The notes under the pieces are model-generated. The model made no database searches. It saw only the letters and a program-made list of their open reading frames with translations, and was not told where the DNA came from. From the NCBI GenBank assembly GCA_026874595.1, contig CM049320.1, positions 29,746,714-29,810,713 of the forward strand: DNA of 64,000 nucleotides, written 5' to 3'. A program made the translations under genes and the position numbers. This document shows, piece by piece, positions 1 through 64,000 of this stretch; position 1 is the stretch's first letter; the number at the start of each line of letters is the position of its first letter. Source of the stretch: Sipunculus nudus (lineage: Eukaryota > Annelida > Sipuncula > Golfingiida > Sipunculidae).

Positions 1-915
1 ATCGAGGTTGTATTTTATTTCCTGCAGTACCTTGCTCCAAATTCGTTTAGCTTCTGACTCATGCCTCGATGCTCACCAAGAAAATATCTTAAACCAGTTC
101 ATACAATATGGAGACACCAACATGAGACGATTTCCAGGATTACATTAAGAAATTTTCATTCCAAGACAAAGATACAGTTTGTATGAAGTATGATGTCTCA
201 GCTGGTGTAAAATTTATGTGATTAGTGTGACACAAGAACCAAGTTATTCCGAAAATATATACGTATACTTTCAATCAATATCCGGCGATGTTTTCAGTTT
301 CGCCAAGACCGTATATAACTATACTAGCATGATGGCGGCTTTGGGCAATTTTGTTAATTATTTTATTGATTGATACTCTTGGTGCCTGTTAAAGTTAATA
401 AGCAATGGTTGAGGTATAAACATTATTTCGGAAGTGTTTTATATTCAATATTCCCTACTGTTTGGCCCCTTTTCCATGCGCGAGGAAACGAGCGTTTCCG
501 GGCGTTGAAAACATCCCGCAAGCGTAAATCAGTGTAAATCGCGCGTGGGTGAAATGAACATCGTGCGATGCGCGATTTTTCCACGCGCGGAAAAATCGCA
601 CCAATGTAAATCATGTGTCCCTTTTCCATGCACGCGGAAACACGCGCGGGTGAGCCTTCTTGTTGAGGTCAAGGACGCGAATGCAGTCTGCTTGAGGACC
701 CCCAAGTATAGGCCTCTATCATGCATGGCGACAAATCATACTTAACTGCTGTTCTGCTTGTCTACTTTAATGCATGATTATATATATTTTATATAAACAT
801 ATATATGTGGTGCGGGGGTGTTAAATATCTTATTACGGACAGTGAATACTCTCTTACAGCCTATAGCCTATATACGACCCCCACCCGCCTGTCGATAGCA
901 CACTATACCGTAATA
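1..915. other. Intergenic DNA left of the R1a repeat
   Basis: No open reading frame here has a recognisable domain or splice structure. The short frames around 423-745 fall in a GC-rich foldback repeat annotated separately. The rest is AT-rich single-copy-looking sequence with a short TA-rich tract near 780-810. Confidence 0.5.
464..650. repeat. CpG-rich foldback repeat
   Basis: This patch is far richer in CG than its surroundings. A motif CCCTTTTCCATGC followed by a GC-rich stretch and GGAAAC occurs twice, near 468 and near 619. Between them is a perfect 11-bp inverted repeat: GCGATTTTTCC at 572-582 and its complement at 589-599, with a 6-nt loop. The same motif occurs in inverse orientation near 2995-3022, so this may be one end of a larger element interrupted by the R1a insertion. 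Family not recognised. Confidence 0.5.
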
Positions 916-2830
916 ACTAGGGACCCATGGGTCTCGACGCTCAGCTGCATTTGTCTATAAGGATATATGTTTATGAGATTTTCCAAAATATTGGTCCTGC
1001 GATCAGTTTGAAGCCAACCTATCTACCTAAACCGGAGTTATCACCCATAAACTAAGTTGTGAATAGATGGGCCCTGTGACCTTTACCTTTGACCTTGTGA
1101 CCCCAAAATTAAAAGGAAACTTTCCCTATTTGCAGATGCACCACATGTTAATGATGGAAGTATTGAGATGAAAAGTTTGGCTTAAAATGCATCCACAATC
1201 TTTCTAAAGTAGTTGGCCCTGTAACCTTGACCTTTTATCTCATGACCCCAGAATCAACAGCTCTTACTTTAGTGGTGGCCCATATATAAGTCAAGTTTGA
1301 AACCAATATTTCAAACCAAACTGGTGTTATCATCTGGAAACTAATATGTGGATTGATGGCCCCCATGACCTTGACCTTGACCTTGTGACTCCAAAATCCA
1401 TAAGTTAGTTCCACGTTTGGCAGGTGAGCAACATCTGGAAGATGTTGGTGGGTTATTGGTGGGTCATATATTAGTCAAAATCGAAACCAATATGTCAATC
1501 CAAACTGGAGTTGTCATCCAGAAACAAATATGTGAACAGATGGGCCCCTGTGACCATAACCTTTGACCTTGTGACCCCCAAATCAATTAGGTCCTTCCCC
1601 TATTGGTAGCTCAGCTATATGTGCAAGATGGAAGGTTTGGGATGAAAAGTTTGGCTTCTTAAAATGCATCCACAATCTTTCTATATAAGTGGGTACTGTG
1701 ACCTTGACCTTTGACTTCATGACTCCAAAACTGAACAGAATCTTCCCCTATTGGCAGATTATCAATATCTTGAAGATGGAAGGTTTGGGATGAAAAGTTT
1801 GGCTTCAAATGCATATGCATTATTTAAAAAAAAATGAGTCCTATGACCTTGACCTTTGACCGATGGACCCCAAAATCGACAAGGTTCTTACTTTAGTGGT
1901 GAGTCATATATAATATAGGTTTGAAACCAATATGTCAAAATAAACGGGAGTTATCATCTGGAAACTAATTTGTGAACAGATGGCCCCTGTGACCTTGTGA
2001 CCTTGACAATGTGACCCCAGAGTCATTGATGCTCTCCCCGTACTGGCAAGTCAGCTTAATGCGCAAAATGGAAAGTTTGGGATGAAAAGCTTGGCTTAAA
2101 ATGCAGCCTTAATCTTTTTAAATAAGTGAGTCCTGTGATCTTGACCTTTGACCTAGTGACCCCAAAATCATATAGTTTCTTGCTTAAGTGGAGGGCCACA
2201 CATAGGTTTGAAATCCATGTGTCAATACAACCTGGAGTTATCATCTGAAAACAAATTTGTGTGGATGGACAAACGGACAGACAGAGAGACAAAGAAACAG
2301 ACATACAGACAGGGTGGTAACTATATGGCATCCAAATGTGATCAATAAAACACCAGGTTTTGGGACACTAGATGTAATAAAAGCTGAGAAACTGACATGA
2401 TTGTTGTCATTTTATAGTAAAAAAAATAGAAAAATATTCGTTAAAAAAAAACAAAAAATACAGGTGGCGCCACCACTTTTTTCGGGAACTGACAAATCTA
2501 GTCATGGTCAATATTCAAGGCATATTAATGACAATCCATACATTAATTATCAAGATATTGGAGGTTTTGTATTATATTTTTGATTATTCTGGGGGGTAAT
2601 TTCAAGCCCCATAGCTCCGAGGATATAGGTCACAGTGACCTTATTTCAGGTTTCAAAGAAGATTTTTTATTGATCTCCTTCGATATTGACTAAGAAGTTT
2701 CAAGGACCAGCAGTTACGATTTGTGCCCTGCTAACGGACGGCCGGACGACCGGACGGCCGGACGGACGACGGACAAAGCGCCATTCCTATACCTCAGTTG
2801 ACTTACAGTCAACTGAGCTAAAAAATGTAC
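916..2830 (+). repeat. R1 family element, copy a (about 1.9 kb, DR1-array type)
   Basis: The copy begins with a 12-bp palindrome (GACCCATGGGTC, 922-933) followed by CGACGCTCAGCTG. It ends with a perfect 11-bp stem hairpin (2793-2817) followed by CTAAAAAA. The interior is an imperfect tandem array with a long period, each unit containing a TGACCTTGACC or TGACCTTTGACC box, then a CGGACGG-rich tract. Copy e at 35549-37535 matches it along its whole length, which fixes the element ends. No protein-coding capacity is seen, so it is non-autonomous. Confidence 0.75.
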
Positions 2831-4627
2831 GTTCCTGCAAATATAACGAAATTTTAAATGTATACATGCATAAAGTGAACTGTACATAAGAGGCACATAT
2901 TCCACATGATGCCGGGAAGGCTTTTGGGCGGGGAATCCCTTGTAAAGGGGGGGGGGGGGGGATTCCGCTCAATTCAGCGCGATTTTTTTTTCAGCGCGTT
3001 TCCGCGCGCATGGAAAAGGGGCCTTACCCTGAAAGTTGAGACACACGTATCCTGTATGACCATATCGTTTGACACGTGCTTTATGTCATAAGACACAGAG
3101 AAACAGTCTATTTTAATCATAATTGCAATATAAATTGGCCAGGCACAATTAATAACGCTGTTATTTGGTCTCGAAGTGCCCAGACATGGATCTCCTGAGT
3201 ATGATAATTTTTTCATCACTAATTAATCAAATAATGTTAAATAATTTGCTTTGATAACATAATTTGCCTATTAAAACCGAAACCGTCCACTTATAAATAC
3301 AAGGCGAAACCACAAAGACATTTTCAGTAACCGAGCCCAGTTTCGAATTTTCGAGTGGGCCGCAAGAAAAGTCAATTTTTTAATGATTTGCGGGAAAATA
3401 TGGAAAACTACCCGGTTAGGACACACATAGTATCGTGTCCGACAGTTCAAGATAAAGTCGGAGGCGTAGCCACAGAGTAATTTCGTGATAAAAAAAATCG
3501 AGTGGTGTCGCCGTCAATTATAATATAGACAGAACACATTTTAGCCTGCATATATCGTAAAACAAGACATGAAAAACCAAATTATCATCATTCCTCAAGC
3601 AGTATCACTAATCAAACAACCTAAAAACCAATCGATGGTCGGCCCCAAACACAACGCATCTAAAGTATGGATCTCAAATATGGCTTTTTTGTACCTTTAT
3701 ACTATACCCCATCATCTCTCGTTAACAAAGCAATTAATATGCGTCTATATTACACATATAGGAAAAAAATGGGGGTTTATATTCTAATATTACCGACGAT
3801 GTCAGACTTTACACTTTGCAATCTTAACCCTAGTGGTTCAGACTTTTGTTAGGAGTTTAAGCACAATGGGGGGGGGGGGGGGGGGGGGGGGGGTCCAGAA
3901 CGGGACGAAAACCCAGCAACCTGAAATCACATGTCCAGAGCCCTAACCATGCATTATGCCCCCACGCTTCACAAAATGTGCGAATATACAAACATTTATA
4001 CAAATATTTACACACACTGACTGTCATGATGGTGTGGGGGAACGTCTTCTATGATTCAGTCAAACCTACGGTGACTGGCATGTAACCTAAAACATGTTAC
4101 AGGTATGTACTGGGGGGTTCCACCACTTTTGCTTTGTAATATAGTTAAATCATGTGCTCTCACACTTAGTTAATGATTTTGCGCTGCTGTTACGAGTTGT
4201 ATATACAAATATCTAGCCCTTTCTTAGTCAGTAGCGCAAACGTTTTACATGTGTATGTACGCACGTAGTCCGTATGTCAACACCTATCAAATTTTGCAGC
4301 CGATCATTAGAATCTTGTCACCTGGAATAGTTTATATATATATATATATATATATTGCTACAACATCCAGTAACTCCCCAACTTCTTTTTTCTGGTAAGG
4401 AGAGAATTTGCAGAAATCTTTCTGCACCCAGTTCTCAATTTTTTTTTTCTAATGAGGCACATTGCTAATCTGGCCTGATTTAGTATTGCCAAAAATTCAC
4501 TTCAAATGTCTGGCAGAAACTCTCACGTGACTATGGAAACAGACCTGAAGAATTGCGTACTACGGTGCATACAAGTACGCATGCGCATGCGGGCCTTACT
4601 GGCGAGTACACGGGAACAGTCTGAGCG
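2831..4627. other. Intergenic DNA downstream of gene A
   Basis: Contains a poly-G run (2947-2960), an inverse copy of the foldback motif (2995-3022), a poly-G run of more than 20 bases (about 3869-3892) and a TA microsatellite (about 4333-4355). Gene A's 3' UTR must extend into the right side, but no AATAAA on the minus strand was found just downstream of its stop. No convincing gene is seen. Confidence 0.5.
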
Positions 4628-6280
4628 TCAGGCTTCCTGAAGCCATCTGTAGAACTGATCCACATGATTGAGGGACTCTTCTCCTGGTTTTTGTCTGCTC
4701 TGCCACTGGAGGAAAGTGTTTTCAGATATCACGTGTTCATCATAAAAGACGTCAAAGAACTGTTGAAGGAGACCTGTAATGAAGAAAATGTAATATTCTT
4801 CATTAAATAACACAAATCAACCAACCTGGACTAGGTCCTGTTTTTTTTACATGAACAGTTTGAAAGAAAAAGTATCTCCCAGACGGAGCCAAACGAAAAT
4901 GAAAAACAGCCATGTGAAATATTCAGACGAATCGCTGCCTCTCAACACTTCTCATAAAATTAAATGTGCATTTATTTTATATATCCATTTATCTCCTTTA
5001 GATTCCACATATATTTAAATCATGAGGTTAGATGAGGATTCTAGAGACAGGTTAGCCTTCTCCACGTCCCTACTTTATTCTATGTCGTAAGGTAATAGTT
5101 TTCTTACCTGGAGGGTATTTTGGGGAGCATATCATTTCCTGTACAGTATATAATGCCTTAAGTTCTCGTTCCTGTTTTTGTTGCAAGTACCTCCTCAAAA
5201 GTTTCGTGCGCTTCTGGATTTTACGATAATCCAACATGTGTCCATCTTCCCCTGTGAGCATGCGGGTAGATAAACAGAAACCCGAAGCGGCCAGTCATAT
5301 GAATCCACAACACAATGTTATATATAAATTTTAAAACTATAAATCATATATTATAACACAACCAGATCATTCTAAAAGTTATAAAACATTAAAGCTCGCG
5401 GGTATATGCACGGGTGTGGATGGATTTGTATCGTGTATGCAAACCATACTATCCTTTGGGATATATACAGCTAATATGAGTTTGAGGTTTTAACGTTTAT
5501 ATCGTCTAAATTTCAGACTGAATAAAATTCTCCCATACCTTTAATAGCACCTTTACACACCGAGGATACCAGGGCCTGGATGAATGCCGCCCCCTTTTTC
5601 CTGGAGTCCGACACACTGACCTGAATGATATAAAACATGTAATTACTTTGTTATTTCTGAATTTTAAAAAATATTACTTAGGAGCCCTTATCCTCTTTTT
5701 ATACCACTTTCACATGTCTAACAATTTGCGCAAACACTTTACAGTCTAATTTATTACCAGAATTAAATATTATATTGCATCTTTATGTAAAAACTGGCCA
5801 AATTACACAGTAATGTTGCTTGGCGTATATGATTGAGCGAACTAGATAAGTTGTGATTAAGGGGCTCTTCTTGCATAAAGGTTTCGAATATATAAAAGTA
5901 AATACATAAAAGCTTTGGTCTTCTAAATAGTAGTCACAAATGATATACATTATTTATAGAAAAATAAAATACCTTATATATCATAATTTTAGATGCTTAA
6001 AATAATGCATAAATGAGGAAGGAAAGAATTCAATGTTCGAAAGAGCCTGTGCATTTCTAATTAAAGGATTCTATTACATTATATCCGACCACAAAATGTC
6101 TACTCAGAGCACTGAAACTGTATATTCACGGTAGATGGACGAATCATTCAACAGACTCACGTCAATCCAGTCAAAGATGTTCTCGTTTTCCATAGCTCTG
6201 TCCACAATCAGAGTATTGAGATTGGCCGACACCTTGTCCATGGCAATAGATAAGCCTCCCTCTAACGTCATCTCCAGGTT
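4628..6280 (-). other. Gene A W2 (HEAT-type) domain exons
   Basis: Four exons (6161-6280, 5539-5620, 5108-5251, 4628-4773) encode residues 875-1037. Landmarks are FDWID at the end of the first, [10 protein letters not shown] in the second, LLRRYLQQ in the third, and [16 protein letters not shown] in the fourth. The last is the first aromatic/acidic box of eIF4G-type W2 domains. In eIF4G this domain helps recruit MNK kinase. The protein stops at FYRWLQEA, so the acidic run that normally follows the second box is absent. Intron phases are 0, 1 and 1. The short upstream Met-containing extension of the last exon is intron. Confidence 0.85.
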
Positions 6281-6284
6281 CTTT

Positions 6285-6339
<55 letters not shown>

Positions 6340-7440
6340 GGGAGACAACACTTAATCTAATACTACAAACATTATATTTAATTTTAAAAAGTAATGACTT
6401 TAGATTCGCAAGAGGATCTGATAAATTTATCTTCCTCAAGAAATTCTAGATATTTGAACCCAAAAGAGACAAACTCATCTCTGAATGGTGATCAAATTAG
6501 GTTCAACTATTAACTTATCTGCACTGCCTAAACATATCTGCCAGATTTAAATTACTCAATAAACTGGTCAGTATAACTTTATTTTGAAAAAAAGAGTGAA
6601 CGATCAATTCATCACCCTATCTGTTAAACAGACTGAATAAAATGCATGCTGAATAGATTACATATAAATAATTATGCCCCATATTCTTGAGGAAATACCA
6701 ATTGGTATTAAATGTTACATTACAATAAACGATTTTCCACATAAACAAGTTGGATAAATCACCAATTTGAAGCCAAAAAATCCTTAAAAAATCAGTCTTG
6801 TCTTGTCTTTGATGGCCACCGAACAGAGCTTTTTTTTCCAAGTACACCTCAGCACATATAAAGCAGGGTCAATCCGGACAGATACAACCAAACAACATAT
6901 ACCCCGGATGTCAGATACGTCGAAGGGTCAAATGAACGGCTTTGCACAGAAATTCAACATTTTTGAACGCGTTCAAATAAATGCTTGCCATTTGCACACA
7001 GAGAAAAAAATGTTAAGTGTCTTAAGTTGGTCAAACGGGACTGCCTCAGAACTGCTAATAACACGTGGGTTCATTTTCATAGAAATAAAAGTGGAAAAAG
7101 GGGTGTTCCTGAAAAAAATAAAAGAGGATTAAGGGCATCATTTCCCTAACTCCTCAAAAAAAGAGTCACTATTTTGTAAAAGACAGGAATAATCTGTTGC
7201 ACCTTTTCGATGACGAACGCCTCTATATTTTCACCTAAAGGAAGTAACTCGATCCACATAAGTCCGGACGACTTCCACAGTTCCGTCATTGTCTTGGTGT
7301 CCTGAAAAGAAAACAGGAATTTTTTTTGTCTTATAATTCACGCTAAATACATATCAATGATTACCAAACTGGAACTTAACATACTCAAATTAAATGCTTC
7401 GATGGTTAGTTATCTATGTATCTATCTCATATATATATAT

Positions 7441-7486
<46 letters not shown>

Positions 7487-9764
7487 CATATCCATATCAA
7501 ATTATTGGCAATATTAACGATACAATGCCACTAATTAGCGGATTCAATTAATATCCATATTGTAACAGTATATGGATATACTGAGTGTTTTACAGGATAA
7601 AAACTAAAACTTACAAACTTAGGCATTTTATATTCAGACTCTTACCGTTTTCCGTGCAATGTGGTGCAAGATGAAAGCCGTGACGTCACCGGCTTTGTTA
7701 CACTGTTTCAGATGACGGAGTGATCCACGAAAAGACAGGAGGGGTACGGTTGAATCGTACACCAAGTTGCCGACTAAGTCACCAAGGTAACGCCAAATAT
7801 ACGGCACGTCAATGGCTAGTTCTTTTAGCCCCTTTACATTTTTCAGGAATTCATCCAGGCTGAAAAAAAAAACCAGATCATTTTCCAATTTATTTGTTTT
7901 AAATATCAAGGACACCCATTATTTCAACGAAATAGAAGAAGATATACGAGTCTTAATAATATTGAAGATTTTTCTTCCTGTCCGGTATTTGACAACACCT
8001 GTAGTTGGAAAATGGGAACCTGGTGAGATTGTTGTTAGTATGAAGAAGTATATATAAAACATTTAAATTTTCCCAGCATGCCCCTTGTCCTTGATTTACT
8101 TCTCCCTTAATCATTTCATCGGAGTTTACGGCCAAAAAGGTTTGGTTCTCAGGCACTTTTTTTCAGAAACCAAGCGGGCGGGTGTTTTTTTTTATTTTTA
8201 TTTTTTTTGTATGTTTCGATAAAAGATGTCAAATGATAAGGGAAAGCATGATAATAACAGATTCATTTTGCTAAACAGGTAAAAGCACTACATAACAAAA
8301 GAAAGTTTATCAAAATTGTATGATTTTATCTTCTTGAAAGACATATCCGAGCGACTCGAGCTCAAAATTGATAAGTTCCTATCGAAAATCAAAATAAAAA
8401 TATTTGATGCGGGGGTTTAAAATTGACGCGGGCGGTGCCTGAGGAAATATTTGTTTTGGCCTAATGACATGTAGGTATTTGTATACGTGTGCGAGAACAA
8501 TCCTCTTCTTATTTTATTGACTGAAGATTGAATATTTTACTCAATCTGGGACATATAACAATTAGTTTTACAATTTATGTCATGATGGACACCGATGAAT
8601 TTTTTTTACTACGATACTTGTTAATGTAATTTGATGACGTCAATCATTACCCAGGACACAAATAGAAGATGGTAGAAACTCAAAGAGTTCAAGATAAAAC
8701 GGTAAATATCCAATTCCATACCCTTTTATGTACTGCTGACATGTGATAACGTTCTCTTTGACTAGCTCATGGAGCAGGAGGCCTATTTTTTCTCTGGCAT
8801 CGTCAGACCGTTCAATGGCGTTGTTTATAGTACTAAACACAAACAGATGGACGGATTGATCCGACTGGAAGAACCTGACCACTCTGATAGCCTCCTTGTA
8901 ATAAAAGAATATAATTTGACTGTTAACAAATTTTATTCAAATTTTATGAAAACCTAACAATGTTAATATGGACATTAATATATGAATATGAATATGAACA
9001 ATGCGATGTCTGTTTATGGTAGATGGGAATACTAAAATGGCCGCAAACAATACTAAAATAAGACAAATAATCATTTGAACACGGCAACGCTGAAAAATTT
9101 ACATTCTTTAAGTGTACCTTGTATTTCAATATATGAACGACAGGCAAGGCAACGTAGCTTTCAAAATACACAACTGATTAATGGTTCGGGAAAAGAGAAC
9201 AAAATTTCCATCGAAAGAAGCATAGGAACACCTCTGAAACCACAACGTCAAAGAGAAGAAATGTCTTTCAATAGCCTTTTCACGTTACCTGTATATCGTC
9301 CCCCAATAGGTAGTCCCCAAGCAATGTGTCCGTTTTCAATTTGATTAGTGATGGTGTAAGCGGTTTGGATTCTGCACTGCCCGTTTCACTTCTGAAAATA
9401 CATTGAATAAAAGTGAGATGCACATCATTACCGTGTCTCAGATGTCTTTTTGGATTACTTTTTATCATATTGAAGCTATTCACTATCCTAAGAAATGCAA
9501 CTACTGAAATGTTACCCTAACAAATGTAAATAATGAAATGTTACGCTAACAAATGCAACTAATGAAATGTTACCCTAACATGCGTCCATGTGCAACACGA
9601 TAATGGTTATTTATTTTACCTGTCATCTTCCTCTTCTGTGTTATTTGTAGATATAATGTATTCCTGGTCTTTTAGTCTGGCGCCTGTCACACTATCAACC
9701 TGACTCACGGGGCATGTAGTCAGTCCTTCTCCACCTTGGCTGCCCTGGAATATTATATATATAT

Positions 9765-9850
<86 letters not shown>

Positions 9851-12800
9851 ATTCTCCTGCTAGAAACAACTGATAGAGCGCTCTGTGGTATGGGATGAGT
9901 TTTAGAGTTACACAAATACAGAAGAATAAATTTTTGCCAGAAAGGTTTAGTACTGCGCTGTTCAGTGGAAAATGTTGCCCTCATCAGGTAAGACTGTCTG
10001 ATGGTTGAACTGGTATGATATACTACTGAGTGGGTTTTTGCGTGGGTTTACGTGCAACATGTTCCATTCATCAGGTGAGATTACTCTATATTTGTTTATA
10101 TATACATGTATAAATATACAGTTAGTGATATATCGCCGTAGTTTATTTTCGAAGTTATGAAAGTATAAAATATGTCCTAAAGCATATTTCCCATATATTC
10201 CCGCACATATATGATGACCTAGTAACATCGTCAGAGAACACATATAATATTGGTATATTTAAAACATATTTACTCTACTGAAATGGTTAGATAGGCCTGC
10301 AAGAATCTTTGAGGTAGACATGTCGACCAACGAGCTAAATGAAGAAAAGAATTCAACTAAAAAAATACCTTTCTGATCCCCATCACATCTTTTATCAGAA
10401 GCCGTAGACGAGAAGATGTATCTACCTTATCTAGGTAGGTTTTGAGATAATCAAGATACACGTCTAATTTCCCCTGAAAAGAGGGATGAATTACGTTTAC
10501 GGTCCAGATATATAACAAACTTTCGTCATTGCCTCCGTCAGTGGTTAAAGCGATCATCCTCATTCGTGTGTTTGTTCACAACATAACTTACGCAATCATG
10601 AACGGAATCTCATGACATTTTCAGGGCATTTCGAGAATAGGCCAATAAAGAATCGAGTAATTTTGGAGTGGATCTGGCACATGATCGGGATTCAAGAAGG
10701 TCACCAAGAATTATTTGCAAATGTACAGTCACAAATGAACCTATGAATGTTGACCAAATTTGTAAATGCAAACATGTTTTTGGGAGCATCACGCAATAGA
10801 TATTTCCAAAATGACGGAGGCTTGCATTCCTTAGAATGTAGATTTCTAATTTAGATCATATGACATCACCGCCTAACGTTTTAGTTGTACTTACATATGT
10901 TATAATAATGCCTTTTATATGATGCATTTAATTTAAACCTTTTCAAAACTGTGCTACTTTTCGTACATTGTTACTATATATGATACTGTAATGTAGCTAT
11001 ATGGCGAGTTATTGAACGAGTCTAAGTTTACTATAATAAGTTAGTGTGTCAAAACACAGGGAGATAATGGCTAAACGTCACTTAAATAACCTTATATGAA
11101 TCACTGACCGAGTATACCACTGGCTATTCAAAAGTTATAAAATATATGTGAACCTAAAACACCAAACTGATCATGAAGACTGGAGAAAATAGAATATTTA
11201 ATAAAAAGTTTTCACACCTGAAACGTAGGAAAAATCTTGGCCAACAAGTTATGATACGTTAAAAAATGGGGCACCACTTATTTTAAACCAACACGACACA
11301 GCGCATGTTTCTTGTGATATATCACAAGCATTTGGTGTGTAAATCAATTTAAATGTTTAAGTACCATGTCTCTCTTGTAGTCAAGCTCCCGGCCCGTTTG
11401 GGTGAGTAGATGGCATATACATTCAATATCCGTTTCGTCCTCTGAGCTGCATAATCTTTGCATGTAATTGTGAATTTGGCTCTTTGTAATAACCTTTGCT
11501 TTAAACATTTCGCCTATGAACCTAAAAAATAAAAAAAATACACTACTGATCACAACTTGTACCTTTGAAGTCCCATATTTACATTTATTCAAATTTATGG
11601 ATTCAGAATTACCTCGATAGTTGATATTTATAAGAAACAATGACTTTCTTTCATATAGAGATTTTTAAACAAGACGGGAAAAGTTTACTCATTAAATATA
11701 TAATGTCAATAATCAGTTTAAGCCAGGGTAAAATAAATATGTCGAGGTGATGAAAAGAACCCTCGTGAAATTTAAGGGGAAATTATTGACTTAAAGATCT
11801 TGAAAAAATGTAAAAAAATAAATAAAACGTCTGCGTGTACCTGCATTTTGTATTTCTTATTAATGCAACCCTTTACTTTAAACTAGTGTGCGGATGTTTG
11901 TTATCGGTATTGATATCTTGCTAAAAGGCCATAATGAAAAAGGCTGTGAAAGCAATTCTTCATGCAAATGCTGATGGTAAATTTTATGCCTATTTGAATG
12001 GAAAGGACACATTTGTGCATGCAGCTGTGTTTAGTATTGGTAGAAAGTGCAGAGGGAATCTAGGGACGGAAACAAGGTACGTGACAACTCAGGTTTTAAA
12101 AGGCTATCGCTAGACATTTATCAAACCTTATATTCCCTATTGCTCTTCTGTGTGCGTCGAATGCGGAAATGTCATGCGTCGCTTCATCTAACAGGGTGAC
12201 GACATCAGCCTAGCAGCATACAATAAAGAATGTCACGCAGTATAAAACGAGATTCTCCGGTAATTATTTAGAATAATTGAGTCAATATTACTACTCAGGT
12301 AATTATTTATATTACAAAACAAGCCTTCGGAATTCAAGGCTACACGGTCAAACATATGGTTATGGAAGACGTAAAACCCCGTAAAACAAATATCTGAAAC
12401 AGTTACAGAATAACTCTTATAAAATCCGACTGGTCTGGTATAAAAAGAAAATGTGAAAGGCGAAGGCGTCAAAATAAACCTGCTATATATACGAAGAGTT
12501 GCATGTGGTTGTATCATTCATTATTAAAGGACGAGTACAGCATACTATTAAGGTCTACGGAGAGCATATACAACCCCGTACAGCATATACATTTTATCAT
12601 ACAGATTATACCTCGGTCTGGCTGCTCTTCAAAAGTTTCTTCTGACAAAGATCCAGCAGCATCCGTTTGAAACTAAAACACTCCCCAGATTCTTTTGTGT
12701 GTGTGGTAACCTAGATAACAACATTAAATATCCTTGAGCCTGCGACAAAATATGTTGTTTTATTGATATACTCTTATGTTCAAATACTCTCCCGTCGGGA

Positions 12801-13891
12801 CATATTGCGTTAATGACATGTTACGATCTTACTTTAGTGATATCAAACGAAAAATCAATGAAAAATGCTTCCATAAGGCCAAAAAAAATTAAAGGTATGG
12901 TTCTCAGGCACCGCCCGCATCAATTTTAAACCCCCGCATCAAAAATTTTTATTTGATTTTTAATAAAAACTTTCCAATTTTGAGCTGCTGCCGCTCCGAC
13001 ATTTCTTTCAAGAAGATAAAACCATACAATTTCCTTTGTTTTGTAGTGCTTTTACTTATTTAGCAAATTAAAAATGTTATTTTCATGCTTTCCCTTATCA
13101 TTTGACATTTTTATCGAAACATACCAAAAAATTTTAAATAAAAAAAGCGCCCGCCCGCATTGATTTCTGAAAAAAAGTGCCTTAGAACCATACCTATTTT
13201 TTATTTTGGTCTAACAGACATTTTAATCCTCTCCATATCTGAAATTCATTTTGGAATTTCATGCCTGTAGCCTCATCGGAATTTCAATACAAGTCTTGAC
13301 ACTTAATATTTTTAGGCCCGATATTATCTCATTTAAGTTTGGCAACCGTTCCCTGACTCTGCGACTCTGATTTAGGGTAGTATAAATTCAACTTACAGTG
13401 CTGAACACGATACATAATTTTGCGTACGTTCCACATACAGACGGTTCTGTAATTGCCTGCAACAAAAAACAAAGCATGAAATTATGAACTATTACAGATT
13501 AAAATATAGTATGAATTAGTGTATTAATCTACTCTACTTTAGATCATTGTAAATATGTTATAATCTAGCCCAGTAAAGTCGATGTATTTCAAGCCGGAGA
13601 TGACTAGACACTGGACATAATGTCTGCCCCCATTTGTAGCGTTATAATATAATTAACATAGTTCCCTGTCACGAGAATTGTTATTGTTACAAGGACGTAT
13701 TTAAAACATAATAAGATAAGTATACCCGTTCATGTATATAGTTGACAACTATTTCCAAGTTCTCCTGACTGCCGTACTTTAGTTTGCTGACCTCCTTCGT
13801 GTACTTCTTCATTTTGTGCATGGTAACTTTGTTCATGATTCTTTTTATCTTTTTGAGTAATTCCTAAAATAAAATACTACATCGCATATGT

Positions 13892-13952
<61 letters not shown>

Positions 13953-14120
13953 CGCTGAAGAAAAAACAACACTGTAAATTCATAACAGTCTGTTTCACGG
14001 GATGCGTCTCATTCATCAGGTAGGTGTTGTTTTTCTTCAGCGTTATACCGCTCTGGCCTAGTCTGTCGGCCATATGAGCACTTAACAACGAAGGGTAACT
14101 CTATACCTTCTAATTTACAT

Positions 14121-14158
<38 letters not shown>

Positions 14159-17100
14159 TTCGATACCAAAGCTCAAAATACCTATCGAAGCCATGCACAG
14201 ATAATGAAAAATAGCATAAGGGCCTGGGAAAAAAATTCTGACAGTTGTATTGTATATCAATTTAATCCACCCGAGTTCCCGTTGAGACGGAAGATTTAAA
14301 AGGTCACATAAATATTAGTTATCAGTCCCAAAACAATCAGATAGGTCTCCATCTAGATCAAACAATTGGAATATATTGGTGGCAACACTTGTCTAATAAA
14401 CAAATAATGTTATCCAAGATAAAAAAATAGGTAATTTAAGTATATCTAAAGATAATACATACATGTACATTATTTGTCTGAAATTCTGGAGCTTTCGTAT
14501 CAAATTTAACTGAAAATGGACTAAAATACCTAATCTGCATGTGATATCTGTAAAAACTATTGTTTATTAAAAAATGGTTTCTCGATCATTCCCACAGGAT
14601 TATGATAAATTAACGGAAACCCCCACGTAAAACAAAGAACGTACCTCTGTGTTAACGCTGTCAGCTGGGCTCTCTATGAGTTCAAGCGTAAATAAGCATG
14701 AAAGTCAAAACAAATATAAAATAATTTTTTATGGAAGTAACTGTAAGATATCACATACACAACACCTAACATTCATGTTATAAAAACTTTGTAAGATCTG
14801 CAGGCGCAAAAGTGAGTAAAAGTTTCGATATAACTAAGAACTACTTCCTTATTCACATTGTACACCATATAAAGCAACGCTTAATCACCTTCCGAGGGGG
14901 CCCGCAAATCTGACGTCACATTCGGCGGTGAAGTGCGCATCGGGTGAAGTAACTCTGAAAGAACCGCTTAGATTGACCCCTTTTTGAATCTAAAGTAAAT
15001 CTACTAAGATGAAGCCGGTAATCTGTTTACTATGCCTTGAATGTTTAATCTTTCTGTTAAATCAGTCGGGTAAAATGAACTTTATAATTAACGTCCGCCA
15101 TGATTCTGAACCATCTTAACCGAGCCGATATTTGATTCGCTGTGGTTACATATACAGGATATTATATATTGTAAGAATATATACAAAAACTTGTGCACTA
15201 TCTATAACACGAGTCATGTGACGATGATCCCAACTGGTGAGTTGTCACGGTTCTCATTTTCAATTTGCGTTGTTCCTGTTATATGCATTCTGATGTTAAA
15301 GTTAAAGCGTCTAGGTACGCCTATTCCTCACGACATCATAAAAAAGCTCTTAAATTTTAACTCTCCATTTTGCGACAGAGAAGATTAATCAGATTTACCT
15401 GTGTCATTCTTGCTGCTTTGAAGAAAGGGATTTTCCGAATGCTGCCATAATATATTGTCCACAAAGTCCTGTGAAAGATGTCAGATAAATCTCTGATAAC
15501 AAGAAACACCTAGATTTCACACCAAAGGTCAATTCAGAAACTGTGTTTATGGAACAACTAAATTCAACTAAACAACTCTAATCTTACAGGCTCTATTAGG
15601 CAGTATTGCCATACTTATTAATACATAATACTAATTATCATTTATTACATTTATTTTACCGAGTAGAACAAAGTTAAACTCTTCAAAGATCCCAAGGTCA
15701 GAGAGATACCTTGCATAAGTGAACAAATTACCCAGGGGTCATGACGCTCTGCTTGCTAGGAAGACATTTACAAAAGAAATTTCATCATCTGAATGCCAAA
15801 ATTTCTAGGTGGTATCCGAATTAAGCTGACACACAGACAGACGGATGACGGACAAAGAGTGATCGCTGTAGCTCAGATGACTTTCAGTCAGCTAAGCTAA
15901 ATACGGTATTTTTAATATACCCCATGATTGGTTGACTGAATATATAAACTACTTAAAGTAAAAACTAATCTCCGACGTAAAGACGAAAGAGTATGCGAAA
16001 TCCGTCGGTCCTGCGGACCTGACCGGCTAGATATCTGAGGGTCCGATAGGATCTCTAATTCAGCCGGACCTAATGTCCGCCTAAGAAAAATTTTTGGTAT
16101 TGCACAACTGGGTCCACTGGCCTTTTTCCAACGGTATCGTTTGATTCAGAATCCAGTTTTCTTAGATTATCAAGCATGTGTAAAAATATCTGCGTAAACA
16201 CTCCCACGTGCGTTTTCGTGTTGCTCGTTGCATTAGATCAGCAGACGGGCACAGAATAAAAAATAGTCTTGATACACTACTGCAGTTACGATATCTCTGT
16301 AAAAGACGAATTCGCCGAGAATCACACTAATTTTTGTTAGCATCGACAATTATTTGTGTGGCAATAATCGTGGTGGCATATTTACCAGAGACTAGACAAT
16401 TCGGTTCCCAAACCATTCACAAGATTTTCACAGTTTCGCCACGCGGGCAAAACACTGCAAAACCAGAAGAGTTTTCCCGCTGGTTTGATGAAATTAGATA
16501 TAATAATAGGCGCATATTGCTCTGAAAATTAGGCAAGTAGCGGTTAAACATCAACGAGAGGAAATCCTTTTCATTTGCTCATATATAATGTGAATGTTCA
16601 TCGCCTTTCGGCATAAACAGAGTTCTTTTCGTTATACATATTTGTCAACCAGCGATGTCAGATTCTGTTTTGACACCCAGACAGACCTCGGTGACTGACT
16701 GGTGATTTGCCACGCCTACGTTCCTGTGATTGGCTAAGTGACGACTCCCATTAGCCAGAGAGCCAATCAGATATTCATAGTAAGAATCTGCTCACGTGAC
16801 TTCATTCATAAAATTTTTGGCGGGAATGAGTGTGCGGATATCGGTCACGCTGTTCGGTAAAAAGCTCCGGGTGTCCATGAAACTAATTTTTCAACCAAGA
16901 CCACAAGGCCCTGAGTAAAATTGGGCATATAAAATATAATTTAATATTGATCCTGGCACTGACGAAGTCTAGGACGTGATCATAATCATAAGGTTAAATG
17001 TCCGATAAGATAAGAATTACGTGATTTCACGTTAACTTAGTGCCAGGGTTCTCGGAGCGGATCCTGTCTGTTACCACTCGCTTGAGGTCGTTTCTATTCA

Positions 17101-20100
17101 GAATTGATTCTGAGTATGATTCTGCGCTAGGTGCAAGTCTGGCCCGGGTATAAGAGCGAAATTTTGACTTACGCAGTCAAATAAAATATGTATGTAATTG
17201 TGCCACATAAGAATTATAATAAGCTAATATTTTCATCGCTGATTGTTATTTATATGTAAAAAGATTCTAAATAATATTCAAGTTCAATGATTTTATTGAG
17301 AAAGGTAAAAAATATTAGTAACAATAACATTTATTTTTGGAAAAGTCAGTTCACGTCACTATCAACCGCCACATATAAAATATAAACATGTTTACAAATT
17401 TGAGAGGATATTCAGTATGGATATACATTATAGGTGTAATTAACAGGTAAAATAATGCAGTTTAAGTTACAAACCAGGAGTAGGCTGAATAGTGCACGGA
17501 AGTCTTGCATACGACTAGATATCTCCGAATATGTTAAAAGAGGTTTGTTTTATTGATATTCATAAATTCACAATAAAACTATTGACACTCATTGTTACAT
17601 ATGCTTTCTGCTTGTTACCGTTCACTGAATTAACATACTTCACGGCAGGTCCTACAGAGATCTGACAGGACCGGCAATAGGTCTTCTGCAGCAGGACCCA
17701 CTGTCCTGCTGAGGACTGGAAGTTTTTGCAAACTCTGCGGGCCATAGTAATCATATTTTTTTGTCCTGATGTGTTCACTGTGCATACACACCAATTAATT
17801 ATCCAATTCTTGGAAATGACATTATTAGGAATGAAGAAGGATATTACCATTAGACCACAAAAAAATAAAAGGTATGGTTCTCAGGTACCTCTCGCATCAA
17901 TTTTTAAACCCCCGCACCATTTTTTTATTTTTTTATTTTGATTTTCAATGGAAACCTACCGAATTTGAGCTCCAGCCGCTCGGACATTTCTTTCAAGAAG
18001 GTAAAATAATACAATTTTGATAAAAATTTCCTTTGTTTTGTAGTGCTTTTACTTATTTAGCAAAATAAAACTGTTATTATCATGCTTTGCCCTGATCATA
18101 TGACATTTTTATCGAAACATACAAAAAAGTCTACATCTTAGAGAACATTATTGTTACAGAGAAATCTAACACGGAATTAAAGGAATCCTTATCATTGCGC
18201 TTTTACTCGTGTTTTGTTTTAAGATTGAATATTTCTGGATTAACTGACGGTTTAACGTTTTACAAGCATAACCGGTGTGTCCACTATCTAGACAAAGCAC
18301 ACCAGAAAATAACTAAACCAGTTTAAAGTAGCATATCACACTGCTATGTATCTTACAGTCACATATCCAACATGGCAAAATCAATTTTAAGCAAAAAACA
18401 TTTTTTTTTGCATCTGAAATGTTGATAAAGATATAAAAGTAAGTATATCCTGCTATTATTTGAGGATTTGGGCGTGGTCCGAATAAGTGTTATTCTGCTT
18501 TCAACTTTAACGTTACACGTCCCTCCCCATCAAACTCTCTTCATACAGAGAGATTCTCGCCTGGTGGCTGTCCTCGGAATACTTCCTTATCTCCCCGCAT
18601 CGTTATCGAACCCTGACAGGTTTTATTCCTCCGAGTTTCTCAAAACCGTTCATGGGGCCACTATTTTCGCACATACTAGAACCCGGAAGCCACAGGACGC
18701 ATATAGAAATCATGGGTAAACCGCTAGTTAACCTAAAGTGCGTAAATACCATTACTTAAATACCTTTCTTACTGTATCCACCTCCACTTCCTGCTGTTCT
18801 TTGCAGATTTCCAGGAGATCCTTTTCTGCTGATGCCACGTCAACCAGTTTTCCTGACACTGTGATAAAGTCCTTTCCCTGGTTCATCGGAGGAACGGATA
18901 TGTTCACTTTATACTGGAGAATCAGCTTCTTTCGGTAACAGTCGGCAATAAACCGATGGAATCTGTGAGGGACAGTGACCCTCCGTGTGGTGGAAATCCC
19001 ACTCTGAAATAAACATGAATATATGCGTGCTGTGTGTTATTATGTCCTTATGCGGCTAAAGGCCGCTTAAGGCCCATCCACAATGAACACTGCGCCGCAC
19101 TGCAAAATCATGTACATGCAAATACACAGTAACACTGGAGCCGTTTATTAAGTGCAGTATTTGCAGCGCTGCAAAGCCACGTGCACCACATCGTTTAGTG
19201 TGGCCGGGCCAATACGGAAGAACATTACCGGTACTCCTTTACTGGTGTAACTGCCAAATTACTTTTTCCAAAACCTCACCACTGATATGCTGTTGTCACG
19301 TACCTGAAGGTAAGTCAACATTTATTTGATCACACGGCAGTATTTACCCACGGGCTGGTCTAATGTAAAACTGATGTACTATTTTTTGTACAGCACATGA
19401 GAAAAAGTCATTTATTATTAATAATAGGAGCAAACTGTAAGAAGAAACATCAGTATATGTGTTTTCTCCTCGAGACTAGCTTGAACATAACCTGTACCTT
19501 TCACATGTAGACTTATGGTTATGGGGATGGTTTTTGGAGTTGCAAGTCCCGGTGGAAAACCCCGCCGGTGCATTTACGGCATAATGGCGAAATCTCTTAT
19601 GAACCTCCGTTCTAATGCATGGGGCATGGACAGCTGAGCGGTAAAACGCTCGGCCTTCTCCGCTGGCGACCCGAGTTCGGTCCCAGGTGGTGTGAGTGGG
19701 TTGTGCCAAGTGGCCCGGCAAAGGTCGGTGGTACTCTCCGGGTTCTCCGGCTTCCTAAACCTCTATCACTACGATTTTCAACTCTATCAGTATCTTTTAT
19801 TATCGCCTTAAATATCCCGCTGTACACTGATTCAATCTGGCGAACTTTGTCTTGCTGAGGGAGCCAGCGCTGGTCGGACTTTCCGGAGACCTGTGACTGG
19901 CTCGAGCGCCGACTTCACTTTCAGTCAGTCAGTCGGTTCTAATGCCTGAACAACAAGTTATGACTTATGTATTATTCCTAACCCGGTAAAGCTCGAATAA
20001 GATAAGGCTTAATGATATCATTCTTATCGTATATAAACCTTCATTCTCATCCAACAGACAATGCCACCGACAGACTATTGATCTATCCTGTGAAAAGAAA

Positions 20101-23100
20101 GTTTCATTTAAGCATTTTTTTACATCTTGAACACAAAAAACTTTGACCCAGATGCAGCGACAGGAAAGGATAAACGCACACTATACATACCACATCTTTT
20201 TGGACGCTGTATATACGACGCTTTGCCTCTTCAACATCAGCTTTCCTTCCAGTGATGGTGATTACGTCACTCTCACAGTTCCGTCCCGGTAACGTGATAA
20301 CTGTGTTTGTTTCGTTGCGTATCTTTTTTACGGTCACACCATTTTTGCCAATGATATGCCTGTGGATTTCTTTTGGAATGTGAACTTCGGCAGTATGGTT
20401 ATTACCAATCTGTAAAAAAAGCAGGTTTGCCAGCTATAAAATACTAATTGAATATAATAAAACAGTTTGTTGCTGTAAGTGATTTAATAGACGACCGAGA
20501 AAAAAAAGCAGGCTGCATTGTAAACTTTAAAAGCCAGAGCCAGATCTTATCAGCTAGCGAGATTTTGAATGCCTTAATATGTGCATCTGACCACGGAGTT
20601 TATCATTTCAATTATTCAATTCCATACCGTAATTTTAACTACACTTTTTTAGGTTTAATGTCTTTTATTGGTTTAGTATCATAGTTAATGTATATTAATG
20701 GATTATGAGGATGTTTTATCTAGCCTAAGTAATATCTAATTGTTTGTCTTAATTTTTATTTAATGAATATTTTCTTTCTCATAGTCATTTTTATGCAAAT
20801 GCTTGCTTGTAACAGCGTTTTAGAGCACAACACTGTGGATTTTATGCTTAACAAAATAAAATATTATTATTTTTATTATTATTATTAGGGTAAGAGATGG
20901 ACACAGCAAGAAGCAACATAGAACATTTTGACTTGCTATTTTATCGATGATTTCCAGCATGGACTGTTTAGCCTTGACCACTCCGGCAGTAGGTCCCTCA
21001 ATCATGATGCTATCAGGGTCTTCTGGACATGGAATTCTTATTGATACTCCTGTCGTCTCTTTGATTCGATTAACTGAAAAAAACATTGGTTTTATTGAAG
21101 TATAACTTTCACCACATATTGTGGCATCTTATTATGTTAAATGTACAATGTAGAAGTTTAAAAGCCGTTAAAAAGTCTACATGCTTTCTCTGTGCCGACA
21201 CTGAAATAGAGGACCATAAAAGCGCACTCCAAATTGGGACATAGAACTACATATTTGGCTAGATTCTTTTGAGTTAAATGCAGTGCATATTTCATTCAGT
21301 ACTAAAGATTTCCATAAACGTTAAACAGGGCCTCTCTGTTACAAATTGAAATGTAGTACTGATACATAAAAGCTGAAAAAGATATTAACAATATTATAAA
21401 TCTTCAGGGAGTCGGAACTTGTTCGAAATCTAAAATTTATCTAAACAGTAAAGGGTTAAACCTACCTCCTGATTCATAATCAATGACTAAATAGTGAAAT
21501 TATTTTCTTTATCATCAGAAAAATAGTAAACCTTAAATCTTCTCTAGATACTGGAGACAGCATTGACCATGTAGTTTAATATCGTAATTGTTCCTATAAT
21601 TATATCCAGTATATCCTTTTTTTTATTATAAATACTTTAAAACTCAAGGATCTATTTAACGTAATCATGGTCAGTTACTAAGATATATAACAGATCCTTA
21701 TAAGTGCATCAAATGTAATACGTAACATGACAACAAGAAACTCGTTTTTTTAATGAAATGTCGGTTTTTACATGTTACTTTTTCAAAATCTTGCGTTGGC
21801 CCGTTCAAAAAGATATCGATTTATCAGCTATTCTTGTATTATTACCTGAACATATTTATTTTATTCAAATGTGGACAGATGTAAGCGTCAAGTGGTTTAA
21901 TGACGTTTACATGAAATGCAACATTATTTTAAAATATTAATATGACTGATTATTTTTACATTACACCCAATTCGAATCGTATCTCCCTTACCCGCCTTCC
22001 TCTTTATAAACTTCTGGTACCTCCGCTCTAATGCCAGTTCTACTGTGTCCGTTTTCTTCAACTTGGATAAACAAAAAAGACAACATAAAGAAAAAAATAC
22101 AGAATAAACAGAGAGCCTATATGTATGCCTCCGCCAAAACCCTAATCAAAATTTTCTGTTTACTACACGAAAAACTGTCAGCTCTGAAGAGCCAAAGCAT
22201 CCACATTTAAAACAATTCATTTAAATAAGGAAAATATTGTCATTAAGATTTCATTCATAATTGACCCTTGTTTGTTACCCTAGCCCTCCACAACATTTCA
22301 CTAAAATTCGCCCATAACTTTCTGTGTAATTTGATGAGTCAATCAGATTAACTGGCAAACAAAGAGATAAACGATACCTCGGCCCCTTACAGAGGTAAGA
22401 TTAGTAATGTAATACGCCTGTCCAGAAAAAAAATGTTACGTCTCGGTATAAAAGGCGCACGTTTTAAACTACTGGTCATAACGTTTATTGCTGGGACATT
22501 TTTATGGAGAAAAACAGACATATCAGAAAGGAAACTTTTCAGTTTATAATTGACATTGTTTTTCTTTCTATATAAGCCATACACAATCCACAGTTTTTCT
22601 TCCTAGGAACTTGAGACTATATGGACCTCACATCTGTCCACAAAATGTGATTTTCAAATCTGCAACCGTTTCTTTTTTTTTTTTTGGTTTGGTAAACCAC
22701 CGACGAAAATTCATAACACAATAAGACAGGAGAACTTATATAAAAAAAACTTGTATGGTGAAATTCAATTACATGCACATAAGACTGAAGTATTTAAAGT
22801 TTCTTTTGTGTTCTTACCATCGATAGTGCTCGCTCAAGTTTGTCTTTCGGTCTCGTCTCATAGATATCGTATGAAAACTGTTCCTGGGAAAAACAAAGAA
22901 GTTAAAAGTTCATACGTTATGAATGAATAGTTCTTTGTGTAGCCTACATGACTGTGTCATAGGTGAATTATAATATCCCTTGAAATCTGAATTTTAAGGG
23001 ATGCAAGCCTCCGCCATGCCAGGGGTACCTATTGTGGGATGCTCCCCAACCCATGTTTGCATTCACTAATTCGGCCCGTATTCCCAAGTTCATTCGTGCA

Positions 23101-25291
23101 TGTCTGCCGGTGGCAATGATTACCGCAAAGTAGTATATACGAGGCCTGAACTGGACAAATAGGGCCAAACAGAAACGTAAAAGACAAGACCTTGTACTTA
23201 AAGATGATACGCTACCATCATGAAAATAAAGGAATTCTCTAAATTGGCTGACAATGCACTTCAAGGCAAAGGAGTAATTTCCTATTATTAAGTGCGATAA
23301 ACGATTTCAAAGTAAAACAAATCCAGGGCGTTACCATTAAAGGTTCACATTGTGTGGTTTATCTTACTCATTTTACAACTTGAGACTTTGGTCAAGCTTT
23401 TCCTAATTATAACACTGTCACACACTCAGAAGGTTTGTACTCGTATTGTAAACAAATTTAGCCAGTATTGTAAATCATTCATTGACCTTACCTCTGAATC
23501 TTCTTCTAACCCCAAGGCCTCAACTTCTTCTTCAAGATCCAAGACACCAGCTGGTGTAGACATCTCACCCAAAATAAGCTGATACATTCGTTTCTGTATA
23601 AACAAGGGAATAAAGGAATGAATCTATGCACTCACATTCTATAAATAATTTCACGTGTCCGTGAATAAGGTTATATTATCTTCTGCTGGAAAGTTTTATC
23701 CAAATAATTTCTGCATCCCGTCTTCTTAATAAAAACAGTTCTTAATCTTTTCTTATCACAGTGCAGATTTACTCGTAAGTTACATTATTTTTTATAATAA
23801 TTACATATTTTATGTATAATTTACGATTTATTTTGTAGGTCAAATTATTCAAATTATTGAAACCTACAATCCTCCCTATCAAGATATCTGGTATTATTCT
23901 TTATAGACTCAACTAAATCAGGTGTACTTAACACTTAACAATTTCATTGCTTCTAGTCTGAATTAAATAAAATAAAGTATAATATTTTAGACGAAAATAA
24001 AGTTGTCTGAAAAAGTATGAAAAAAAAATAAAAAGTGACCCATGGGTCATGACACTCAGCTGGCTAGGAAGACATTCAAAAGAGGAATTTTATCATCTGA
24101 TTGCCAAATTTTGTAGGTGCATATCCCAATTCAACTGTAGCAATGAAAGTTCTTCAAAATCAACAAGATGAAAAAGTTCATGACAATATGTCGAGCCATT
24201 CCCATGAAATCTATCTTTTTTTTGTATGCAGTGAGCTGAGCTGAAAAATGACCAAGCAAATTTTTTAAGGACATCCCTGGATGCCAAGTAAAAAGGATAA
24301 TATCCCTGTATGTCAAGACAGAAAATTCTAGGTCCAACAGTAAAGCTTTGTACCATATCTGCCTGGGTGCTTAAAAATGTTTTTTAGCCAGTAATATAGG
24401 TCACCATGACCTAATTTCAGGTTTCCATGGAGATTGCCCAAGACTTCCCTGTATATTATAACTGAACATGCGAGGGCTAGCAAATACAATTTGTATCCCG
24501 TGTGACTGACTGGGTGTTTTTAGACTGTTGTTCACAAAATATAAGTCATCATGACCTAATTTAAGGTTTACATGGAGATTTGCCTTGGATCTCCCTGGAT
24601 GTATAGATAGAAGTTTCTAGGTATAACGGTTAGGATTTGTGAACTGTTACCACCATACGGGCGGACTTCTTCATCTGAAGGTATCAAAAACAGGACAAAA
24701 ATGTGTAAAAATACAGTTTGCTATCTTGAGGAAATGAGGAAATCCTCCATGATCAATATGCAAGGAAAGAATCATGGCAATCAATGTATTAGTTATTCAG
24801 ATACTGGAGCTTTTGTATTTAATTTTTATTTATTCCGGGGGAGGGATACTTTCGAGTCCCATAGCTAGGAGGATATGGGTCACAGTGACATGATTTCCTG
24901 TTCCTGAGGAGATCTTGTATGGACCTCCGTGGGGTTTCTTTATAGGGTTCTAGGCCCATCGGATACAATGTGTGCCCCATCTGACTGGGTGCTCAAAATC
25001 ATGTTTTCAGCCTGTAGTTTGCAAAATATTTTAACATGACCTGTTTTCCGGTTTCATAAGAGATAGCCTAGGACTTACTTGGCCGAACACTTAGAAATTT
25101 GTCGGTCTAACGTCAGTGTATTTGCCCTGTTCACAGACGGACGACGAACAAAGAGTGATCGCTATAGCTCAGATTCACGACTTACAGTCAGCTGAGCTAA
25201 AAGCAATGCAAAACAGCGCATACTTTGTACATCTTGCAGTATACGATACTTCTTATTAAACTTTTTATATATATATATATTTATATAATTT

Positions 25292-25323
<32 letters not shown>

Positions 25324-25900
25324 TTATATTTATATAGTGATTTTGTGAAACATTGGCAGGATTGCAGAAAACAAAATCGTTGCAAATAAAATGATACTAT
25401 TAAGAAATTTAACAGAGTCTACATCTATACTGCACTCATTGGTTCAGAAAAATAGTCTATAATCACCACCTGAAGATGATGATTTTAGAAAAAAAAGTAT
25501 AAATACAGTATTAACCCTTAAAAAAGCATTAAATGGTACAAAAGGAGTCTTGCCTGAAAAAAGTATGTCACATTTAAAATAAGGACAGTGGCAACACTGT
25601 AATGTTCTCCTAAAATAAACTAAAATTGCATTTTCTAGTCTTTCATATTTTTCCTATTCAGTTACATCCAAGTACCTTTTCTCCGGTGACTTTTTTTATG
25701 GCCGCTATTGCTTTTTGCACCTCCTTCTCCTCACCAGCCACGAGTATGTGTGACCGCTGGTCAGTTGGTACAGGAGCTTGAATCATCACAGAGTACTCCT
25801 CCATCCATCTTTTAATATTCTGGCCATCAGGACCACAGACAAAGCCATGTAACTCCTTTGGGATTGGCACCCGGTCAAAGATTGGCTGGGAAGTATCCAT
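4628..25900 (-). CDS. Gene A: KH-repeat/eIF4G-like fusion protein (KH x4 - MIF4G - MA3 - W2), about 1,037 aa
   Basis: I read 25 coding exons: 25676-25900, 23492-23593, 22818-22883, 21992-22061, 20925-21073, 20191-20409, 18764-19003, 17639-17734, 15399-15468, 14645-14673, 13726-13863, 13397-13456, 12612-12710, 12127-12209, 11365-11521, 10369-10473, 9620-9744, 9289-9391, 8722-8894, 7646-7859, 7203-7301, 6161-6280, 5539-5620, 5108-5251, 4628-4773. All joins keep frame and use GT-AG. The start at 25900 has an in-frame TAA nine bases upstream. Residues about 8-72, 135-200, 210-272 and 283-345 are vigilin-like KH domains; 423-636 MIF4G; about 695-874 MA3; 875-1037 W2. eIF4G proteins scaffold eIF4A and eIF3 on mRNA. 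Here I see no YxxxxL-type eIF4E site and no PABP site, so a cap-independent, RNA-tethered role is inferred. The donor of exon 5 (AAT/gttcta) is weak. The join between exons 8 and 9 is the least certain, and two genes remain possible. Confidence 0.75.
6288..6339. repeat. TA/GA compound microsatellite beside a splice acceptor
   Basis: A TA run followed by a GA run. On the transcribed strand this reads CT repeat, AT repeat, then the acceptor of the gene A exon beginning at 6280. The CT part may serve as the polypyrimidine tract. Confidence 0.9.
7428..7486. repeat. TA microsatellite in gene A intron
   Basis: Two TA runs separated by an AAATA interruption, in the intron between exons 7646-7859 and 7203-7301. 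Confidence 0.9.
8125..8465 (-). repeat. R3 MITE, copy a (inverted)
   Basis: About 340 bp in the gene A intron between 7859 and 8722. The left end reads GGCCAAAAAGG then TTTGGTTCTCAGGCAC. The right end reads GGTGCCTGAGG and finishes TTTTGGCCTAA. The interior matches copy b at 12873 in reverse complement, including the CCCCCGCATCAAA and TTCTTTCAAGAAG segments. Confidence 0.75.
9620..9744 (-). other. Gene A linker exon between MIF4G and MA3
   Basis: This exon encodes a low-complexity, hydrophilic linker ending in EEEDDR (about residues 637-678). Vertebrate eIF4G has a much longer disordered stretch here. The acceptor lies directly beside a TA microsatellite of roughly 95 bp. Confidence 0.75.
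9753..9849. repeat. Long TA microsatellite beside a splice acceptor
   Basis: Nearly pure TA for about 95 bp, ending within about 10 bases of the acceptor for the gene A exon starting at 9744. Confidence 0.95.
10561..10852 (+). repeat. R2 family element, copy a
   Basis: Starts near CATTCGTGTGTTTGTTCACA and ends near GACGGAGGCTTGCATTCCT. It aligns by eye with the copies at 34760, 59565 and 61695. It lies in a gene A intron and has no coding capacity. Confidence 0.65.
12873..13214 (+). repeat. R3 MITE, copy b (best preserved)
   Basis: The best-preserved copy. An inner inverted repeat AGGTATGGTTCTCAGGCAC at 12894 pairs with its complement near 13180-13198 with one mismatch. The inverted repeat extends outward to AAGGCC on the left and GGTCTAA on the right, giving roughly 35 bp per arm. 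It sits in the gene A intron between 12710 and 13397. No transposase is encoded; this fits a MITE of unknown superfamily. Confidence 0.8.
13895..13951. repeat. TA microsatellite in gene A intron
   Basis: Pure TA run about 30 bp upstream (in transcription) of the acceptor of the first MIF4G exon at 13863. Confidence 0.95.
14120..14158. repeat. CA/TA compound microsatellite
   Basis: A CA run followed by a TA run in the intron between 13863 and 14645. Confidence 0.95.
15729..15903 (+). repeat. R1 family element, copy b (deletion derivative)
   Basis: Only about 175 bp long. It joins an R1 head (CCCAGGGGTCATGACGCT) almost directly to an R1 tail (GGACAAAGAGTGATCGCT, then the terminal hairpin at 15869-15899 and TAAA). 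The DR1 array is missing. It lies in a gene A intron and shows that head plus tail alone persist as a unit. Confidence 0.75.
16729..16826. promoter_or_regulatory. Promoter-like cluster inside gene A
   Basis: Within 100 bp there is an ATTGG (16729-16733), a CCAAT (16763-16767), an E-box CACGTG (16793-16798) and an E2F-type TTGGCGGGAA (16817-16826). It lies in the intron separating the KH exons from the MIF4G exons. It could drive a KH-less transcript of the eIF4G half. There is no direct evidence of transcription start. Confidence 0.35.
17853..18130 (+). repeat. R3 MITE, copy c (3' truncated)
   Basis: Begins TTAGACCACAAAAAAAT then GGTATGGTTCTCAGG, matching the left arm of copy b, and aligns to it until TATCGAAACATAC. 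The right inverted repeat is absent. Gene A intron. Confidence 0.7.
19619..19935 (+). mobile_element. tRNA-derived SINE with 10-bp target-site duplication
   Basis: The head resembles a tRNA: an A-box-like CAGCTGAGCGG near 19631 and a B-box-like GAGTTCGGTCCC near 19673. Downstream are a conserved-looking GGTTCTCCGGCTTCC segment and a short CAGT repeat tail. GTTCTAATGC occurs immediately before (19609-19618) and after (19936-19945), a perfect 10-bp duplication that sets the 317-bp element. It lies in a gene A intron. RNA polymerase III transcription and LINE-mediated mobility are inferred from the class. Confidence 0.8.
22995..23115 (-). repeat. R2 family fragment, copy b (inverted)
   Basis: Reads ATGCAAGCCTCCGCCAT and continues through GGGATGCTCC and CGTATTCCCAAGTTCATTCG. 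This is the reverse complement of the 3' part of the R2 copies. Gene A intron. Confidence 0.55.
24036..25205 (+). repeat. R1 family element, copy c (about 1.17 kb)
   Basis: Head: perfect 14-bp palindrome TGACCCATGGGTCA (24036-24049) followed by TGACACTCAGCTG. Tail: ACGACGAACAAAGAGTGATC, hairpin about 25165-25199, then TAAAA. The interior lacks the DR1 array. It carries instead several diverged copies of an 'ATAGGTCACCATGACC...TTTCAGGTTT' type segment. Gene A intron 25676/23593. Confidence 0.72.
25266..25340. repeat. TA microsatellite cluster
   Basis: Interrupted TA runs directly downstream of R1 copy c, in a gene A intron. Confidence 0.9.
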
Positions 25901-27370
25901 CTTTAAGGGTTAGCTCTTCCTTGACGAGGTATACTGATGCTCGCGTTTCTAAATGGTTATGTGTTCCATGGATCTGGAATAATACCAAATTTCATTCAAA
26001 TTAATTTGAAAAAAAATCACTAGATGTTTACGACATCATAATAAACACTGACAACAAGCGCACAATTACCAATGCTCGCCTGTGACCGAATTAAATGGAA
26101 ATTTAAAAAATCGTTTTTATGGCATGATCTTGGAATCTTATCAAATACTTTTATTGCAAAATCGCAGGAATATTCCTATGGTATATTATGTTATGACAAG
26201 AACAAATTGACTTCTTTTATATTTCTCAAAAGTGTTGATCAAAATAAAGTCACTCTTGTCGTGTGAAAAATATTACGAGGGCTGATAATATATTTTTTTA
26301 AATGGCCCAAACGTCCACACAGAAAGGTAAGAAAATGAAAATAACCGAAGTAAAAATAAAGAAATAATCCATTGGAAAGAAAACGGGTAATCAGTTTATA
26401 TGACAAGTAAATAACAAGGACACCATTACTGAGAAAACCTATTCGTCTAACCTAAAACGTCTATATTTTTAAGAATATGCCTCAAAAAAGTTGGTTCAGC
26501 GAATATGCATGAATGTCATAGTTCCACACAATTCAAATCGTGTTTAGCGACAGGGATATATGTTTTGCTGATGTTCATCTGTTCTTGTTCTGTGGGTTTG
26601 TCACTCTATGATAGATCCATGCACGGTACCCCTCAGAACTCAAAAAGGTATTTATCCAAGAGCGAAAAAATACACAGTCACATTTAAGCACAAAACAATT
26701 CACATATGACCCCACTGTCTAGAGCTATTTTGATGCAAACTTGCACATAGTCTAGCCCGACACATATATGTGCAAAAATTGGTGAAAACTATTTAGCCTT
26801 TTAGGTTAGCTGAGAATAGTTGTTAAAATACAACAAATGGACAGAGAAGAACACAGCTTACAGGCATACTGATATTGGATGCATATATGAAGTGTTAAGA
26901 GACAAGGGAACTAGAGATAGCTGGTTAGAATGTTTAAGACAGCTGTAGCCAGAATGCTGCTAGGTTCAGCATTACAAAATGTTCTCAAAATTATCCATGT
27001 GGTATACCTAATGTTAAGACAGCAGCAATGGCCTTCGTAAACGACTGTAATTATGTGTTCCATAAACATTTAATGCAGTTTTAAATAAAAGGTAATCTAC
27101 TTGTACAAATATTATAATTTTGTTACCAGACGACGGACTCGCTGTTGGATATGAATAAGAAAGACTGGGAGAAAAAAAAATTAATGATCCCCTGTCCTTT
27201 TTGTCATTAGCTACACTCTACATGCAGAGGTGTGGACGTCATCGCAATTGTGAGATAATATATGTTACTGAGACTCCAGACTTAAAATATATACGCAAAG
27301 TCTGCTAGAATCCAAGGCAAGCAATCAGAATACTATGAAAGAATAAAAAGTGGTAGTAATGCGTTGCCAG

Positions 27371-27664
27371 AAATGTCACATTTCTGCAGTAGAAACCACA
27401 TTACGTGTCACACTCCTACAGTAGAAACCACATCACCTGTCACATTCCTGCAGTAGAAACCACATCACCTGTCACATTTCTACTGTAGAAACCACATCAC
27501 CTGTCACACTCCTACTGTAGAAACTACATCACCTGTCACACTCCTACCGTAGAAACCACATCACCTGTCACATTCTACCCTAGAAACCACATCACCTGTC
27601 ACATTTCTACAGTAGAAACCACAAATGTACATCACCTGTCACATTTCTACCGTAGAAACCACAT
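27371..27664. repeat. Minisatellite, about 30-bp unit, roughly nine copies
   Basis: Tandem units built around TCACCTGTCACATTTCTAC and GTAGAAACCACA. Copies differ by point changes and small indels. It lies in the intron between the 5' exon of gene A and its first coding exon. Units abut each other without spacers. Confidence 0.9.
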
Positions 27665-28156
27665 CATCACTTTACATATCTCTCAGTTTAACTATAATTC
27701 ACATTTTTACATTTTTAATATATATAGGCCTATATACATGTATTATAACAAAATCATCTGTCACATATTTGACTTCCAACAGAAAAAAATGTGTTTCAGC
27801 CTGCACAGCCGACACCATAATATAACGGTCATCATTTCATATACTGAGACATCATGTATGAGACTCCCAGTGTTTCCCATAATGGACCTTTCCCGATGAA
27901 ACCATAATATATTAATCAATACTTGTAAGTTCAAAATGATTACTACTTAGGATATGAATATTACGCAAGCAGTCGCTGAAAAAGAGTAAGCCAACAGCTC
28001 AGTAAGTGTCTGAGCTGTGTTTGCAATACCTTATACGTGCCTGTTAAACCATAAACACAGACAAGCTCTAGTCACGTCAGACTCCAGACAGGTTATGGTC
28101 ATTAAATAGGTCGACTAGAGTTGGACATCAGGCACAATATTGCTTATAAACTAACC

Positions 28157-28190
28157 TTGAAGACAGCATTTCCGCCACGTACGTCGCCAT
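28157..28190 (-). other. Gene A probable 5' exon
   Basis: On the minus strand the segment ends CTTCAAG/gttagt, a good donor. Joined to the acceptor near 25975 (ttattccag/ATCCATGG), it gives an 18-codon upstream frame that starts at 28190 and ends with TAG before the main ATG at 25900. The exon is therefore probably non-coding for the main protein. Confidence 0.5.
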
Positions 28191-28210
28191 GGGCTAGTTG
28201 TGATAATTCT

Positions 28211-28217
28211 TTTTATA
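28211..28217 (-). promoter_or_regulatory. TATA box candidate for gene A
   Basis: GCGTATAAAAAG on the minus strand, about 20-30 bp before the candidate 5' exon. The position fits a core promoter, and no other promoter motif was confirmed. Confidence 0.4.
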
Positions 28218-28219
28218 CG

Positions 28220-29370
28220 CGAGTCGTGTGACTGTACGCTGGTCCAAAGTACGTATATACACACGAGCTATCGTAACGTTATCAACGCTGTGTCTCCCAC
28301 TGCTCTGGTCGCGTCATCTCGCGGGCTGACGCGGAAACACTTGGAAACGCAGACTTCCCAGAAATAAACCAATAGACTGGTTCGCTTCTTCTATTTCTCC
28401 CTAACCCTTTCGTGTTCAATGATACGCAAATGGGTATGGAAACAAGGCTATAAATAACGTCTGAAGTAGGCCCTTTCTTACATGAGGGAGGTCATGGTAA
28501 AATTGATCCTCTGGTATAAGCAAAATACTAGTTGGCACAATACTTTCAGGACAGGGAGGCAATTAACCAAAGTAGGACAAAAACATTTGTTAGGAAATCT
28601 TATGGTCTTTTTCCCTAATTTATTTCGATCATTCTTTCCTTCCTCCCCATCCCCTCCCCTCCATTCTTCCTTCATTCGTGCATTCAGCCTATTCACTTAT
28701 TAATTTATTAAAATTATTGTCTTTTTTTTATTATTATTTATACTATTATCAATTTATTATTATTATAATTATTATTATTTTATTTTATAATTATTATTAT
28801 AATTATTATTATCATCATCATTATTATTATCTTCACCTATAACCTATGACCATTACGCTGATCCAACAAGCTGGGTGATATTATATTAAATAAATTAACA
28901 CATTTATTCACCAGGAGTAGGGTATACCTGGCCTTTTTATGCGGGAAAGTATAAAGGGACCATAAACAATATAGAAAAATACAGTTATGTGCTGCTGGAA
29001 TTAATATACTGAGCAGGAAAGGATGGATTGTCAAATGGGAAAAACCGAAATTTTCCAAGATGTGTGCATTCATGAGTCAATCAGAATGATAAACAAATTA
29101 ATAATCAAAAGTCAAATCTGGTGTATGTGCCTCCACAAACATTGTATTGCCTCCGTCTGGAGGTTATACGTTCATCCAGGTTCGTGTGTGCCTTTTGTGT
29201 GTGTAATGTTTTAGTGTGTGGTTGTGTGATAGATGTTTTAAACTATAGTTATCTTATATCTAAGTCTATCGAATATGTTTCATATCAAAACAAGATATAA
29301 TTATGCCATTAATAATATTTTAATTATACAGGTAACGTCACATACACTTACAAAGGCAAGTGTATATAAA

Positions 29371-29423
<53 letters not shown>

Positions 29424-30316
29424 CACCTCACTGGTTTTTATCCCGTGTAAGCAGCAAATTCGCCGCGGCAAACCTGACCAAGTATTTAATTTTTAATAAT
29501 CTTCTAAATATCGCTTACGCAAAGCACAATAAAAAATTGTGACAAGGTAAATAATATTATTTTTATTATGTAGAAAAACTATAAAAAAAGCATCTTGAGC
29601 CACCGTATCATTGTATTGTATGCTAATGATACATTTTTTTCAAATAGAAACATGATTTTCTGCTGGTCCCTTGCGTGTATATGTCTATGCAAAATCTTCA
29701 TACACTGATGCCATTTCCCTGCATATGTAAAAAGACAATTAAGAACCGTGCAAAAACATGTCATTTCTGTACACACCACTGGTATATTAATCGAAAATTG
29801 AGCAAACAATGCTATTTAACGTTTTAACTTTAAAAAATAACCCATGATGGTATACTCATCCAGGGACCAATCACATTATTGTAATTAATTCTGTGCGGAT
29901 TCTAATATACAGAGTTTCATTTACTTCTGTATTACACTCCTAATTAAAAAGAATTGTAGCAAATATTTTCCACTAATGTTATCTTGAATAAATGGATTAA
30001 ATGGCTAAACAATGTGCAGTACAGTACATTTTGAATATTGTGACACACACACAAAATGTCTTGAATGAGTATTGACTGATGTTTGGGTCATTTTACAACT
30101 ATTTCAAAGAACAGATATACATTAAGGAAGTTTATATTTATATTTTAGAATATATATATATATTTGAGAACAAACCTGGCTTTTTTAAGGTTGGTGTATT
30201 AATAGTTCAGAGAAGAAAGTTTGAAAAAAATCCAGAGTAATATCTATCAAATTTTGAAAAATATCCACGTGGTAGTGATATTTCATGAATTTCATCGTAA
30301 TTAGCACCAAGTCTAT
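28220..30316. other. Intergenic DNA between genes A and B
   Basis: Holds gene A's upstream region, an ATT-rich low-complexity tract (28700-28835), an R2 head fragment (about 29140-29225) and a TA microsatellite (29376-29420). Reading frames overlapping the TA tract are artefacts. Gene B's 3' UTR must lie at the right side. No additional gene is seen. Confidence 0.5.
29140..29225 (+). repeat. R2 family fragment, copy c (head only)
   Basis: ATTGCCTCCGTCTGGAGGTT followed by a CGTTCATCC segment and TG-rich sequence, as at the left end of the R2 copies at 34760 and 61695. Confidence 0.45.
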
Positions 30317-30496
30317 TTATTCTTCCTCCGTTTCGTGTAACCAGCTCAGGAACCCCTGGACAGAATCCACGGCTGTCTGTTGGCCATCTTGTTTGCTCTC
30401 GCTGGTCGCCCACCTGTTGAATGCCTCCTCTGATATCACGTCCTCATCATACAAAACGTCATAGAAACTCTGGAGCAAACCTTGTGAGTGAAAAAT

Positions 30497-30553
<57 letters not shown>

Positions 30554-33500
30554 GACTTTAAGGAACGCGGGGGTAAGCGTCTGTGCGTCTGTAAAGTTTG
30601 AAATCTCTTTCGGGCGCTCGGTTATGGGTATCTTGGCGTCCCATCGGAATGTCTGGCTAAAGTAACGACCCAACAAGGGTGCTGGCAATTTTAACTGACC
30701 CTGACATTCAAAATGTTTAGAAAATCATATAATGGTACAATATTTCAGCATATTGAATTAAATTATAGATAAGGCTACAGCATTTAACAAAAACCTCTCC
30801 TCGTAAAATTCTCCAAAATCCAATTTAACTCTCCAAAATTTTGGATCAAGCATCACAGACTCTTCATTTCATCTTACTGAAAGTCCTTTTGAGTGGTTGT
30901 AAAGAGTACTTGAGTAGTTCGAGTCAGAATAGTTCTAACGGTTTAGTCATTAATCGAATCCCCGTGTAGACCGGCAAACTGGGATATTTAAGCAGTTATT
31001 CGTAGTTGTTAATACTGCCTTTAAATTATATTTAAAATTTGTTTCTTGCCAATATAAAAATAGGTGCTCTTCCCATTTATGGGTCATACTGCACCTGAGT
31101 GTAATACATGTAAATCCGTTATACATGGGTAAATAACAGGAACAAGTGACCCATGGGTCATGACGCTCAGCTGCCAAGCATGACCTGTGACATCATGGAC
31201 TGAGATTCACAACTTCCCGTCAAATTTTGAAGAACCAATTTGCCAATTTGTTGAAAATTTTCTATGACAACAGAAATATATATCACCTATGTCTGGTTAA
31301 AACACAGTGAATTGATGGTCTGAGGAAAATGCATGATTGTTAAGCTATCAGGAACTATTCCAACAACTTGCTTGAAACCTGTCAGTCTCAAAAGGAACAC
31401 CACAAAGGGCAAATATAAGATCAAAATATATAGCAAAAATCAAGGAAATACATGCAAGAATTATTGAGAAACAGGTGCTTCTGTATGAATTTTTATTCAA
31501 TACAAGCCAACTGTACTGCACTTTTATAAATGATGGTAATATTTATTCAGAAATATTTGACCCAATCCTTTACAAGATTACATAAATATACATCCAACTG
31601 CATTCACTTTAACTGTTCTTGAGATAATATGATCAAAAGGAATTAAAAGATGGTTGCCTGGTGGCCATATTGGAATTCTGACAAGTCTGAAATCAGACAA
31701 CAAACATTCTCTAAATCGGACCAAACATTAAAGAAAAATTACTGAAACTGCCCTGAAGAAAGAATTTCTAAGGTGGCTAACTGGCAGACATAATGGATTT
31801 CTGACAAGTATGACATTTGATATCCCACATTCTCCAATAAGAGACCAAACTTGGGGCAAACTATCCAGTAATAAATGCCCAAATAATTCAAAAGGCATGT
31901 CCAGGCCCTCATATCAGATTTATAGATATGCAATTGTAAAAAGTGTAAGTCCAATATTTTTTATTATCACTCTGCTTTTCAATGGGGTCAGCAGGGTAGG
32001 TAAACTGCCAAACCTGAAAGAAAAGAAATGCAGAAAGCATGACTAAGAGTCTTGAAATAAAACAAAAAGCCATCCTAAATCAAGGTACACATCCACATAT
32101 TATGAGAACAAACACTTGCTTTTATATGTGGTGATATATATTAAAATATTCAGATATCTAGGAAACTAAGTTTATTGCTAGGATTCCATAAAATAATCTG
32201 CAAAATGTTCCCATCATCTTATAAATCAGTAGCTAAACCTTAATACTATACTCTCATAGTCTTAATGCCTGGCTGAAGCATTTTGACAACAGTGTTTTTG
32301 TTATGAAGTAACGAGGTACTTATCACTGAGCCTTATCACTTAATAGGCTGATACAAAAGGGAGTCATATGTCACCAGTGTCACTCACAATTACAGCCACA
32401 CAGGGAGATGTACCAGCTGGAGTGGAATGGTTATATATACAAGAAAAATAGAGATGGTCTATAAAATAAGTAATTGTGAACATCCCTGACCTATGACCTT
32501 GGCCTTTTGCCCATATATCAACTGGATTCTTTCTAAAGGATGGGTAACTACTGACCACTTAAATCTGGTGTAATTACTTGGCAACCAAAGGGTGAATAAC
32601 TTTGACCTGCAACCCTTAACCAGCTGACCCCAAAATCAATAAGTTATTTATTCAAGCAAAAAGACCCATAAATATGAAGTTTGAGTCAAACTGAGTGATG
32701 CATAGATGTGGCATATGTGAAAGACTGAAGGTTTGGGTTGAACAGTTACACTTGAAATATGCTCACAAGCATTTAGAACAATTAAATATTGTGACCTTGA
32801 CCTTTGACCTTTGACCTCAACATCAATAGGCTTCTTCCCGTATTGGTAGGCAAGCCATATATGACAGATGGAAGGTACAGATTGAAAAGTTTGCCTGAAA
32901 ATGACTCCACGCAAGAAGTGGGTGCTGTGAACTTGACCTTTGACCTCAAAATCAACAGGTCTTTTCCCCTGTTGGCAGAGAAGCGATATCAGTGCTGGAA
33001 GGTTTGGAATGAAAAGTCTAGCTTGAAATGTGTCCACTACCTTTTCAAAGAAGTGGATCCTGTGACCCTGACCTTTGACCTTATGACCTCAAAATCTATA
33101 GGATTCTTCTCCAACTTAGTAGGTGAGCTATATGTGAAAGATCAAAGAATTGGGATGAAAGGGTTGGCTTAAAATGCATCCACAGGCTTTTCAAAGAAGA
33201 GGCTCCTGTGACCTTGACCTTTGACCTTTTGACCTAAAAAAAAATAGGGTTCTTCCCCTGTTGGTAGGTGAGCTGTATTTGAAAGATGGAAGGTTTGGGA
33301 TGAAAATTTTGTCTCAAAGAGTTATTTCTGGGGGTTGCAAACACTCCCCATAACTTCGAGAATATAGGTCGCAGTGACCTAATTTCAGGTTTGCAAGGAG
33401 ATCTTTTTATAACCTCTAAGACTGCATAGGGTTCATGGCCCTAGCCCCTACGGTTACGATTTGTGCCCTGCTAACGGACGGACGGCCGGCCGGACGGACA

Positions 33501-33895
33501 GACGGAAGGACGCCGGACAAAGACCCATCGCTATAGCCCAGCATGACTGAAAGTCAGCTGAGCTAAAAAGTACTTCAGGAATTTACACTATTAATGCGGA
33601 TTAGAGTCATGGTTACATGGAATCTGGTCCGAGTCGGGTAATGCCTATCGCTTTCGGGTGTTCTTACCCAAATTCCGCTTGCCGTTAGTCTCGTGATATA
33701 TACATGTATGTGTTAGATGTGTGTGTGTATTCACAGGTTAAACGTGCAGATTTCTTCAGTGTTTGCTTTATGTACCTGGAATGATCCGATTTGAAACAGA
33801 CAACACGTACGTTCATACATACATACGTATATTTTTTTTATTCTGTGGCAGGTCAGACAATCTTGTCTGAACGGGCTACCCAGTATAAATATGTT

Positions 33896-33927
<32 letters not shown>

Positions 33928-34369
33928 TCAGATATGCATCCAAAAGACCATGAAAAGTATAATATAGGATAATAATTAAATGCTCACGTCAAAGACACAA
34001 GATTTTGCTCTGTCAGTTCCTGTACAAAATCGAAGGTTTTTTGTTGTCTAAATTTATCCAGTAACCTTGATAAATGTATTTTAACTTTACTGAGAGGTTT
34101 ATGCTAGCGAAGTTCATTTTAAATTCAGATACACAGAACCCATAGGCTTCCAGTATGAGCTGAGTGATGCTTAGAAAAATTTAAAATAAAGGATCTGATT
34201 ACATGCTGAGACAGAGGAAACTGACCCAAAATAGTATTAAACATTTGAACCAAGATGTATAGGTTTGTCAGTGATAGTTGTGTTTAAAGATATAGGAGTC
34301 GAGCATCCCAAGCAACAGAGACATAATTGCATCTGATGTATTAAACTGTAACCCTGGACAGCATATAAA

Positions 34370-34429
<60 letters not shown>

Positions 34430-35461
34430 CGGTGACGACATCAAAGCAGATAATGTGTGTGTGTGTAAGGGTGTGTGTGTGTATGAATGTACCTGCTGGG
34501 TGTTTGATATGGTGTATTTTCTCCTGTAGAACACTGAGCGCTTCCAGTTGTAGCCGTACATCTCTCTTCAGGAACCTCCGCAGTAACATCGCCCTCTTAA
34601 CGATCGTCCCTGAGTTACATCTGTAGCCACTGTCAGCACCTGGATAAAGACATACATACTTTAATGTATAAAAGACTATGCACCAAAATAAGGTATTTCT
34701 ATTATGTGTCTACTTAAAATGTATAAGTAGTATAAAAATAGTTGGAACATGTTGAATTTGCATTTAATTTGCATGTTCATCCTTGTTCGTGTGTGTGTGT
34801 GTGTGTGTGTTTGTCCACAATATGACTCTCGCATTCACAAACGGAATCTTATGATATTTTCTTGGGATTTTTGGAATGGACCATCGAAGAATCGAACAAA
34901 TTTTGGTGTGGATCCTGCACATGATTCGGATTTAGGAACGTCTTTAAGTAGTATTCACAAAAGTAAAGTCACTTATGCACGAAAGAACCTGGGAATATGG
35001 ACCGATCACGTTTTTTCGGAGCATCCAACAACAGTCAATCCCCTATACATGGCGGAGACTTGCAGTGCTTAGAATGCAGATTTCTACTCCAAAATATTGA
35101 TTTCGTATTTAACTGCCGAACTACTAGCAGTGCCAATTTAGCAATACTGGGAATGTACCTCTATCCAATTTATTTCAAACATAATGTGATCTATTTCATA
35201 GAAACGATTAAATCACGTAGCAAGCCCTTTCTAGATGAAGAAATATAATCCTTACTTTCTATGGCGCTACTGCAAACGGAAGACACAAGTGCTCGGATAA
35301 ACTCTGTTTCCTCTGCTTTTTGTGCGTACACACTGGCCTGTGAATATTAATTACAATAAGCATAATTATTTAAAAATTATGGTTAAGCAACTGTCCCTTA
35401 TCAAATTTCTACACCTGAAACTAATTGCAGCATTCAAACTTAAGATTGATTATCATAAATG

Positions 35462-35499
<38 letters not shown>

Positions 35500-38400
35500 T
35501 AAATCATTAGTATAATCATCATAACAGTTTATTGCAGTATAGGTTATAAAACTAGGGACCAATGGGTCTCGACGCTCAGCTGCATTTGTCTATAAGGATA
35601 TATGTTTATGAGGTTTTCCAAAATATTGGTCCTGTGATCAGTTTGAAGCCAACCTGCCTACCCAAACTGGAGTTATCATCCATAAACTAATTTGTGAATG
35701 GATGGGTCCTGTGACCTTAACCTTTGACCTTGTGACCCCAGAATCAAAAGAAAACTACACCTATTGTCAGGTGCACCACATGTCAATGATGGAAGGATTG
35801 AGATGAAAAGTTTGGCTTAAATGGATTCACAATCTTTCTAAAGTAGTGGGTCCTGTGACCTTGACCTTTATATCTCACGACTCAGAATCAACAGTTCTTA
35901 CTTAAGTGGTGGGACATATATAAGTCAACTTTGAAACCAATATTTCAAACCAAACTGTTGTTATCATCTGGAAACTAATATGTGGATAGATGGCCCCATG
36001 ACCTTGACCTTTGACCTTGTGACCCCAAAAATCCATTCGTTACTTCCATTATTGGCAACATCTAGAAGATGGAAAGTTTAGGACAGAGAGTTTAGCTAAA
36101 AATAAATCAACAATCTTTTTAAAAAAGTGGTTCCTGTGACCTTGACCTTTGGCCTTATGACCCCAAAATCAAAAGGGTACTTCTATTATTGGTGGGTCAT
36201 ATATAAGTCAAAATTGAAACCAATATGTCAATCCAAACTGGAGTTATCATCCAGAAACAAATATGTGGACAGATGGGCCCCTGTGACCATGACCTTTGAC
36301 CTTGTGACCCCCAAATCAATCAGGTTCTTCCCCTATCGGCAGCTCAGCTATATGTGCAAGATGGAAGGTTTGGGATGAAACCTTTGGTTTAAAATGCATC
36401 CACAATCTTTCATTATTAGTGGGTACTGTGACCTTGACCTTTGACCTCATGATCCCAAATTGAACAGAATCTTTCCCTATTGGCAGGTTATCAATATCTT
36501 GAACATGGAAGGTTTGACATGAAAATTTTTGGCTTCAAATGCATATGCATTCTTTTTAAAGAAATGAGTCCTGTGACCTTGACCTTTGACCGTTGGACCC
36601 CAATATCGACACGGTTCTTACTTAAGTGGTGTGTCATATATAAGTTAAGTATGAAGCCAACATGTCAAACTAAACTGGAGTTATCATCTGGAAACTAATT
36701 TGTAAACAGATGGCCCCTGTGACCTTGACCTTTGACCATGTGACCCCAAATTCATTTATGTTTCCCCATACTGGCAAGTCATCTAAATGCGCAAAATGGA
36801 AAGTTTAGGATGAAAAGCTTGGCTTAAAATGCAGCAAAAATCTTTTTCAATAAGTGAGTCCTGTGATCTTGACCTTTGACCTAGTGACCCCAAAATCATA
36901 TAGGTTCTTGCTTTAGTGGTGGGCCATACGTACGTAAGTCAAGTTGGAAATCAATGTGTCAATACAACCTGGAGTTATCATCTGGAAAAAAATTTATGTG
37001 GATGGACGGATGGACAGGCAGACAGACAAACAGACAGACAGACAAAGGAAAACTATATAGCATCCATGGCACTTGTGATCAATAAACACACCAGGTTTTG
37101 GGACATAATATGTGATTACAGCTGAGAAACTGACATGATTGTTGTCATTTTATAGTAAAAAATAGAAAAATATTCGTTAAAATAACAAAAATACAGGTGG
37201 CGCCACCACTATTTGGGAACTGACAAAACTACTCATGGTCAATATTCAAGGCAAGATTCATGAAAATCCATGCATTAATTATCAAGATATTGGAGGTTTT
37301 GTATTATATTTTTGATTATTCTGGGGGGGTAATTTCAAGCCCCATAGCTCGGAGGATATATCGGTCATAGTGACCTAATTTCAGGTTTTCAAGGAGATTG
37401 TTTATTGACCTCCTTGGATGTTCACTTAGAAGTTTCTAGGACCAGCAGTTACGTGCCCTAGCTGCTAATGGACGGACGACGGACAAAGCGCCATTCCTAT
37501 ACCTCAGTTGACTTACAGACAGCTGAGCTAAAAATAGTATATATAAAGCTAGGTTACACGTGGTACTACCGTTGATTTTGACTATGAAAATATAGAAATA
37601 AAAAATATAAGTGAAACAATATTATTCCCATTATCATTACGCTGATACATACTGTCGAAAATAAACATTTTTATCCAAATCGATATATATCATAATTACT
37701 GCTTAGTTAATTTGAATAAAATACAGGAAATTTATTTGGTTTACTATTCCTGTCTCATCTGTTCTTTATCAGCTTACACTCTGAACCAATCGAGTCTAGG
37801 TTGCGCATGAAAATACGACAATTGAAAGTATCCCAACCCCCCAATCCCGGTCATCCATCAGTATTTCGAACATAAACTCACCGCCAGCCAGTCTATAATA
37901 ACCTCGTTTTCAACTGAATCCGTTATTAGCAGACGATCAAGTTTCACTGGTAAAATGTCGTCAGGATCCTCACAAGACTCGTAACTGGATTCAGTATCGC
38001 TTTCCTTAACCTCTTCTTGTGATCCAACATCGAGATTCTTTTTTTAAAAATATAGCAATAATTGAATAATTAAATTAGGACCTCAGTAACAGTGATTATA
38101 ATGAAACTTGTTTATATAACTAAGGGGGACAAGAGATTTGCATACCTTCCATCGAACACATGATATTAATGGGTAATGGGTTTGCGATGTACATGTGTAT
38201 ATGTCCAACGATCGGGGACATATATAGGGCCTATTACATATTTAAAATGAGTATTTGCAAAATATAGGCCTATATATTTTCCTGCATAGGCTTATAGTCC
38301 GGGTTCGCATAATTCCTTAATAAAACATGAATTGTTTTATTTAATCTTTCACATACATGCACGTATACACCGATTCTTGCATGTATTTTTACATGTATTT

Positions 38401-38684
38401 CATAACACAAAGAGTGACGGCCGGAGCACACCAACAACATTCACTAATTCCGGTAGTTTTATTAACACACTCGATATCGGCGTCAGTGTAGGTCTCCCAA
38501 TGTACATTATTAAACATAGCACAGTTAATCAAAAGTTTAAACGTCTAATATTTCAGAACTCATTTGATATATATACACTCCTTTATATCAGAATCAAACA
38601 GAGCCACGTATATGTAACTATATCGTAAGCTTGACAGACCTGACAAAGTTGAGTTGGTTCTGATCCTTCTGTATCCGTCGCCAT
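30317..38684 (-). CDS. Gene B: stand-alone eIF4G-type W2-domain protein, 197 aa
   Basis: Five coding exons: 38640-38684, 37882-38037, 35256-35337, 34493-34639 and 30317-30480, all in frame with GT-AG sites. The first two give a short leader (MATDTEGSEPTQLCQ) and an acidic Ser/Glu/Asp-rich stretch, then KLDRLLITDSVENE. The rest is a complete W2 domain: IIDWLA, FIRALVSSVC, LLRRFLKRD, then FYDVLYDEDVISEEAF and finally FLSWLHETEEE. Exon boundaries and phases (0, 1, 1) equal those of gene A's W2 exons, so it is a partial duplicate of an eIF4G-like gene without MIF4G or MA3. Unlike gene A it keeps the acidic end of the second aromatic/acidic box. In the family this region recruits MNK kinase, so a kinase-docking or decoy role is inferred. 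The Met-containing frame upstream of the last exon is intron. Confidence 0.83.
30498..30551. repeat. TA microsatellite beside a splice acceptor
   Basis: Pure TA run starting about 17 bases upstream (in transcription) of the acceptor of the last gene B exon. Confidence 0.95.
31146..33570 (+). repeat. R1 family element, copy d (about 2.4 kb, DR1-array type)
   Basis: Head palindrome TGACCCATGGGTCA at 31147-31160 followed by TGACGCTCAGCTG. Tail: GGACGG-rich run, GCCGGACAAAGACCCATCG, hairpin 33534-33564, then AAAA. Between about 32480 and 33250 there are several units with TGACCTTGACCTTTGACCT boxes. It lies in the gene B intron between 30480 and 34493. The interior before 32400 differs from copies a and e. 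Confidence 0.72.
33897..33927. repeat. AAT microsatellite
   Basis: Tandem AAT triplets in a gene B intron. Confidence 0.9.
34375..34427. repeat. TA microsatellite in gene B intron
   Basis: Pure TA run about 65 bases downstream of the donor at 34493. Confidence 0.95.
34760..35095 (+). repeat. R2 family element, copy d
   Basis: Runs from TTTGCATGTTCATCCTTG and a TG microsatellite (34787-34811) to GGCGGAGACTTGCAGTGCTT and AGATTTCTAC. It shares AAACGGAATCTTATGATATT and GGAGCATCCAAC with the other copies. Gene B intron between 34639 and 35256. Confidence 0.65.
35459..35503. repeat. AAT microsatellite
   Basis: Tandem AAT triplets immediately left of R1 copy e, in a gene B intron. Confidence 0.9.
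35549..37535 (+). repeat. R1 family element, copy e (about 2 kb, DR1-array type)
   Basis: Head ACTAGGGACCAATGGGTCTC with GACGCTCAGCTGC; tail GGACGACGGACAAAGCGCC, hairpin 37503-37530, then AAAAA. It aligns along its full length with copy a at 916-2830, sharing the same order of DR1-type boxes, the GGTGGCGCCACCACT segment near 37196 and the GGTTTTGTATTATA segment. It lies in the gene B intron between 35337 and 37882. Confidence 0.78.
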
Positions 38685-38695
38685 GCTTCTATTTG

Positions 38696-38705
38696 GGGAA
38701 ATTCC
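38696..38705. promoter_or_regulatory. NF-kappaB-type site at the gene B start
   Basis: GGGAAATTCC fits the GGGRNWYYCC consensus exactly. It ends 12 bp upstream of gene B's ATG on the minus strand. It may fall in the 5' UTR or core promoter, since no TSS is known. Confidence 0.35.
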
Positions 38706-41170
38706 AAAGGGTTGATAAAGTTGTCGCCAGCACGATTAGTGCCCTCTGTCGGCAGCGAAAATACAATGTCACTTGTAGAGAACTAATTAAAAATTGTGTT
38801 TCAAGTGACTGTCAAATTGTCTAGGTATAGAGATAAATCAAAAGATGGGATTTGGATATACTTTTTAAGTATTAACCTTACCCGTGAATCTCAATAGCAA
38901 AATCTCACTGTCAATATTCTAGCGACAACGCTATCCTATTGGAAACCGTGACAGGTTTTTCCCGGAGCGTGTGAATTTATAAATAACCTTGTATGATTCA
39001 CTCAGTATGATGCCGGGTAACTTATCTGCAAAAACTCAGTTTACAGCTACGTGTGACACTGTTTTGTGGAAACCAGAGGTTTTCCTCCGACTGATACTGT
39101 AATATACATACTATAACATACACCCGGGGCGGATTCATAGGGTGCCAATGCACGGGATACAAGAGAATGGCCTCGGATGTATCAACGAGAGCAACGACAT
39201 GAATTAATAAACCTATTCCAGATCAAACTCAAATGTATTACTGAATTAACCATGCCCTATAACACTCATGCTGTGGAATTTTACATATAAAGTTTATTTG
39301 GTGCACTTTGTGCTCTGGATCGAGGAAACACTGGTGTCAACCATTTTCCCCATCTGAGGGTCCTTGGTGTCAAACACTTGAACCCATACAGTAGCTGCAG
39401 TGCTTCAAAGTTGTACGCAGGAGAATTTATATATATGTTTAATCGATTTTTATCTTTTACCTAAATCAGTTTTCGTTTTTCTTAGTAGTAACATTCATTC
39501 TTGTCTTGTCAATATATTTTTTTTAATCTCTAAGTATTTTTATTGTTTAATAATTTATAATGCATGAGGTTAAATCATGGTATAATTGTATTTTGATAAT
39601 CATCTATATTTTTTACGTTTATTATTATATAAATAAACGTACTTTGTTAAGAAATTTTGAACACTCTTTGGGTGAAAAGAGTGCTATATAAATATGGTAT
39701 AATAATAAGAATAAGAATAATTTATTACCATGTTTCTCATTTACAAAGCAATATCCATTAAGAATCCGAGAAGCAAAACAGACCGATGTTACATCCAAGC
39801 AATTCTGTTGCAATGACTATCTTTATAATGCATGTACTATTTTATGATAAATCTTGCCACACTTAATTCAGCTCAGTTGAATAAGAGAATTCTTATCTCT
39901 ACCTTAACTGGGCGCATATCGTATTCGTGCCCTGAAATGTCTGTCTCTGAATCTTCGGAAAGCTTCAGGAAATCTCCGTTGGAAATCAAAATTAGGTCAC
40001 ATTGGACAATATAGGATCTTCCCACGAAATATGATTCTAGGTCACCGGTGATAGTCAAGACCAAGGGGTGATTGTCTGGACCAATGGGTAAGGATCAAGG
40101 GCAACGTATGAGGGTCAAGGCTTACGTGAGATGATAAAGGTCAATGGGTGGTCGTCAAGTCCAACTGATGATGGCCTAGGCTCTCTCTCTCTCTATCTCT
40201 GACACACACACACACACACACAGACATATATACGGGCACCCCTATACCAAGGGCACCTCCTATTTACGGCCTCTTACGGGCAGTCCCTTGAAAGTATGTC
40301 CAGATATATATGACCTCCCAACTAAGGGCACCTTTCTATTACGGTTAAAATGTTCGATCCCGTCAGTGTCCATAATTCGGAGGTTCTACTGTGTATTTAT
40401 TCACCTATCCGTTACTCTTATATCTGTCCTTTAGTGACAAAACGCATGTATTTCACACGTATAGCGCTGAGTCTGGACTATGTTTGAAAGATCTTAAAAA
40501 AATGGTCCGAGATTGATGGAGCGGTGGTCCGAGGTCGTATTAAGTGGTGCCACCCTAGCTGTCTTGTCCGAGATCGTATTAGTTGGTGCGACGTACCCTA
40601 GCTGTATTGTCCGAGATCGTATTAGGTGGTGCCGCTGGTGCGACTCTTTGTGGTCTGAAGTCGACGGCCCGGTGGTCCAAGATCGTATTAGGTGGTGCGA
40701 CTCTATGTGATCCGAGATCGTAATAGGTGGTGCGAACCTGTGTGGTCCGAGATCGTAATTGGTGGTTCGACTCAGTGCAGTTCTGGATCGACGGCCCGGT
40801 GGTCCGAGATCGTATGAGGTGGTACGACTCTGTGATGTCGGAGATCGAGAGCCCGATGGTCCGAGATCGTATTAGGTGGTGCGACTCTGTGTGGTCCGAG
40901 ATCGCAAAAGTCCGGGATCTCCAGAAAGCCGACGGATGAAGACCAAGGTGATGATCCAAAGGATTGAAGAAATTGTCCCACTGAGTCATGACCAATGGCC
41001 ATTAGTGATGATTAAGGTGAACGTGGTGGTCCAGCTCCTCGAGATTAAGGCTTGATCCGAGGGGTGCTAACAATTATCCAGGAGCAAACACAAAATGGGG
41101 ACCGGGTAACGACCAAGCCAAAGACTGTTCTCTACGTTCTCTTTCCTTTTACTTTACTTTTAAATAAATC

Positions 41171-41211
<41 letters not shown>

Positions 41212-42070
41212 GTGTGTGTGTGTTTTTAAGTTGATCTAGGTTTGTGTCTCCTGAAATGACTTGTCAGGCCGATACGGGTACGGAAGAACCTCGATCCTAC
41301 ATATTGGACACTTGTGATCGGTGGTTGCTGCTGAGTTAGTTGCCATCTTCGCCTTGCGGATATCCGTTTACTCCTGAACTCCACCAGCCGCGCTATCTTG
41401 CAGTCTGCTACACCTTTGTGTGTAGCTGCATGACACCAAATTCGATCCTTCCCGAAGACTTTAGCACTTTTCTGTGTTCATGGTTATTTTACTCAGTGAA
41501 GTTTTGAGACTGGCCTCCGAATGAAATACAAGTTCTCCATCCAAAAATTGTTTAAACTGGGATTCTTATATCTGGCATGCGGCAAAACGTGCCCTGTCCA
41601 GCGAACTTTCGGAATATGCAGGGGTCGATGGCGTAGATTGATTGGAACTCAGCACGTGTTACGACCTGAGTGTCTGAAACATTATCTTGCCATCTGATGT
41701 TCATCAGAAACACACACATGCACACATACGTTGGAGATTTTCAACTCAATCATCTTTGACTGTATCGACAACGAGTCAAAGTGACACAATTAATAGTTCA
41801 ATTAAAATCATGATTCATGTAATTGTTATTACAATGAAAACATAAACATGACATAAATTACGTAAAACACGTCCCAATTGTAAAATATTGGAAAAAAATA
41901 ACATCTCCATTTAGCATAGTTACATAGCGATCACGATATACCGTTCATACCTATATATAACCCTCCTCTAATGTATGGTATATAGTCCAGAACTGTATAC
42001 AAAAGGCCTAACGCCAACATACCCCCTTGCTCCCAGCCCGTCAGTTTCAGCACGAAACTGACACATTCCG
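38706..42070. other. Intergenic DNA between gene B promoter and gene C 3' end
   Basis: Contains gene B's upstream region, AT-rich sequence, CA and TA/TG microsatellites (40204-40222, 41174-41223) and a GATCG-type minisatellite (40500-40915). Frames of 60-138 residues in the minisatellite are products of the repeat. No gene is supported. Confidence 0.5.
40500..40915. repeat. Minisatellite built on GGTCCGAGATCGTATTAGG
   Basis: The motif GGTCCGAGATCGTATTAGG, followed by TGGTGCGACTCT, recurs with variation and with a second class of unit containing GACGGCCCGGTGGTCC. GATC is the shared core. All three forward frames and the reverse frames show repetitive peptides, as expected of tandem DNA. Confidence 0.85.
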
Positions 42071-42560
42071 GGGGGGGGGGGGGGGTGTCACACTGGTTTT
42101 CCTTATTTCGAGTGCCTATTTACTCAAAATATGCCGTTTTTAAAAACGCCATCAATTAAACCTTTAACACCACCTAAAGAAACAGTTAAAAGCGGTTTAT
42201 TTGGGATTTAATCGGGGAAAAAAACAATGAAAGAAAAGGGGGGGGGGGGGGTGTCACACTGGTTTTCCTTATTTCGAGTGCCTATTTACTCAAAATATGC
42301 CGTTTTTAAAAACGCCATCAATTAAACCTTTAACACCACCTATAGAAACAGTTAAAAGCGGTTTATTTGGGATTTAATCGGGAAAAAAACAATGAAAGAA
42401 AAGGGGGGGGGGGTGTCACACTGGTTTTCCTTATTTCGAGTGCCTATTTACTCAAAATATGCCGTTTTTAAAAACGCCATCAATTAAACCTTTAACACCA
42501 CCTAAAGAAACAGTTTATAGCGGTTTATTTGGGATTTAATAGAAAAAAAAACAAATGAAA
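42071..42560. repeat. Three tandem copies of a 162-166-bp unit
   Basis: TGTCACACTGG starts at 42086, 42252 and 42414. Each unit has an upstream poly-G run, a near-palindromic GCCGTTTTTAAAAACG and the sequence CGGTTTATTTGGG. The copies are almost identical, so the expansion is recent. It lies about 300 bp beyond gene C's stop codon in the direction of transcription. Confidence 0.9.
42196..42529 (-). terminator. Three candidate polyadenylation signals for gene C
   Basis: Minus-strand AATAAA lies at 42524-42529, 42362-42367 and 42196-42201, once in each tandem unit. They are roughly 330, 490 and 650 nt past gene C's stop. Position fits 3' end formation; use is not shown. Confidence 0.45.
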
Positions 42561-42851
42561 GAAAAGCAAGGAAAGATATCAGTAATCCACATGGATATTT
42601 GTCTTATGATTATCCCTATATACTTTGTTCGTGTATGTATAGATAATACATAATGGTATATGTTAAGATATGCTAAAACGACATTCGGGGGAGGGTCCCC
42701 CCCCCCCACACACATTATGTCAAGTGTTTGCATTTCGGCGGGGAAGTTTGTTCCGGCTAAATGCTTAGATGCAAGTCCCGAGGTTGGAGGGCGGGGGGGG
42801 GGGGGGGTTAAGGCCCGTAATTGTCCAGTCCTGGACAAGCTCTGTGCATAA

Positions 42852-45800
42852 TTATAATGATGTCGGACGGGAGTTTTGAACCTTGGAATAATGACCTGGA
42901 GATGGATTATCCTTTGTGTTATATGGCATTCCTTTTGCAGGTGATCTGTAGCGACTGGGGTTGTTTCGATGCTTTCCGGTTTTACCGGAAATGACTTCAT
43001 CTGAGTCAGCTGTGTCATCTGAGTCTTCTCTATTGCCGTCTAAATATGGCTCCTCCCTGGAGGAGGCCCTACTTTTTTTCGCTGTTTTCTTCAGCGGTGT
43101 TGTGTGTTTATTTACAGCTGGCTCTGTGCCATCGATGACGTGTTCTTCCAAAACGAGGCTCCGCGACTCTTCGTCTTTCTTGCGCTCTTTCGGGTTGTAA
43201 TAATATACGTCACCTTCCGTGCCGACGTAAACCGGACCCGCGATGACGTCACCTTCGTCGCTGTCAATTGAATCTCTCCGCGTCAGTTGCGCAGAAGGGT
43301 GATAATCATCAATATCTAAAACGGCGTAAAAATTAAATATTAAATTGAATATAAGTCCAGTTACCTCAAAATGAAAAAGGGATACCCTTTTTCAATGTTT
43401 ATTTTTAATAAATGAATGAGATCACATAGGAACTAGACAGCAGTCAGAGAGCGCATACCCCCGCACCCCTTAGATTTTCACCCTGGTTTTTAATCATCTC
43501 ATATTTGACTCATGATAATCCTGTTTTCATAGTACCTGCATTCTAAATGTATACTATCCGAAAATGGTATGACTGCTTCAACATTTATAAATTATATGCG
43601 TGTTATATACATGTATTTGCAATAACAATAAAATTAAATATATATCACGCGTTTAGCAATCTGCATTAGTGAACTATAACAGGGTTAGGGGATTCATCCG
43701 TTCAACAGTATATTTAAAATATACATACCTCTGTTTGGTACAAACTTCTTTCTTGGTCTCTTTTTCCTGAAATATATGACAAACTTGAAGTCAAGGTAAA
43801 ATAGAAAACATCTAGTGGTCTTTTTGTTTACCTAACGTCGGGGACAGAATTGCAATTGTTGTAACAAGTTAAAATTGTTTACAATGTAATATGCACGCAT
43901 ACATCGCCACCTATAGCCGCACAAAGTGTACATTTGTGTATTATTGGAATATTAAAGACATTTAACGACTGGACACACATCTGAGTTTGTTAACATATAT
44001 CACAGTCTGCTTTTCAAATTATCTTTTGAACCGTTCTGCCATAGATGGCAAAAACTTTACCGATCATTTCAAAACGTAACAAATAGTTTGATATTTAAGA
44101 AAACCTACCCTATGTACTTATGTTCACAACTCACTCATTATAACCTATCAAAAATTCTTTTCCTTCATATTTTGGCAATGAGTTGTGCTTTAGGTCTATT
44201 ACATACCACAGTATACAGGCGATAACAACAGCGAAAGCTATGGAAAGCACGGCGGCGTATGTAGCGATGGCAAGAAGCAGTATGTTGTGAGGGTGGGCGG
44301 TGTCCAGGACGAAGCTTTCACAGGGATGTGGCGTCGGCGGCGGAGTAGCAGCATCTGATCACGTAAAACATAAACATCTCTCAGACACATCATGTAGGTG
44401 ATTTAAATGTACCCATTATGTATAATGTATACATTACTGATCTATGGGTATTTCTGTTTGTGAGAAGTTCTTATAATGTCTTCGTGAAGCACGTGTGAAC
44501 TTGTTTATCAACAACATGTTTGTAAACACACCAATGTTGATTAACGGGAAAAACATGTAAACATCTACGTATTTTGGCATATTTTTATGAAAGCTCCAAG
44601 GGATAACCTTTAGTTTATACTGGCCAGATAAGTGATTGGGCCCCTTTGAAATCACAGGGCACTGAAACGGGGCGTGGCTTTCAGTTTGAAAATGTGTTCG
44701 AGTTTGGAGTCATACGTCCCCTTCATACAACCTTGGCTAGACTTTTTCTGACCAACTGTTGAAATCTAATCAGCTCTTTGTGTATTTGATCCTTTTATCA
44801 GGATGGGATAGAGAATCTAAGAATAGGGAGTCACACACAGGGAGTTTGCAAATCAGGCGCGGATCCGGGATTTATTGCAGGGGCGGGGGGGGGGGGGGGG
44901 GGTCAACGGGTGTCATTGTGCGATCCGAGCAATTTAACCTGTCATGGTTTAAAATTGGTCTAAAAAAAGTTTTGTGGTTGGGAGCGCGGGGGGGGGGGGG
45001 GGGGGGTCAGGCCCCTGGATTCGCGCCTGCAAATCTGGGGTATGGGAGGGAGGTATCCCCAATTGTGTAGAAAACTTTTGTTCAGACTGAGACGTGATTG
45101 TGCAATCTGGGGTCGAAAATAAGGGCACGTGCCCCCTGCGCCCCCTTTATCTACCCCTGAGTCTTAAACTTTTGTTCTTGTTTAATATTATGTGTCACAA
45201 ACATATCTATGGTCCTCTAGCACATAACTGTGTTCTTAAACCATGATCTTATCCGTCAGATGTCGTGCATTTATGTTTCATTCACCTGTTGTAACCGGGC
45301 ATTGTCGTTCAGTTCTAATTATACATATGATCATGCTTAAAACGTATTTTGTTTGTCTATGCTGAATCAAAAAATTTATTATTAATGTACCATGAACAAA
45401 GGAGTAATACACCTTTGAATATTTAAATTTGAAATTACAAAAACATATAGTATTCTGTTAATAAATACATCTTGTTCGGTTTGCAGGATTCTTGAGTAGT
45501 CTGTAGCAGAGAGTAAATGGGATACCGAGGAAAAATCAGACGGAGGCAGGTTAGCGAATAATTATTGGCGCCATCTATGGTTCGCTTTTGAAACCTACAC
45601 AACAACAAAGAAATGCAGGTCACGGGTTCAAGAACTCCATTTTGGATCAAAGGTCAGACCTAGAACAAAGGCCGACCCCGATGAAAGATCTCGTCCGTGA
45701 GAATAAAAACGCCCTAAATCAGAATGATAAAGAATTCTTTCAATTAAGAACATATCAAGGCGATCAAGATTATCTCTAAATTCGATGGACTTTTTTTCAG

Positions 45801-48800
45801 TCCTTCCCTACGCTTAAGCTATCAGGATAAACAAATAAATGACCAATAGGTTAATAACTAATTAACCAAAGGTAAAACAAAAAACTTCGATACCTGTCGG
45901 GGGTATTATGGTATTTCTATCATACAAGCATCACTGCAAGCTCCCACTCACGAATGCAGCATATGTTTACTGTTATAAAGTTTAATTAGAAAGAATAAAC
46001 TTTTTGCAGAGAAACTACCCCACGGGACAGCATAAATTAGCGCAAGTTTTGAACTCATAGTTTATGCATTGTGACACCATGGTAACAATGTATTTGGTCA
46101 ACCTATATTGTCTAAATAATTTACGGACAAAAAAGGAAGACCCAAGGTAGCCGGAAATAATCAATTGGCCGCCATTATGATGTAACACAATAATATCTGC
46201 AGTAATATATTACAAAAATAAAACTTTTGTACACAATGCATTTTTCAAATTATACGAAAAATTAATCTATCTCCGTGATTTTGAATATATAAATTTATCC
46301 AAAATACAACTAATCACTCAAACAGGATTGTTTATTATATATATATGATCAAACCTTTATGTTAATATTGGATCTTAATATATATATATATATATATACA
46401 CGTATAACTGTTTTCTCTATAATCTACATGTACTGTAAAGATGTAATGGGGACCTTTACCTCTGACTCTAAATTTGTATTCCTTTGCCTCCGCTTGTGGT
46501 AGACCTCTGACCAGGTTAGATGCTAAGCATATGAAGTGGTTGAACCCTTCCATCTCGCTGGTGATTTCAAGAGTTCTTCCTTGTCTGACTTTACGCTCAC
46601 CTTGACCCGTGACCTTGACCCATGACATGGAGCATTGTGGGAAGCATTCTGATTGGCACACAATGGTGTCCCCTACACTGTAACTAGTTTTGTTCGGTTG
46701 TATTAAAATCGGTTCCCGGTCTGTGAAAGAAAGATTAAAACACCAAGATGAAAGATATATATATACAGATGATACAGATAGTTAATATACAATATATGCT
46801 TGCAATATGAATAGCCATTTATCAAATATTTCAAGTTTTTGTATTACTGCATGGACAATGGACATGTACTGGTGGCTCAGTAAAAATTACAAGCGTCTGT
46901 ATAAACTGTTATACTGCGGCGTCTTGTACATTGCATCGTTTCACCTATAACAAACTGCTTCTCTAAACGTTTCAATTTATCTTTACCAAAACAAGAGCAC
47001 CACTACCGTGCATAATACGCCCGTCTTGTATCTGGTGACCTCTGACCTCATTAAATATGCATTAAATATGACAAGAAGACAATTCAGGTTAGAAACTCTA
47101 TTCGTAAATATGTATAGGCCTAATGAGTTTTATGAAAATCCACAGAATTTTTCGTAAGTCACCAAGGTGCCTCCGATGACCTCTGACCTCATTCAATTTG
47201 CATAGATTTTGCTGGAAATCGAACTTAGGCGAGATATTTAATAGATAAACATTTCTAATGAGTTTTTTTTTCAAAATCCTACATATTCGCCATAAGGGTC
47301 GTAGACGTAAAATAAATCTAATGGCATCTACGTGTTTATCATGTGATAGTCGAACACTTCCAATGTGCCTGACCGTTGGACGGGCGACAGGGCCATGGCC
47401 ATAGCTCAATAAGAATATGGTCAGGAGAGCTAAAGAGCGTATTGGTGAGCATGTTTTATATATACAAATTACACCCAAACACAAACCCTTACACACACAC
47501 AAACACACACACACATGTATATATATACATTCCGTAATTGTGACGGAAGTAATAAATTTGATAGGCATATTTTCCCCTTTGTCTCAAGGGCGGTCGGGCT
47601 CTTTTTTTTTGGTGGTTTGGTGGTGGCTTCTGTTTGTACCCTTGTGTATTTTCCCGCTCACATTTTCTCAGCAAAAGAGACCTACAATAATGGTTACAAA
47701 CACTGAGTATCTACAATGACTTACATGCAACGTATAAGGTGACATTGCAGACATCAGCAAACCCATTTTGTGTCACGTCGCTTTTCGGTTCTCCCATTGC
47801 ATCTGTTCCGTTGCTTGGCTCGTTGGTGCCGAATAAGAGCATAAACGAAAACTTCAACAAATGTTTGTCAGGGGTAGCTAGGATTTGCTGTCTCAACTCT
47901 GATTTTATCCGAGATATACCGAATTCAGCAAACATTTCTTGGTTGAGAAACAGCTTAGGTATCACCGAACTGTTATAGGTGGCGCTGTAAGATAATGTGA
48001 CATCACTTCCGTTATCGGCAGGGTAATGGACCCCACCCGGATCTACGAAACACCGCGGTTTTTCTGTAAAGCAAACAAAAACGGTAAGATTTCTAGTGAA
48101 ATAGATTTTAAGCTATCTATTCGCCTGTCACATTTAAAAATTTTGTATAATGTATGGCTTGCTCTTAATACATTAAAGACTTGTAATAATTCCTGCTATG
48201 AAAAGTTCCCATCATGCCCCCGGATGGTTTTGCATTATCTACATTATCTATCTATAAGTTGTTAGTAAACACGGAACATGCGGAATGTTGACAACAGAAT
48301 AAAAACGTTCCAGAAGGAAAGTGATTGCATATGTGCGGAAGATGAAAGGTCACTACGAGGAAAATGCCTTATGCAAAACTCCGGTTCGTCTGACCAATCA
48401 CCAGATGACCTTGACCTTGTTGAATGTGCTTATATTATTTTTTTGCGGGCCCCCCACATGTTATAAACAAGTGGAATTAAACAAAACGAGAAACCTGTGT
48501 GCAGAGGGGTCGGCAGATTTATGAAAGGTTCAAGGGATTTTCGTTAGTTAACAGACGTCAGATAATGGCGTAGGTCCCTTTAAATATGAAGACCAGAGAC
48601 TTGTCCAATGGTGAAGAGAAGAGATAATAGTATAATGGTATACACATAACGCATAACCTATGGAATACACGAACGCTGACCAAATTATGGTTTCATATAA
48701 AAAAAAACATTATCACAATGCATGTAACAGGAAACTTGTCCTCGGGCCAAAGTATTCCGCTCAATTTTACAAAAATAATGTTTAAAACAGAATGTGGCAT

Positions 48801-51800
48801 ACAACAATCAAGAATATTGGAGAATTAAATTTGCTTTTTCTTTAGTTAAGAAGAACAATTTTGCTGCAGATGTTAATGTGCCTTTAACACTTTCAGAGCG
48901 TTTGTGCATGATTCATAAATGAGAAATATTCATAAATGACTACCACTGAAATAGCTGACTTAGTATATACATTTAATTTCCTTCAAAGAATAATTTTTTT
49001 TCGAACTTAGAAGACGATTGTGTTCCACTTGGTTCAAAGCAACTGTTAGCTCTGGACATGCAGACTCTGAGACAATGGTAGGGCAAAAAAAGGCTGGGTT
49101 CTCAGGCACTTTTTTTCATAAATAAGTGCGCGAGGGAGATTTTTCCTCTTTTTTGACGTTTCAATAAAAATGTCCTGATGATAACAAAATTGTTTTGACA
49201 AGCATGTAAAAGCACAACAAAACAAAGGAAAACTTGTCATAATTGTATTATTTTACCTGCTTGAAAGAAATGTCCCAGCGGCTGGAGCTCAAAATTGGTA
49301 AGTTTCTATTGAAAATCAAAATTTTATTTTTTATGCGGGGGTTAAAATTTGCGCGCGCGGTGCCAGAGAAGACTACTTTTTTTCTGGCCTAACAGTACTT
49401 TTTTGCATCTCGAGCGAGTTTAGACTTGATTTTGAAGTGCTGTCTCCAGTCTTGAAGTTTTCTTGATTAAGAAAACTTTCAAGACTATTTTTAAATTGCG
49501 GTCTCCCTCACGGCTGCCTTGACCTTTACAGTAATGAAAGGGGCCCAATCATCTATCTGACCTTTATAAACTAAAGGTTATCATTTGAAGCTTTTATAAA
49601 AAATAGGCCAGAAAAGGTGGATATCACCGCACACAGGCTGCTTGTTTTATATAAACGTGTTTATAATATGTAGGGGCCCGAAAGAATTACCAAAACTAAA
49701 AGGGCATCCAGCGGCAAGTCAGATAGGCGAGAGCTTTGGAAATGGCGTTTTGCAACAAGTGATTTTTCTACTTCTGCATATATACCTATACCACCTTACT
49801 TTGCATATTTTTCCCGTTTGTCAACATTGCTGTGTCTACAAACACGTTTTTATAAACAAATTCATACATCCTACACGGAGGCATTACAAGAACTTCTCAT
49901 AACCAGGATTCACCCTTAGATCATCTATATATACACAGAGGAAGTCAGAAATCACATAAATTCTTTTTCAAAAGGTAGGTGAATGGGGAGCTTTAACAGG
50001 CCTGTACACTGTTAGCATACCCGACATAAATAGGGAGCACGTTTGGCAAAACTAAAAAAGTCACGATGTTTTACATGAAGGTTTATAGAATTACATTTGT
50101 GTATAATAGATATTTTGCATTCACTATTTGTGAGTAACTGAAATAGATACAATTAACTGTTTATCCAATATGTAAAACTCTCGTGTTTAAATATCATTAT
50201 TAAAGTACACATCACTGCTCCCCCTAAAAAGAATGATCCGGGCATTTGTTTCGCCTTAAAAGTCAAAGGCGTTTGTTATTATATATATTTCAGTGCGTGT
50301 ACAGATGCAGCTCACATCGTAGCTGTCACGCTAAAACAGGCGTATTTTACAATAAAATTCTTTCTGCATCAAAATTTTTGCTAGATAAATCGAAATGCTT
50401 GTGATTGCTCAGATATAAGAATGTAGTTTTTAATTAACTGGCATAATTACTACAGTATTATTCATCAAGGCACCACCAAGACAGTCGGGAATATGTTTAG
50501 AGTTACCACAGCAGTAGAATATATTTAAAACCGTTATCAAAACAGTCAAGGATATTGAACCCTGACTAGACTCAAGATTCGGTCTTCAACACTAGTCGTG
50601 AGCTCAATACGGTCTTATGATGTATACTGGCACCCACCCTGAACATTAGCAACGTCTTCCACATTTACCCACTGAAGTAGAACCAACTGATATTTGTGCA
50701 CTGATAAAACGACCGTCTGTAAGCGAAGTATGTAAGACGATCAAAAAGACCCTGATAGATATGCCAAACAGTACACGCAACAGCAATTGCGTTCGTTCGG
50801 CACTCCCACAACTGCGCATTCCAGGATACTGGATTTTTATTTGTAACACATTATTCTGGCAAAGGTAAACCCGAGACTGTTTTCGTTACAAATGAAAACA
50901 AATACCGACCCTTTTTTTCTGGTGGCCAAGGGTTACCTCTGTCTGACCAGCCCATACATTAAATTTGACCTGACACTTACTTTCTTGTGAAGGTAACCGA
51001 CTCTATTTTTAATTCTGTCTTAACCTAAGCTATGTACATATGCAAATATTGGTTGTGAACTGTGTGACAGGGCATAGCACATGCTTAATGTCGCTTTACA
51101 TCCTGTTGTCACCCCGGCCAGGTGTCTACCGCACCTGCGGGTTATGGGTGTGTAACCAACCTTATTACTAGGTCATAACTGCAAGGAACCCCCTAAAGAG
51201 GCACTCTTGCACGTCTTACCCAGTACTGTAATCCACGCCGAGGCCTTAATACTGGTCTCTCCGGATACCTCACACAGGTATCGCCCGGCGTCAGTCAACT
51301 TGACGTCGGTCACTTTAAGCTTGTAATCTCCAGTGGCGCCATCTTTCGTCATGACGTATTTGCCTTGGCTCTGTTCTCCACCTGTTGACGCCACCACCTT
51401 CCCTTCCGGAGAGCTGACAAACTCTGTCCACGTGATGTTGGCATTATTTGCATTTTGTACACGGCACGCAAGAACTGCGACTTGATTGACGTAAGCGAAT
51501 GTGTCTCTTGGTCTCTCAATAAAATTTATGTCTCCTTGGCCTGAAAATAAATAAAATACATCATAGAATATCATTATGATGAATGCAGTTCTTCAGAAAC
51601 TCTGAGGTTTTGTATCAAATTTTCGCTCCATTAAACACTCCATGAGGAATATGCATGTGAAGATTCATGGTGATCATTGCGTTAGTCATTCAGATACTGG
51701 GGGTTTGTATAATTTTTTAAGTTTTTCTGGTTGGTTTTTCTTAGCCCATATATCGGAAGATATTGGTAACAGACACATAATTTCAGGTTTCCAAGGATTT

Positions 51801-53520
51801 TTTTATGAACTTTCCTGGATGTCAAGTAAGAAGATTCCAGGTCCAATGGTTACGATTTGTGCCCTTTTAACGAACGACTGCGTCTTTGAAAGTCTAAAAA
51901 AACAGAGAAAAAATGCTTAAAAATTAGAAAAAGAAAATTCAGGTGGCGCCATATTCTGCAGGAACTGATGAAACACTCCATGATCAATATGCATGCAAAG
52001 AATCATGGTAATCAATGTGTTAGTTGTTCAGATACTGGAGCTTTTGCATCAATTTTTTTTATTATTCTGAGGGGTACTTCTGAACCCCATAGATCGGAGG
52101 ATATGGTTAACAGAGACTAAATTTCAGGTTTCAATGAGGTTTTTTTTTTGTCAGATCCCTGGATGTCAGGTTAGAAGATTCCAGGTCCAGCGGTCACAAT
52201 TTGTGCTTGGTTAATGGACGGTCAGACGGACGGACGCCGGACAAAGAGTGATCGCTTTTTTGGCTCAGATGACTTTCAGCCAACTGTGCTAAAAACGTTC
52301 AAGAAATGGGTGTGTTTTGTATTACATTTTACAAATACAACAACCAATACATGTAATCAATATATATGGTTAAAAATCAGTTATTTAGTATATACCAGCT
52401 GTGAATGAGCATATCCCTAATAATGAGATCATGATGAATGAAAATAACCCATTAGGCCTCGGTGTGGTCACATTTATAACTATAAAACTATTTATATTTA
52501 GATTCTGATCTAGATCTTGTCAGCGCATGATAAAAATAGATGTGATGAAATGTTACTAAGCATCTTAATATAGTGTCCATTTAAGACGTATCTTATAAAT
52601 AATATATCAGGTGTTACGTTTACATGTACAATATACTCCATTGCCTGTAGGCCTACACATATAATAATTAGAATGACGGTATGTCCCTGGTATTCTAGTT
52701 AGTTGGATACACCAGTCAGGGTGACCGAACCAGACATTTTGTGAATTAGGCCTAACAATAATAGTCCAGTAAACGTTTGTATAGATGGGCGTCAGTCTAT
52801 GAGTTTATTTAAATTTATGCAGGAAGAAAATGGGTAAATGCCTTTAAATAAGGCCAGGCACCTTTTGTTATCAGTCAGTATTCTCAATGTATGAACACTG
52901 GTTCAGACCATGTATGAACCTGTTATCTACTCAAGTGTAACCTTAGCCGAATTAAGACTGATATCACATGCATGAATTAAACTTAAGGTATCACACATAT
53001 AGACTCCAAGTACTTCGGAGTTTCATACACATTATAACAGCAGCTGTGGTGCGAGGTATTTGGCCAAACTGTCAACATGACCCCCAAATGGTTAATGACT
53101 AATGACCGGCGCCGAGGTGTTATGACAACTGTCTATATGGATTTGGAATACTCTTGGTGTTACGGTGGGTCATATACATGTATATATGGTATAGTATCAA
53201 CCGCTAGATAATTGTAAATGGGGGATTTCTAAATTTACAAATAAACGTAACACCGTACTGTAACAGACCAGAAAAAATGCCATGAACCCCAACTCATACA
53301 TATGCAGACGGGGATAGGTAGCATTTAATTGACACATAAAGCAATGTTTTGTTGTGTATAACAAGGTCGTGACGTATAAATGGAACAAGTATTTATTGGA
53401 AGATTAATAGGATATTGTTGAATATTTATAAGTTTGTACCTCACCTGGGATCCCTTGTATCAATAATATTGTCCAAAATGCGAGGAGATTCCCCAAAAGA
53501 TACTTGTGCATATGCGTCAT
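42852..53520 (-). CDS. Gene C: single-pass transmembrane immunoglobulin-superfamily protein, 548 aa
   Basis: Seven coding exons: 53445-53520, 51220-51540, 47725-48063, 46460-46720, 44207-44354, 43729-43766 and 42852-43315. The start at 53520 opens a signal peptide (LLGNLLAFWTILLIQG). Exon 2 is an Ig domain (LACRV ... DAGRYLCEV, with the core Trp in ITWTEF). Exon 3 is about 113 residues without the usual cysteine spacing. Exon 4 is a second Ig-like domain (TIVCQSE, MSWVKV, FICLAS). The three ectodomain exons are all phase 1 at both ends, the pattern of shuffled Ig modules. Exon 5 has a Pro-rich stalk and a membrane helix at about 357-382, followed by KKRPRKK. The 160-residue tail is Ser/Asp/Lys-rich, has YYYNP and EEPYLDG tyrosines, and ends RPTSL, a class I PDZ-ligand pattern. 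Function unknown; adhesion or receptor role inferred. Confidence 0.85.
44435..44665 (+). repeat. Inverted-pair repeat, copy 1
   Basis: Contains GAGAAGTTCTTATAATGTC, TTGTTTATCAACAACATG and ATGTTGATTAACGGGAAAA. The same order of segments appears in reverse complement at about 49675-49925. Both are in gene C introns. Confidence 0.55.
44880..45006. repeat. Poly-G runs
   Basis: Two long G runs (about 44884-44902 and 44988-45007) in a gene C intron. They can cause assembly errors and may form G-quadruplexes. Confidence 0.85.
46990..47440 (+). repeat. Dispersed repeat starting AACAAGAGCACC
   Basis: Starts AACAAGAGCACCACTACCG, has two internal TGACCTCTGACCTCATT boxes (47035 and 47179) and ends with GGACGGGCGACAGGG, then CATAGCTC ... 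GAGCTAAAGAG. The layout recalls R1 but the sequence differs. It resembles a repeat type I associate with molluscs. Gene C intron. Confidence 0.4.
49085..49397 (-). repeat. R3 MITE, copy d (inverted)
   Basis: Left end GGCAAAAAAAGG then GGTTCTCAGGCAC; right end GGTGCCAGAG then TTTCTGGCCTAACAG. The interior is the reverse complement of copy b. It lies in the gene C intron between 48063 and 51220. Confidence 0.7.
49446..49485. repeat. Long perfect-looking hairpin
   Basis: AGTCTTGAAGTTTTCTT, a short loop, and its near-perfect complement (one extra base). No element assignment. Confidence 0.6.
49675..49925 (-). repeat. Inverted-pair repeat, copy 2
   Basis: Reverse-complement counterpart of the repeat at 44435-44665, with CCCGTTTGTCAACATTG, TACAAACACG and TACAAGAACTTCTCAT in order. 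Confidence 0.5.
51635..52294 (+). repeat. R1 family fragment, copy f (5' truncated)
   Basis: Has the R1 internal segments (GCATGCAAAGAATCATGG, TTCAGATACTGGAGC) and tail (GGACGCCGGACAAAGAGTG, a degenerate hairpin at 52262-52291, then AAAAA). The palindromic head is missing. Gene C intron near the signal-peptide exon. Confidence 0.65.
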
Positions 53521-54112
53521 TTTCGCTACCTGAAGGAGGTCAACACTGTGCACACCAAGCCACTTGGTCTTCTGTGTATGTGGGTACCTTGCAACCGAGG
53601 TAATTATCATAATATATGCAGCCTAGGTGAGTCAACAATAGCTCGCGGTGTCTCACGTTCAGTCGCGATCAATTGAAGTGCGTCCGATTGTGTATAGGTG
53701 TGTTTGCGGTATTTGGAATTCCCCGTGACTCACCAGTGCGTGTCGGCTGCTCGATTGGATGTTTTCTTTGGGATAGTTATGATTTATACATAAAACAAAT
53801 CAATGCTAATTGGTTAAATGTAGCGGTAACTGAAAACGCAAATGACTGACTTTTTACATTGAAATATTTGATGTCAGACCGGATGAAAAATAACACATAA
53901 AATAAAGTAACTATGGTTTGTAAAAAGTTAAAAGTAAATGAAGTATAAAGTAACTCATTAGGGCTAAATAACAAGATTGTAATGTCGCCGGGAGCTTCGA
54001 TTGTTCCCAACACTTTGGTTTATTAAAAAATACAGCAGCTTAAGTGAACATAAGAGTCATGCTATTTGCAGTTTAATTAATACTACGCACACATGCAGTT
54101 GGCCTCGAATGG

Positions 54113-54148
<36 letters not shown>

Positions 54149-54429
54149 TTAAATATTTATATACATACAGTGGAACCTATCTGAAAGACCACTTGTGTAA
54201 TAAGATCACCTGTGAATTAACACCACTTTTTGCTAATCCAATGTATGCATGGGCATGCAGGTTCCACTGTATGTATGTGTTTTTGTGTGGATTATATATT
54301 GACAATTAATCTTTCATGTTTTTTTATCAAGATACTGACATTTAATGTTAAGCAAAACACAGCTTTAGTATTTACATATTTGCAGGGTTTTTTTCGGTTT
54401 GTTAAAATTGAATATATCGGGACATTTGA

Positions 54430-54477
<48 letters not shown>

Positions 54478-55038
54478 TATATGTAGATACTACAGATACT
54501 ACAGATACAGATCAGCAGCTAGATTTACAGGTTCGCATTTAGCTTTACAATTGGCGGTTGATCAAAAGATGATAGAACATTGAACCGGGATGATGTATTC
54601 GAACAGCCTGTTTATCTATAAACGGGTAGCGACACTAGTTTCTTCATGGCATTAATTTAAAGTTGTTTTCATGACTCATTAGATCCATTTTTTTTATCTC
54701 CCGCCAATATTTTCGACCAAAGATTACAATTTTTTACCATGAAAATGAAGCTGTAATAGTCAGACAAGCTATTAAGACATTTGCGTCAATAATTAAAACG
54801 TTTACCACACCCGTAATTACATACCCATTGATGGATAATTTGTATTGTTAAATTAATGTTCCATTGTACAGAATTTAGCGACCAGTGTAAATAATGTACC
54901 TTTAATAACCCACCTGGTATGACTTTAACTTGCAGTATGATCCAGATATTCATTTTTGATGGTTGTTTGCAAAACAAAACAAACTGAAACCGTGGCAGCA
55001 TCACTTAACGGGTCTCAGTGATATAGGCCAATTCACAC

Positions 55039-55410
55039 TAGAGTTGGGTCCAGAAGTAATTGTAATTGCAGTAATTGTAATTACAATTACTTTTTCAAGT
55101 AACTGTACTTGTAATCGATTACATTTTGAAATCCTGAAAAGTAATTGTACTTGTAATCGATTACTTTTGAACAATTACTTTTCAATTACTTTCAAGTTCT
55201 GTTGTTATTCTCAGGAATAATACCATCAAATTGTCCATGTTATTGAGGCATAACTCTCTGCCAACCTCTAGTGCTGAACAGCTCACTTTGAGTTCAATTG
55301 GTTCAATTACTTTAAAATGTATTTGTAATTGTAATCGATTACTTTTTTGAAAACACAAAAGTAATCGTAATTGTAATCGATTATTTCAAAAGTATTTGGA
55401 CCCAACCCTG
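55039..55410. mobile_element. hAT-like foldback element 1 (non-autonomous)
   Basis: Ends are inverted: GAGTTGGGTCCA on the left, TGGACCCAACCCTG on the right. The interior is dense in AATTGTAATTACAATTAC and AATCGATTAC palindromes. Flanking 8-mers ATTCACAC and GTCCACAC agree at six positions, compatible with an aged 8-bp target duplication. The CAGGGTTGGG-type terminus is typical of hAT-like non-autonomous elements. Confidence 0.6.
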
Positions 55411-55474
55411 GTCCACACTATCCGAGTCCGATTGCATTCCGAGTCGAGGCTACTCGAGTCCGAGTCCGAGTTCC

Positions 55475-55813
55475 AGTGATGAGGTTCGAGTCAAAGTCAA
55501 TGCACCTTCTTCGAGTCCGAGTCATTTGGAAATCTTACAAATCTTATTAAAAGAATTTTAAGGGGATAAATTGGATAGTTTGAAATAATCATGTAAAATC
55601 TATGCTAGTTTAAATGTGCCCTTTAATTTAGTTACTTTAATTACCCTAAGCCCTGATGCAGGGCTAAAATTTCGTATGTATGTTGTAATATTTTGTTGGT
55701 AGTTCACCCATATGCCAATCTTTAAATATTTTTTAAATAGAGATAACTTTTCTACTAGACTCGAGATGGTCTCGCACTGATATCTCGAGTCCAAACTCGA
55801 GTCCTACATCACT
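55475..55813. mobile_element. hAT-like foldback element 2 (non-autonomous)
   Basis: Left end CAGTGATGAGG and right end CCTACATCACTG are inverted repeats. ACTCGAGT-type palindromes sit near both ends. Flanking 8-mers share CGAGT. Adjacent to element 1 and separated by a GAGTCCGAG-rich spacer. Confidence 0.55.
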
Positions 55814-56513
55814 GACGAGTATGATTACAATACAATGCTATATACTGTGGCTGACTTTATATTCGCGAGGTTGACATTTCGCGATTCCAACTTTTTCAGT
55901 ATTTCGTGAGGGTTCGCTTTTCACGGTCTCACCCCAGAATAAACGACATAGAGTATATACTTTAATGTACGAATTATTAATATGTTCGCAAAATGTATAT
56001 GCAATATTAATGAGGCAACAGTATAAAAGAAATCACCTTTCTTATTCAAGATGGTTTAATTTTTGCGATAATTTCTCTTTCGCGTTTCTCACGATTTGAA
56101 AAAAAAACACACAAACATAAATACAGCGATAGCATAATAAGATATATCTTTTATCATACAACTGCTGACATACTTTCGTAGTTCGCTTAAGGGTTTAGGT
56201 ATTGACAGACTCTCTAAAGGGTTTCGAAATACGAGTGTGTGCGTATTTTGTCAGAATGGCCACCGGTCCTTAAAAGTTGAATTGATAATAGCTAGAAGGG
56301 GTATATGATAAATAATCAGTCATCAGTTATTTTTTTCTTAATCATCAAACATTATTCTAAACCATTTTTTTTAACACAGATGGCCTTGAGATGGAGATCT
56401 TTTCTCCTTTCAGAATTTAAGTGCAAAGCGATATTCATACTAACGGTGATGGAGTACTTTCGTGTCTCATCTTAATGCCATTATCAAACCCTGACTGGTT
56501 GATCCTCAACATT

Positions 56514-56600
56514 ATTTTACATGGCCGCTATTGGCCATACAGACTAAAAGCCAGATGTCGTAAGCCGGGTGACAGAGGTCAAAGGGCGGAAACAAAAAAC
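56514..56600. repeat. 87-bp direct duplication, copy 1
   Basis: Identical by eye to 56995-57081, from ATTTTACATGGCCGC to GCGGAAACAAAAAAC. Flanks differ. Confidence 0.92.
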
Positions 56601-56994
56601 GACACGTCAGCCGCCCGGGTAAGGTTCGCTGGGTATTGAAAGCAGCCTGAGACCGTGGGCTAAGAGACACTGGAAGGCTAAGTAACATATCATCCAATGA
56701 TAACAAACAGAACCCCGTCTGCTTTTATATATCTACTAAAATAAATGCAAAATATTAGTGACATTGTACTACCTATTTATAAACAGACAACGGTTGTATT
56801 CTTTATAGGCATAATATGCTGTTAATTGATTGTTGCTACAATTTATTATACTAAGCAATTGAACCTACATACATACACGTCCAACATTAATTAATGTTAC
56901 AAAAGCAATTTCACTATTTCAGGTCTCAAAGATTTAGCCAGCTTATGCAACTGCAACGGCCACAATATCATGTTCTCTCTGTATCTATCGCATG

Positions 56995-57081
56995 ATTTTA
57001 CATGGCCGCTATTGGCCATACAGACTAAAAGCCAGATGTCGTAAGCCGGGTGACAGAGGTCAAAGGGCGGAAACAAAAAAC
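56995..57081. repeat. 87-bp direct duplication, copy 2
   Basis: Second identical copy, 481 bp to the right of the first. Flanks differ. Confidence 0.92.
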
Positions 57082-58331
57082 ACCACAGAAAACATACATT
57101 TCTGCGTCATAAATACAGTGAAACCTGTTTAAAGCGACAGTCAAGGGACTCGGTCATTTTGTTCATAATAGTGAGGTGATAAGGCAGGTTGACCTTGTAT
57201 TATACTAGCCACTGCAAACACACAAGGAATACCCCCTTACTTTCTTTAAGTTACTGGATCACCATTATATTTTTCTTTACCTTTACCAGATAAGGCGACT
57301 TGTTATTACAGGCTACATGACGAGACCGCCTTTGTTGTGGCGGACAGGGCTGACCTATAATCAACCAATGACCAACAATCCAGTTAGTCACTCGTCAAAC
57401 TTGGAAAGAAACACAGGTGTATATTCATCTTTATTTGGCAAGTACGGCGACGAATATTAACAGCTTGAACGATCAGTGACATACATTGTGGAAACATGTA
57501 TAACGTTTATATAAAAATACCAAATCTCCTTAGTGTTAGAAATACAAAACAAGCCTGAACAAACACAAGCAAATTCGTGGAATTTATGTCTTCCACTTCT
57601 GCCTCTTGATATCTTAGCTTCCTGTGATCTTCATGCTTGCCTTATCAATATGATTTAGTTTAAATTTTGTTCTGAAGATGTCTCCATATGTCACAGTGCC
57701 TGTGTTTTGGTTTTCATTGTCCCCTGAAGATGTCAATCTTCACATGTCATAATTTTTGTTATGAATTGGGAACATATAAGAAATTTTTTTTTAGTTCTAT
57801 TTTGGAGCTGGTGATAATGAATTTTCAAACAGAAACTCCAACACCAATCCAAGCCAAGGCAAGCATAAGAGCAATCATTGACCCAAATTTGAATGTAATC
57901 GGATACTATTTAGGAAAGTTATAGCACGGAAATGAAAACCTGACGGATGGACAGACAGACGGACAGAGAGTCGGACAGACAGGCAGACGAACTGACAAAC
58001 AAGCCCAAATCAATGTCTTCCGTTCCGAGGAAGCGGGGGACAAATATACATACGTATACATAATATACATAGTATACATAGTGAATGTCTGACAGTCAAG
58101 CTAGTTGATTCTTAGAAAATATAAAGGAACAGATACTGCTTTGGCAGTTTCGTTTGAGAATTGTAAGTGCTACAAATACTATTAATTAGAAAGGATATAT
58201 AATTATTTCATATACAAAAACGAGAATTATTTCTGTAGCAAAATATGGATTTATATTTTGTTTGTTTTCCATGTAAGACAAAACATGTGGCTCTCATAAA
58301 CAAGAAGCTTAGAAAAAAGTCCGGGATCTCT

Positions 58332-61300
58332 TTAAGCTGCGTTTTCTCCCTCTGTGGTTCCCGCCACTTCTTGCTCACTTCCGGTCTGTAGTCTGCTCTC
58401 ATCAGGTGGAATCTCAACAATAACGGGAGCAGGAGACGCTTTTGTGTTGTTTTGCTGCTCGGTGTTTTCCGCGGGCTCGACCGGCCGGAACCGAGTTTCC
58501 GTCGGACTGGCACGAGGTTGGTTATAACTCTGCGGTGGCGGCTCCAAGTGCTGGGGCGTCGAGGCTGGCTGAGGTGTCGGCGACCGTGACAAATTGAGAG
58601 TACTATCTCGCGGAGACCCTATGGATGAAACAAAAAAAAAAGAAGTTCTTTAGGAATTTTATATTATCTTATGGTTGTCCACTGAGGTACCAGGACGTCA
58701 ATACGGGGTGTGTGTGTATATATATATATCCCCCACATTTTAGCGCGGGGAGGGGGGGGGGATGAAATGTCATCATCCCCCCTGATATTCAGAAATAACA
58801 TCTAAATATTGGAAATGTAATATATTTATAATTAAAATTAAAGACTTTGGTTGCATCTCTGAGTTAACTTTGAAATATTGTACATCTAAACAGAATCAAA
58901 ATATACTGAAAACATGCCTTATTTTTTTATTTCTTATACCAAATTGTAATGCATTTGAATCAGTCACACAGAAAATAAAAGACAATATATATAAACATAT
59001 ATATATATGTGTGTGTGTGTGTGTATGGTTCTACAAATGTTGTCACAACTTTATTATCCTCCAATGCACGCCTGCGAGTCATTCCCCCCACCCTTGAAGA
59101 TAAATTGACACCACCAAGAGAGACGGAAGATTATTAAGACAATGTATCATCAAAAGATAATGGCCAGCGAGGTAAATCGACTGAGACATATCTGATAAAA
59201 GCAACCTAATTTTTTTTCCAGATATATCTCGAATATTCAAAATTACATCTCTCACTTGGTTAAAAACTTGGTCTGGCATGACCGTTGTAGATCATAGCTT
59301 GTATAAACCAATCATTTTCAAGTTAAATTTTACTGAAGATCATATCTCCCATTGTATAAAAAATACCCTTTGTTTGGCAGAGATTTCTATAACATTTTTA
59401 GGTATAAACATTTTTTTATACATTTTCCTTTTTTTCCTGAGTTTTCTCTAATTAAAATCTAGGTTTATCAATTTATTTTACTGAACAATCAAAAGAGCGT
59501 AAATTGTCAGATTCTAAAATTAACCTTGCCTTGAAGGATAACATTTTTTTACTTCCGCCAGTAGGATATGCGGTCATCCCCGTTTGTGCGTGTGTTTGTG
59601 TTTATTCACAACAAAACGCACGCAGTCATGAACGGAAATTTGTGGGGCATTTTGGAATGGGCCACTACAGAATTGGTTAGATTTTGGTGTAGATCCGACA
59701 TATGGTCCGGAATCAGAAACGTCATTAATGAATATTTCCACTTATGCCCAAATGAACCTGGAAATATGGGACGAATAAATGACTGCAAACACGCTTTTAG
59801 GAGCATCCCAAAAAATACCCCCCCCCCCCCCACACACACACACGCACACTACACATAAACACATATGGCGGAGGCTTTCATTCCTTAGAATGCAGATTTT
59901 AGTTTTCTACTTTTTCTACTGGACTGATTACAAATACGATCTCATGTAGTGTTAATCGCCGTCACAAGATGTCTCTTTCGTGGTGGACATCCTGTGATAA
60001 AAGTACAGTGATGCTACAACATGATGTCGTTACCTGAGAGTCTGTTTAGCTCCATCTGCTCTTGGATCAGTAACTGTGACGACCTCATCACGCGTCTCTG
60101 AGCCTGCTCGTGGATGATACGAGAATCCCCATGGTGGTCCTGAAACAGTACAAGCATGGTCATGTTCTTAAAGGGGCCTATTCACATACCAGGTTTGTTA
60201 AATGTGCACACAATATTTTTTTCCCTTAGAATACTTTTTTAAATGACTTTACCTCTAAATATAGTGGTGTCTGACAACAACTCGTTAAAAAACTGTTTTC
60301 TAACTCCTGTACAAAACCTGAAAAAAGTGTGTAGCAGGCACGATCCGTGGTGCAGAATATGAAAATGGCGCGCACGCCACCTGGTGGCCGTACCGCCCGA
60401 CGTCACAAATCAAGAATTTTCCTCCTTCCAAAAGTTGATTCTTCTGTGTTTCATCTTTCATGTTACTTCTTACAGGTAAAATAGAGATAACAGGTCCGTG
60501 TGCCTGGATGTATTCAGCCCAAATGAACTAACAGCGTCACATAATGCACAGTATCAAAAGTGTTTGTGAACCTTTGAATTTGTAGGAAAATAAGAAATTT
60601 CAGCGACTTCTTCTTGAAATGATCATTCAGGTAATGGGTTCAGGATTAAAAAGGAGGTACTTTACAATCATCTAATTTAAAAAAAGCACGTACAGACCCC
60701 TGGAGGTGTTTAATTTTCAATAATACCAGCTCAGAGATAATAACTAAGAGGCTTTGAAATTGGGAGAGTTACTTCTGGGATGTATACGTTTGATAATAGA
60801 TTATGTATCCCACGTGTTATCCGGCGCAGACCAAACCGGGGTTAAATACACTTTCATGACACTGATACCTCACAACCTACTCTTCTCACGCTCCGGTTAT
60901 ACACTGCAGTTGTTCCAGACGTTCTTGGTTCAACCGATGCTTAATATAGCAAGACTTTGGGTTTCATCACCAGGGCCCTCACAGAGTAAACAATTGTATT
61001 CAGGCCAATATGGCATCGTGGCACCGCATTGTGCATCCAGCTGCAAGTTTCTAGTCCGCAAAACCCCGCTCTCGGTTGTCTGATTCTTTGCCATGTACCG
61101 AAACCCAGGAAAACTTGAAAAAAAGCAGCGGTTAGGAGACCTGGAATCATTTCATTGTAAAACGGTTGTGTGAGGATCGTTCTTACAGCCCCTCACCTCA
61201 ACACCTCTTAAGACGTAATCACCTTTGTCATATACCATGGAGATATAAGGTAAAATTATTACAGGACTATCATGACAGCTTCCTTTCATAGCATTTTTTT

Positions 61301-62262
61301 TGCGTATACTCGGAGATGTATCAGGGATAACCATAGCGCAAGAGGCAGGCGCCGGTAGCTAGATCAAATAGCTTTTTCACCTATGTTTCTGATCAAGATC
61401 GCAAGCAACATTAGACGCGATCAGCGATCCCAGTGCTAACTCCATCTAATTCGATCTCCATGCTCCAACTAGGCCATGGCATGTCATATACCAGAATGCT
61501 TTGCAGTCAAACCATTCCCCCAGCGTAATGTAAAACTTCAAGAGAAAGTCACGTACGGTTCTAAATCTCCCGTTTCTCATATACGAACCCAGTGTACCGA
61601 CTAATTATTCAAACACCCTACCCACTTAACCACCGTGACTGGTCTCAATGTGATTCACTTTCGTCCATCATAATATAGGAATAGCTAGGTTATTGCCTCC
61701 GCAGGATTGGTATGTGTTCATCTTGGGTATGTTTATGTACGTGTGTGCTTATTCACAACATAACTCACGCTAACATGAACGGAAATTTTCAGGGCATTTT
61801 GAAAATGTGCTAATGAAGCATTGAATACATTTTGGTGTAGATCTGGAACTTGCTCCGGATTCAGGAACATAATCAAGGAATATTCCAAATGTACACCCAC
61901 TTACGCACGAATTAATCTGGTAAAATAAATACGATTAAGGGAAAGTAAACACGGTTTTGGGAGCATCCAACTAAAGCGACCCCCACATGGCGGAGGCTTG
62001 CACTTCTTAAAATGCAGATTTCTAGTTTTCTTTCTGAACCAAAGTGTTGCAGAAAAAAAAATAATCTTGGGTTTAACTGAGGTTACTATGGCATTTTCTA
62101 ATTCTAAAGCATACTTGCCTCGACATTAACCATTGCTTGTAATCTTTGACTTCTTCCACCGCAACAAGAACACGTGACCATACAGCCTAATGTTGACGTC
62201 AGCGTGGCGACGATCAGTTCAATATACGCAAGTCCCGTAAGAATCGCTAGGGCCGGCTCAGC
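58332..62262 (-). CDS. Gene D: membrane protein, 3' part only (last 178 aa)
   Basis: Three exons are visible: 62119-62262, 60034-60139 and 58332-58618, reading frame kept, stop at 58332. The 5' exons lie outside the window. The first visible exon encodes a membrane helix (LAILTGLAYIELIVATLTST) followed by GCMVTCSCCGG, cysteines that could be palmitoylated. Next comes an Arg/Gln/Glu-rich amphipathic stretch (EQAQRRVMRSSQLLIQEQ). The last exon is a Pro/Ser/Thr-rich tail with EPPPQSYNQP. The layout resembles the final helix and cytosolic tail of four-helix proteins such as MS4A or FAM189/ENTREP types, but this is a guess from composition. The first visible intron has a GC donor (GAG/gcaagt). Confidence 0.7.
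59565..59910 (+). repeat. R2 family element, copy e
   Basis: Starts near CGGTCATCCCCGTTTGTG and ends near TGGCGGAGGCTTTCATTCC and GAATGCAGATTTTAG. It shares CAGTCATGAACGGAAAT and GGAGCATCCC with other copies and contains a poly-C/CA run near 59818-59848. Gene D intron. Confidence 0.65.
61695..62030 (+). repeat. R2 family element, copy f
   Basis: Starts TTGCCTCCGCAGG and ends ATGGCGGAGGCTTGCA then AATGCAGATTTCTAG. Its ends GCCTCCGC and GCGGAGGC are inverted repeats, the clearest sign that the family is MITE-like. Gene D intron. Confidence 0.68.
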
Positions 62263-62428
62263 CTACAAAATGAATCGAGATGAGCGAAAAAAACCATATG
62301 TATGGACACATATGAACACGAAATCACTAGCTGAAACAGCTGAAATGACCCGAATAGGGTTAAATATCTGGTGGTTAAAAGGGTTTTAAATGACAAAATT
62401 ACAATCGTGTGGGTGACGTGTATGTGTA

Positions 62429-62474
<46 letters not shown>

Positions 62475-63103
62475 TCAGACAGACAGACAGACAGACAGAA
62501 AAAAAATTATGATTGAAGTACCATTCTTCGTTTAAAAGTTGATGTTGCGAAACTGAAAAAGATTCGACTTTTGAGGTCAGCTGGTGCAAGAAAGCATGTG
62601 CTAGGGTGTCTGGAGCTCTCCAAAAATCTATAACTTAAACTACATTCCAGGCAAGTAATCATAATAATAATTGTATCCTCTTATGAATCATGTTATTATT
62701 GTATAGTTGGTAAAGTTTTAATTTGGAAAAAATTCAAAACTTTTGAAATATTTGGATTCATAAAATTACAAAAGAGTACTGTTCTCAAACATAATAGCCC
62801 CACCATTTTGGCTCCAAAATGCACCTGTTCTAGGTACGAGTGCACTCTCTTTGGCAATCTGGTTCTATTCATTTGTGTTCAGTGCAAGTGCACTCCCTTT
62901 AGTCACTTTATTATTAGTGAGGCCCTCCAATATCACCAGGGCAAGACACCAGCTGACCCATCAGGTTTGTTATTTTTTTTGTGTTATTTGCTTGTCTAGA
63001 ATATTGTGACGTATTTATATATAATGTAATACGTATCAGCTTATTTGGGCCTGCTTAATCACTTTGTAATGAAAAAATTAAATGTTTCTGAGTACATATT
63101 GGT
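62263..63103. other. Gene D intron sequence and LINE 5' flank
   Basis: Contains a GA/ACAG microsatellite (62433-62499) and AT-rich sequence. The right part, with GCACCTGTTC and GTGCACTC, may be LINE 5' UTR. No exon of gene D was found here. Confidence 0.4.
62433..62499. repeat. GA/ACAG compound microsatellite
   Basis: A GA run followed by ACAG tetranucleotides. Confidence 0.95.
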
Positions 63104-64000
63104 ATGTCAGACTTTGATGATAAGAAGTGTCTAAGATCAAATCTATCAAGCAGCTCCTCAGACTCTTCTATATTGTCTATTAAGAAAACAAAATATTTTC
63201 AGTCAGAGTTATCAAGTACTTGTGAGGCAAAATCTGCAACCATGTCAGGCAAAGGAGTCAGTGAAAAGAAACTTTGAAATGTTGGACAAACTGAAAAATG
63301 ACTTGAAAAAAGAATTTAAAACTCAGTTAGATGCTTATGTAGAAAAAATGGAAGGACGGGTTTTCGAACTGGAAAAACAAAATGAGTCCCTTTCAGCAAA
63401 AGGGTCACAATTAGAGCAAGACTATGCAAATTTAAAAATGGAATGTGTACAAACAAATAGGAAAGCTCAAGAGGCAAGAAAACATGCCATCTGTAATGAG
63501 CAGTACTCCCGAAAATCAAACTTAAAGATTATTGGATTGCCTGAACATGATGCAGAAAATTGTATAACCAATGTACATAAACTAATAACAGAAAAACTGA
63601 AAGTAGATGTGCCAGTTCACACAATTGATGCTGCCCCCAGAGTTGGCAAGAAAAAATCAGGTAATCCAAGATCTATGATTTTTCGGTTCCAAAGCCGAGA
63701 TGATAGAATGGCAGTTATTAAAGAGAGAAAGGCGCTGAAAAACACAGGTATCATTATTGTTGATGACCTTTGTAAAGAAATGCTAGAGGTATTCAACAGG
63801 GTTAAGAAAGATGAGAGGGTTAAAGCAGTACGGTCTTGGGATGGAAAGATTTTTGCTCAGAATAAGGAAGATTTAGATAACATTGTACAAGTGAACTATG
63901 GAGATGATCTTGGCAACCTGTTCTTAAATCATTAATCAGACTAGAAATATAATCAGTGACAATGTATTATGAATATAGATTGGTATCAGTTTATAGTTTG
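63104..64000 (+). mobile_element. LINE (non-LTR retrotransposon) 5' part, frameshifted ORF1
   Basis: An ATG at 63104 opens a 57-codon frame, rich in Ser and Lys, that stops at 63275-63277. A second frame overlapping it continues as an ORF1-type protein to 63935. This looks like one original ORF1 broken by a single frameshift around 63220-63275. ORF2 would begin to the right of the window. The element lies in antisense orientation to gene D, probably in its intron. Confidence 0.7.
63222..63935 (+). CDS. LINE ORF1 nucleic-acid-chaperone-like protein (N-terminally broken)
   Basis: 237 residues. The first half is a coiled coil with regular Leu and charged spacing (LDKLKNDLKKEFKTQL ... ELEKQNESLSAKGSQLEQD). 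Next comes EQYSRKSNLKIIGLPE, the hallmark entry to the RRM-like domain of L1-type ORF1 proteins (Transposase_22 family). Then PRSMIFRFQSRDDRMAVIKE and a C-terminal domain with IIVDDLCKEML. In the family, ORF1p trimerises through the coiled coil and coats the LINE RNA. The start at 63222 is only the first Met of this frame; the natural N-terminus probably lies in the frame starting at 63104. Codon use is A-rich, unlike the gene C and D exons. Confidence 0.8.
   Translation: MRQNLQPCQAKESVKRNFEMLDKLKNDLKKEFKTQLDAYVEKMEGRVFELEKQNESLSAKGSQLEQDYANLKMECVQTNRKAQEARKHAICNEQYSRKSNLKIIGLPEHDAENCITNVHKLITEKLKVDVPVHTIDAAPRVGKKKSGNPRSMIFRFQSRDDRMAVIKERKALKNTGIIIVDDLCKEMLEVFNRVKKDERVKAVRSWDGKIFAQNKEDLDNIVQVNYGDDLGNLFLNH

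Follow-up and report, generated by a model that had tools for sequence, protein, structure and literature searches.

Three described systems lie closest to the locus reported here. Canonical eIF4G (eIF4G1/eIF4G3) has a MIF4G, an MA3 and a W2 domain in succession, DAP5/eIF4G2 (p97, NAT1) has MIF4G-MA3-W2 without an eIF4E site, and vigilin (HDLBP) contains about 15 KH repeats. To our knowledge, it is the cap complex, PABP, eIF3 or structured leaders that bring described eIF4G-type scaffolds to mRNA. No described vigilin-eIF4G fusion protein was found in a literature search. In human cells, EIF4G1 is among the enriched partners of vigilin (HDLBP) and vigilin contacts 18S rRNA (PMC9117268).

The window is a 64,000-nucleotide stretch of the Sipunculus nudus genome. 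Its minus strand, on which all features described below lie, contains between window positions 25900 and 4628 a gene model of 24 coding exons, all of compatible phase. The spliced model runs for 1005 codons without a stop and encodes, in this order, four KH domains, MIF4G, MA3 and W2, which bears out the phase-compatible exons that a sequence-only reading had placed between these limits. That reading had counted 25 coding exons, one more than we obtained. Its intron 17639-15468 implied an extra exon ending near 17640; this place falls inside an interspersed repeat and the 24-exon model needs no exon there. A TAA is found in frame immediately upstream of the exon 1 ATG. Every acceptor is AG and every donor is GT, barring a possible GC at exon 5, where the donor is either 20937 (GC, by homology) or 20925 (GT), both weak. 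The exon 7 donor is either 18773 (by homology) or 18764, and the frame is kept whichever donors are used. The exon 12 acceptor was placed at 12710 by homology to the parent exon, giving 1005 codons as compared with 995 in an earlier version of the model.

The Pfam search was performed on the 995-aa version only, with curated cut-offs. Matches above these cut-offs were obtained for KH_1 (E=1e-36, 3 stretches), KH_Vigilin (3e-13), MIF4G (9.9e-31, residues 393-594), MA3 (9e-15, residues 654-763) and W2 (3.2e-12, residues 929-995). The domains that serve as the criterion for the eIF4G family, MIF4G, MA3 and W2, are thus present in order in this spliced model, and they would be joined to the KH domains in one protein. 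KH4 alone scores below the KH_1 cut-off (18.2 vs 21.5 bits) and was recognized as a KH domain because it aligns with vigilin repeat 13 at E=1.7e-11. Together, the Pfam and vigilin repeat matches confirm the earlier proposal of four KH domains preceding a complete eIF4G core. The GXXG loop is kept in KH1 (GPDG) and KH3 (GKNG), each with a Pfam KH_1 match, and is lost in KH2 and KH4, so that RNA binding is not expected of all four domains. No YxxxxL-hydrophobic eIF4E-binding motif was found in the 995-aa version; none of its three Y....L strings has a hydrophobic residue after the L, and all three fall in stretches that Pfam assigns to MIF4G, MA3 and W2. The genome's own eIF4G carries such a motif, YDRSFLL.

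The front half can be followed exon by exon to the vigilin gene of the same genome. Exon 1 (25676..25900) contains the start codon and KH1, a copy of vigilin repeat 3 in which the loop reads GPDG vs GPNN in the corresponding own vigilin repeat. It is followed by exon 2 (23492..23593), which encodes the linker between KH1 and KH2, and exon 3 (22818..22883), also a linker. KH2, a copy of vigilin repeat 6, is divided between exon 4 (21992..22061, first half, where GXXG is lost) and exon 5 (20925..21073 with the 20925 donor, second half). Exon 6 (20191..20409) encodes KH3, a copy of repeat 8 with 60% identity, and exon 7 (18764..19003 with the 18764 donor) encodes KH4, a copy of repeat 13. For each domain the best own vigilin repeat is well separated from the next one (73.9 vs 47.0 bits for KH1, 59.3 vs 37.0 for KH2, 94.7 vs 50.4 for KH3 and 48.9 vs 35.8 for KH4), and the order of the repeats is kept. 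The exon boundaries match those of the vigilin gene, including the phase-1 intron within KH2. The front half differs from vigilin in its number of repeats, 4 as against about 15, in the loss of GXXG from two of the four, and in being followed by an eIF4G core; repeats 14 and 15 are among those absent. Among the best 20 matches of a genome-wide KH search, 10 fall in the vigilin gene, 7 in this gene, 2 in one C8 locus and 1 in a weak C2 place. These results support the view that the front half arose by copying and shortening this genome's vigilin gene.

Relics of the missing repeats were looked for in the window with vigilin repeats as queries, and no further place was found below E 0.3; scattered weaker matches range from E 0.36 to 5. 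Exon 3 ends in a stretch with a faint, non-significant similarity to vigilin repeat 4 (E 3.8; also E 5.1), which does at least fit the order of the repeats. Exons 2, 3, 8 and 9 were searched for homology and gave no significant match.

The rear half begins with MIF4G, which starts in exon 10 (13726..13863, HEAT1), continues through exons 11 (13397..13456), 12 (12612..12710, acceptor set by homology) and 13 (12127..12209), has its core in exon 14 (11365..11521) and ends in exon 15 (10369..10473). Exon 16 (9620..9744) is a linker, exon 17 (9289..9391) combines a linker with the start of MA3, and MA3 continues in exons 18 (8722..8894) and 19 (7646..7859). Exon 20 (7203..7301) lies between MA3 and W2. 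The C-terminal HEAT region is encoded by exons 21 (6161..6280), 22 (5539..5620) and 23 (5108..5251), the last leading into W2, and exon 24 (4628..4773) holds the end of W2 and the stop codon. The genome's own eIF4G gene is on the same chromosome. All 13 introns compared between the two genes, a comparison that left out introns 15 and 16, agree in phase and aligned position. The HEAT1/MIF4G part is 38% identical to own eIF4G, while MA3 (53%) and W2 (52%) are better conserved; HEAT1 of own eIF4G is itself 64% identical to human eIF4G1. The predicted protein therefore resembles canonical eIF4G in domain order and introns and differs from it in its 38-53% identity by domain, in the eIF4E motif, of which none was found, and in the KH repeats that replace the N-terminal region. 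These data support an origin of the rear as a copy of the MIF4G-MA3-W2 part of own eIF4G. They also sustain the idea of an eIF4G-family protein whose eIF4E/PABP part is replaced by a vigilin-like KH front, the front now being traced to own vigilin and the rear to own eIF4G.

Solved chains of eIF4G1 are matched better than those of eIF4G2, both by MA3-W2 (4.6e-55 vs 1.6e-16) and by MIF4G (9.3e-30 vs 2e-12). Together with the introns common to own eIF4G, these match scores, used here in place of a tree, speak against an eIF4G2 (DAP5) orthologue. Partial eIF4G copies are present nearby. The possibility that KH exons occur throughout the eIF4G cluster was rejected: when the 995-aa protein was compared by tblastn with C15:30425001-30605000, nothing before residue 391 was matched at E up to 10, and the genome-wide KH search described above also speaks against it.

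The vigilin and eIF4G parts meet at intron 7 (15469..18763), a phase-0 intron of 3,295 nt and the longest of the gene. Both parental introns that meet here are of phase 0, and the joint is therefore in frame with or without the linker exons 8 (15399..15468, whose sole genome match is itself) and 9 (14645..14673), which together add a frame-neutral 99 nt. An interspersed repeat starts at about 17737 and reaches 16450 or beyond, covering at least 1.3 kb of the 3.3 kb. A search of the intron for inverted repeats gave nothing of use. One could suppose that two adjacent genes are transcribed separately, a KH-only gene of exons 1-7 and a MIF4G-MA3-W2 gene starting from an unseen first exon or from the exon 10 methionine. 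We consider this unlikely. Transcripts with the KH exons alone could terminate in this long intron, where reading on from exon 7 meets a stop three codons in and where eight AATAAA motifs lie on the coding strand, three of them within the repeat. Exons 8-9 have no homology, and if translation of the rear half began at the earliest in-frame Met in exon 10, MIF4G would lose only nine residues. A promoter may also be considered in the CpG-richer stretch 16001-17500, much of which lies in the interspersed repeat. However, the terminal region of the parent gene is missing from each half: vigilin repeats 14 and 15 are absent from the front, exons 8-9 contain no in-frame ATG, and a TGA stands in frame just upstream of exon 8. 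The phases fit with either exon 7 donor and with or without exons 8-9, and intron 7 owes part of its length to a repeat whose other copies are 90-98% identical to it.

Nonsynonymous divergence is moreover similar in both halves. Over 289 codons of the front and 500 of the rear, pS is 0.74 and 0.76 and pN 0.31 and 0.33, with no stops; saturated synonymous sites combined with such pN values indicate that both halves are constrained. This constraint is thus shown, as are the domain composition, the source of each half and the intact frame; one mRNA across the joint appears likely. Chance juxtaposition of open frames was rejected in view of the domain E-values, the shared introns and this constraint. 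A decaying pseudogene assembled from two ancient partial copies would suit a region where eIF4G debris is common, as the nearby partial copies suggest. It is nevertheless very improbable given 1005 stop-free codons, intact splice sites, and saturated synonymous sites with pN near 0.32 in both halves.

We favour a single chimeric vigilin-eIF4G gene, whose product is probably a DAP5-like scaffold that works independently of eIF4E and is held on RNA by KH1 and KH3. A shortened vigilin duplicate with KH repeats 3, 6, 8 and 13 and a duplicate of the own eIF4G region that spans MIF4G, MA3 and W2 would have come together in frame at the phase-0 intron. KH1 and KH3 would bind selected mRNAs or the 40S subunit, KH2 and KH4 would act as structural spacers, and MIF4G would bring eIF4A and promote initiation on the KH-bound RNAs without an eIF4E site. 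The way DAP5 works was adopted as the model; the fusion protein differs from DAP5 by the KH repeats in front of its core. According to PMC9117268, no high-affinity RNA was obtained with the human vigilin fragment KH0-KH4. This fragment covers the parent of KH1, which counts against anchoring by KH1. The chimera could instead be real and act as a repressor or competitor, tying up eIF4A (or eIF3) unproductively on the mRNAs that its KH domains bind. This seems doubtful to us, if less so than separate transcripts. It agrees with a model devoid of an eIF4E-type motif, and the greater divergence of MIF4G than of MA3 and W2 is possible if productive initiation is unselected; but MA3 and W2 are kept above the Pfam cut-offs and are the better conserved domains, although a plain competitor could perhaps dispense with them.

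If the favoured scaffold is real, vigilin-derived KH domains constitute an RNA address built into an initiation scaffold, and the role of vigilin at initiation becomes directly testable. Since vigilin and EIF4G1 associate in human cells (PMC9117268), their fusion would also suggest a functional vigilin-eIF4G cooperation. Tentatively, a trimmed KH set selected for RNA binding, with GPDG in KH1 in place of the GPNN of own vigilin, might have taken over from the tethers by which eIF4G holds cap and poly(A). The protein would then be an initiation scaffold guided by sequence, and its existence a natural record of that cooperation. The divergence of HEAT1 and the low identity of exons 12 and 15 to their parent (24 and 26%) imply that eIF4A binding may be weaker. 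DAP5 R295 is reported to lie at the eIF4A interface, and its counterpart is an arginine here too (SRLRLL, by alignment). The matching interface asparagine is presumably kept as well, if the mapping that we assume for it holds.

The spliced model comprises 24 phase-compatible exons running from 25900 to 4628 on the minus strand of the window (C15:29746714-29810713, C15 being the chromosome that carries it in this 1.43 Gb genome), and its frame of 1005 codons contains zero internal stops. Acceptors are AG and donors GT, with a possible GC donor at exon 5; the exon 12 acceptor was placed by homology. Another version of the model encodes 995 aa, and in this version KH_1, KH_Vigilin, MIF4G, MA3 and W2 each pass the Pfam cut-off. 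The coordinates and domain order proposed in the sequence-only reading are correct on these models. Its count of 25 exons exceeds that of the model by one, and its intron at 17639-15468 would imply an exon inside an interspersed repeat. Together, these data and the parental matches described below provide good support for a chimeric gene, a new architecture made from two known families. Neither a KH-bearing eIF4G-family protein nor a vigilin-eIF4G fusion was found among the matches listed in the open-access literature (titles and abstract openings); a protein-database entry may exist.

Matches to the eIF4G half (exons 10-24, the core) lie about 0.7 Mb from the window, at C15:30.43-30.56 Mb, in exons of an eIF4G gene and of partial copies arranged in tandem. 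Comparison with the full-core copy (C15:30562277 to 30545363) covered window introns 9-14 and 17-23, leaving aside 15 and 16, and intron phase and aligned position agreed in 13 of 13 cases; in the case of intron 12, where the flanking alignment is poor, the donor of the parent was inferred and its phase taken from the acceptor. In this same-genome eIF4G gene the front is of the usual kind and includes KKQYDRSFLL, an eIF4E-type motif. Identity of the window gene to this eIF4G versus human eIF4G1 is 53% versus 30% in MA3, 52% versus 37% in W2 and, with a slight difference, 38% versus 34% in HEAT1. This greater closeness to the eIF4G of the same genome suggests that the duplication postdates the split from vertebrates.

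When the KH half (exons 1-7) was searched against the genome, the best 20 matches fell to this gene (7), the vigilin gene at C15:50.31-50.33 Mb (10), a locus on chromosome C8 (2) and, weakly, chromosome C2 (1). The KH repeats of the vigilin gene were typed over 20 kb (15, counting a degenerate first one), and KH1-KH4 best match repeats 3, 6, 8 and 13 in the same order, one each and by a clear margin. The two genes share the exon boundaries that close repeat 3, open repeats 6 and 13 and flank repeat 8 on either side, as well as a phase-1 intron within repeat 6. The repeat 13 end lies at the same place (18773; AGA|gtaaga in vigilin, ACA|gtaaga in the window), and an alternative exon 7 donor, AAG|gtattt, 9 nt further at 18764, scores better against the gene's own donors; both give phase 0. 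The end of KH2 has two candidate donors, each weak and frame-preserving. No significant match was found for exons 2 and 3; a weak resemblance to vigilin repeat 4 (E 3.8 and 5.1) at the end of exon 3 is in the order expected if these exons were an eroded repeat. Loops are intact in KH1 (GPDG) and KH3 (GKNG). Since vigilin repeat 3, the parent of KH1, reads GPNN, the textbook loop is found in the fused KH1 and not in its parent. KH2 and KH4 lack GXXG, each being 3 residues shorter than its parent at the loop, and KH4 alone is under the KH_1 cut-off.

We infer that one transcript crosses the joint between the halves, intron 7 (15469-18763). The parental introns that would border it are phase 0 on both the vigilin and the eIF4G side, and the short linker exons 8 and 9 total 99 nt, so that the frame is preserved with or without them. 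A separate KH-only isoform may nevertheless exist, with the early methionine of exon 10 as a possible start of a separate rear protein: the linkers have no homology, a stop codon lies three codons beyond exon 7, and intron 7 contains eight AATAAA motifs, three of them within a repeat. Against two genes, besides the phases and the frame-neutral linkers, exons 8-9 contain no in-frame ATG and are immediately preceded by an in-frame TGA, the front half lacks vigilin repeats 14 and 15, and the length of intron 7 is partly due to an interspersed repeat, from ~17737 to at least 16450. Among the matches listed, 39 of 40 were other copies both for 16450-17300 (90-96% identity) and for 17301-18763 (92-98%, confined to the part from ~17737 down). 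A genome search with exon 8 and its edges gave a single match, exon 8 itself.

Aligned with the parents, 289 KH and 500 eIF4G codons contain no stops. The pN values are 0.31 (KH) and 0.33 (eIF4G), with saturated pS of 0.74 and 0.76; the eIF4G count took in 12 of 15 core exons (all but 13, 16 and 17), the KH count five segments. On these counts the two halves are under similar constraint; conservation is lowest in exons 12 (24% identity) and 15 (26%).

By analogy to DAP5 (eIF4G2), the MIF4G-MA3-W2 part would recruit eIF4A and partners, and KH1 and KH3 would anchor RNA or the ribosome; a repressor is a real rival to this inferred function. The asparagine of DAP5 ILNKLTP, presumably N86, is conserved in the window gene as IMNKVTM. 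DAP5 is related to eIF4G but has no eIF4E site (PMC6076257, PMC9977666), with R295 at the eIF4A interface and N86 at the other interface (PMC10746786); the R295 counterpart, placed via a primer printed in that paper, is conserved in SRLRLL. Human vigilin contacts 18S rRNA close to initiation factors, and EIF4G1 is one of the partners enriched with it (PMC9117268). A KH 5-9 construct there binds RNA almost as well as the whole protein and, if its KH0 is repeat 1, spans the parents of KH2 and KH3; the KH0-KH4 fragment, which includes the parent of KH1, shows no high-affinity RNA binding.

Full-core and partial eIF4G copies form a tandem array at C15:30425001-30565000, some matched by C-terminal exons only. 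Upstream of the eIF4G exons seen there, a 1214-aa uninterrupted minus-strand frame (C15:30600336-30603977) perhaps encodes a mobile-element or retrocopy protein. Upstream of the gene, the minus strand at 30332-37959 carries exon-like fragments of another eIF4G C-terminal (W2) copy, the 30332-30481 fragment being above the W2 cut-off. A short similar element, partly inverted, apparently occurs by eye in three introns (~8140-8440, 12870-13180 and 17840-18100). An immunoglobulin-superfamily receptor gene is suggested by exon-like minus-strand open frames at 42852-51592 (51230-51520 above the I-set and V-set cut-offs, 46440-46700 below), and a coiled-coil-like 266-aa plus-strand frame at 63135-63935 gave a weak L1 ORF1-type match, below cut-off.
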